Source of the DNA: Actinomycetota bacterium
GTDB lineage: Bacteria > Actinomycetota > Thermoleophilia > Gaiellales > Gaiellaceae
Assembly (NCBI GenBank): GCA_005884575.1
Contig: VAWW01000023.1
Coordinates: forward strand, 113,214-150,053
Direction of reading: 5' to 3'
DNA length: 36,840 nucleotides
The position numbers and the translations under genes were made by a program. The notes below the pieces were generated by a model. It saw nothing but the letters and a program-made list of their open reading frames with translations, was not told where the DNA came from and did no database searches. This document shows positions 1-36,840 of this stretch, piece after piece; position 1 is the first letter of the stretch, and each line of letters opens with the position of its first letter.

Positions 1-293
1 TCCCGCAACTCCGTCCAGATCTGCGTCGACAGCCGGCCGGAGGAGACGCCGCGCGCCGCGAGCAGAGGCACGATCTCGACGTCGCGCTCCCGACGGAGCC
101 TCTGGAGCGCACCACCGATCTCCGCAGTGCTGTCGATGAGCCCGAAGATCTCGTTGCCCTCGGCGAGGAACCCCGCGTCGACGAAGTCGGTGCGCTCGGC
201 GGTGAAGGGCACGAAGTCGTTGGACTCGAGCGAGATGCCTCCGACGCCGATCCGCAGGCGCCGCCTAGCCGCAAGAGGTTCTTGACTTGGCAC
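1..293 (-). CDS. M81 family metallopeptidase (MlrC-like), N-terminal part
   Basis: This leftward gene is cut by the window edge, so only the first 97 residues are visible. I place the start at a GTG (291-293), which gives MPSQEPLAARRRLRIGVGG. The string RIGVGGISLESNDF at residues 14-27 matches the opening strand and loop of the M81/MlrC family (usual form R-I-x-x-G-G-x-x-H-E-T-N-x-F). The later VPLLAARGVSSG at residues 76-87 matches the family's second conserved block. In this family the metal ligands lie further on, so catalytic competence cannot be judged. MlrC cleaves linearised microcystin, but most relatives have no known substrate and often sit beside ABC importers, as here. The gene diverges from the permease at 321 with 27 bases between them. 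Confidence 0.8.
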   Translation of the reverse strand, partial: MPSQEPLAARRRLRIGVGGISLESNDFVPFTAERTDFVDAGFLAEGNEIFGLIDSTAEIGGALQRLRRERDVEIVPLLAARGVSSGRLSTQIWTELR

Positions 294-314
294 CTGTAAC
301 CTGCATCTTATAGG
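287..314 (+). promoter_or_regulatory. candidate promoter for the first ABC transporter operon
   Basis: TTGGCA (287-292) and TATAGG (309-314) are separated by 16 bases and resemble a vegetative sigma -35/-10 pair. The expected transcript start is at or within a base or two of the GTG at 321, so the permease mRNA would be leaderless or nearly so. A weak AGGA at 312-315 is the only Shine-Dalgarno-like match. The element overlaps the first codon of the divergent M81 gene. This is a pattern reading only. Confidence 0.35.
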
Positions 315-320
315 ACCTGC

Positions 321-1358
321 GTGACGACGCCTGATCTGCGAACGGAGCTCGTCCTCGAGGAACGCCCGACCGGACGGGCGACGCGGTTGTCGGCCGCGAC
401 GCGTCGGCTCCAGTACTTCCGCGAAGGCGGCCTCGTCGTGGCGATCCTCCTCACGGGGACGATCTTCGCACTCATCAACTCGACGTTCGTCGACGTTCAG
501 AACCTGACGAACATCGCCTCACAGATCTCCTTCATCGGCGTGCTCGCGGTGTCGATGACGTTCGTGATCATCACGGGCGAGATCGATCTCTCCGTCGGCT
601 CGATGGTCGCGGTCGCCGCCGTCGTATTCGGAACGCTCCTGACCGACGGCGTCCCACTGTGGGCGGCGATCGTCCTCACGCTGCTCGCCGGCTGCGGGAT
701 GGGGGCCGTCAACGGCGCGCTCAGCATCGTGCTCCGCGTCCCGACGATCATCATCACACTCGGAATGCTGAGCGCGTATCGCGGCCTGGCCGACGAGGTC
801 GCGAACGGCTACCCGCTCGGCAACTACTCGAAGACCGGGTGGTTCTGGGCGATCGGAGACCAGCGGCTGTTCGGGCACATTCCGTACGACGCGCTCGTGC
901 TGCTCGTCTTCGCGCTCGGCAGCGGCTATGTCCTCCGGCGGACGAGGACCGGACTGCACGTGTACGCGATGGGCAGCGATCGTCGCGCCGCCGAGCGGGC
1001 CGGGCTCCACGTCAACCGCATCCGGCTGGGCGTTCTCGTGTTCAACGGCTTGGCCGCGGGGATCGCGGCGCTGCTCGCGGTCACTCAGGCGCAGACGGCC
1101 GACCCGAACCTCGGCACCGGGTACGAGCTCGAGGCGATCGCCGCGGTGATCATCGGCGGAGCGAAGCTGGCCGGGGGCTCGGGCACCGTCCTCGCGTCCG
1201 TCTTCGGCCTGCTGCTGATCGGGATGATCCAGAACGGGCTGGTGATCGTCGGCGTCTCGATCTACCTGCTCGTCGTCGTCAGCGGTCTCGTCGTGATCGC
1301 CGCCGTCGCGATCGACCGGTTCTTCGTGCGACGCCGGGAGGCGACTATGAGCGGCTAG
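321..1358 (+). CDS. sugar ABC transporter permease (RbsC/FrcC family)
   Basis: This is an integral membrane permease of the BPD_transp_2 family (345 aa, normal for RbsC/FrcC). It carries about 8-10 hydrophobic segments beginning near residue 35. The family signature I-T-G-E-I-D-L-S-V-G-S is at residues 84-94, and the late conserved loop ELEAIAAVIIGGAKLAGGSGT lies near residue 275-295. The cytoplasmic N-terminus (about 33 residues) is rich in Arg and Glu. The GTG start at 321 is the first base after a short divergent gap. It leads an operon with a binding protein (1409) and an ATPase (2435), so a complete importer of monosaccharide or sugar-derivative type is present. The substrate is not readable; nearby dehydrogenases and an RraA-type lyase suggest a sugar acid or similar polyhydroxylated compound (inference). 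Confidence 0.9.
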   Translation: MTTPDLRTELVLEERPTGRATRLSAATRRLQYFREGGLVVAILLTGTIFALINSTFVDVQNLTNIASQISFIGVLAVSMTFVIITGEIDLSVGSMVAVAAVVFGTLLTDGVPLWAAIVLTLLAGCGMGAVNGALSIVLRVPTIIITLGMLSAYRGLADEVANGYPLGNYSKTGWFWAIGDQRLFGHIPYDALVLLVFALGSGYVLRRTRTGLHVYAMGSDRRAAERAGLHVNRIRLGVLVFNGLAAGIAALLAVTQAQTADPNLGTGYELEAIAAVIIGGAKLAGGSGTVLASVFGLLLIGMIQNGLVIVGVSIYLLVVVSGLVVIAAVAIDRFFVRRREATMSG

Positions 1359-1408
1359 ACGATCGGCCAGCTATCGAATCCCCCGCACCACTTTCGGAAG
1401 GAGAGGAG

Positions 1409-2419
1409 ATGCACAGCTTGTTTTCGTCTCGATCGCATAGCCGCCCCGGAGCGCTGCTCGGGCTGCTCGCGGCCGTCGGGCTCGTGCTCGCCGCCGCCGC
1501 GCAGTCGGGCGTCCGTTCGCCCGCCGGCGTTTCGGGCAAGGCGGCGGATCCCACGATCGCGCTCGTGCTCGACGACCTGACGAATCCGGTCGAGCTGCCG
1601 CTGCGCAGGGGCGCCGAGGACGCCGCGAAGAAGTACGGCTTCACGCTGAAGGTGGTCGGCCCCTCGCCCGCCACGGCGCAGAACCAGATCTCGCTGATGC
1701 AGGACTTGCAGGCGCAGAAGGTGGACGGCATCGTGATCCTGCCGATCGACTCGACGGCGCTCGTGCCCGCGATCAACAGTGCCGTCGGAGCAGGGGTCGC
1801 GGTCGCCACGACGGAGATCGACGCGCCGGACTCCAACCGCGCCTTCTACTACTTCGGCGGCTCGCCGCCGCTGCTCCAGGGGAAGATGCAGGCCGACCGA
1901 GTCGCCGCCTACTTCAAGTCGAAGAAGGCGAAGGGCACGATCAACTTCATGGTCACGTCCTGTCTGCCGACGGTCACGGGCCAGCAGGACCGCCGGTCCG
2001 GCTTCGAGAAGGAAGTCGCACAGCTCAACAAGCGCAACAAGTTCAAGCTGAAGGAGATCGGATTCGCCAACACGACGACGGATCCGGCGAAGAACCTCGT
2101 CAACATCCAGAACCTCTACACGGCGAAGGGCTCGAAGCTTCAGGTCGCATACGCCATGTGCGGGCCCGACACGCAGAACTGGGGCACGGTGCTGCGGCGC
2201 GCCAGCAACAAGAAGATTCTCGTGGCCGGTTACGACTGGCTCCCCGGGACGCGCAGCCTCTACAACGAGGGTCTGTACACGCTCACGACGATGTACCAGC
2301 ACCTCGCCAACGGCAAGGCTCTGCCCTCGGGCGTGACCCACGGCACGAGCATCTATGCGACGAAGGCGAATCTTGAGCAGATTCGCAAGAGCCCCGACGT
2401 CACCGCGGCCGGCGGCTAG
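1409..2419 (+). CDS. sugar ABC transporter substrate-binding protein (RbsB-like, peripla_BP_4)
   Basis: This is an exported binding protein of 336 aa. The ATG at 1409 is preceded by GGAAGGAGAGG at about 8 bases, a very good ribosome site. Residues 1-35 form a Sec signal: a charged start (SRSHSRPG), a hydrophobic core (LLGLLAAVGLVLAAAA) and then Gln-Ser-Gly. No lipobox Cys is seen. Mature sequence begins with the type I fold strand TIALVLDDLTNPVELPLRRG. It continues with VDGIVILPIDSTALVPAI, the usual ribose-binding-like sugar-pocket strand, and GYDWLPGTRSLYNEG near the end. It lies 50 bases after the permease and 15 before the ATPase. The ligand is unknown. Confidence 0.9.
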   Translation: MHSLFSSRSHSRPGALLGLLAAVGLVLAAAAQSGVRSPAGVSGKAADPTIALVLDDLTNPVELPLRRGAEDAAKKYGFTLKVVGPSPATAQNQISLMQDLQAQKVDGIVILPIDSTALVPAINSAVGAGVAVATTEIDAPDSNRAFYYFGGSPPLLQGKMQADRVAAYFKSKKAKGTINFMVTSCLPTVTGQQDRRSGFEKEVAQLNKRNKFKLKEIGFANTTTDPAKNLVNIQNLYTAKGSKLQVAYAMCGPDTQNWGTVLRRASNKKILVAGYDWLPGTRSLYNEGLYTLTTMYQHLANGKALPSGVTHGTSIYATKANLEQIRKSPDVTAAGG

Positions 2420-2434
2420 GCAGGGAGGACGAAC

Positions 2435-3253
2435 GTGTCGAGCAACGCCGTCGAGGTCTCGCAGCCGGTGATCGAGGCGCGCGGGATCACGAAGCGCTAC
2501 GGGGCCCTGACGGCGTTGCACGGCGTCGACCTCTCCGTCCGTCCCGGCGAGGTCGTCGGGCTCGTGGGCGACAACGGAGCCGGCAAGTCGACGCTGATCA
2601 AGATCCTCTCGGGAGCACTCGAGCCGACGGACGGCGCGGTGCTGATCGACGGGCGGCAGGCTGACCTGCGGTCGCCGCTCCACGCTCGGCAGCAGGGGAT
2701 CGAGACCGTCTACCAGGACCTGGCGCTCGCGCCGGATCTCACCGTCGCAGAGAACCTCTTCATCGGCCGCGAGCTCAAGCGGGCCGATCTGCGCCGGTTC
2801 GTCGGCACCCTCGACCGCAAGCGCATGAATCGGCACGCGCAGGAGCAGCTGGAGCGGCTGCGGATCCGGATCGACGCGGTCACCGACCGGGCCGACACGC
2901 TTTCGGGCGGCCAGCGGCAGGCAATTGCGGTCGCGCGCGCCGTCGCCTGGGGTCGCCGGATCATCCTCATGGACGAGCCGACTGCCGCGCTCGGCGTCGA
3001 AGAGCAGCAGAAGGTTGCCGAGCTGATCGACGAGGTGCGTCGCGCCGGCACACCGGTTCTGCTCGTGAGTCACAACATCCCACAGGTCCACGAGATCTGC
3101 GATCGGATCGTGGTGCTGTTCCACGGCCGCGTCGTCGCCGACCTGAATAGGAACGACGTCGACATCGAGGACGTCGTGATGTGGATCACCGGCGCGGCGC
3201 TCAGGATCAACCGGGATGGAGGCAACGGCCGTGGCAGCAGCGACCGCCCTTAG
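2435..3253 (+). CDS. sugar ABC transporter ATP-binding protein, single domain (FrcA-like)
   Basis: The protein has 272 aa and one complete nucleotide-binding domain. Walker A GDNGAGKST is at 45-53, Q-loop YQD at 93-95, signature LSGGQRQ at 156-162, Walker B ILMDEP at 177-182 and switch His at 213. RbsA-type ATPases have two domains (about 500 aa), whereas FrcA-type ones have one, so this importer probably works with a homodimer of ATPases. The GTG start follows GGGAGGA at a good distance. The 3' end overlaps the next reading frame, which implies co-translation. It energises the permease at 321 at the cytoplasmic face of the membrane. Confidence 0.92.
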   Translation: MSSNAVEVSQPVIEARGITKRYGALTALHGVDLSVRPGEVVGLVGDNGAGKSTLIKILSGALEPTDGAVLIDGRQADLRSPLHARQQGIETVYQDLALAPDLTVAENLFIGRELKRADLRRFVGTLDRKRMNRHAQEQLERLRIRIDAVTDRADTLSGGQRQAIAVARAVAWGRRIILMDEPTAALGVEEQQKVAELIDEVRRAGTPVLLVSHNIPQVHEICDRIVVLFHGRVVADLNRNDVDIEDVVMWITGAALRINRDGGNGRGSSDRP

Positions 3254-4109
3254 TCCGAGCGAACGCTGGCTCGTCGTCGGGCACGGCTCGGTCGGCTCCT
3301 TCCTGACCGCGCGACTGGCCGCGAATGGCGCTTCCGTGTTCGTGTACGACCCCGACCCGCGCGTGCCCGTCGCACACGGCCGGCGTGTCGACGGCCCCGA
3401 GCTGCCCGGAGGACCGGTTGGGCTGGCAATCAGCTGCGTGCCGCCGAGCGTGGCGGGCGCAGTGCCCGAAGTGCTCAACGCGGCGGTACGGGCGGACGGT
3501 GTCGTCTTCGACTGGAACACCGTCTCGCCGTCGCTCAAGCAGCGGATCCGGGACAGGCTCGTCCCGGGAATGGTCGACGTCGCCCTGCTCGACTCCCTCG
3601 ACGGCGCCTCGGAGGAGCCGATGCTCGCGGTGAGCGGGGAGGCGGCAACCGCCGCCTCGGCCATCCTCGTCGAGCACGGCTTCAGCGTGGAGGTCGCGGG
3701 CGAGCACGTCGGTGAGGCCGCCGCGCTCAAGTACCTGCGGTCAATCTTCATGAAGTCGCTCGAGGCGCTCGTGCTGGAGTACGCGTCGCTTGCCTCGACC
3801 GTCCCGGCCGAGTCGATCGTCCGCACCTCGCTCGAGCACAACCTGGGCGAGCGGTTCACGTCGTTCATGGACCTGTTGCTCGCAACGAACCGGATCCATG
3901 CGGAACGGCGCGGCCTCGAGCTCGAGGACGCCGTCGCCACCTTTTCGGCGAACGGGTCGCATCCGGAGGTCGCGGCGGCAGCCGTTCATGTCCTTCGGCA
4001 GGCCGCACAGGCGTGGGCGGAGCCGGCGGCCCCGCAGGCCGGGGCGTCGCTCGAGGCGCTTGCGGACCATCTCCATCGGACGCTATGGCGCGAAGCGGCA
4101 TCGACCTGA
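3231..4109 (+). CDS. NAD(P)-binding dehydrogenase, 3-hydroxyisobutyrate dehydrogenase-like with DUF1932 C-terminus
   Basis: The N-terminal Rossmann domain has the dinucleotide motif GHGSVG at residues 17-22, followed by an acidic strand end (VYDPDP). The middle contains CVPPSVAGAVPEVL and VVFDWNTVSP, the strand and loop pattern of beta-hydroxyacid dehydrogenases. The all-helical C-terminal half includes EAAALKYLRSIFMKSLEALVLE, whose Lys is where the family places its catalytic lysine. This type of helical end is labelled DUF1932. I chose GTG 3231 because GGAGG (3218-3222) sits 8 bases before it. An ATG at 3216 would add five residues. It overlaps the ATPase gene by 23 bases and the next gene by 25. 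It probably oxidises or reduces a small hydroxyacid; the substrate is unknown. Confidence 0.82.
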   Translation: MAAATALSPSERWLVVGHGSVGSFLTARLAANGASVFVYDPDPRVPVAHGRRVDGPELPGGPVGLAISCVPPSVAGAVPEVLNAAVRADGVVFDWNTVSPSLKQRIRDRLVPGMVDVALLDSLDGASEEPMLAVSGEAATAASAILVEHGFSVEVAGEHVGEAAALKYLRSIFMKSLEALVLEYASLASTVPAESIVRTSLEHNLGERFTSFMDLLLATNRIHAERRGLELEDAVATFSANGSHPEVAAAAVHVLRQAAQAWAEPAAPQAGASLEALADHLHRTLWREAAST

Positions 4110-4531
4110 GCCTCCTGCTCGAGGCGCCGGTGGTCGTGCCGCCGACGGCGCTCGATCCGGGTTCCAAGGCTGTTCGCCTTTGTCCGATCCGCGACGGGTA
4201 CCCGCTCGTCGATTGGGTGCTCAGCCCGCTGCCGGAACGGTGCGAGCGCGACGGGATCACACTCGTGCTCGACTTCGCTCCGGGAACGATCCCGTGGCGC
4301 GACGTCGTGCCGTTCGCCCGCGGCTTTCCGACGGTCCCGATGGTCGTCCTGGGTGTCGACCTCGAGAGCGACCACGTCGCTCCCGCTGCGCTCGACGCAA
4401 CCGCGAATCTGATCCTGCACGTCGCCGACGGCGCCGACGTCGCGACCTTCGGCCCGCACCGCTTCGTCAGCCCCGACGGTCAGACAACCGCAGCGCTCCT
4501 AACCGGCGAGTGGGGGAGCATGCACCTGTGA
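4085..4531 (+). CDS. short amidohydrolase_2-like protein (148 aa)
   Basis: The protein resembles part of the TIM-barrel amidohydrolase_2 family. The stretch KAVRLCPIRDGYPLVDWVLSP (near residues 28-48) and the following GITLVLDF match the segment where these enzymes have a strand, a Pro-rich loop and then a long helix leading to a metal-binding strand. The usual N-terminal H-x-H metal site and most of the barrel are absent; the family normally has about 280-320 aa. It starts at ATG 4085 inside the previous gene. Its stop overlaps the next GTG (GTGA), so it looks like a maintained member of the operon and not debris. It could be a non-catalytic subunit, a half-barrel or a shortened relic. The family call is tentative. 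Confidence 0.55.
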   Translation: MARSGIDLSLLLEAPVVVPPTALDPGSKAVRLCPIRDGYPLVDWVLSPLPERCERDGITLVLDFAPGTIPWRDVVPFARGFPTVPMVVLGVDLESDHVAPAALDATANLILHVADGADVATFGPHRFVSPDGQTTAALLTGEWGSMHL

Positions 4532-5445
4532 AGGTCGTCGTCCTCGACAGCCTGTTCGATTCGCTCGACGTCGAGGAGCGCGCTGCGGCCGAGCACGGTG
4601 CGACGCTCGAGCGGTGGGACGGAACGCGGGAGAGCCTCGCGGACGCGGATGTCGTCGCCCACATTCGCACGCGAATCGGCGCGGATCTGATCGCGGCGAT
4701 GCCGCGCTGCAGCGTGATCGCGCGGTTCGGAACCGGCCTGGACACCGTCGACCTCGACGCGGCCGAGGCAGCGGGCATCTCGGTGGTGGGCGTCCGGGAC
4801 TATTGCGTGCCGGAGCTGACGACGCACACGCTGGCGCTTGCGTTCGCGCTCGCGCGGCGGCTTGCCGACATGAGCGGCGAGCTCGACCTGGGCTGGCAGG
4901 AGATTGCCGCGGAACGGCCGATCAGGCGGTACGCGAATGCCGCTGTGATCGGAATCGGCTCCGCGGGCCGCCGGGTCGCCACGGCCCTCGCCGCACTCGG
5001 ATACGAGGTCACAGCCGTCACCCGGCACGCGCAGGCCGAGGTGGAGCGAGCGGGCTGGCGGTTGGCTGCGCTCGACGACGCGCTTCCGTTCGCCGACCTG
5101 ATCTTCCTGCACGCCGCGCTCGACGACTCGACGCGCGGGATGATCGACGCGAAGCGGCTCGAGCTCGTGAAGCCCGGCGCGATCCTGGTCAACACGGCGC
5201 GTCTCGGGCTGATCGACGAGGACGCGGTCGCCGCCGCGCTCGACACCGGACGGCTCGGCGGTCTCGCCCTCGACGCCATGCTCGATCCGACCAGCCCGCT
5301 CCGCCGATTCGCCGGCGACCCGCGCGTGATCGTCACGCCGCACGTCGCCTGGTTCAGCGAGGACTCCGCCGCCGCACTGCGCGCGGCTGCCATCGGAGAT
5401 GCGCTCGATAGGGCGCGCGAGCGCCGGGAGGTACGAACGACGTGA
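4528..5445 (+). CDS. D-2-hydroxyacid dehydrogenase (NAD-dependent, PGDH-like)
   Basis: The protein has 305 aa with the typical split catalytic domain around a nucleotide-binding domain. The dinucleotide motif is GIGSAG at 142-147. Residues RFGTGLDTVDL (66-76) are the substrate-loop hallmark. The catalytic Arg is in NTARLGLIDEDAV (R225), and the catalytic His is in TPHVAW (H272). The position usually held by the catalytic Glu (as in D-V-F-x-x-E-P) reads LDAMLDP, so Asp253 appears to replace it. It would interconvert a D-2-hydroxyacid and its 2-oxoacid. The GTG start overlaps the previous stop, and the next gene overlaps by GTGA, so it lies in the same coupled operon. Confidence 0.87.
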   Translation: MKVVVLDSLFDSLDVEERAAAEHGATLERWDGTRESLADADVVAHIRTRIGADLIAAMPRCSVIARFGTGLDTVDLDAAEAAGISVVGVRDYCVPELTTHTLALAFALARRLADMSGELDLGWQEIAAERPIRRYANAAVIGIGSAGRRVATALAALGYEVTAVTRHAQAEVERAGWRLAALDDALPFADLIFLHAALDDSTRGMIDAKRLELVKPGAILVNTARLGLIDEDAVAAALDTGRLGGLALDAMLDPTSPLRRFAGDPRVIVTPHVAWFSEDSAAALRAAAIGDALDRARERREVRTT

Positions 5446-6149
5446 CGACAAACGCTTCGACGCCGGTCGCCTTCGTGACCGGCGCCGCCTCGGGAATCGG
5501 TAAGGCGAGCGCCGCGGCTCTGGCGGCAGCCGGCTGGACGGTCGCGGGCGCGGATCTGTACGGCGCCGACGGGATCCTCGCGTGCGACGTCACGTCCCGC
5601 GAGGCGGTCGAGGCCGCCGTCGCCCGCTGCGTCGCCGACCACGGGTCGCTCGACGCCGTGGTCAACGCGGCCGGCACCGGCCGGCCCGTCTCGTTCCTCG
5701 ATGCGACGGACGAGACCTGGCAGTCGACGTTCGACGTCAACCTGATGGGAACCGTCCGCGTCTGCCGCGCGGCGCTTCCGCACCTGCGCGAGTCGGAGCA
5801 CCCGGCTCGTGGAATCGTCAACTTCACCTCGCAGGCTGCGAAGACCGGCGGGCTGATCATCGGGGCGCCGTACTCGGCGGCCAAGGCTGCGGTTCTCTGC
5901 CTGACGAAGACGCTCGCGGCCGAGTTCGGAGGGGATGGCATCCGTGTCAACGCCGTTGCGCCCGGAATCATCGACACGGCGTTCCTCGACGGTGTCCCGG
6001 GAATCCGCGAGCGCGGCTCGCAGCTCCCCCTCGGACGCATCGGCGACCCGCGCGAGGTCGCGGACGTCGTCGCGTTCTTGCTCTCGCCGGCCGCCTCGTA
6101 CCTGACCGGCGAGATCATCGACGTCAACGGCGGCCTCTACATGGACTGA
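5442..6149 (+). CDS. SDR family NAD(P)-dependent oxidoreductase
   Basis: This is a classical short-chain dehydrogenase of 235 aa. The cofactor motif is TGAASGIG at 13-20 and NAAG is at 75-78. The catalytic tetrad is Asn100, Ser130 (NFTSQ), Tyr144 and Lys148 (YSAAK). The ADLYG after the second strand, with an acidic residue, favours NAD over NADP. The C-terminal YLTGEIIDVNGGLYMD is typical. The GTG start overlaps the previous stop. In this operon it probably oxidises a sugar-acid or keto-deoxy intermediate; sequence alone does not give the substrate. Confidence 0.93.
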   Translation: MTTNASTPVAFVTGAASGIGKASAAALAAAGWTVAGADLYGADGILACDVTSREAVEAAVARCVADHGSLDAVVNAAGTGRPVSFLDATDETWQSTFDVNLMGTVRVCRAALPHLRESEHPARGIVNFTSQAAKTGGLIIGAPYSAAKAAVLCLTKTLAAEFGGDGIRVNAVAPGIIDTAFLDGVPGIRERGSQLPLGRIGDPREVADVVAFLLSPAASYLTGEIIDVNGGLYMD

Positions 6150-6151
6150 CG

Positions 6152-6922
6152 GTGCCGATGCTCTCCTACGACCTGCACGTCCATCCGGCGCCGTCTGTCG
6201 CACGACGCTGGGGCGACGGCCTGCGCGTGTGGCAGGCCGCGGCGGAGGCCGGTGTCCTCGGCTTCGTCTGGAAGGCGCACGAGGAGCACACCGTCGCGCG
6301 GTGCCGCGAGCTGCCGGCCGAGCCCGTGCGCGCGTTCGGGTCGGCATCGCTCAATCCGTGGGCCGGCTTCGACGATGTGACGGGCGCGATCGAGGCCGGC
6401 GCGCTCTGGCTCTGGGGGCCGACGCAGGACACGGCCGGTGCGATCGGATGGGAGCGGCCGCTGCCGCGCGACTGGAGCCGCATCGTGGGATGGCTACGCG
6501 AGTTCGACGGACCGCTCGTCCTCGCCACCGCTCACCTCGGCGCTGAGGGCCGTGCCGCGTTCGCCGAGCTCGCGGCCGGCCGGGAGAACCTCGTCTGCTC
6601 GGTGACGCACTCGCTGTATGTCCCGCTAGAGGAGGCGCGTGTACTCGCCGCATCCGGATGCGTGTTCGAGGTCGACGCGTACACGTACGTGCACGAGCTG
6701 TCCGGCCGCGCACGGGGCGATCTGCCGGCGCTGCTCGACCTCGACGCGCTCGTCTACTTCACGTCCGACGGCGGCCAGCACTCGACCGGCGACCCGTTCG
6801 TTTTCGGCGCCCGCGTGCTCGACGGGCTCGCGCGTGAGATCGGCGAGGGGCGCGCCACCGAGCTCGGGGTCGCGAATCCTGCGGCGATCGTCAGCCGTCT
6901 CGGCATCGCGGCGGCCGCATGA
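6152..6922 (+). CDS. DUF6282 family protein (amidohydrolase-like)
   Basis: The opening MLSYDLHVHPAP fits the DUF6282 family, a compact amidohydrolase-like group of unknown activity. Potential metal ligands are His9 and His11 (DLHVH), Lys41 and His43 (WKAH), His128 (TAHLG), His153 (THS) and Asp206 (TSDGGQH). These fall in the order expected for a barrel hydrolase: H-x-H, Lys or carboxylated Lys, His, His, Asp. The GTG at 6152 is two bases after the SDR stop; ATG 6158 is an alternative giving two fewer residues. The 3' end overlaps the next SDR start (ATGA). It could open a lactone ring or hydrolyse an amide or ester in this pathway (inference). Confidence 0.75.
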   Translation: MPMLSYDLHVHPAPSVARRWGDGLRVWQAAAEAGVLGFVWKAHEEHTVARCRELPAEPVRAFGSASLNPWAGFDDVTGAIEAGALWLWGPTQDTAGAIGWERPLPRDWSRIVGWLREFDGPLVLATAHLGAEGRAAFAELAAGRENLVCSVTHSLYVPLEEARVLAASGCVFEVDAYTYVHELSGRARGDLPALLDLDALVYFTSDGGQHSTGDPFVFGARVLDGLAREIGEGRATELGVANPAAIVSRLGIAAAA

Positions 6923-7626
6923 GCACCGGGATCGTCGTGGGCGCGACGGGCGGAATCGGCGCGGCGTGCGCACGTGCGCTCGCGGACAGCGCCGAGCGGA
7001 TCGTCCTCACCGGGCGCCGGCAGGACGCGCTCGAGCAGCTGGCGGACGAGCTCCGGGGCGAGGCCGTCGCAGCCGATATCGCCACGAGCGAAGGCCGCGA
7101 AGCTGTCGCCGCCGCGACGGGCACCGGCATCAGCTGGCTCGTTCTCGCCTCCGGGATCCCGCTGCGGCGGCCGCTCGCCGAGCTCGACGAAGAGGAGATC
7201 GAGACGGCGTTCCGCACGAACCTCGTCGGCCCTACCCTGCTGCTGCGCCGGCTTCTCGCCCACCCGTGGGAAGAGCCGCGCGCGCTCACGGTGATCGGCT
7301 CGATCTCCGCAAGCCGCAGCCTTCCGCGCCGCGCCGTCTATGGCGCCACGAAGGCCGGGATCGAGCACCTCGCCCGCTCGCTCGCCGCCGAGCTCGCACC
7401 GTCCGGGATCCGCGTCAACATCGTCGCTCCCGGAGTGATCGAGACGCCGTTCCTCGGTGATGGCACCGCCGCACTCGACGACTGGGTCCGTGCGCGGGTG
7501 CCGGCCGGGCGGCTGGGCGCGGCGGAGGAGATCGCGCGGGTCGTCCGCTACGTGACCGTCGAGGCGCCGTCGTATCTCACCGGCGCGCGGATCGTCGTCG
7601 ACGGCGGCGCGGAGGCGGTCGCGTGA
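6919..7626 (+). CDS. SDR family oxidoreductase
   Basis: This is a second short-chain dehydrogenase of 235 aa in the same operon. The cofactor motif is GATGGIG at 8-14, and the TGRR after strand two has Arg residues that favour NADP. The active site has Ser128/Ser130 (GSISAS), Tyr141 and Lys145 (YGATK). The usual NNAG motif is replaced by LASGIP at 76-81. The end reads PSYLTGARIVVDGGAEAVA. It starts in the stop of DUF6282 (ATGA) and its stop overlaps the GntR start (GTGA). Having two SDRs with apparently different cofactor preference in one operon is consistent with an oxidation and reduction pair (inference). Confidence 0.9.
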   Translation: MSTGIVVGATGGIGAACARALADSAERIVLTGRRQDALEQLADELRGEAVAADIATSEGREAVAAATGTGISWLVLASGIPLRRPLAELDEEEIETAFRTNLVGPTLLLRRLLAHPWEEPRALTVIGSISASRSLPRRAVYGATKAGIEHLARSLAAELAPSGIRVNIVAPGVIETPFLGDGTAALDDWVRARVPAGRLGAAEEIARVVRYVTVEAPSYLTGARIVVDGGAEAVA

Positions 7627-8276
7627 CGGCCGGCGTCCCCGAGGCGCCGATCCGCTTCGCGACCAAGGCGGAGGCCGTCTACGGCGAGATCCGGCGCCGC
7701 ATCCTCACGGGCGTGCTCGAGCCCGGTGCGCCGATCAACCAGGATGCGCTCGCTCCCGAGCTCGGAGTCTCAGTGACACCGGTGCGCGAGGCCGTCCGGC
7801 GGCTCGAGGCGGAGGGTCTCGTCCGGTTCGAAGCGCACAAGACGGTGATCGTGACGCCGCTCTCACGCGACGAGCTGCGCGAGCTGTACGACCTACGGCT
7901 GCAGCTCGATCCGTATGCCGCGTCTCTGGCCGCGAGCCGTGCGACGAAGGACGAGCTGGACGAGATCGAACGGCTTGCGCGCGCTCCCGCGAGCGACGAC
8001 CCGCTGGAGCAGCTGATCCGCAACCGCGCCTTTCACCGCGCGATCTACGCTCGTTCGGGCAACAACCTGCTGATCGAGACGCTCGACCGGCTCTGGGAAC
8101 GGACCGACCGCTACCGGATCATCCTCGTGAGCCGCGACGTCGCCGCGCTCGCCGCGACCCGCGAGCACGTCGCGATCGCGAAGACCATGCGGGCGCGCCA
8201 GCCGCGGACGGTCGCGAAGATGATCCGGCAGCACATCGCCGACGCGCGATCCCTGATCGAGGACGCGCTCGAGTAG
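7623..8276 (+). CDS. GntR family transcriptional regulator (FCD/FadR subfamily)
   Basis: The winged-helix domain spans about residues 15-80, with recognition segment LGVSVTPVREAVRRLEAEGLV at 47-67. The C-terminal all-helical FCD domain has the metal and ligand residues Asp96, His138 (FHRAIY), His182 (REHVAI) and His204 (RQHI). In the family this domain usually binds a small carboxylic acid over a metal ion. It is encoded within the catabolic operon with GTGA overlap, so it probably controls this operon in response to a pathway acid. I found no convincing operator near 294-320. Confidence 0.92.
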   Translation: MTAGVPEAPIRFATKAEAVYGEIRRRILTGVLEPGAPINQDALAPELGVSVTPVREAVRRLEAEGLVRFEAHKTVIVTPLSRDELRELYDLRLQLDPYAASLAASRATKDELDEIERLARAPASDDPLEQLIRNRAFHRAIYARSGNNLLIETLDRLWERTDRYRIILVSRDVAALAATREHVAIAKTMRARQPRTVAKMIRQHIADARSLIEDALE

Positions 8277-8277
8277 C

Positions 8278-8871
8278 TTGCGCGCGGCGCGACTCGTCGA
8301 GCTGGGAGTGGCTACGCTGCACGAGGCGGCAGGCCGCCGGCACCTCGTCCGCGACGTTCGCTTGCTCGTGGGCGAGCCGTTCGCCGGTCCGGCGGTGACC
8401 GTCGGCATCCCGGCGGGCGACAACCTCGGCATCCACCTCGCACTCGAGCGAGCGGAGCCCGGCGCGGTGCTGTGCGTCGCGAGCGCCGGGCGCGGCGTCT
8501 ACGGCGTCGTCGGCGAGCTCCTGCTCGAAGCCGCGCGCGTCCGCGGCATTGCCGGGCTCGTGATCGAGGACGGGATCCGCGACGGTCACGAGCTCATAGG
8601 GCCGCCGGCGGTCGCCGCGTGCGGCTGGTCGCCTCTCGGAACGGTGAAGCGACGCGTGCGCGATCCCGTCGGCGGCGATGTGGCGCTCGGCGGGACGCTC
8701 GTTCGCTCCGGCGACTGGGTGACCTGCGACCGCGACGGCATCGTCGTGCTCGGCGCCGAGGCGGTGGACGCGGTCATACGCGCCGCGGAAGCGCGTGTCA
8801 GCAAGGAAACGGAGGTGCGGCAGCAGCTCAGTGCGGGGATCTCCACCCACGAGGCGCTCGGGTTGCCTTAG
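8278..8871 (+). CDS. RraA-like family protein (HMG/CHA aldolase type)
   Basis: The protein has 197 aa. It has the RraA fold pattern AGDNLGIHLALERAEPG at 46-62, GELLLEAARVRGIAG at 79-93 and DGIRD at 98-102. The Arg-Asp pair in DGxxRD is the substrate and metal-binding element of 4-hydroxy-4-methyl-2-oxoglutarate aldolases, a divalent-metal pyruvate aldolase and oxaloacetate decarboxylase family. The later VRSGDWVTCDRDGIVVL at 151-168 is also typical. The TTG start at 8278 is one base after the GntR stop. It probably performs the terminal C-C cleavage releasing pyruvate (inference). Its end overlaps the convergent membrane-protein gene by 44 bases. Confidence 0.85.
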   Translation: MRAARLVELGVATLHEAAGRRHLVRDVRLLVGEPFAGPAVTVGIPAGDNLGIHLALERAEPGAVLCVASAGRGVYGVVGELLLEAARVRGIAGLVIEDGIRDGHELIGPPAVAACGWSPLGTVKRRVRDPVGGDVALGGTLVRSGDWVTCDRDGIVVLGAEAVDAVIRAAEARVSKETEVRQQLSAGISTHEALGLP

Positions 8872-9244
8872 CGTGCGAGTGGGGACGCGCCGCAAGCAGC
8901 GCCAGCAGGGCGACGGCCACGAAGTTGCGGAACGTGGGCTCGGGCCAACGCACCTCGGCAGCGCCGTGGAACCACGAGGGATCGGCGAGAAAGACGATTC
9001 CTGTAATCAGGACCTTGCCGAACCAGCCGGCGACGAGAAACACCGTCGCGAGAACGATCCCCCAGAAGCCCAGTTCCGGAAGCCCCACCGCGGATGCGAA
9101 GTCGAGCACGTTCCACGCGATCCAGAAGACGAGTGGGCCCACCAGGAGCGCTCCGATGAGCGCTAGGAGCGCAACGGCGAGCCCGCCGGCGGCGAGCGCG
9201 CCGAACCCGACGATTCGCAGCGCGACGCGGAGGGCAGGATTCAC
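8828..9244 (-). CDS. small membrane protein of unknown function
   Basis: The protein has 138 aa with three probable membrane segments: about residues 10-48 (long, may be one or two helices), 58-86 (GFWGIVLATVFLVAGWFGKVLITGIVFLA) and 105-119 (NFVAVALLALLAA). The C-terminus is basic. I do not recognise a family. It lies 9 bases downstream of the TOPRIM gene on the same strand, so the two are probably co-transcribed. The GTG start at 9244 has no clear ribosome site. Its 3' end runs 44 bases into the RraA gene on the opposite strand. Confidence 0.6.
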   Translation of the reverse strand: MNPALRVALRIVGFGALAAGGLAVALLALIGALLVGPLVFWIAWNVLDFASAVGLPELGFWGIVLATVFLVAGWFGKVLITGIVFLADPSWFHGAAEVRWPEPTFRNFVAVALLALLAARPHSHAKATRAPRGWRSPH

Positions 9245-9253
9245 GGGCCGAGT

Positions 9254-9820
9254 CTAGTGAGCGAGCACACCGTCGAGCGGCCGGGGCACGCGGCCGAGAT
9301 CGAGCGCCTCGACGAGCAGGCGCGCGTATCGGATCTTCCGGCGGCCGCCGCTGCCCATGAAGCGCCGCAGCTGCTCCTCATGGTTCCGCCCGCGCCACGC
9401 AGGCTGCTTCTGGAGAGTGCGGAACGATTGAAGCTCGCCCTGGGCATCGACGACCTGCTCCACCGCAGCGGCACCGAGGCAGCGGATGAGCTCGTCCTCG
9501 AGGTCTTCGACGCAGACGTAGAAGCCATGTGCCTCCATGTCGCCGCGAGTGAGGTCGGCGGCGAGTCCGGCACGCTCGAGACCGCGCCGGAAGTGGGCCT
9601 CTTCGGCGGCGTCGCACATGCCCGCGAGTCGGAGGTCGAGTCCCTGAGGGCCGAGCCGGTCCAGGAATCTTCCGATCGCCTGCGCACCTCCGATCGGAAC
9701 GATCGAAATGCCCTCGGAGCGAAGATTTCGACCACGACGATGCGCAAGCGTTTCGAGCGCGACCTGGTCGCTCGTCCCCTCGACGAGCACGACCGTACGC
9801 CTGTGCACGTTTCCCTCCAT
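9254..9820 (-). CDS. TOPRIM domain protein (OLD-like nuclease domain, no ATPase)
   Basis: The protein has 188 aa from ATG 9820, which is preceded by GGGGG at about 8 bases. The opening VVLVEGTSDQVALETLA carries the TOPRIM Glu. VPIGGAQAIGRFLDRLG and LRLAGMCDAAEEAHFRRGLERAG carry the second acidic motif. The end (SFRTLQKQPAWRG, GSGGRRKIRYARLLVEAL) is characteristic of a stand-alone actinobacterial TOPRIM family often annotated as ATP-dependent endonuclease. No ABC ATPase domain is present, unlike OLD nucleases. It may act in DNA or RNA processing or defence; function is unknown. An open frame continues upstream to 10000, but that would overlap the divergent oxidoreductase start at 9879. Confidence 0.8.
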   Translation of the reverse strand: MEGNVHRRTVVLVEGTSDQVALETLAHRRGRNLRSEGISIVPIGGAQAIGRFLDRLGPQGLDLRLAGMCDAAEEAHFRRGLERAGLAADLTRGDMEAHGFYVCVEDLEDELIRCLGAAAVEQVVDAQGELQSFRTLQKQPAWRGRNHEEQLRRFMGSGGRRKIRYARLLVEALDLGRVPRPLDGVLAH

Positions 9821-9838
9821 TGAGAACCCCCGTTGCGG

Positions 9839-9844
9839 ATTATC
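9839..9844 (-). promoter_or_regulatory. candidate -10 box for the TOPRIM gene
   Basis: Read leftward this is GATAAT, about 19 bases before the TOPRIM start codon. It lies inside the only AT-rich patch of the 58-base divergent gap between 9820 and 9879. No good -35 partner is seen. On the other strand the same patch contains TATCAT, which could serve the oxidoreductase at 9879. Confidence 0.3.
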
Positions 9845-9878
9845 ATCGTCAGTCCGCGACAGCGAAAGGACGGCGCCG

Positions 9879-11906
9879 ATGACCGCGTACCCGCATCTGT
9901 TCTCAGAATGGCAGATCCGGAATACGACGATGAAGAACCGCGTCGTCTTTCCGCCGACCTGTCCCACCTGGGTCTCCGACCCGTGGAACGGGCTGTTCAC
10001 CGAGCAGGCGACGAGGTACTACGCGGAGCGCGCGAACGGCGGCGTCGGTCTGATCATCATCGGCGCGACGCACGTCCACGAGAGCTCGTTGATGGCACCG
10101 CTGCTGATGCCGCAGCTCTGGGACGACCGGAACATCGAGCCGCTCTCGAAGATCGCGGACGCGGTGCACGCGTCAGGCTGCAAGCTCGCGATCCAGCTCT
10201 GGCATTCGGGCGTGCGCGGATTCCCGGTCTACAAGCAAGAGACGCAGTTCGACCTCGACGCGACCTGGTACACGCTGTCGCCGAGCCAGGTGCCGCTCGG
10301 CGAGTTCCCGGGCGCCTCGACGCCGAAGGAGCTCTCCGACGAGGAGATCGAGGAGATCCTCGACGCGTATGGAGCGGCTGCGCGCCGTGCGATCGCGGCC
10401 GGCTGCGACGGCGTCGAGTTCCACCTCAGCCACGGCTATCTGCCGTGGCAATTCCTCTCGCCCCTCTACAACAAGCGCACCGACAAGTGGGGCGGCACGT
10501 ACGAGAACCGGCTCCGCTTTCCGCTCGAAGGGCTCGCTCGGATGCGCGCGGCGATCGGCGACGAGCCGTTTCTCGGCTACCGGATCAATTCGACGTCGTT
10601 CTGGCCCGGCGACCTCGAGATCGAAGACATCCGGAAGATCGTCCCGGACATCGAGGCCGCCGCCGACATCGACTACGTCAACGTCTCCGCCGGCGTGCAC
10701 CACGCGTTCATTCACACGCCGATGGAGTTCGAGCCCGGCTGGGAGAAGGGATACGCGCGGGCGATTCGGGAGGTCTCAGGGAAGCCGGTGCTGCTCGTCG
10801 GCCGGATCACGACGCCGGACGTCGCCGAGTCGCTACTCGCCGCCGGCGACGGCGACGCGATCTGCCTCGCGCGCCAGCTGTTCACGGATGCGGATTGGGT
10901 CGTGAAGGCGGAGGAGGGCCGGCCCGAGGACATCCGCCGGTGCGTCGCGGCGAACTACTGCTGGAAGTCGGTGAGTCGCGGCGGACGTGTGCAATGCGTC
11001 TACAACCCGGAGCTCGGCCGCGAGAGCGTCTGGGGGAAAGGGACGCTGAAGCGCGCGGACGATCCGAAGAAGGTGCTCGTGATCGGCGCCGGCCCTGGCG
11101 GGCTCGAGTACGCACGGATCGCGTCGGCGCGCAGGCACGAGGTCGTCGTGGTCGAGCGCGAGGCCGAGGTCGGCGGCCACGTCCGCGTCGAGTCGCTGCT
11201 GCCGAGCCGGGCCGAGTACGGGCTGATCGCGACGTGGCTCGCAGGGCAGGCCGAGAAGAACGGCGCCGAGATCAGGCTCTCCTCGCCGGTGACGGACGCG
11301 TCGCTGGACGATCTGCTCGAGTCCGAGAAGCCGGACCATCTCGTCCTCGCCACCGGCTCGCGCGTCTGCCGCGACGGCTTCCAGGGCTGGACGGGGGAGG
11401 CCATCCCCGGTTGGGAGACCGGCAACTGCGTCGGCTGGGACGAGATCGCGACCGCGAAGGCACACGCCGACGGCGCGGTGATCGTGCTAGACGACCTCTG
11501 CACGGTCGTCGCGCCGCTGACCGCCGTGGCTCTCGCCGGCAACGGCGCCTCGTCGGTCAAGCTCGTCACCCGCTGGCCGATGGTCGGCATGGAGACGATC
11601 CTCGACGTCTACCTCGACTGGATCCTCCCGAAGCTCTACAAAGCCGGCGTCGAGATGGTCTGCGACCGCTTCATCAGCGCGATCGACGGCCGGCGCGCGA
11701 CGCTCTACAACGTCCATCACACGGAGGACGTGCAGGAGGTCGAAGCGGACACGATCGTGATGGCGACCGGGCGTCAATCCGAGAACGCGTTGCACGCGCT
11801 GCTGCTCGAGCGCAGCGTCAGCGTCGAGGCGATCGGCGATGCGGTCGCGCCGCGGGGAACGTACGAGGCCGTCTACGAGGGCCACCGGCAGGCGCGGAAG
11901 CTCTGA
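9879..11906 (+). CDS. Old-Yellow-Enzyme / trimethylamine-dehydrogenase-type FMN-FAD oxidoreductase
   Basis: The protein has 675 aa. An N-terminal FMN barrel covers about 1-350, with HLSHGYLPWQFLSPLYNKRTDKWGG near 182-206. After the barrel comes a NAD(P)/FAD domain with GAGPGG at 403-408. These enzymes (2,4-dienoyl-CoA reductase, trimethylamine dehydrogenase, betaine demethylases) normally hold a 4Fe-4S cluster by C-x2-C-x2-3-C-x11-12-C. Here the element reads Cys355, Ala358, Cys361, Cys373, so the second Cys is lost and the TMADH-like spacing is kept. ATG 9879 follows AAAGGA at about 9 bases. The gene overlaps the FAH-family start by TGATG. It may act as a demethylase, dehydrogenase or enoate reductase on an unknown substrate. 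Confidence 0.88.
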   Translation: MTAYPHLFSEWQIRNTTMKNRVVFPPTCPTWVSDPWNGLFTEQATRYYAERANGGVGLIIIGATHVHESSLMAPLLMPQLWDDRNIEPLSKIADAVHASGCKLAIQLWHSGVRGFPVYKQETQFDLDATWYTLSPSQVPLGEFPGASTPKELSDEEIEEILDAYGAAARRAIAAGCDGVEFHLSHGYLPWQFLSPLYNKRTDKWGGTYENRLRFPLEGLARMRAAIGDEPFLGYRINSTSFWPGDLEIEDIRKIVPDIEAAADIDYVNVSAGVHHAFIHTPMEFEPGWEKGYARAIREVSGKPVLLVGRITTPDVAESLLAAGDGDAICLARQLFTDADWVVKAEEGRPEDIRRCVAANYCWKSVSRGGRVQCVYNPELGRESVWGKGTLKRADDPKKVLVIGAGPGGLEYARIASARRHEVVVVEREAEVGGHVRVESLLPSRAEYGLIATWLAGQAEKNGAEIRLSSPVTDASLDDLLESEKPDHLVLATGSRVCRDGFQGWTGEAIPGWETGNCVGWDEIATAKAHADGAVIVLDDLCTVVAPLTAVALAGNGASSVKLVTRWPMVGMETILDVYLDWILPKLYKAGVEMVCDRFISAIDGRRATLYNVHHTEDVQEVEADTIVMATGRQSENALHALLLERSVSVEAIGDAVAPRGTYEAVYEGHRQARKL

Positions 11907-12781
11907 TGCGGCTGGTCACCGTCCGCGACGGCGACGGTCGCCGCGCAGGTGTCCTCGAAGGCGACCACGTTCTCGTCATCGGCGAGCCTCTCGACGTCGC
12001 GATCGCGACCGGGTACGACTTCGCGAACGCAGAAGGCGACCGGCGGCCGCTGGCGGACGTGCAGCTCGCGGCGCCCCTGTCGCCTCCGACCGTCTTCTGC
12101 CTCGGCCAGAACTACCGCGACCACCTCGACGAAAAGGCTCCGATCGAGTCGAAGGACCCCGAGTTCTTCGTCAAGGCGGGGCAGACGATCGCGGATCCGG
12201 ACGCGGCCACGGTCGCCGACCCGCGCGTGACTGCGAAGCTCGACTACGAGACGGAGCTCGGGATCGTGATCGGGCGGGCGGGTCGCTTCATTACGCCCGA
12301 CCGCGCGCTCGACCACGTGTTCGGGTACACCGTCGTCAACGATCTCACAGCCCGCGACCGCCAGGTACGACCGCTCGCGGGCGGCGGCTTCGAGATGGCG
12401 CTCGGGCCGGGCAAGAACTTCGAAGGGGCGACGAGGCTCGCACCGTGGATGACGCCGGCCGCGGAGGTCGGCGATCCGCAGAATCTCGCGCTGACGACCC
12501 GCGTGAACGGCGAGCTCCGCCAGTCGAACTCGACGCGGAACATGATCCACGACGTCCGGAGCCTGGTCTCGTTCCTGTCGCAGCTGCTCGAGCTGCGTCC
12601 CGGCACCGTGATCTCGACCGGCACACCCGGCGGCACCGGCTGGGGGCATGATCCCGAGCTCGGCGGTACGGGATTGACGCCGCCCGGTTGCGAGCCCGCC
12701 CGCTATCTCAGACCAGGCAACCAGGTGCGGAGCGAGATCGAAGGCGTCGGCGTGCTCGAGTTCGACATCGTCGGGCCCTAG
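11906..12781 (+). CDS. fumarylacetoacetate hydrolase family protein
   Basis: The protein has 291 aa. The FAH fold shows LGQNYRDH at 66-73 (catalytic His73), metal ligands in DYETELG (Glu115, Glu117), Asp146 in VNDLTARD, Lys170 in GPGKNF, and the TGTPGG turn near 236. The ligand pattern looks intact. Family members hydrolyse or decarboxylate 2,4-diketo acids, including 2,4-diketo-3-deoxy sugar acids to pyruvate and a hydroxyacid, and acylpyruvates. It starts in the stop of the flavoprotein gene (TGATG), so the two are coupled. The last 4 bases overlap the convergent SDR gene. Confidence 0.9.
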   Translation: MRLVTVRDGDGRRAGVLEGDHVLVIGEPLDVAIATGYDFANAEGDRRPLADVQLAAPLSPPTVFCLGQNYRDHLDEKAPIESKDPEFFVKAGQTIADPDAATVADPRVTAKLDYETELGIVIGRAGRFITPDRALDHVFGYTVVNDLTARDRQVRPLAGGGFEMALGPGKNFEGATRLAPWMTPAAEVGDPQNLALTTRVNGELRQSNSTRNMIHDVRSLVSFLSQLLELRPGTVISTGTPGGTGWGHDPELGGTGLTPPGCEPARYLRPGNQVRSEIEGVGVLEFDIVGP

Positions 12782-13521
12782 TCGAGCGTGCGGCCGCCGT
12801 TGACGGCGAAGCTCTGGCCGGTCACGAAGGCGGCGCCCTCGGAAGCCAGGAATGCGACGGCGCCGGAGATGTCGTCCGCCACACCCTGGCGTCCGACGGC
12901 GACCAGCTCGCGATACGCCTCGAGCTCGGACTCGGGCGTTCCCCGGTGGCGCTCGACGGGGATCCAGCCGGGCTGGATCACGTTGACCGTGATGCCGTGC
13001 GGCCCGAGCTCCTTCGCCCACGCGCGCGTCAGACCCAGCATCGCGGCCTTTGCGGTGATGTAGTGCCCGAGCCCGGCCGTGCCGGTCGTGATCACCTCGC
13101 TGCCGATGTTCACGATCCGGCCGAAGCCCGCCTCCTTCATCGCGGGCGCCGTCGCGTGGAGGAGCAACAGGGGCGCCTTGACGAAGAAGTCGAGCTGGCC
13201 CAGGTAGTCCTCCCAGCTCTGCTGCTCGAGTGAGATGAACGGCTGCGGTCCCGTGGCGTTGTTGACCACGACGAGCGGATCGCCGAGCCGCGTCCGGACG
13301 GCTTCGATCCCGGTCGCGACGGCCGCCTCTTCGGTCACGTCGAACGGGAACGCCTCGGCGTCGACTCCCGCCAACCGGACGGCCTCCACGACACCGGCCG
13401 CCGCGGCGTCGTCCTTGCCGTAGTTGACGGCCACGGCCCAACCGTCTTCGCCGAGCCGCCGTGCGATGGCGGCGCCGAGATTGCGGGACGCGCCGGTGAC
13501 GAGTGCGCAGCGTGCGGCCAT
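12778..13521 (-). CDS. SDR family oxidoreductase
   Basis: The protein has 247 aa. The cofactor motif is TGASRNLG at 9-16 (Asn-Leu in place of the usual Gly-Ile), with NNATG at 87-91. Catalytic Ser141, Tyr154 and Lys158 (YITAK) are present. The end AAFVTGQSFAVNGGRTLD is standard. AGGGAG lies about 7 bases before ATG 13521, and the ATG shares one base with the MetE-like stop (TGATG). It is the last gene of the leftward six-gene operon. Substrate is unknown. Confidence 0.92.
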   Translation of the reverse strand: MAARCALVTGASRNLGAAIARRLGEDGWAVAVNYGKDDAAAAGVVEAVRLAGVDAEAFPFDVTEEAAVATGIEAVRTRLGDPLVVVNNATGPQPFISLEQQSWEDYLGQLDFFVKAPLLLLHATAPAMKEAGFGRIVNIGSEVITTGTAGLGHYITAKAAMLGLTRAWAKELGPHGITVNVIQPGWIPVERHRGTPESELEAYRELVAVGRQGVADDISGAVAFLASEGAAFVTGQSFAVNGGRTLD

Positions 13522-14510
13522 CACAGCTCCCTGCATGCCTGGACGAGCGCGTTGAGCTTCGCGCGCGTGATCTCGAGCGGCACGTGGCCGAAGCCGCACT
13601 CGCTCGTGAGGATCAGCCGCTCGCGGGGGAAGTGCTCGAGCGCGGGCTCGACGCGCGCGCGGATGACATCGGTCGTCTCGATCTCGTCGCTCCGCTGGTC
13701 GATCACCCCGAGCGCGAGATCTCCCTCGAAGGGCCACACCTTCCACAGCTCCATCAGGTCGTAGCCGAGCGTGCAGTGCTCGAGCGAGACCTCGTCGATG
13801 CTCACCGTCGAGAAGGCCGGCACGAGATCGGTGTACTTGGTGAAATAGACGCGCTTGCGCCGCGGGTTGCCGCCGCAGACGTGCAGCGCGACGCGCACGT
13901 GATCGGGCAGCGTCGCGATCAGCTCGTCGAGGATCTTCGCGGCCCACTCGCTCTGCTCCGGCGACTCCGTCCACATCGGCTCGTCGAACTGGACGTAGTC
14001 GCAACCGGCGGCGACGACCTCCTGCAGCTCCTCCGCGAGGACGTTCGCCCACGCGCGGCAGAGTGCCTGGTCGTCCGGGTAGAGGTCGGGCCGCTCGTTG
14101 ACGCTGAACCGCGTCAGGACGTGCGGCCCCGTGACGGTCTGCTTCACCCTGGCGGTCGCGGGCGCCGTCTCGCGCGCGAGCTGCCAGTTGCGCGCGAGCT
14201 CGAACCGCGGGTTCTCGATCGCCCCGATCACGCGCGGGCATTCGATCTCGAATCCGGTCGTGCCGAAGCTCTGCAGCGACATGTCGTCGAACGTGACGCC
14301 GTCGACGCGCCGCTGGTAGAAGTAGTACATGTTCTCGCGGTAGGCCTCGCCGTCCGTGATCACGTCGAGACCGAGGTCGGCCTGGTCCTTCGCCGCCCAG
14401 CGGATCAGCTCGTCGATCTCGGCGCGCTCGAGGCTCGGCTTCTTCATCGTGTCCTCGACGACGTTCGGTCGCGGATAGCTCCCGACCACGGTGTTGCGGA
14501 AGCGGGTCAT
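13521..14510 (-). CDS. MetE-like (cobalamin-independent methionine synthase C-terminal) protein
   Basis: The protein has 329 aa and corresponds only to the C-terminal UROD/MetE-like barrel. Real MetE is about 750 aa with an additional N-terminal barrel. The opening TVVGSYPRP and the element DYVQFDEP (171-178) are family hallmarks. The zinc ligands are visible: His210 and Cys212 (ALHVCGG), Glu in SIDEVSLE (240 or 244) and Cys305 (SECGFGH). Short MetE-like core proteins transfer methyl groups from other donors or have unknown activity. Leftward ATG 14510 overlaps the epimerase stop (ATGA). In this operon, next to a creatininase-family protein and opposite a TMADH-like enzyme, a demethylation role is possible (inference). 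Confidence 0.87.
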   Translation of the reverse strand: MTRFRNTVVGSYPRPNVVEDTMKKPSLERAEIDELIRWAAKDQADLGLDVITDGEAYRENMYYFYQRRVDGVTFDDMSLQSFGTTGFEIECPRVIGAIENPRFELARNWQLARETAPATARVKQTVTGPHVLTRFSVNERPDLYPDDQALCRAWANVLAEELQEVVAAGCDYVQFDEPMWTESPEQSEWAAKILDELIATLPDHVRVALHVCGGNPRRKRVYFTKYTDLVPAFSTVSIDEVSLEHCTLGYDLMELWKVWPFEGDLALGVIDQRSDEIETTDVIRARVEPALEHFPRERLILTSECGFGHVPLEITRAKLNALVQACREL

Positions 14511-15457
14511 ACGGGCTCCAGTCCTCCTGCGAGTCGGGCTTCGTTGATGTGGGCGCGCACGCCTTCGAGGAGCGGGCGCGGACGGAAGCCGAGCTCGCGC
14601 TCCAGCCGCTCGCCGCCCTGCCAGTCGATCAGCGGCGTCGACGGCACGCTCTCGTCGAACTCGATCTGCGCGTCGGGCAGCCAGTGCCGGACTGCATCGG
14701 CGAGCTCGGCGCCGGAGACGCACTCGCCGCCGTTGTTGTACGCGAAGTGCTCGAGCTTCGGGGCGAGCGCCAGCCGGACGAGCTGCTCCGCGCAGTCGTC
14801 CTTGTAGATCCAGGTGTCGCGCGCACGCGAGGAGAAGGGGAGGCGGACGGGCGTGCCGACGGCCGGGTTCGATGCGAACTCGCCCGCCCAGAGAACCGAG
14901 CCGCGCTTGCGCCCGTGGCCGAAGACGATGGCCGGCCGCGTGCAGGCGATGCTGACGCCGCTCCTCTCGACGTACTTCCGGGCCATGAATTCGTTCAGCA
15001 GCTTCATCACGCCGTAGGTGAAGTGGTGGCCGCCCGGTGCGCAGAAGTCGTCCTCGACGACGGGCCGGTCGCCGTACGGCTCCTGCGACGCGCCGTAGAC
15101 CGTCTCGCTGCTCGTGAAGACGAGCCGCTGGAGGCGATGGCGGGCGGCCGCGTCGAACATGTGCGTCATCCCGAGCACGTCGACCCTCGCTCCGAGCGGT
15201 GGATCGGACTCGACCTCGGCGCTCATCAGGTAGGCGAGCTGGATGCAGTGCGTCATGTCGGGCTGCGACGCGAACACCGCCTCGACCGACTGCCGATCGC
15301 CCACGTCGAGGTCGACGAACTCCGCGCCGTCGAGCCTCTGCGCGACGTCCGCGTCCACCGCGATGTCGCCGACGACGACCGGAATCCCGCGGCCGCGCAG
15401 GTTCCGGACGACGCTCGCGCCGATGAACCCCGTGCCGCCGGTGACGAGGAACTTCAC
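14507..15457 (-). CDS. NAD-dependent epimerase/dehydratase family protein (extended SDR)
   Basis: The protein has 316 aa. GGTGFIG is at 7-13, an acidic end of strand two (GDI) favours NAD, and TSSETVYG is at 115-122. The catalytic YGVMK (Tyr148, Lys152) is intact. RPAIVFGHGRKRG and DTWIYKDDCAEQLVRLAL follow as in sugar-nucleotide epimerases and in uronate or D-erythronate dehydrogenase-like members. It overlaps the creatininase gene (GTGA) and the MetE-like gene (ATGA). It may act on a free sugar derivative, since no nucleotidyltransferase is nearby. Confidence 0.9.
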   Translation of the reverse strand: MKFLVTGGTGFIGASVVRNLRGRGIPVVVGDIAVDADVAQRLDGAEFVDLDVGDRQSVEAVFASQPDMTHCIQLAYLMSAEVESDPPLGARVDVLGMTHMFDAAARHRLQRLVFTSSETVYGASQEPYGDRPVVEDDFCAPGGHHFTYGVMKLLNEFMARKYVERSGVSIACTRPAIVFGHGRKRGSVLWAGEFASNPAVGTPVRLPFSSRARDTWIYKDDCAEQLVRLALAPKLEHFAYNNGGECVSGAELADAVRHWLPDAQIEFDESVPSTPLIDWQGGERLERELGFRPRPLLEGVRAHINEARLAGGLEPV

Positions 15458-16206
15458 GCGAGCCGTCCGCGCAGCAGCTCGGTCAGGCGTTCGACGACCG
15501 CGGCCAGCAGCCGCTCGCCCTTCTCCGCCGTGCCCTCGTGGGCAAGTCCGTAGACGCCGTCCGGCGCCTCCTCGCGCACGCGCGGCGGCCAGTAGATGCC
15601 CGGGACGAGCGCGACCTCCTCCATCGGCCGGCCGAGCGGCTGCTCGAGCGCCGCGCGGTCGACGAGGTCGGGCTGGAGGTGGAGCTGCAGCGACGTCTCC
15701 ATCTCGCCCGCGTGGCCGATGTGGCCGCCGTCGTGCGCCGCGAGCTCCGCCATCGTCTCCGGCACGAGGTGCCAGTAGGTGATCGGGAAGACGTCGATGC
15801 CCTCCACGTTCGCACGGGTTGCCACGGTCTCGATCGTGGCGGCGTTCCCTCCGTGGCCGTTCAGGAGCACGATGCGCGTGAAGCCGTTCGTCGCGACGCT
15901 GCGGCAGAGGTCGAGGAGCAGCGCCGAGAGCGACTCGACGGTCAGCGACAGCGTCCCTGGGAACACGTGATGGTAGTGCGAGACGCCCCAGGGAACCGGC
16001 GGCGCGACGAGCACCGGCGGATCGTCACAGCTCGCCGAGAGGCGCGTCGCCACGGCCCACGCGTCGCTGATGTCCGTGTTGAGCGGGAGGTGCGGCCCGT
16101 GCTGCTCTATCGCGCCCACCGGGATCACGACGACGGCGCCCGCGTCACGTGCGGCCGCCACCTCGTCGCGGCGCAGCTCGGCCCAGAGGAGGGGGGATCG
16201 TGTCAT
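15454..16206 (-). CDS. creatininase family protein
   Basis: The protein has 250 aa. The metal centre is complete: Glu34 and His36 (GAIEQHGPHLPLNTD), Asp45, His118 (LNGHGGN) and Glu168 (GHAGEMETS). Creatininase family members are metal-dependent amidohydrolases of ring amides or cleave peptides (MftE). Others hydrolyse formamide or amide intermediates. ATG 16206 has GGAGTGAG before it and lies 15 bases after the SDR stop. There is no mycofactocin gene nearby, so an MftE role is unlikely. It probably opens a cyclic amide or lactone in the pathway of this operon (inference). Confidence 0.9.
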   Translation of the reverse strand: MTRSPLLWAELRRDEVAAARDAGAVVVIPVGAIEQHGPHLPLNTDISDAWAVATRLSASCDDPPVLVAPPVPWGVSHYHHVFPGTLSLTVESLSALLLDLCRSVATNGFTRIVLLNGHGGNAATIETVATRANVEGIDVFPITYWHLVPETMAELAAHDGGHIGHAGEMETSLQLHLQPDLVDRAALEQPLGRPMEEVALVPGIYWPPRVREEAPDGVYGLAHEGTAEKGERLLAAVVERLTELLRGRLA

Positions 16207-16221
16207 GCGCTCACTCCATTC

Positions 16222-16896
16222 TCAGCTCGCGAGGAACCCGCCGTCGACGGGAATGACGGCGCCCGTGACGTAACGTGCGTCGTCGGAGAGCAGCCAGGAC
16301 ACCGGGCCGGCAACGTCCTCCGGCACGCCCCAACGGCCCATCGGGATGCGGGCGTCGGTCGCGCTGCGCCGCGGCTCCTCCATGTCTGCGGTCAGCTCAG
16401 TCTCGATGAAGCCGGGCGCGATCGCGTTGACGCGCACGCCCCTCGCAGCGAGCTCGTTCGAGAGCGCCTTCGTCAGCTGTGCGACACCGCCCTTGCTCGC
16501 GGCGTACGCGGCGACATTCGTCCCGCCGACGAAGGACGTCATCGACGCGAGCAGGACGATCTGCCCCCCGCCGGCCTCGACCATGCGGCGCGCAGCCGTC
16601 TGGGCCAGGACGAAGACGCTCGTGAGATTGACTCGAAGGACGCGCTCCCAGTCCTCGATCGAGTGCTCGAGCGCCGGGCGGCGAACCGCTGTGCCGGCGT
16701 TCGCGACGAGCGCGTCGATCCGCTCGAGCCGCTCGACCGCCGACCGTGCCGCGTCGAGGTCCGAGAGGTCGACTCCGGTCGCCCGCTCGGCCGTCTCCAC
16801 CTGCCACCCGTCCCGGCCGAGGCGTCCGGCGATCGCGTGCCCGATGCCGCGGCTCGCGCCGGTGACGAGCGCGACCCTCTCGCTAGAGGACGCCAT
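16222..16896 (-). CDS. SDR family oxidoreductase
   Basis: The protein has 224 aa. TGASRGIG is at 12-19, NAG at 66-68, Ser118 in LLASMTS and YAASK gives Tyr131 and Lys135. The end YVTGAVIPVDGGFLAS is canonical. It is shorter than average because the region between strands two and three is compressed. ATG 16896 lies within the end of the RraA gene (14-base overlap). It belongs to the leftward LacI-linked operon. Its substrate is unknown. Confidence 0.92.
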   Translation of the reverse strand: MASSSERVALVTGASRGIGHAIAGRLGRDGWQVETAERATGVDLSDLDAARSAVERLERIDALVANAGTAVRRPALEHSIEDWERVLRVNLTSVFVLAQTAARRMVEAGGGQIVLLASMTSFVGGTNVAAYAASKGGVAQLTKALSNELAARGVRVNAIAPGFIETELTADMEEPRRSATDARIPMGRWGVPEDVAGPVSWLLSDDARYVTGAVIPVDGGFLAS

Positions 16897-17563
16897 GCCG
16901 GTCCCAGACGTCCCTGAGCGTCGCGCCGCCGAGCAGCTCGTCGAGGACCGTCGACTCGCGTTGCGCCTTCTGCGTCGCACGCTCGAGCACCTCGGCTTCG
17001 ACCTCTTGCGGCACGACGACCACGCCGTCGTCGTCCGCGAGCACGAGATCGCCCGGCGCGACCATGACGCCGCCGCACGCCAGCGGCACGTCGCGTGCCG
17101 TCAACTCCATCCGCGCCCGGAAGTCGATCGGGCGTGAGCCGGGCACGAACGCAGGGAAGCCGAGCTGCTCGATCTTCGGCGTGTCGCGGATGTATCCGTC
17201 GCAGACGAGACCCGCTGCACCACGGCCGATTGCGGCCGCGGTGAAGAGCTCGCCCCAGAAGCCGCTGCGCTCGCTCGCAGCGGTTCCGGCGACGACGACC
17301 GAGCCCGCCTGCAGTCCGTCGATGAAGGCGATGATGTCGTCATAGGGCCGGTCGGTGTCGTGGCCGACCGGGCCGAAGCCCACGGTCGCGGCGCGGCCGC
17401 TCGCGCGCATGCCCTTGGCGAGCGGACGGATCGCGGCGCTCAGCACCTGATCGCGGCGACCGGCCGCGTCCAGCGCGTCAGACAAGGTTGCCGTGGTGAT
17501 GCGAGAGTCGATCCCGGGTCTCCGTGCTCGCCGATCCAGTGTGGTAAAACGATTTAACCACAC
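16883..17563 (-). CDS. RraA-like family lyase, first gene of the leftward operon
   Basis: The protein has up to 226 aa. SGFWGELFTAAAIGRGAAGLV (100-120) and CDGYIRDTPK (121-130, Arg126-Asp127) are the aldolase and decarboxylase signature of the RraA/HMG aldolase family. APGDLVLADDDGVVVVP follows. The N-terminal ITTATLSDALD is the expected start of the fold at residues 22-32. The only upstream start codon in frame is GTG 17563, which is the last base of the LacI-type operator. A TTG at 17482 would cut into the fold. The true start is therefore uncertain; a rare codon between the two is possible. Functionally it should cleave or decarboxylate a 2-oxoacid. Confidence 0.85.
   Translation of the reverse strand: MWLNRFTTLDRRARRPGIDSRITTATLSDALDAAGRRDQVLSAAIRPLAKGMRASGRAATVGFGPVGHDTDRPYDDIIAFIDGLQAGSVVVAGTAASERSGFWGELFTAAAIGRGAAGLVCDGYIRDTPKIEQLGFPAFVPGSRPIDFRARMELTARDVPLACGGVMVAPGDLVLADDDGVVVVPQEVEAEVLERATQKAQRESTVLDELLGGATLRDVWDRHGVL
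17539..17563. promoter_or_regulatory. LacI-type operator O1 in the divergent promoter
   Basis: This 25-base inverted repeat has core TAAAACGATTTA inside arms GTGTGG and CCACAC. Ten of twelve arm positions pair. The AAA-n-CG-n-TTT core is the classic LacI/GalR family operator form. It lies 19 bases before the LacI gene start and at the beginning of the leftward RraA operon, so it can control both directions and autoregulate. The reverse strand shares the 15-mer TAAATCGTTTTACCA with the second site at 19764. Confidence 0.85.
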
Positions 17564-17581
17564 CTGAACCGAGGGAGAGCG

Positions 17582-18613
17582 TTGAGGGCGAAGGCTGGTT
17601 CCACCGCAACGACGGTGGCGGACGTGGCGAAAGCCGCGGGCGTGTCGCCGGCGATCGTCTCACGTGTGATCAACGACGACCAGTCGCTGCGCATCCGGCC
17701 CGACACCCGGAAGCGGGTCCTGAGCGCTGCGAAGTCGCTCGACTACACGCCGAACGGCGCCGCGAGGGCGCTGCGTCTCGCGAGCTCCGGCGCGCTGTGT
17801 CTCGTCGCCTCAGACGTCACCCATCCGCTCCACGGCGAGACGCTGCGCGGGGCGCACATTCGCGCCGCGCGTGCCGGTTACGTCGTCCTTCTCGGCGACG
17901 CGGAGGAGCTCGCGCACAACCAGCAGTCGTACGAGAACCTGCTCAGCTCGCGGCGCGTGGACGGTCTCGTCCTGCATCTGAGCGGCCGCTCGGCCGAGGC
18001 GCCGCTGCGCCGGCTGGCCGAAGCTCGCGTGCCGACGGTGCTCATCAACTCGCGGATGCGAGGCCGTGGTTCCGTGATCCTCGACGACGAGGCCGCAGCT
18101 GCGCTTGCCGCCGAGCATCTGCTCGAACTCGGGCACACGCGGATCGGCTTCGTCTCGGGCGTCGCCGCCTCCGACCGGTCGCAGCGCCGCCGCCGCGGCC
18201 TCGAAGCCGTGCTCGAGCAGCAGGGCCTGCGGCTGAAGCCCGAGTGGATCGTCGCCGGCGGCTGGGACGAGCCCGCCGGTCACGAGGCGGTGCTGCGGCT
18301 GCTGCGGCAGCGCGAACGGCCCACCGGCCTCGTCGTCGCCAACGTGCTCGCCGGCATCGGCGCACTGGCAGCGTGCCGCGAGCGCGCCGTCGAGGTGCCG
18401 CACGAGCTCTCCGTCGTCGCGATCCACGACACCTGGTTCACCGATCACACGAACCCGCCGCTCACGGCGGTGAAGACGCCGCTGTGGGAGATGGGCGCCG
18501 CGGCGGTCGACCTGCTGATCGAGATGCTGAACGGCGGCGAGCGCCGGAGCGTCGTTCTGCGCGAGCCGCCTCCCGAGCTGGCGGTCCGGGAGTCGACGGG
18601 GCCGCCGGCGTGA
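17582..18613 (+). CDS. LacI family transcriptional regulator
   Basis: The protein has 343 aa. The N-terminal helix-turn-helix is TTVADVAKAAGVSPAIVSRVIN at 10-31. The hinge helix with PNGAARALR is at 57-65 and a periplasmic-binding-like effector domain follows (GALCLVASDVTHPLHGETLRGA). The TTG start at 17582 is backed by GAGGGAGAG at 7 bases. It is divergent from RraA and followed by a GTGA overlap into the first binding-fold gene. Its likely operators are at 17539 and 19764. The effector is probably the sugar or acid handled by the adjacent genes. Confidence 0.95.
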   Translation: MRAKAGSTATTVADVAKAAGVSPAIVSRVINDDQSLRIRPDTRKRVLSAAKSLDYTPNGAARALRLASSGALCLVASDVTHPLHGETLRGAHIRAARAGYVVLLGDAEELAHNQQSYENLLSSRRVDGLVLHLSGRSAEAPLRRLAEARVPTVLINSRMRGRGSVILDDEAAAALAAEHLLELGHTRIGFVSGVAASDRSQRRRRGLEAVLEQQGLRLKPEWIVAGGWDEPAGHEAVLRLLRQRERPTGLVVANVLAGIGALAACRERAVEVPHELSVVAIHDTWFTDHTNPPLTAVKTPLWEMGAAAVDLLIEMLNGGERRSVVLREPPPELAVRESTGPPA

Positions 18614-19752
18614 TCGAGCTCCGGGGAATCGCGTGGAGCCACACGCGCGGGGTCGGGTCGTTGCTCGTCACGGCACAGGCCGCCGCCGATCTCGATCCGG
18701 AGCTGCGAATCACGTGGGAGCTCCGCTCGCTCTGGGCCTTCGGGGAGGCGCACGTCGGCGAGCTCGTCAACGACTTCGACCTGCTCGTGATCGACCACCC
18801 GATGATCGGCTACGCGGCCGGCGCTGGGATCTTCGAGCCGCTCGACCCGCACGTCCCCGCGGAGTGGCTCGCCGAGCAGGCGCGCGGAAGCGTGGGCGGG
18901 TCGCACGAGTCGTACCAGCACGACGGGCACCAGTGGGCCGCGGCCGTCGATGCCGCGTGCCAGGTCGCCGTCTCGCGTCCCGACCTGCTCTCGAAGCCGC
19001 CGCAGACGCTCGACGAGGTGCTCGCGCTCGCGCGCGCGACCGGCCGCGTCGCGGTTCCGCTCAAGCCGATCGACGCGCTGAGCTGCTTCCTCACGCTGTG
19101 TGCGAACCAGGGTGAGGAGCCGCTGCGCGGCGAGCGCGTCGCAAGCGACGAGCTCGCGCTCCGTGTGCTCGAGCAGCTGCGCGAGCTCGCATCCGTCGTC
19201 CCCCCGGCTTGCCTCTCTTGGAACCCGATAGACGTCCTGAACGCCATGAGCACCGGAGACGAGATCGCGTACTGCCCGTACGCGTTCGGCTACACGAACT
19301 ACGCACGCGAGGGCTACGCGCCGAAGCGGGTCGCGTTCCACGACATCCCCGCCGCCGGAGGGAACGGCTGCGCGGGTGCGACGCTCGGGGGCGCCGGACT
19401 CGCCGTCTCCTCCCGCTCCGCCAACGTCGAAGCGGCGATCGCGTACGTGCAGCGCGTCGCCGATCCGGAGGTCCAGCGCACGACGTACGTGCACGCCGGC
19501 GGACAGCCGGGCCATGCCGACGCCTGGGACGACGACGTCGCGAACCGGATCACAGGCGACTTCTTCCGCAACACGCGTCGCACGATCGAGTCGGCGTACG
19601 TGCGGCCAACCGACGACGGCATCGCCGAGTTCCAGTCCGCGGCGTCGGCCGCCGTGCACCGGTTCCTCTCCGAAGGCGGCAGCGCCGACGCCGTCCTCGC
19701 GGCGCTGAACGACGCGTACGCCCTGATTGACACCTCGCGCCGACCGAGTTAG
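18610..19752 (+). CDS. solute-binding-protein-like protein without signal peptide (first of pair)
   Basis: The protein has 380 aa of the extracellular solute-binding family 1 fold. The first strand (ELRGIAWSHTRG) begins at residue 3. This is followed by LDPELRITWELRSLWAF, FDLLVIDHPMIGYAAGAGIFEPLDPHVPAEWLA and QWAAAVDAACQVAVSRPDLL, all in the order found in sugar-binding proteins of CUT1 importers. There is no signal peptide or lipobox, so it should remain in the cytoplasm. The GTG start overlaps the LacI stop (GTGA). No CUT1 permease lies in the window. It may be a cytoplasmic ligand-binding or enzyme variant; function is unknown. Confidence 0.8.
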   Translation: MIELRGIAWSHTRGVGSLLVTAQAAADLDPELRITWELRSLWAFGEAHVGELVNDFDLLVIDHPMIGYAAGAGIFEPLDPHVPAEWLAEQARGSVGGSHESYQHDGHQWAAAVDAACQVAVSRPDLLSKPPQTLDEVLALARATGRVAVPLKPIDALSCFLTLCANQGEEPLRGERVASDELALRVLEQLRELASVVPPACLSWNPIDVLNAMSTGDEIAYCPYAFGYTNYAREGYAPKRVAFHDIPAAGGNGCAGATLGGAGLAVSSRSANVEAAIAYVQRVADPEVQRTTYVHAGGQPGHADAWDDDVANRITGDFFRNTRRTIESAYVRPTDDGIAEFQSAASAAVHRFLSEGGSADAVLAALNDAYALIDTSRRPS

Positions 19753-19763
19753 GCTCGCAGCGC

Positions 19764-19778
19764 TAAATCGTTTTACCA
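19764..19778. promoter_or_regulatory. LacI-type operator O2
   Basis: TAAATCGTTTTACCA is identical over all 15 bases to the reverse strand of O1 (17539-17563). It sits in the 38-base gap between the two binding-fold genes, ending 12 bases before the TTG at 19791. The position suggests an internal promoter or roadblock for the second binding-fold gene and those downstream. Confidence 0.8.
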
Positions 19779-19790
19779 ATCGCCGCCCTC

Positions 19791-21044
19791 TTGGCTTCGA
19801 CGAAGAAGACCCTCCGGCTCGCCTACCGCACGTTCGTGGGGTTCGAGCGCGCGCTGACACGGCAGACGCGGGCGTTCCAGGAGCTGCACCCGGACGTCGA
19901 CGTCGAACTCGTTCCGTACGACGTCCCGGAGCTTCATGCCGAGATGGTCGCGGGCGACGGAACCACGTCCGGCGACTGGGACCTCTTCCTCTGCGTCACC
20001 GACTGGCTGCCGAGCCTCGTCGCCGACGGAAAGCTCGCCGAGCTCGACGCGTTCCTCGACCTCTCGGCGCCGCCGGAGGACTGGCCGCAGGGGTGGAGCG
20101 ACAGCCTCCTCCGGCAGGCGTCCGACGAGCGTGGCCGCTTCTACGGGATCCCGTACCACGACGGGCCCCAGATGTTCATGTACCGCGCCGACCTGTTCGA
20201 GGACCCGCACGAGCAGGAGCGGTTCGAGCAGGAGCACGGCTACCCGCTCGCGCCGCCCGAGACCTGGTCGCAGTTCCGCGACGTGGCGCAGTTCTTCACG
20301 CGGCCCGAGCGAGACCTCTCCGGCTGCGTCGTGGCCGCGATGGCCGACGGCCACAACAGCGTCTACGACTTCTTCATCCACCTGTGGAGCCGCGGCGGCC
20401 ACGTGCTCGACGGGCGCAAGGCCGCCTTCAACGGCGCGGAGGGCCGCGAGGCGCTGACGTATCTCACCGGGCTGATCCAGGACAGGCTCACGCAGCCCGA
20501 CCCGCGCGCCTACGAGAGCGTCCTCTCGGGCGAGTATTACGCTGGCGGACGCGGCGCGATGATGTGGAACTGGGCGGGCTTCGCCGTCGTCGCCGACATG
20601 CCCGACTCGAATATCCACGGCAAGAACAAGCTCGGGCTGATCCCGCGCGGAGACGGACCCGGCGGGCGCCACGTCTCCCTCAGCGTCTTCTGGGCGCTGA
20701 CGATCCCGAAGGGCTCGCGTGAGCCGCAGCTCGCCTGGGACTTCATCCGGACGGCCGCCTCGCGCGAGCAGGACCTCGTCACCTCCGACGAGGGCAACAT
20801 CGGTTGCCGGCTCTCGACCTGGCGCGACCCGGGGATGCAGGAGCGCTTCCCGTGCTACGCGCTGATCGAGGAGACGCACCGGACGGTCGAGACGCTGCCG
20901 CCGATTCCGGAATACGACGCGATCAACGAGATCCTCAACGAGCTGATCGACGAGGTGCACACGGGCGAGAAGAGAGTGGACGAGGCGCTGGACGAGGCGG
21001 CGGCGCGCACGGACGAGCTGCTCGCCGGGGCGCCCGCTCGATGA
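19791..21044 (+). CDS. solute-binding-protein-like protein without signal peptide (second of pair)
   Basis: The protein has 417 aa of extracellular solute-binding family 1. TLRLAYRTFVGFERALTRQ (7-25) is the first strand and helix, DLFLCVTDWLPSLVADGKLAELD the domain-one ligand wall, and GRFYGIPYHDGPQMFMYRADLFEDP the interdomain segment. The C-terminal half (SEYYAGGRGAMMWNWAG-like, then SVFWALTIPKGSREPQLAWDFI) is standard. The start TTG 19791 gives no signal peptide, and no better start exists upstream. It has no clear ribosome site. The stop overlaps the next gene (ATGA). Like its neighbour it should be cytosolic, which is unusual for this fold. Confidence 0.82.
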   Translation: MASTKKTLRLAYRTFVGFERALTRQTRAFQELHPDVDVELVPYDVPELHAEMVAGDGTTSGDWDLFLCVTDWLPSLVADGKLAELDAFLDLSAPPEDWPQGWSDSLLRQASDERGRFYGIPYHDGPQMFMYRADLFEDPHEQERFEQEHGYPLAPPETWSQFRDVAQFFTRPERDLSGCVVAAMADGHNSVYDFFIHLWSRGGHVLDGRKAAFNGAEGREALTYLTGLIQDRLTQPDPRAYESVLSGEYYAGGRGAMMWNWAGFAVVADMPDSNIHGKNKLGLIPRGDGPGGRHVSLSVFWALTIPKGSREPQLAWDFIRTAASREQDLVTSDEGNIGCRLSTWRDPGMQERFPCYALIEETHRTVETLPPIPEYDAINEILNELIDEVHTGEKRVDEALDEAAARTDELLAGAPAR

Positions 21045-22142
21045 CGATCGACGAGATCCTGGAGCTCGACAAGGGCCCGAAGCTGCCGGAGTCGCGCGAG
21101 CGCGGGATCGGCATCGTCGGCGCCGGCGCGATCGTCAACGCCGGTCACCTGCCCTCGTACCGCAAAGCAGGGTTCAACGTCGTCGCGATCGCCGACACGA
21201 ACCTCGAGGCGGCACAGGAGACGGCACGCGAGTGGGGCGTGCCGGCGGCGTACCGCTCGGTCGACGAACTGCTCGAGGATTCGAAGGTCGAGGTCGTCGA
21301 TATCGCGGTCACGCCAAACGCGCAGTTCCAGATCGCGTCGAAGGCCTTCGAGGCGGGACGGCACGCGCTGTGCCAGAAGCCGCTCGCGGAGACCCTCGAG
21401 CCGGCGATCGAGCTCGTGCAGCGCGCCGAACGGGCGGGCGTGCGGATGGCCGTCAACCAGCAGATGCGCTGGGAGGGCGTCGTCCGGACCGCGAAGCTGC
21501 TGATCGACGCCGGCTGGTACGGCGAGCTGATCGGCGGCCTCTTCGACGTGAACATCATGGAACATCATGACCGACTGGCGCATGTGGCCGTGGATGGCCG
21601 AGCGCGAGCGGCTCGAGTACCTCTACCACTCGGTCCATTACTTCGACAGCATCCGCCACCTCTACGGCGAGCCCGAGAGCGTCGTCGCGACGACCGCGCG
21701 CGCGCCCGGCCAGCACGCACAGGGCGAGTCGCGGACGTTCACCGTCGTCGAGTACTCCGACACGTTGAAGGTCGCAGTCGTCGTCGACCACAACAACTGG
21801 GGCCCCGAGCCGCGCGCGGTCGTCCACACTGACGGCACCGACGGCAAGTCGGAGGGGACGCTCGGCGTCCTCTACGACTACCCGGTCGGCCGGCCGGACA
21901 CGTTCCGCTTCTACTCGCGCGTGCAAGGGCCCGAGCACGCGTTCGAGCGCCGCTTCACGGAGCGGTGGATCCCGGACGCGTTCGTCGGCCCGATCGGCGA
22001 GCTCCTCTCCGCGATCGAGGAGGACCGCGAGCCGCTCACGTCGGGGCGCGACAACCTCAGGACCCTGCGCGTTCTCATGTGCGCATACCGGTCGGCGGAC
22101 GAGGGACGGCGCGTCCGGATCGACGAGATCGAGCTCCCGTGA
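21041..22142 (+). pseudogene. Gfo/Idh/MocA family oxidoreductase, frameshifted by a 10-bp duplication
   Basis: The first part (ATG 21041) has the dinucleotide motif GIVGAGAIVNAGH at 24-36, VVAIADTN and CQKPLAE (Lys113, in the usual E-K-P position). It stays in family register to FDVNIM at about 21559. The second part from 21567 resumes the family sequence (MTDWRMWPW, then LYHSVHYFDSIRHLYG) in another frame and ends at 22142. The break is an exact duplication of GAACATCATG (21550-21559 and 21560-21569). Removing one copy restores a 364-codon frame of normal length. The first frame would otherwise run to 21832 with unrelated sequence. The break could be a real mutation, or an assembly error. 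It starts by ATGA overlap and ends by GTGA overlap with the CoA-transferase. Confidence 0.85.
21550..21569. repeat. 10-bp tandem duplication that causes a frameshift
   Basis: Two exact copies of GAACATCATG lie end to end. Ten bases shift the Gfo/Idh/MocA gene by one. The second copy ends in ATG 21567, which allows a restart in the frame of the second half. Replication slippage would explain it. Confidence 0.9.
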
Positions 22143-23275
22143 CGCTTCCGCTCGAAGGCCTCTTCGTCCTCGACTTCAGCCAGTACCTCGCCGGGCCGTC
22201 GGCGGCGCTGCGGCTCGCCGACCTCGGCGCGCGCGTGCTGAAGATCGAGCGGCCCGGAACCGGCGAGCCGACGCGCGCGCTCAGCCTCGCGGGGCTCGAG
22301 CTCGACGGCGACAGCCTGCTCTTCCACACGATCAACCGGAACAAGGAGAGCCTCGCCGTCGACCTGCGCGACCCGGAGGAGCTCGAGCGTGTCAAACGGC
22401 TGGTCGAGCGAGCCGACGTCCTGATCCAGAGCTTCCGCCCCGGGGTGATGGAGCGGTACGGGCTCGACTACGACTCCGTGTCGAAGCTGAACGAGCGGAT
22501 CGTCTACGGCTCGACGTCCGGTTACGGCGAGAGCGGCCCGTGGCGCGACCGGCCAGGCCAGGACCTGCTCGTCCAGGCGCTCTCCGGCCTGACGTGGCTG
22601 AACGGGAACCGCGACGACCCGCCGGTGGCGTTCGGGCTCTCGATCGTCGACACCCTCGCCGGGGCGCATCTCTGTCAGGGCATCCTCGCGTGCCTCGTCC
22701 GCCGCGGCGTGACCGGGCGCGGCGGCTTCGTCGAGGTCAGCCTGCTCGAGTCGGCGCTCGACCTCCAGTTCGAGGTGCTGACCTGCCACCTGAACGATGG
22801 CAACCGGCTGCCCGTGCGCAGCGAGATCGGGAGTGCGCACCCGTACGTCGGCGCGCCGTACGGCATCTACGAGACCACGGATGGCTTCGTCGCGCTCGCG
22901 ATGGGGTCCGTGCCGCTGCTCGGCCAACTGCTCGGGCTCCCCGACGTCGAAGCCATCGATGACCCGAAGGACTGGTACGAGCGCCGCGACGAGATCAAGG
23001 CCCGGATCGCCGGGGCGCTGAAGACCCGCCCGGTGGCGGAATGGGTCGAGAAGCTCGGCGGAGCGGGGCTCTGGGTCGCCGAGGTGATGCGGTGGCCGGA
23101 GCTGCTGGCCCACGACGCCGTGAAGGAGCTCGAGATGGTCGTCGAGGCCGGGGACGGAGCGCGCAGGTTCCGCACCGTCCGCGCGCCTTTCCGGATCGAC
23201 GGCGCGATCCCGCCCTCGTCCGCGGCGAGCCCACGGCTGGACGAGCACGACACGCTGCCCGGGGAGGCCGCGTGA
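22139..23275 (+). CDS. CaiB/BaiF (family III) CoA-transferase
   Basis: The protein has 378 aa. The start [33 protein letters not shown] is the family hallmark. [11 protein letters not shown] is at 67-77, SGYGESGPW at 127-135 and the catalytic aspartate is Asp142 in [13 protein letters not shown]. These enzymes move CoA between acids through an aspartyl thioester. The protein is compact, with a shorter second half than the usual 390-430 aa, but the linked-dimer architecture is plausible. GTG 22139 overlaps the stop of the frameshifted gene and the MaoC start overlaps its own stop. It implies that a pathway acid is activated as a CoA thioester, which is unusual for a sugar regulon. Confidence 0.93.
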
Positions 23276-23739
23276 AGATCGTGTCGAGGCACTTCGAGGA
23301 GTACGAGATCGGCGAGACGCGGACGACGCTCGGCCGCACGATCACCGAGGCGGACGTCGTGCTGCACGCGGGCCAGACCGGCGACTTCTATCCGCACCAC
23401 ATCGACGCGGAGTGGGTGAAGACGCAGCCTTTCGGCCGGCGGATCGCGCACGGGACTCTCATCCTCTCCGTCGGCGTCGGAATGACGGCTGGCGACATCA
23501 ATCCGCTCGCGTTCAGCTACGGCTACGACCGGATCCGCTTCGTCCGTCCCGTGCACATCGGCGACACGATCACCGTGACGGCGACGATCGCCGCGAAGCG
23601 GGACGACCCGAAGCGCCCGGCGCAGGGATTCGTCGACGAGGAGGTCGCCGTGACCAACCAGCACGGCGACGTGGTCCTCGTGCTCACGCACGTCTACTCA
23701 ATCGAGAGAGCGGAGGTGGCCGACGTCGCTGATTCGTGA
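23272..23739 (+). CDS. MaoC family dehydratase ((R)-specific enoyl-CoA hydratase type)
   Basis: The protein has 155 aa with one hot-dog domain. [26 protein letters not shown] at 36-61 carries the hydratase 2 catalytic Asp38 and His43 and the AHG turn (59-61). [26 protein letters not shown] at about 82-107 is the standard following part. It hydrates or dehydrates CoA-linked enoyl or hydroxyacyl groups. It starts in the stop of the CoA-transferase gene (GTGA), so activation and (de)hydration are coupled in this operon. Mesaconyl-CoA-like or deoxy-acid substrates are possible but not shown. Confidence 0.92.
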
Positions 23740-23785
23740 CCGCTCGTTCACCGTTGGGTCAGAGAAAAAGGAGAGGTGTTTCGGT

Positions 23786-24757
23786 ATGAGCAAACGGCTC
23801 GGCATTGCGATCGTGAGCTTCCTCGTCCTCGTCGTGGCGGCCACCGTCGGCGCCACCGCGCAGGGCAAGACGAACAAGACGTACACGATCGCGATCGACA
23901 ACGGCTCGGGCTACGGGTTTCCGTTCCCGGCCGCCGAGGGCAAGGGCGTCGCCGCCATGGCGAAGAAGCTCGGCGTCAAGGTCGTCGCCAACCTCGACGG
24001 CAAGAACGATCCGCAGAAGGAAGCGGCGAACGTGCAGGACATCATCGCGCTCAAGCCCGACGGGGTGCTGATGATGCCGTCCGACGCCGCCGAGGCTGCC
24101 AGCCTCGTCGACAAGCTGTCTGCGGCGGGCATCAAGGTGATCTCCGTGCACAGCCTCGTCGGTGCGAACGCGACGATCAAGAAGGTGTATCCCAAGCTGA
24201 CGGCGCTCGTGATCGAAAACGAGGTCGGCGCGTCGGCGGTCGCCGGCAGGATGGCGAAGAAGGCCCTGCCGAACGGCGGCAAGGTCGGGCTCGTGCTCGG
24301 GCAGGCCGGCTACGCCGAGGTCGGCCTCCGCAAGACCGGTTTCCTGCAGGGGATCAAGGGCTCGAAGCTGAAGGTCGTGACGGAGCAGCCCGGCGACTGG
24401 ATCGCGACGAAGGGGCAGGCCGCGTGCCAGGGCATGCTCTCGGGTAATCCCGACATCGCGCTCTTCTACTCGGAGTCGGACGACATGGGCGTCGGCTGCG
24501 CGAAGGCCGTACAGAACGCCGGCTCGAAGGCGCTCGTCATCGGCATGGGCGGCTCGAAGCTCGGCATGGCCGCGATCAAGAAGGGCGGCGCGTACTACGG
24601 CACCGTCTGTTACAAGCCGTACGACGAAGGCAAGATCGCGATGCAGCGGATGTACGACAACCTGACGGGCAAGCTGCACGACAAGGCGAAGCTCGTCTTC
24701 TACGACACGCCCGGGATCACGAAGGCCAACGCGAGCAAGTGCGTGGGCCAGTGGTAG
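23786..24757 (+). CDS. sugar ABC transporter substrate-binding protein (RbsB-like)
   Basis: The protein has 323 aa. Residues 1-26 are a Sec signal (MSKRLGIAIVSFLVLVVAATVGATAQG) with an A-T-A cleavage region. The mature part starts KTYTIAIDNGSGYGFPFPAAEGKG and has IIALKPDGVLMMPSDAAEAASLV, GGKVGLVLGQAGYAEVGLRKTGFLQG, and ALVIGMGGSKLGMAAIKKGGAYYGTVCYKPYDEG, as in ribose-type binding proteins. AAGGAGAGG precedes ATG 23786 by about 9 bases. It is followed by the ATPase and permease genes of the same importer and has the only export signal in this module. Ligand unknown. Confidence 0.93.
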   Translation: MSKRLGIAIVSFLVLVVAATVGATAQGKTNKTYTIAIDNGSGYGFPFPAAEGKGVAAMAKKLGVKVVANLDGKNDPQKEAANVQDIIALKPDGVLMMPSDAAEAASLVDKLSAAGIKVISVHSLVGANATIKKVYPKLTALVIENEVGASAVAGRMAKKALPNGGKVGLVLGQAGYAEVGLRKTGFLQGIKGSKLKVVTEQPGDWIATKGQAACQGMLSGNPDIALFYSESDDMGVGCAKAVQNAGSKALVIGMGGSKLGMAAIKKGGAYYGTVCYKPYDEGKIAMQRMYDNLTGKLHDKAKLVFYDTPGITKANASKCVGQW

Positions 24758-24784
24758 GAGAGCCGGCCTGGTGAGGAGAGCTCA

Positions 24785-26284
24785 GTGCTCGAGCTGACCG
24801 ACATCACCAAGCTGTTCCCCAATGGGACGCTCGCCCTGAAGGGCGTCGACTTGACCGTCGCGCGACGAACGGTGCACGGCATCGTCGGAGCGAACGGCGC
24901 CGGCAAGTCGACGCTCTTCAAGATCGTCGCCGGGGCGCTCGCGCCCACCTCGGGCGAGATCCGGTGGAAGGGCGAGCCCGCCGACTGGAGCTCCCCCGCG
25001 GCCCCGCTGGCCGCGGGGATCTCCACCATCTACCAGCACATCCCGCTCGTCCCGACGCTCTCGGTCCTCGAGAACGTGTTCCTGAACGACTTCCGCGGCC
25101 TCTATGCGCGCGGACGTCTGCTGAAGCGGTACCGCGAGATGCTGAACCGCGTCCAGTATGAGCTCGATCCCGACCTGCGCGTGTCCGAGCTCTCGATCGG
25201 ACAACGCCAGATGGTCGCGATCATGCACGCGCTCGCCCACGGCGCCGAGCTCGTGATCATGGACGAGCCGACGGCCTCGCTCGCGCAGGGGGAGCGCGAG
25301 CTCGTCTTCGACACCGTGCGGCGGCTGCGCGACCGCGACGACGTCACCTTCATCTACTGCTCGCACTTCCTCGACGAGGTGCTGAGCCTCACCGACCGGA
25401 TCACCGTGCTGCGCGACGGGCTCGTCGTCGCGGACGAGCCGACCGCTGAGCTGACGGAGGAGAGGCTCGTCGACGCGATGGTCGGCAAGCGCCTCGCGTC
25501 GCTCGAGTCGCTGCGCCAGCGCGAGACGCGCGAGGACGCGCCAGCCCTCCTCGAGGTGCACGGCCTCGATTCGCCCGGCCGCGTCTCGGATGTCTCGTTC
25601 ACCGTCCACGAGGGCGAGATCGTCGGTCTCGCCGGCCTGCTCGGGTCGGGCCGTTCGGAGATCCTGCACGCGATCTTCGGGAGTGACCGCAGCGCGAAGG
25701 GCAGCGTGATCCTGCGCGGCCGGGAGATCGACCGCTCCGCGCGCGCCGCCGTCCGTTCAGGCATCGCGCTCGTGCCCGAGGAGCGGATGCGTCAGGGGCT
25801 CGTCCCGGACTGGGAGATCTGGCGGAACACCAGCCTGCCGGATCTGACCGAGCTCTCGGCGGCGGGTGCGCTACCCACGCGCGCCAGGGAGGTGCAGCGT
25901 GCGGAGCGGGCGATCCGGGACCTGCGGATCGTCGCGCGGTCGGCCGACGCACCGGTCTCGTCGCTGAGCGGCGGCAATGCGCAGAAGGTCGTCTTCGCCA
26001 AGTGGCTCTACGGGAATCCGTCGGTCTTCCTGCTCGACGAGCCGACGGTCGGGGTCGACGTCGAGACGAAGGCCGAGATCCTCGAGCTGATCCGCCGCTT
26101 CGCGCGCGAGGGCAAGGGCGCCGTCGTCGTCTCCTCCGAGTTCGAGGAGATCCTCGCGGTCGCGCACCGCGTGCTCGTGATCAGCCGCGGGCGGATCGTC
26201 GCCGAGCGGCGTGCGGCCGAGACGTCGGAGGAGGAGCTGCTCGCGCTGGCGAGCGGCCTCGGAGCGAAGGAAGGAGTGGCTTGA
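24785..26284 (+). CDS. sugar ABC transporter ATP-binding protein, two domains (RbsA-like)
   Basis: The protein has 499 aa and two fused ABC domains. Domain 1 has Walker A GANGAGKST at 35-43, the modified signature LSIGQRQ near 136 and IMDEPTAS. Domain 2 begins near 252 with a degenerate P-loop GLLGSGRSE near 283-291. Its signature LSGGNAQK is near 393 and LLDEPTVGVD near 416. The degenerate second P-loop is normal for RbsA-like proteins. The GTG start follows GGAGAG at about 5 bases. The stop overlaps the permease start (TTGA). It powers the importer with the binding protein at 23786 and the permease at 26281. Confidence 0.94.
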   Translation: MLELTDITKLFPNGTLALKGVDLTVARRTVHGIVGANGAGKSTLFKIVAGALAPTSGEIRWKGEPADWSSPAAPLAAGISTIYQHIPLVPTLSVLENVFLNDFRGLYARGRLLKRYREMLNRVQYELDPDLRVSELSIGQRQMVAIMHALAHGAELVIMDEPTASLAQGERELVFDTVRRLRDRDDVTFIYCSHFLDEVLSLTDRITVLRDGLVVADEPTAELTEERLVDAMVGKRLASLESLRQRETREDAPALLEVHGLDSPGRVSDVSFTVHEGEIVGLAGLLGSGRSEILHAIFGSDRSAKGSVILRGREIDRSARAAVRSGIALVPEERMRQGLVPDWEIWRNTSLPDLTELSAAGALPTRAREVQRAERAIRDLRIVARSADAPVSSLSGGNAQKVVFAKWLYGNPSVFLLDEPTVGVDVETKAEILELIRRFAREGKGAVVVSSEFEEILAVAHRVLVISRGRIVAERRAAETSEEELLALASGLGAKEGVA

Positions 26285-27552
26285 GTACCTCGGCCACCAC
26301 GACGACGGGCGCGAACGGCTTGCGCGCCCGGCTCGGCGCTGTGAACACCGAGGCCTTCCGGCTGCACAACGCGGGCGTCGTCTATGCCCTGTTCGTCCTG
26401 GTGGTCACGCTCGTGATCGCGACGGCGGTTACGGGGCGGCCTCCCTACCTCTCCGCGATCAACACGGCCAATGTCTTCGACCAGGCCACGCAGGTCGGGA
26501 TCCTCGCCGTCTTCATGACGATCGTCCTGATCAGCGGCAACTTCGACCTCTCGATCGGCGCGACCGGCGCGCTCGCTGCGGGCGTCACGCTGATGACGTT
26601 GAACCATGCGTCCGTCTGGGTGGCGATCCTCGTCGGGCTCGGGATCGGCACGCTCGTCGGGCTCGTGAACGGCCTGCTCGTCCAGATCGTCGGCATCAAT
26701 GCGTTCATCGTCACGCTCGGAGCGCTGACCGCCGTGCGCGGCGTGCTGCTGATCCTGACCAACGGCGAGTCGATCGTGACGGCGAAGACGAGCCTCAATT
26801 CGCTCGTCGACGGCCCGGCGCCGCTCAACCTCCGCTGGACGTCCGTGGCCGTCGGCGCGATCGTCGTCGCGGGCGGGCTCTACATGATCAAGCGGACCCG
26901 CGACCTGCAGCGCCCGTTCGACCTGGGAGCAGCCGGGGCCGTGCTCGCGGGCCTCGCGCTCGTGATCGTCGGCATTGCCGCATTCCCGACGCACTGGCCG
27001 CTGACGAAGCAGGTCTGGGTGCTCTTCGCGGTCACGATCGTCGCCTGGTTCGTGCTCTCGTACACCGCGGTCGGCCGCCGCCTCTACGCGGTCGGCGGCA
27101 ACACGGAGGCTGCGCGGCTGTCCGGAATCGACATCGCACGGTACAAGATCGTCCCGTTCGTGCTCAACGGCTTCGCTGCGGCCGTCGTGGGCATCCTCTA
27201 CGCGGGACGGTTCGAGGCGATCAACCCGAACGCGCTCTCCGGGATCGAGCTGACGGTACTGGCGGCCGCGATTCTCGGCGGCACGTCGCTGTTCGGCGGT
27301 TCCGGCAGCGTCGTGAAGACCGTCGTTGGCGCGCTGATCCTGTTCGTGCTCGCGAACGGATTCAACATCCTCAACCTCGGCGCCAACTACCAGCCGCTGA
27401 TCCAGGGGCTCGTGATCGTCGGCGCCGCTGCGATCTACGTCGTCGCCGGACGCCGCGCGTCGGCCCAGAAGGTGCGAACGGGTGAGATCCACGATCTACC
27501 GAGCTCGCCGGACGAAGTCGAGCGCCAGAGCGTCGGTGAGCCGACGCGATAG
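26281..27552 (+). CDS. sugar ABC transporter permease (RbsC/XylH-like)
   Basis: The protein has 423 aa, longer than RbsC (about 320) and closer to XylH (about 390). ISGNFDLSIGA at 84-94 is the family signature. The conserved ELTVLAAAILGGTSLFGGSGS lies near residue 325. The middle has two additional helices (GAIVVAGGLYMI and LAGLALVIVGIAAFP, roughly 205-245), accounting for the extra length. TTG 26281 overlaps the RbsA-like stop and has AAGGAG before it. It is the last gene of module 5; a hairpin follows at 27555. Confidence 0.93.
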   Translation: MSTSATTTTGANGLRARLGAVNTEAFRLHNAGVVYALFVLVVTLVIATAVTGRPPYLSAINTANVFDQATQVGILAVFMTIVLISGNFDLSIGATGALAAGVTLMTLNHASVWVAILVGLGIGTLVGLVNGLLVQIVGINAFIVTLGALTAVRGVLLILTNGESIVTAKTSLNSLVDGPAPLNLRWTSVAVGAIVVAGGLYMIKRTRDLQRPFDLGAAGAVLAGLALVIVGIAAFPTHWPLTKQVWVLFAVTIVAWFVLSYTAVGRRLYAVGGNTEAARLSGIDIARYKIVPFVLNGFAAAVVGILYAGRFEAINPNALSGIELTVLAAAILGGTSLFGGSGSVVKTVVGALILFVLANGFNILNLGANYQPLIQGLVIVGAAAIYVVAGRRASAQKVRTGEIHDLPSSPDEVERQSVGEPTR

Positions 27553-27554
27553 AT

Positions 27555-27586
27555 GAGGGCCGGCGGCAGGCCTGGCCTCGTTTATT
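27555..27586 (+). terminator. weak candidate terminator after the permease
   Basis: GAGGGCCGG and CCTGGCCTC can pair as a stem of about 8 base pairs with one bulge and one wobble. It is followed by TTTATT. It lies just after the permease stop and before the oxidase remnant on the other strand. The stem is imperfect and the T-run short. Confidence 0.35.
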
Positions 27587-27943
27587 GACTGATGAGAACT
27601 ATCATTGCCGCGGCGAGGAACTCGAAGTCGGCTCCGCACTCCTTCAGCGCCTCGCGGCGGCCCTCGATCCGGCCGACGTCGAGCATGCCGGTCATCATGA
27701 GGATCTCGTCGCCGGTCTGGTCCTCGAGCTCGCGCCAGCGGACGAGCGATTCCTGCGCCAGTCGCACGAACTGCGGCTCGGGGTACGACACCTTGAAGAT
27801 GCGCGCAGTCCCATGGCTGGAGCCGCGATCATGGCCGAACTCGAACTGCTCGAGGACGGTTGCGCTTCTCCCGGCCCGGCCGAGCGCCGCCGCGGCGGCC
27901 AGGCCCATGATGCCTGCGCCGACGACGACGATCTCGGCGTCAC
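27582..27943 (-). pseudogene. FAD-dependent oxidase (DAO / sarcosine oxidase-like) remnant
   Basis: Leftward reading gives EIVVVGAGIMGLAAAAALGRAG near 27931-27866. This is an FAD dinucleotide fold with GxGxxG, followed by FEFGHDRGSSHGTARIFKVSYPEPQFVRLA, as in monomeric sarcosine or N-methyltryptophan oxidases. It ends after about 120 residues where the family has 370-390. The GxGxxG part is preceded in frame by TGA TGA without a start, so there is no normal start codon for the intact N-terminus. A GTG at 27943 is in another frame. Loss of both ends marks it as a decayed fragment. An intact copy, if any, lies elsewhere. Confidence 0.75.
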
Positions 27944-28349
27944 GTCATCAGCCGCGACCGCGCCCCCGCGCCTCTTCCGGGAGCTGCCGGTACCTCGCCA
28001 GGGATGGTCGATTCGCTACTGCGGCGAGGATCCCATCGGTGACAAACGGTGTCAAGGATGGGCTCCGCGAGCAGCGCGGCGACGCGCGCCGCGTGCCCCT
28101 GAGAGCGTTGGCGGCGAGACCCTCGCGGGCGGAGCGAGCCGGGGCCGGTGGTGTCCGAGCCGCGCGAGATCGGCTTCGACCATCAGCTCGACGAGCTCTT
28201 CGACCGGGGTGGACGGCGTCCAGCCGGCGAGCCGCGCAGCGTCCGCTTGCATCGTTCGACCGCGTGGCGGATAGTCGGCCCCTGATTGTCCCATTGACGG
28301 TGCGTCCGCGGCAAGTGCATCGGTTCGAACGAAAGGAGATGTGAGCGCC
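27944..28349. other. decayed stretch without an intact gene
   Basis: No reading frame here has a recognised full-length product. It contains the start-proximal end of the oxidase remnant, then anonymous sequence, then the short dehydratase-like tail at 28150-28290. A ribosome site AAAGGAG (28332-28338) belongs to the gene at 28350. The area looks like the product of deletion and decay between two operons. Confidence 0.6.
28150..28290 (-). pseudogene. remnant of a GDP-mannose 4,6-dehydratase-like C-terminus
   Basis: A leftward frame reads ADYPPRGRTMQADAARLAGW followed by TPSTPVEELVELMVEADLARLG. This fits the last 45 or so residues of GDP-mannose 4,6-dehydratase and related NAD epimerases (pattern R-P-x-x-V-D-x2-L-x-D-x2-K-A, then LGW-x-P, then EELVxxMVxADL). 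The sequence to its right in the same frame is not related, so only the tail is left. The match is short and could be by chance. Confidence 0.45.
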
Positions 28350-29048
28350 ATGCTGGTATACAACCTGGCCCTCGTGTCCCTGGTGCGCGGCCACGACGCG
28401 TCGGACATCGCCAGGGTCGCAGCCGCGTTGCAGCGACAGGCCACCCGTGACTTCAGTCCTCTCTGGGGCGTCCGCGCTTCGGTCGACGCCTTCCCGCGCC
28501 TCAAGGATGTGCCGATCGGCTACTGGCCCATGATCGTCGAGACGGACATCCACACCCCGGGCGCGGCGGGCGTGCACGAGGACAGGAACGGGCAGCCGTT
28601 CGCTCTGATCGAGATGTCCGACAGCTGGTCGTTGACGGCAAGTCACGAGATGCTCGAGATGCTCGCCGACCCGTTCGGCCGGCGGACCATCGCAGGCCGG
28701 TCACCGAAGATCGGACAGGGCCGCGTCGAGTTCCTCGTCGAGGTGTGCGATCCGTCGGAGGCCGACCAGTTCGCCTACACGGTGAACGACATTCTCGTCT
28801 CCGACTTCTACACGCCGCGCTTCTTCGACCCGACTCCCGTGGCCGGCGTCCGTTACAGCTTCACGGGCGCGATCAAGCAGCCGCGCCAGATCCTTCGCGG
28901 CGGCTACCTCAGCTGGCACCATCCTCCGTCGAATCACTGGTGGCAACAGATCTGGTTCGGCCAGCGCAAGCAGTTCCGCGATCTCGGAGTCTTCGACGCG
29001 ACGGCCGGCAGCCTTCGTGCGTGGGTCGACCGGAACACACCGGATTGA
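28350..29048 (+). CDS. hypothetical protein with SHExxE motif (possible metalloprotease-like)
   Basis: The protein has 232 aa from ATG 28350. AAAGGAG ends 11 bases before that codon, whereas it is only two bases before GTG 28341, so the ATG is the better start. Near residues 91-104 it has SWSLTASHEMLEMLADPFG, a His-Glu-x-x-Glu form like a short zinc-peptidase helix. I have an impression of conserved hypothetical proteins with the same SHExxExxxDP element, but no family name. There is no signal peptide or membrane segment. It starts a three-gene unit with two tiny charged proteins. Its function is unknown. Confidence 0.7.
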   Translation: MLVYNLALVSLVRGHDASDIARVAAALQRQATRDFSPLWGVRASVDAFPRLKDVPIGYWPMIVETDIHTPGAAGVHEDRNGQPFALIEMSDSWSLTASHEMLEMLADPFGRRTIAGRSPKIGQGRVEFLVEVCDPSEADQFAYTVNDILVSDFYTPRFFDPTPVAGVRYSFTGAIKQPRQILRGGYLSWHHPPSNHWWQQIWFGQRKQFRDLGVFDATAGSLRAWVDRNTPD

Positions 29049-29173
29049 AGAAGGGCGCTCCCGTTCTTCGCGCAGCCGTGGCGGTCGGGAAGGAGACGGA
29101 CAAGGCCGCGTCCTCGAAGGCCGACCAGTGGCTCGAGCAGATCGAGTTGATCAAGTCGGACCGGACGGAGTAG
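29045..29173 (+). CDS. small hypothetical protein (42 aa)
   Basis: From TTG 29045, which overlaps the previous stop (TTGA), the frame encodes 42 residues ending QWLEQIELIKSDRTE. The second half is a probable amphipathic charged helix. An alternative GTG start lies 11 codons later, at 29078. The next gene begins 3 bases after the stop. Tight packing is the main evidence for reality. No family is recognised. Confidence 0.5.
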   Translation: MKKGAPVLRAAVAVGKETDKAASSKADQWLEQIELIKSDRTE

Positions 29174-29176
29174 GGG

Positions 29177-29371
29177 ATGGCCGACGACGAGGCGAGGGCG
29201 CGCGAGGAGCGGGACAAGCGTCTTCGCGACGAGATCGAGGCGCTGAAGTCGGGGCGACCTGCGCCGCCGGCATCGCCGCGGGAGTTCACGGATCGCAAGG
29301 CGCGCGAGCAGGAGGAAGGCAGCGAGGACGGTGAGACCGACGCCGAGGCGACGGAGGAGGGCGGTGGCTGA
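29177..29371 (+). CDS. small highly charged hypothetical protein (64 aa)
   Basis: ATG 29177 has GGAGTAGGGG directly before it. The protein starts MADDEARAREERDKRLRDEI, a highly charged helical stretch, then PAPPASPREFTDRKAREQEEGSE, and an acidic, Gly-ending tail. It is likely disordered or coiled-coil. No family is recognised. It closes the three-gene unit begun at 28350. Confidence 0.6.
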   Translation: MADDEARAREERDKRLRDEIEALKSGRPAPPASPREFTDRKAREQEEGSEDGETDAEATEEGGG

Positions 29372-29843
29372 CCCGGGCGTCAGCTGAGCGGCGGCTGCAC
29401 GGCCGCGCGCGAGCTAAAGGCGCCTCCGTGCGATTGCTTGCCGGAGTCGGCGCCGCCGGACTCTCGCTTCACCTTCGGCGTCCGGCCGAGCGCGAGGAAC
29501 GTGCGGTCGAAGACACCCCCAGGTGGAGCCCGCCGATAATCGGGCCGAGCGTCCCGATCGCAACGTCCGAGAGGACGCGGTACGACCGTTGCGCGCGAGC
29601 GCAGGGAGCGAGCGGCGCGGAATTCCGTACGAATCCGTTGTCTCGTCGTCGCGCGTGAGCACGAGCGGATCGTACGGGTTGGGGTTCCTTCCACGGGACG
29701 ACCGAGCAGTCCCGATCCAGCAGCGCGCCGACGCCCTGGTCGTCGTACACGCCGTCGACGAGTCGCAGCGTGAGGCCCTCCATCGGCCTCCGGAACCGCA
29801 TCACCGACGAGGAGTACCACCAGTTGCTGGCGGCCGTGGGTGG
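29372..29843. other. gene-poor stretch, probably degenerate coding sequence
   Basis: About 470 bases contain no frame I can assign. On the leftward strand, fragments in different frames look protein-like (GLTLRLVDGVYDDQGVGALL and, one frame over, NPNPYDPLVLTRDDETTDSYGIPR), as if an old gene had been frameshifted. On the rightward strand a short frame ends NRITDEEYHQLLAAVGG (stop 29845-29847), reminiscent of a SHOCT-like tail. None is sufficient to call. Confidence 0.5.
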
Positions 29844-30680
29844 CTAAGCGCCGAGCACGTCGAGGATCTCGCCGGCAGCGTCGGCGACGGCTCCGACGAG
29901 TGCGTCCTGGAGATCGAGCAGGCGCAGGCCCGGGAGCACGTCCGGCACGCGGGCCGAGAGCTCGTCGAGGTAGCGCCGTCGCAGCTCCGTGTTGACGTTG
30001 ACCTTGCAGATGCCGAGAGCGATCGAGCGTCGGAGGTCCTCGCCCTCCAGCCCGGAGGCGCCGTGCAGCGAGAGCGGCAGGTCGCCGACGCTCTCGCGGA
30101 TCTGCTCGAGCCGCTGCCAGTCGAGCTGCGGCGGCGCGACGTACGTGCCGTGGACGTTGCCGATCGAAATCGCCAGGCAGCCGGCGCCGGTCCGGACCGC
30201 GAACTCCGCAGCCTCATCGGGATCCGTCAGCGCTCCGGCCGCCACGGCTGCGGCGACGTCCTCGCCGCCCTCGATGTGCCCGAGCTCGGCCTCGACGCCG
30301 AAGTCCGGCGGCGCAGCCACGACCGCGTCGCGCACGAGCGCAGCGTTCTCGTCCACGGGTAGACGCGAGCCGTCGGCCAGCACCGCGCCTGCGCCCGAGA
30401 CGAGGGCTGCTCTGACGAGCTCGGGATCGGAGACGTGGTCGATCTGCACGCATGCCGGAACGCGCGCCGCCTCGGCGACGCTCACCAGTGCGGGGACGAG
30501 CAGGCGGGCGTCGGGTGCGCGAAACGACGCCTCGCTGACGAGCAGGATCACTGGGACCCCGCGGGCCTCCGCCGCGCGGACGACGCCCAGCGCGGTCGTG
30601 ACGTCGTAGCACGTGAACGCGCCTGCCGCCGCGCGCGCAGTGCGCCGCTCCTCGAGCAGCTCACGGAACGAGATCAACAC
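29844..30680 (-). CDS. class II (zinc) aldolase, fructose-bisphosphate/tagatose-bisphosphate aldolase family
   Basis: The protein has 278 aa from GTG 30680. The zinc ligands are His82 (QIDHVSD), His177 (GNVHGTY) and His206 (LHGASG). The catalytic acidic set includes Asp81 and Glu132 (VEAELG). The ADGS and NVNTELR (N-terminal to the phosphate site) are family landmarks. Members cleave a ketose-phosphate to DHAP plus an aldehyde. Its start overlaps the kinase stop by 20 bases, so the two are one unit. The natural reading is phosphorylation of a sugar acid or its ketone by the DUF1537 kinase, then cleavage here to DHAP and a small aldehyde or acid (inference from the pairing). Confidence 0.9.
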   Translation of the reverse strand: MLISFRELLEERRTARAAAGAFTCYDVTTALGVVRAAEARGVPVILLVSEASFRAPDARLLVPALVSVAEAARVPACVQIDHVSDPELVRAALVSGAGAVLADGSRLPVDENAALVRDAVVAAPPDFGVEAELGHIEGGEDVAAAVAAGALTDPDEAAEFAVRTGAGCLAISIGNVHGTYVAPPQLDWQRLEQIRESVGDLPLSLHGASGLEGEDLRRSIALGICKVNVNTELRRRYLDELSARVPDVLPGLRLLDLQDALVGAVADAAGEILDVLGA

Positions 30681-31953
30681 TCTGCACCGCGTCGACGAGC
30701 TCGGCGAGCAGCTCGTCGTCACCGACGTTGCCGGGCACCACGAGGTATTCGAGATCGCCCGCACGCCAGCGCGAGACACCGGGGACGACGGGTCCGATCA
30801 CCTCGGCCTCGTCCACCCCGAAGCCGGTGCGAAGCGTCACGGCGGAGGTGATGCCGCCCTTCGCGATCACGACGTCCGGACGCGGCTCGACCGCGCCGGC
30901 CGCGCGCGCGAGCCCTTCGGCAATGCGCTGCCCCGACGCGAGATCGGCCGTTCCGAGGGGGCGCTCGCGCGGGGTGGCGAGAATTGCGAGTCCGGAGCGA
31001 CGCACGAGCTCGGAAGCCGCCGCGGCCGCGCGCGCGACTTCGCCGGCGGCGTCCGCCGACGCGAGTGCGGCGACGTCGACCTCGACCAGCGCCTCCGGAC
31101 GGCGCGCCGTGAGCGCGTCCAGCTGTCGCGTGGACGTCGGGACGTACGAGCCGCACACGACGAGCACGTCGCCCCGCGGAGGCGTGGCGGGGGTCGTGGC
31201 CGTCGTGCCGGCGAGGATGCCCGCAAGTGCGGGCGCGCAACGCACGAGCGCGCGCGTTCCAGCAGCGAGCGCCGCGGCGTATCCGGCCGCGACGAGGGCG
31301 AGATCGTCGTCGGTCTCCGCGTCCACGGCCAGCACGCACGGGCGACCGCCGGCGGCGAGGTCCGCGAGCGCGTCCGCCACGGCAGTGGCGCCCGCCGTGC
31401 GGAGGTCCTCGAGATGCAGCTCGCGGCCGGCGTCCGCGCGCAGGGCGCCGTGCGAACGTTCCTCGGCCCACTCGAGCAGCCGCGCCGAGCGATAGGAGAA
31501 CGCACCGTCGCGTGCGTACTCGGTCTCGTGGAGCGGCGTCGCAACTCCGTCGCGTTCGATCATGTGGACGCCGCCGCGCGTGACGCGGCCGGCCGATGGG
31601 AGGGCGGGCGCAAGGAGCAGCGGCGGCTGTCCCGCGCCCGTGGCGGCGGCGAGCGCCTCGTACTCCTCCCATACGTGGCCCCTCAGGGTGCTGTCTCCGC
31701 GCAGGACGAGGCGCACGCCGTCGACCCCCGCGGCCGCCGCACGCGCCGCGGTACCGACCGTCGCGCCCGCCTGCTCCGGCGAGAGCGCGCGCGAGTTCGT
31801 GATCAGGTGGACGCTCCGCCGCCCGGCCAGCGCGCGCGCGATGCGCTCCGGGTCCCAGTCGAGCAGGACGCGGATGCCCTCGAGCGTCTGCACTCCGGTC
31901 GGGTCGTCGTCCAGCACCACGAGCCGCTCTATGGACGGGGGACCTTCGATCAT
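30661..31953 (-). CDS. DUF1537 four-carbon acid sugar kinase family protein
   Basis: The protein has 430 aa. The N-terminal substrate domain has LDDDPTGVQT at 14-23 and LRGDSTLRGH at 84-93. The C-terminal nucleotide domain has DVLVVCGSYVPTSTRQLDAL, then IAKGGITS at about 363-370 and GVDEAEVIGPVVPGVSRW. These are the hallmarks of the OtnK/DtnK/LtnK/DenD group, ATP-dependent kinases for D-erythronate, threonate and their 2-keto or 3-keto acids. ATG 31953 follows AGGATGAC and faces the FAH gene across a 72-base regulatory gap. Its substrate here may be a different sugar acid, given the rhamnonate dehydratase opposite. Confidence 0.92.
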   Translation of the reverse strand: MIEGPPSIERLVVLDDDPTGVQTLEGIRVLLDWDPERIARALAGRRSVHLITNSRALSPEQAGATVGTAARAAAAGVDGVRLVLRGDSTLRGHVWEEYEALAAATGAGQPPLLLAPALPSAGRVTRGGVHMIERDGVATPLHETEYARDGAFSYRSARLLEWAEERSHGALRADAGRELHLEDLRTAGATAVADALADLAAGGRPCVLAVDAETDDDLALVAAGYAAALAAGTRALVRCAPALAGILAGTTATTPATPPRGDVLVVCGSYVPTSTRQLDALTARRPEALVEVDVAALASADAAGEVARAAAAASELVRRSGLAILATPRERPLGTADLASGQRIAEGLARAAGAVEPRPDVVIAKGGITSAVTLRTGFGVDEAEVIGPVVPGVSRWRAGDLEYLVVPGNVGDDELLAELVDAVQSVDLVP

Positions 31954-31962
31954 GTCATCCTA

Positions 31963-31973
31963 CTGTCATACAG
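31963..31973. promoter_or_regulatory. GntR-type palindrome in the divergent promoter
   Basis: CTGTCATACAG is a perfect palindrome with a three-base centre (CTGT-CAT-ACAG). Its GT-N3-AC core is the FadR-type GntR operator form. It is 10 bases upstream of the kinase start and in the regulatory gap shared with the FAH gene. The core GTCATAC recurs in the promoter of the GntR gene at 35978. Confidence 0.6.
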
Positions 31974-31986
31974 ATTCGAAGCCAGT

Positions 31987-32005
31987 TTGTGGCTCTAAGC
32001 CACAA
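31987..32005. promoter_or_regulatory. perfect inverted repeat before the FAH/rhamnonate operon
   Basis: TTGTGGCTCTAAGCCACAA has two perfect 8-base arms around CTA. It ends 20 bases before the GTG at 32026. It could be an operator of a second regulator or, if transcribed, a stable hairpin in the 5' leader. It has no relation in sequence to the LacI sites. Confidence 0.65.
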
Positions 32006-32025
32006 GCTGCTCGAAGGGGGCGTGT

Positions 32026-32874
32026 GTGCGGATCGTTCAGTACTCAAGCGGCGGCACGACGGGCTGCGGCGTCGAGCGGGACGGGGCGCGCGGCCTCGAG
32101 CGGGCGGCGGCCATGCCCGAAGGCACCGAACCGGTGCACGTCGACCGGCTGCTCGCCCCGCTGACCAACCCCGGCAAGATCTTCGGCTCGGGCGTGAACT
32201 ACGCGAGCCACGGCGACGAGGAGCCGGGCTTCGTGTTCCCCGACGAGGTCGTCTGGGACTTCATCAAGGTGGCCAGCGCGATCGTGGGGCCGGGCGATGC
32301 GATCGTGATCCCGCCCGCAGACGACGTGATCCGGCGCCTGCCCGGCGGTGCGGCGCAGTTCGGCGAGCACGGGTTCGCCGTCGACTACGAGGTCGAGCTC
32401 GGCGTCGTCCTCGGGTCGCGCGCGAAAAACGTGCGCCGCGACGACGCGCTCGACTACGTGTTCGGCTACACGGTCTTCAACGATGTGGGCGCTCGCTCCG
32501 TCCAGTTCCACAACGGCCAGCGCGATCTCGCCAAGAACTTCGACACGTTCTGCCCGATGGGCCCGTGCATCGTCACGAAGGACGAGCTGCCCGACTGGGC
32601 GACCATTCGCATCGAGTCGCGCGTCAACGACGAGCTGCGCCAGTCGGCCCTCGCGGGAGAGCAGCTCGGTCCGCCGCCCGTGGCGATCGAGTGGATCAGC
32701 TCCGTGATCACGCTCGAGCCGGGCGACTGCCTGATGACCGGCACGCCGGCCGGCTGCGGCACGTTCATGCAGCCGCCGCGCTTCCTCGAGCCCGGAGACG
32801 TCGTCACTGTCTCGGCGAGTGGCGTCGGCGAGCTCACGAACCCCGTCGTGGCGGGCACCGACCGCACCAACTGA
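32026..32874 (+). CDS. fumarylacetoacetate hydrolase family protein (candidate 2,4-diketo-3-deoxy-rhamnonate hydrolase)
   Basis: The protein has 282 aa. It shows SGVNYASHG (His62), DYEVELG (Glu122, Glu124), FND (Asp153), LAKNFDTFCPMGP (Lys170) and the TGTPAG turn near 238. The metal and catalytic residues look complete. GTG 32026 is preceded by GGGGG. It lies one base before the rhamnonate dehydratase ATG. In the non-phosphorylated L-rhamnose route known from bacteria, an FAH-family enzyme (LRA6-type) splits 2,4-diketo-3-deoxy-L-rhamnonate into pyruvate and L-lactate. The dehydrogenase that would produce that substrate is not in this cluster, though SDRs occur elsewhere in the window. Specific assignment is inference. 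Confidence 0.88.
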   Translation: MRIVQYSSGGTTGCGVERDGARGLERAAAMPEGTEPVHVDRLLAPLTNPGKIFGSGVNYASHGDEEPGFVFPDEVVWDFIKVASAIVGPGDAIVIPPADDVIRRLPGGAAQFGEHGFAVDYEVELGVVLGSRAKNVRRDDALDYVFGYTVFNDVGARSVQFHNGQRDLAKNFDTFCPMGPCIVTKDELPDWATIRIESRVNDELRQSALAGEQLGPPPVAIEWISSVITLEPGDCLMTGTPAGCGTFMQPPRFLEPGDVVTVSASGVGELTNPVVAGTDRTN

Positions 32875-32875
32875 G

Positions 32876-34066
32876 ATGTCGTTCCCGCGCATCGCGTCCG
32901 TGCGGGCGCTCGTCGCGAGAGGCGGCGGCGCCGACTACCACGACCAGGGCGGCGGTCACTGGATCGACGGGCAGATCGCGACGCCGATGTCCATCTACCC
33001 CGAGTACCGCGCCACGCGGTCGTCGTTCGGGCTCAACGTCCTCGGAACGGTCGTCGTCGAGGTCGAGGCGGAGGACGGCACGATCGGCGTCGGTACCTCG
33101 ACGGGAGGCCCGCCGGCGGCGTGGCTCGTCGAGCATCACCTGTCGCGCTTCGTCGAGGGCAAGCGCCCGGACGAGCTCGAGCTGATGTGGGATCAGATGT
33201 GGCGCGCGTCGATGTTCTACGGTCGCAAAGGCCTGGCGGTGAACGCGATCTCGGCCGTCGACCTCGCGGTCTGGGATCTGCTCGGACGTCTGCGGCAGGA
33301 GCCCGTGCACGCGATGATCGGCGGCGCGGTCCGCAACGAGATCTCGTTCTACGCGACCGGGCCCCGCCCCGACCTCGCGAAGGAGATGGGCTTCATCGGG
33401 GGCAAGATGACGCTCGTGCACGGGCCCGCGGAGGGCGACGAGGGCCTGCGGCGCAACGTCGAGAACGCCGCCGAGATGCGCTCTCGCGTGGGCGACCCGG
33501 CAGAGTTCTTCCTCGCCTACGACTGCTGGATGGCGTTGACGGTCGAGTACACGCTCCGGCTGGTCGAGGCGCTTCGCCCGTACCAGCTCAAGTGGGTCGA
33601 GGAGTTCCTGCCGCCCGACGACTACGCCGGCTACGCGGAGGTGCGCCGCCGCGCGCCGAACGACCTCCTCCTCACGACGGGCGAGCACGAGTGGACGCGC
33701 TGGGGTTTCCGGCAGCTGATCGACAACCGCTGCTGCGACATCATCCAGCCCGACGTCAACTGGTGCGGCGGCCTCACCGAGCTGCTCAAGATTGCCGCGT
33801 ATGCCTCGGCGCACGGCGTGCTCGTCGTCCCGCACGGCTCGAGCGTGTACAGCTATCACTTCGTCGTTACGCGCCACGAGAGCCCGTTCGCCGAGTTCCT
33901 GATGATGGCGCCCGACGCCGCGTCGGTGGTGCCGATGTTCACGCCGCTGCTCACGGGCGAGCCCGTGCCCGAGCGAGGGCGCATCAAGGCCTCGGCGCTC
34001 GACCGGCCCGGGTTCGGCGTCGAGCTCGACCGCTCGCTCGAGCTCGAGCGGCCGTTTCCCAGGTGA
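32876..34066 (+). CDS. rhmD: L-rhamnonate dehydratase
   Basis: The protein has 396 aa of the enolase superfamily (mandelate racemase group). GGADYHDQGGGHWIDGQIATPMS (18-39) and YPEYRATRSSFGLNVLGT (41-58) form the capping domain typical of RhmD. Metal ligands are Asp216 (YDCWM), Glu242 (WVEEF) and Glu270 (TTGEHEW). The catalytic dyad is Asp293 (QPDVNWCGGLTELLKIA) and His320 (VPHGSSVYSYHF). The end DRPGFGVELDRSLELERPFPR is also family-like. It removes water from L-rhamnonate to give 2-keto-3-deoxy-L-rhamnonate; close relatives accept L-lyxonate and other acids. ATG is three bases after the FAH-family stop. The stop overlaps the lipoprotein start. Confidence 0.93.
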   Translation: MSFPRIASVRALVARGGGADYHDQGGGHWIDGQIATPMSIYPEYRATRSSFGLNVLGTVVVEVEAEDGTIGVGTSTGGPPAAWLVEHHLSRFVEGKRPDELELMWDQMWRASMFYGRKGLAVNAISAVDLAVWDLLGRLRQEPVHAMIGGAVRNEISFYATGPRPDLAKEMGFIGGKMTLVHGPAEGDEGLRRNVENAAEMRSRVGDPAEFFLAYDCWMALTVEYTLRLVEALRPYQLKWVEEFLPPDDYAGYAEVRRRAPNDLLLTTGEHEWTRWGFRQLIDNRCCDIIQPDVNWCGGLTELLKIAAYASAHGVLVVPHGSSVYSYHFVVTRHESPFAEFLMMAPDAASVVPMFTPLLTGEPVPERGRIKASALDRPGFGVELDRSLELERPFPR

Positions 34067-34839
34067 GGCTGCTCCTCTGCGCCGCGCTGGTGCTCGTCCT
34101 GAGCGCCGGCTGCGGCGGCACGTCGCGTCCCGCGGCGAGCGGCGAAGTGATCTCCGTGGCGGGCGGCACTGCGACGCCGTACGGTGTTGGCGCCGGTCGC
34201 GTGTGGATTCTCCTCCCCCGCAAGGGCGAGATCAGGAGCCTCGTCGTCTACCTCCACGGGTGGGACGCGAGCCTGCCGTTCGACTGGCACCAAGCGTGGT
34301 TCGAGCACCTGCTCCACCGGGGCAGCGCGGTGATGTTCCCGGCGTACCAGGACGGAGTCGACGACTCGTTCGTCGTCGCCCCGTACGACATGCACGACGG
34401 GCTCGTCCTCGGGTTCCGCGCGCTGCACCGGCCCGACCTTCCCGTCGTCGCGGCCGGCTTCTCGGTGGGAGGGACGCTCGCGTTCGTCTACGCGGCGAAC
34501 GCGCCGGATTGGGGATTGCCGAGGCCGCGGGCCGTCTACAGCATCTTTCCGGCCGATCCGTACCAGATCGAGCCTGCACTCGACCTCTCGGGCGTGCCCG
34601 CAATTCCCGTCGTGCTTCGCGCCGGCGACCACGACACGGTCGTCGGGCGGGACGGGGCCGACACGCTCGCCGGCATGCTGCGACCGGGAGCCCATCTCGA
34701 CTACCGGATCATCCGCTCGGTGAAGGGCGCGTGGGCTGACCACTACCTGCCGACGCTCGTGTGGAACCCCGAGGTCAGGCGGCTGTTCTGGACGCCGCTC
34801 GACCGCCTCGTGCGCGACGCTCAGCGCGTCCCGAGATAG
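34063..34839 (+). CDS. alpha/beta hydrolase lipoprotein
   Basis: The protein has 258 aa. A short lipoprotein signal (MRLLLCAALVLVLSAGCGG) has the lipobox LSAGC with Cys17. The hydrolase fold shows LVVYLHGW (60-67, oxyanion loop), the nucleophile elbow GFSVGG (Ser134), acid Asp189 or Asp191 (RAGDHDTVVG) and His227 (WADHYLP). So it is probably a membrane-tethered extracellular esterase. GTG 34063 overlaps the rhamnonate dehydratase stop (GTGA). In this operon it may deacetylate or cleave rhamnose-containing plant or microbial glycoconjugates before uptake (inference). Its 3' end overlaps the VOC gene by 19 bases. Confidence 0.85.
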   Translation: MRLLLCAALVLVLSAGCGGTSRPAASGEVISVAGGTATPYGVGAGRVWILLPRKGEIRSLVVYLHGWDASLPFDWHQAWFEHLLHRGSAVMFPAYQDGVDDSFVVAPYDMHDGLVLGFRALHRPDLPVVAAGFSVGGTLAFVYAANAPDWGLPRPRAVYSIFPADPYQIEPALDLSGVPAIPVVLRAGDHDTVVGRDGADTLAGMLRPGAHLDYRIIRSVKGAWADHYLPTLVWNPEVRRLFWTPLDRLVRDAQRVPR

Positions 34840-35261
34840 CCGGGCGCTGCGTCGACGTCGGTCTCCGCGTCGAAGCCGGTGAGCTCGACGACGACGCCGT
34901 TCGCCGCGTCGGAGGTGACGAATGCGGACGCCCGCCCGCGCCCTGAGCCAAGCACGACCTCCGTGCCGGGATCGCTGAGCGAGGCGACGGCTTCCTCGAC
35001 GTCGTCGACGCCGAAGCAGATGTGGTGCAGGCCCTCGCCGTGCTCGTCCAGCCACCGCGCGAGCGGCGACTGGTCGTCGAGCGGCTCGACAAGCTGCAGG
35101 TACGCGTTGCCCGCGTCGAGGTAGGTGAGCTTCACGTGCGGGCTGGCGACCTCCTCGGAGGAGGCGACCGACAGGCCCAGCTTGCCCGAGTAGAAGGCGA
35201 GCGCGCTCTCGGTGTCGCGGACGACGACGGCGACGTGGTCGAGGCGACGCAGGAGCGTCAC
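34821..35261 (-). CDS. VOC family protein (glyoxalase / methylmalonyl-CoA epimerase-like)
   Basis: The protein has 146 aa from GTG 35261. LDHVAVVVRDTESALAFYSGKLGLSV starts the first beta-alpha-beta unit with the metal His9. AYLQLVEPLDDQSPLARWLDEHGEGLHHICFGVDDVEEAV gives the Glu and His (LHHICF) ligands. NGVVVELTGF provides the last Glu. This order of ligands is that of methylmalonyl-CoA epimerase, though substrate cannot be assigned. It overlaps the GntR stop (GTGA), so it is co-expressed with the regulator. Confidence 0.87.
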   Translation of the reverse strand: MTLLRRLDHVAVVVRDTESALAFYSGKLGLSVASSEEVASPHVKLTYLDAGNAYLQLVEPLDDQSPLARWLDEHGEGLHHICFGVDDVEEAVASLSDPGTEVVLGSGRGRASAFVTSDAANGVVVELTGFDAETDVDAAPGYLGTR

Positions 35262-35968
35262 GCGACCGGAGTCTCCTCCGACTCCTCGCGTGCCGCCCGC
35301 TGCTCCTTCCAGAAGGCGGCGACGCCCTCCAGATGCGCGGACATCGCCGTCCGCGCGCCGTCCACGTCGTGCGCCGTGATGCGCTCGAGAATCCGCTCGT
35401 GCTGGCCGAGCGTCTCCGGCGCCGCGCCCGAGCCGAGGTTCTCGCGGCGGATGTCGATCAGGGACGTCCCGATCGAGTCCATCAGCATCAGGAAGAGCTC
35501 GTTGTGCGTCGCGCGGGCGATCACGCGATGGAACTCGAGGTCGTCGCGCGCAGCCGCGGCCACGTCGCCCACCTCGCGCTTCATCCGCTCGTGCACCTCG
35601 CGCAACTGCGCGACGTCGTCGTCGCTCGCACGCTCGGCGGCGAGCCCGGCGATGTGCACCTCGAGCACCGTGCGCACCTCGTGCACCTTCTCGAACTCGA
35701 TGCCGCCTCCGTGCATGAACAGGCTCATCGACTCGCTCACCGCCGCGGCGTCGACGGCTGCGACGCGAAGGCCGCTCCCCGACCGGACCTCGATCACGCC
35801 CTTCGCGACGAGCGCCCGCACGGCCTCGCGAACGACCGTCCGCGAGACGCCGAACTGCTCGCCCAGCTCCCGCTCGGACGGGAGACGATCGCCGACCGCG
35901 AGCCGCCGGGAAAGGATCGTGTCGAGCATCATCTGACACCCTCTGCGGCCGGCTCTCCGTTCACGCAC
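35258..35968 (-). CDS. GntR family transcriptional regulator (FadR subfamily)
   Basis: The protein has 236 aa from GTG 35968. The winged helix contains LPSERELGEQFGVSRTVVREAVRALVAKGVIEVRSGSG at 29-66. The FCD domain has Asp/His metal-type residues in DDLEFHRVIA, QHERIL and SAHLEG. A second possible start is the ATG 13th codon, which has AGAGGG about 6 bases before it but would shorten helix one. It is divergent from the ATPase gene at 36039 with CATAC/GTATG palindromes between them. It probably controls this module in response to a sugar-acid metabolite. Confidence 0.92.
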   Translation of the reverse strand: MRERRAGRRGCQMMLDTILSRRLAVGDRLPSERELGEQFGVSRTVVREAVRALVAKGVIEVRSGSGLRVAAVDAAAVSESMSLFMHGGGIEFEKVHEVRTVLEVHIAGLAAERASDDDVAQLREVHERMKREVGDVAAAARDDLEFHRVIARATHNELFLMLMDSIGTSLIDIRRENLGSGAAPETLGQHERILERITAHDVDGARTAMSAHLEGVAAFWKEQRAAREESEETPVA

Positions 35969-35976
35969 CGATCATA

Positions 35977-35990
35977 CGTCATACGGTATG
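35977..35990. promoter_or_regulatory. candidate GntR operator
   Basis: CGTCATACGGTATG contains two overlapping palindromes: CGT-CAT-ACG and CATAC-G-GTATG. A further ATCATAC copy lies just before it (35971-35977). The GTCATAC core is shared with the site at 31963. It lies 9 bases upstream of the GntR GTG and would serve both the regulator and the ATPase gene to the right. Seven shared bases are not significant by themselves. Confidence 0.5.
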
Positions 35991-36038
35991 CCGCTCAACG
36001 TGGACGCCTGGTACGCCATCGTATAGCTTAGGACCGCG

Positions 36039-36840
<802 letters not shown>

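Follow-up and report, generated by a model that had tools for sequence, protein, structure and literature searches.

CUT1-fold binding proteins are usually taken as a sign of sugar uptake. What do two such proteins do when neither has an export signal and both are encoded in an operon with a CoA-transferase and a hydratase? The question is raised by a 36,840-nucleotide stretch of an Actinomycetota genome (contig VAWW01000023.1; hereafter the window), in which the genes for two binding-fold proteins, SBP1 and SBP2, follow a LacI-family regulator and precede genes for a Gfo/Idh/MocA oxidoreductase, a class III CoA-transferase (CaiB) and a MaoC-type hydratase (Table 1). According to the original prediction, SBP1 and SBP2 act in the cytosol in a CoA-transferase pathway and do not belong to an importer. 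Our analysis bears this out through signal-less homologues, a conserved CaiB neighbour and CUT1-type folds.

Table 1. Features of the module and its surroundings, in window coordinates.
Feature	Coordinates	Strand	Remarks
RraA/aldolase-like protein	16883..17563	-	Divergent from module; PF03737, E 5e-35
Operator copy O1, GGTAAAACGATTTA	17543..17556	+	Candidate LacI operator
LacI-family regulator	17582..18613	+	PF00356 and PF13377
SBP1, signal-less CUT1-fold protein, 380 aa, GTG start	18610..19752	+	SBP_bac_8, PF13416, E 7e-9
Operator copy O2, second GGTAAAACGATTTA copy	19764..19777	-	Candidate LacI operator
SBP2, signal-less CUT1-fold protein, 417 aa, TTG start	19791..21044	+	SBP_bac_1, PF01547, E 6e-29
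Gfo/Idh/MocA oxidoreductase, N-terminal part up to frame break	21041..21569	+	PF01408
10-base tandem direct repeat at Gfo/Idh frame break	21550..21569	+	Read from sequence
Gfo/Idh/MocA oxidoreductase, C-terminal part, other frame	21567..22142	+	PF02894
Class III CoA-transferase (CaiB/BaiF type)	22139..23275	+	PF02515, E 1e-97, residues 5-370; Asp171 conserved
MaoC-type hydratase/dehydratase	23272..23739	+	PF01575, E 1e-19; best PDB sequence match 4ffu
RbsB-like exported binding protein of CUT2 importer	23786..24757	+	PF13407; signal sequence visible
RbsA-like ATPase	24785..26284	+	Open frame of 499 aa; named from translation; same-order relatives in locus L003
RbsC-like permease, start codon uncertain	26281..27552	+	Open frame; same-order relative in locus L003

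The genes from LacI to MaoC are tightly packed, as had been described. Stop and start codons overlap by 4 bases at the LacI/SBP1, SBP2/Gfo, Gfo/CaiB and CaiB/MaoC junctions, and the sole gap (38 bases, 19753-19790) lies between SBP1 and SBP2 and contains O2. The Gfo/Idh gene is present as predicted, but a frameshift at the 10-base tandem repeat, which puts its two halves in different frames, had been overlooked. Since this gene is broken, the pathway may not run in the genome of the window itself.

Neither binding-fold protein of the window carries an export signal. The start of SBP1 overlaps the LacI gene and the open frame of SBP2 (425 aa) has just 8 residues to spare, which leaves no room for one. 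Homologues behave in the same way: an in-frame stop lies no more than 15 codons from the first conserved strand in 49 of 82 SBP1 genes and 33 of 45 SBP2 genes, and of the 20 SBP1 and 7 SBP2 genes whose frame stays open for more than 25 codons upstream, none reaches a 13-residue hydropathy above 1.5. The annotated N-termini of SBP1 at 13 plasmid loci have hydropathies of 0.07-1.44, and of the 13 binding proteins of importers at the loci retrieved, 12 reach at least 1.59. Upstream hydropathy over 60 residues had maxima of 1.49 (91 SBP1 frames) and 1.77 (50 SBP2 frames); this measure missed a lipoprotein signal lying further upstream at locus L106, and we used the in-frame-stop test instead. The L106 protein, which is SBP2-like but of another subfamily, is exported and adjoins permeases. 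It is the one homologue found with a normal signal, and the absence of signals claimed for the window pair otherwise extends to their relatives. With no recognisable export signal and a co-encoded CoA-transferase, SBP1 and SBP2 likely work inside the cell.

SBP1 and SBP2 are not importer parts. The genome has 85 permease matches to PF00528, all of them on contigs other than that of the window, so the module is without a CUT1 permease, as predicted, and the RbsBAC importer downstream has its own exported binding protein, RbsB (23786), which opens with an evident signal sequence. In eight of the 20 genomes tested there was no CUT1 permease match at E values up to 1e-5. A permease lies within about 10 kb of SBP1 in 8/80 loci, counted with a profile that also contains other BPD_transp_1 permeases and is thus not specific to CUT1. 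At the 13 plasmid loci the importer type varies and the CoA-transferase is constant; a CUT1-type importer is nearby in six of them, each with a binding-protein gene of its own. CUT1 permeases do therefore occur beside the module, against the original expectation, but in those six loci they come with a separate binding protein. That SBP1 and SBP2 belong to the ordinary importer binding proteins, and that a mis-called start, another export route or recent decay lies behind the missing signals, is extremely improbable. Importer binding proteins are indeed what their fold and nearest solved relatives point to, public annotation agrees in calling them ABC substrate-binding proteins, and the L106 protein has its lipoprotein signal next to permeases; against this stand the in-frame stops that bar a signal in most of the genes, the genomes without a CUT1 permease match, the signals carried by importer binding proteins in the same loci, and a conservation across phyla that argues against decay.

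The structure models of SBP1 (pLDDT 94.8) and SBP2 (pLDDT 95.9) are confident, and comparison with CUT1 binding proteins gave CUT1-type folds for both. Their nearest structures in the PDB, among the matches listed, are sugar-binding proteins, together with MBP fusions. Pfam returned SBP_bac_8 and SBP_bac_1 alone, with no DNA-binding or signalling domain in SBP1. Eight residues of SBP1 (W9, R13, W36, D57, D62, D114, W306 and R332) are identical in 134/134 sequences, some of which are near-duplicates; alignment and secondary structure put them near the cleft. R332 aligns with R356 of a glycoside-binding protein solved as R356A mutants, and in the comparison with CUT1 binding proteins SBP1 differs at W287 and D118. 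When SBP2 is aligned with glycoside-binding proteins, a tryptophan matches and a ligand-contact aspartate is one column off. Judged from these alignments, the conserved cleft-type residues would suit a catalytic role no less than that of a carrier.

SBP1 is most closely tied to CaiB. The dedicated CaiB type is found in the same locus in 73/80 cases, and CaiB is the first gene on the same strand downstream of SBP1 in 63 of 78 loci; the two genes overlap in 45 loci, and in 30 the overlap is exactly 4 bases. The conservation of this neighbour, which the original prediction had proposed to check, is thus borne out. In six of the other seven genomes, CaiB of the same type is encoded elsewhere; at the remaining one of the 80 loci (L024), CaiB of the dedicated type was not found in the genome. 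In the 13 annotated plasmid loci, a chosen set, the CoA-transferase adjoins SBP1 in 12, and one hydratase gene intervenes in the 13th. Gene calling missed or split genes in GC-rich loci (e.g. L041 and L051), and locus counts were redone on six-frame pieces with profiles taken from the same loci, which biases them in favour of loci like those already known. When 396 genomes of the phylum were searched, CaiB of the dedicated type (E up to 1e-90) came up in the window's own genome alone; the window copy is the sole one there and shares 59% identity with the CaiB that is the SBP1 partner in Paenibacillus (L022). The window genome has a second, diverged SBP1 (L103), and the 20 kb retrieved for it contain no relative of CaiB.

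The CoA_transf_3 domain spans the whole CaiB protein of the window, and D171 aligns with an aspartate of formyl-CoA transferase chains which, from its role there, we take to be catalytic. This residue is retained in 63/63 first and 55/55 second CaiB copies. The 120 matches listed of 433 include 114 CaiB-CaiB fusions, with the aspartate in 111/114 first halves (three gaps) and in all 114 second halves, and four SBP1-CaiB fusions. Two of these four have clean junctions and two are scrambled and look like frameshifts; even the clean ones stem from assembled sequences. The seven NCBIfam matches were all far below their cut-offs. As in the window operon, CoA-transferase is often accompanied by a hydratase: MaoC is found in 56/80 SBP1 loci and a crotonase-type hydratase in 16/80. 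The MaoC active-site motif, D..P.H.D, reads GDFYPHHID in the window and is present in 44 of 49 MaoC proteins of the loci.

SBP1 (797 relatives) and SBP2 (359 relatives) form two signal-less families across at least 8 bacterial phyla, and SBP2 additionally occurs in one haloarchaeon. At the level of loci, 539 stretches were found to encode a relative. Conservation of the pair, which the original prediction had left to homologue searches, is partial: SBP2 was detected in 46/80 SBP1 loci but not in the other 34, some of which are on short contigs, which places it outside the module core. A minimal two-gene version, consisting of CaiB and SBP1, is found on pSymB of Sinorhizobium meliloti.

The window copy of the module may be under LacI control. 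The 14-mer GGTAAAACGATTTA has two copies in the window (mean 0.00 in shuffles), and a search of the whole 4.16-Mb genome assembly with up to one mismatch returned just these two. We infer that O1 and O2 are LacI operators, through which the LacI protein would control this copy. Could SBP1 and SBP2 instead sense the pathway compound in the cytosol and act on a LacI, IclR or GntR regulator? Regulator genes do adjoin, namely LacI in the window and IclR in 45 of 80 SBP1 loci, and LacI is itself built on the binding-protein fold. We nevertheless regard this role as very unlikely, because the regulator type differs among loci (LacI, IclR or GntR; some have no regulator annotated nearby) whereas CaiB is the constant element, and because SBP1 has no domain for DNA binding or signalling.

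On the reading that we favour, with about an even chance of being right, SBP1 would bind the substrate in the cytosol as the partner of a dedicated class III CoA-transferase and so serve the degradation of a predicted sugar-derived acid. Both the partner role and the substrate are predictions. The sugar would enter through whichever importer is available, here one of RbsBAC type, and would be oxidised by Gfo/Idh or an SDR, after which a lactonase would open the ring to give the acid. SBP1, with SBP2 where present, may close on the acid in its cleft and pass it to the CaiB dimer, which would form the acid's CoA ester with CoA from another CoA thioester. MaoC, or the crotonase-type hydratase in other lineages, would then remove or add water. 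Two active CaiB domains would recycle CoA from product to new substrate, as in carnitine CaiB/CaiD. The operon would provide Gfo/Idh, CaiB and MaoC, with a lactonase or dehydratase in the operons of other loci, and would degrade the sugar-derived acid via CoA esters. It counts against the partner role that SBP1 of the window does not adjoin CaiB, as SBP2 and Gfo/Idh lie between, and so do the lack of a dedicated CaiB match in the L024 genome and of a CaiB relative near the L103 copy.

The main competitor is that SBP1 and SBP2 are enzymes whose cleft has become catalytic and which work beside CaiB and not as its subunit. The sugar acid or its CoA ester would be the substrate, and the activity could be that of a lactonase, dehydratase, epimerase or lyase. 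This is possible but somewhat unlikely. It would account for the many invariant polar residues kept over several phyla in the 134 SBP1 sequences and for canonical loci that have no obvious genes for some expected steps. MqnA, MqnD and Thi5/NMT1, cytosolic enzymes of the periplasmic-binding-protein fold, are a precedent for this fold acting in the cytosol. The best 50 matches of each structure search, headed by CUT1 proteins, include no MqnA, MqnD or Thi5 chain, an absence that carries no weight either way. Against the enzyme reading, the nearest structures among the matches listed are sugar-binding proteins, catalysis is purely predicted, and no other step is coupled to SBP1 as tightly as CaiB is. 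As to the substrate, we considered a rhamnose-specific pathway, in which the module would be a CoA-dependent substitute for the isomerase route of L-rhamnose use. In Bacteroidota, SBP1 has alpha-L-rhamnosidases (GH78, GH106) and symporters of RhaT or FucP type as neighbours, an L-rhamnose mutarotase lies near the module in Halostagnicola and Nitratireductor, and RhaA is absent from 29/29 genomes with the module. The rhamnosidase clusters were, however, seen in Bacteroidota loci only, and 28 of the same 29 genomes carry a RhaI-type isomerase homologue (486-517 bits against a strict cut-off of 647), so that the isomerase route likely exists there. We set this candidate aside as improbable.

If the partner role of SBP1 is correct, a broader proposal can be put forward tentatively: an unrecognised, widespread class of CoA enzymes in which an importer binding protein has turned into a cytosolic substrate-capturing subunit of a class III CoA-transferase, its clam-shell trapping sugar acids for CoA activation. 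Hundreds of proteins annotated as ABC substrate-binding would then belong to this class. SBP1 follows the CoA-transferase and not an importer, which would correct many transporter predictions, and the module suggests that sugar-derived acids can be degraded by a CoA route. Whether a protein of transport can turn into a subunit of an enzyme could be tested cleanly with this module and, thanks to the two-gene version in S. meliloti, in a standard laboratory species.

We found no description of this module, or of a CoA route for sugar-derived acids, in the open-licence full-text literature. Oxidative deoxyribonate catabolism has acyl-CoA intermediates of a sugar acid and in this resembles the proposed module; it uses a beta-keto acid cleavage enzyme, or a CoA-synthetase and a thiolase, and the terms 'caib' and 'solute-binding' do not occur in that text (PMC6365646). 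SBP1 and SBP2 differ from the binding proteins of CUT1 importers, such as MalE3 (6dtq), the trehalose/maltose-binding protein (1eu8) and SmoF (7ofy), in being signal-less, permease-independent and linked to a CoA-transferase. Benzylsuccinate CoA-transferase (PDB 9fn0 chains A and B, presumably BbsEF) is built from two kinds of CaiB chain, an arrangement that the tandem and fused CaiB genes suggest for the module too. It acts on a substrate other than the module's, and we know of no binding-fold partner for it. In the carnitine CaiB/CaiD system, a class III CoA-transferase and an enzyme of enoyl-CoA hydratase type carry out a CoA-recycling dehydration of a hydroxy acid, to our knowledge with no binding-fold protein. 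The module is like this system in pairing a CoA-transferase with a hydratase-type enzyme, and differs from it in its tandem or fused CaiB, its MaoC or crotonase and its sugar-type neighbours.

The module genes and their domains are arranged as the original prediction described, with 4-base overlaps at four gene junctions. With up to one mismatch allowed, O1 and O2 are the only occurrences of the operator 14-mer in the whole genome assembly (4.16 Mb, 130 contigs, 91% complete). A frame break at a tandem repeat of 10 bases splits the Gfo/Idh gene; either the mutation is real and recent or the assembly is at fault here. The SBD_N and NBD_C pair listed below is the arrangement of four-carbon acid sugar kinases.

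Features of the module and of its surroundings in the window
Feature	Coordinates	Strand	Remarks
Module	17582-23739		LacI, SBP1, 38-base gap, SBP2, Gfo/Idh, CaiB, MaoC
O1	17543-17556		14-mer, putative LacI operator
SBP1	18610-19752		CUT1-fold binding-type protein
38-base gap			between SBP1 and SBP2; holds O2
O2	19764-19777		second operator copy
SBP2	19791-21044		CUT1-fold binding-type protein
Gfo/Idh	21041-22142		oxidoreductase
Frame break	21550-21569		tandem repeat in Gfo/Idh
CaiB	22139-23275		class III CoA-transferase
MaoC	23272-23739		hydratase
RbsB-type exported binding protein and its importer genes			directly after MaoC
Three-gene row	13521-16206	minus	cobalamin-independent methionine synthase-like protein, epimerase-like frame, creatininase-family protein; adjoins module
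SBD_N + NBD_C protein	30661-31953	minus
Long open frame	9833-12781	plus	fumarylacetoacetate hydrolase domain in C-terminal part

At E ≤ 1e-3, we recovered 797 relatives of SBP1 (7,996 candidates scored) and 359 of SBP2 (7,997 scored), and no NCBIfam model matched either protein. Since their family profiles matched with 98% probability but at 17% identity, SBP1 and SBP2 are distinct families of one superfamily. Their spread, placed from the organism names of locus and annotated records, takes in Bacteroidota, Balneolota (Fodinibius), Pseudomonadota, Bacillota, Chloroflexota, Acidobacteriota, Dormibacterota, Verrucomicrobiota and Actinomycetota. SBP1 at E ≤ 1e-70 was found in three of 396 genomes of the window's phylum, the window's own included.

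The lack of a signal peptide claimed for the two proteins holds in their homologs. We inspected the N-termini of 239 relatives longer than 300 residues, from 240 listed (120 SBP1 and 120 SBP2; P0031 was left out). Nearly all start at or near the same first strand; some have non-hydrophobic N-terminal extensions and others are cut short. The single protein whose hydropathy over 11 residues exceeded 2.0 was P0223 (2.04), which has additional sequence at its N-terminus. In loci L001-L082, an in-frame stop lies at most 15 codons ahead of the first conserved strand in 49 of 82 SBP1 and 33 of 45 SBP2 genes. More than 25 codons are open upstream of 20 SBP1 and 7 SBP2 genes, none of which exceeds a 13-residue hydropathy of 1.5. 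In a cruder first test, the highest values were 1.49 for SBP1 and 1.77 for SBP2. From annotated starts, SBP1 of 13 annotated plasmid loci scored 0.07-1.44, and two SBP2 of such loci 0.2 and 1.21. Scores of 13 binding proteins of importer type, drawn from the fetched loci and counting L110, were 0.87-3.22, with 12 of them at least 1.59; the other, from L112, looks truncated relative to its homologs. One homolog with a normal signal did appear, an SBP2-like lipoprotein of another subfamily (L106, 2599-4029; 305 bits) that adjoins permeases. Among the proteins seen here, no exported one is closer to SBP2; the cytosolic families end somewhere.

Against the expected absence of permeases, eight of 80 SBP1 loci contain them. 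In L013 and L070, an additional SBP-like gene whose product has a hydrophobic N-terminus lies alongside the permeases. The two permease genes of L081 are on the opposite strand, and after them comes a protein of 522 residues, likewise hydrophobic at its N-terminus. Twenty SBP1-carrying genomes reached through the loci were surveyed at E ≤ 1e-5: eight gave no permease match, 11 gave one to three weak matches and Neiella gave 7, compared with 113 in the control Paenibacillus genome. By coordinates, from which the shared contig was also taken, the sole SBP_bac_8 match falls within the SBP1 locus range in eight genomes (G398, G399, G403, G404, G406, G407, G408 and G415). Among 145 plasmid records with a match, 13 loci were chosen for different genera and the presence of annotation. 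Their importers differ: six loci have a CUT1-type one, again against expectation, and each of these has its own binding-protein gene; others are CUT2-type, TRAP, RhaT or an MFS protein, some loci have two kinds together, and some have no importer close by. The CoA-transferase gene, in contrast, directly adjoins SBP1 in 12 loci and is separated from it by a single hydratase gene in the 13th. SBP1 and SBP2 are not importer parts.

Conservation of the neighbors was strongest for CaiB, which lies within 73 of 80 SBP1 loci; MaoC (56) and Gfo/Idh (54) are less constant, as are SBP2 (46, so that the predicted pair is partial) and IclR (45), and a crotonase-type hydratase (16) and a lactonase-like amidohydrolase (10) are rarer. 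Six of the seven genomes with CaiB-less loci encode the same subfamily elsewhere, at 56-73% identity in five and as two fragments (71% and 76%) in that of L012; the L024 genome has no such CaiB at E ≤ 1e-60. In 63 of 78 loci, the first gene to follow SBP1 on its strand is CaiB; the reading frames overlap in 45 cases, 30 of them by 4 bases. The window CaiB is 59% identical to its Paenibacillus counterpart. As a control, the subfamily was sought at E ≤ 1e-90 in the 396 genomes of the phylum, and the window's genome was the only one to have it. In the other two genomes of this set with SBP1 (G061 and G268), SBP1 adjoins a CaiB that shares 49% and 40% of its residues, respectively, with the closest member of the cluster. 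Compared by genus rather than record by record, plasmid counts of CaiB (E limit 1e-60, which also admits CaiB of 36-42% identity) and SBP1 (1e-20) run in parallel in Sinorhizobium (89 and 90), Ensifer (10 and 9) and Azospirillum (7 and 7); Rhizobium breaks the parallel (26 and 6). In L109 (S. meliloti 1021 pSymB), the CaiB frame (7839-8909) stops short of the end that it reaches in strain ABS7 (L113); the adjoining SBP1 gene has no signal.

In other loci, the neighbors are sugar-oxidation genes, as judged from the annotation of a single representative of each gene cluster. The lactonase-like amidohydrolase best matches L-fucono-1,5-lactonase in NCBIfam and an SDR is KduD-like, both below cut-off; a FucP-type symporter is above its family cut-off. 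Others are enolase-type sugar-acid dehydratases, RhaT, GH78 and GH106 rhamnosidases, GH2, aldehyde dehydrogenase and crotonase. A Halostagnicola larsenii cluster combines SBP2, a CoA transferase, an AMP-binding protein, MaoC and two Gfo/Idh with L-rhamnose mutarotase, an amidohydrolase and an alpha-L-fucosidase. The simplest common reading is that a predicted sugar-derived acid would be made into a CoA ester. Isomerase surveys of 29 module genomes did not support the module as a replacement of the L-rhamnose isomerase route with L-rhamnose as its sugar.

The original observation is confirmed, and the signal, permease and CaiB evidence supports the core of the original prediction, cytosolic proteins of a CoA-transferase pathway instead of an importer. 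From genomic coupling and fusions, SBP1 is likely the substrate-binding partner of the CoA-transferase. The main rival gives SBP1 an independent enzymatic role. A second, diverged SBP1 of the window genome (L103, 9370-10413, contig C23; about 37-40% identity) lies near MaoC-like, SDR and enolase-superfamily genes; the 20 kb fetched contain no relative of CaiB, which counts against the tie of SBP1 to the CaiB subfamily. For the partnership, a joined SBP1-CaiB query gave 433 matches at E ≤ 1e-30, with four SBP1-CaiB fusions among the 120 listed; junctions are clean in two (P0286 and P0313), and the other two, with scrambled SBP1 tails, may be frameshifts. CaiB-CaiB double-domain proteins (within P0241-P0360) make up 114 of the 120 listed, and many of those with a named source come from Hymenobacter; their commonness suggests that the two CoA-transferase domains are obligately paired. 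The aspartate that aligns with that of formyl-CoA transferase is conserved in both CaiB copies.
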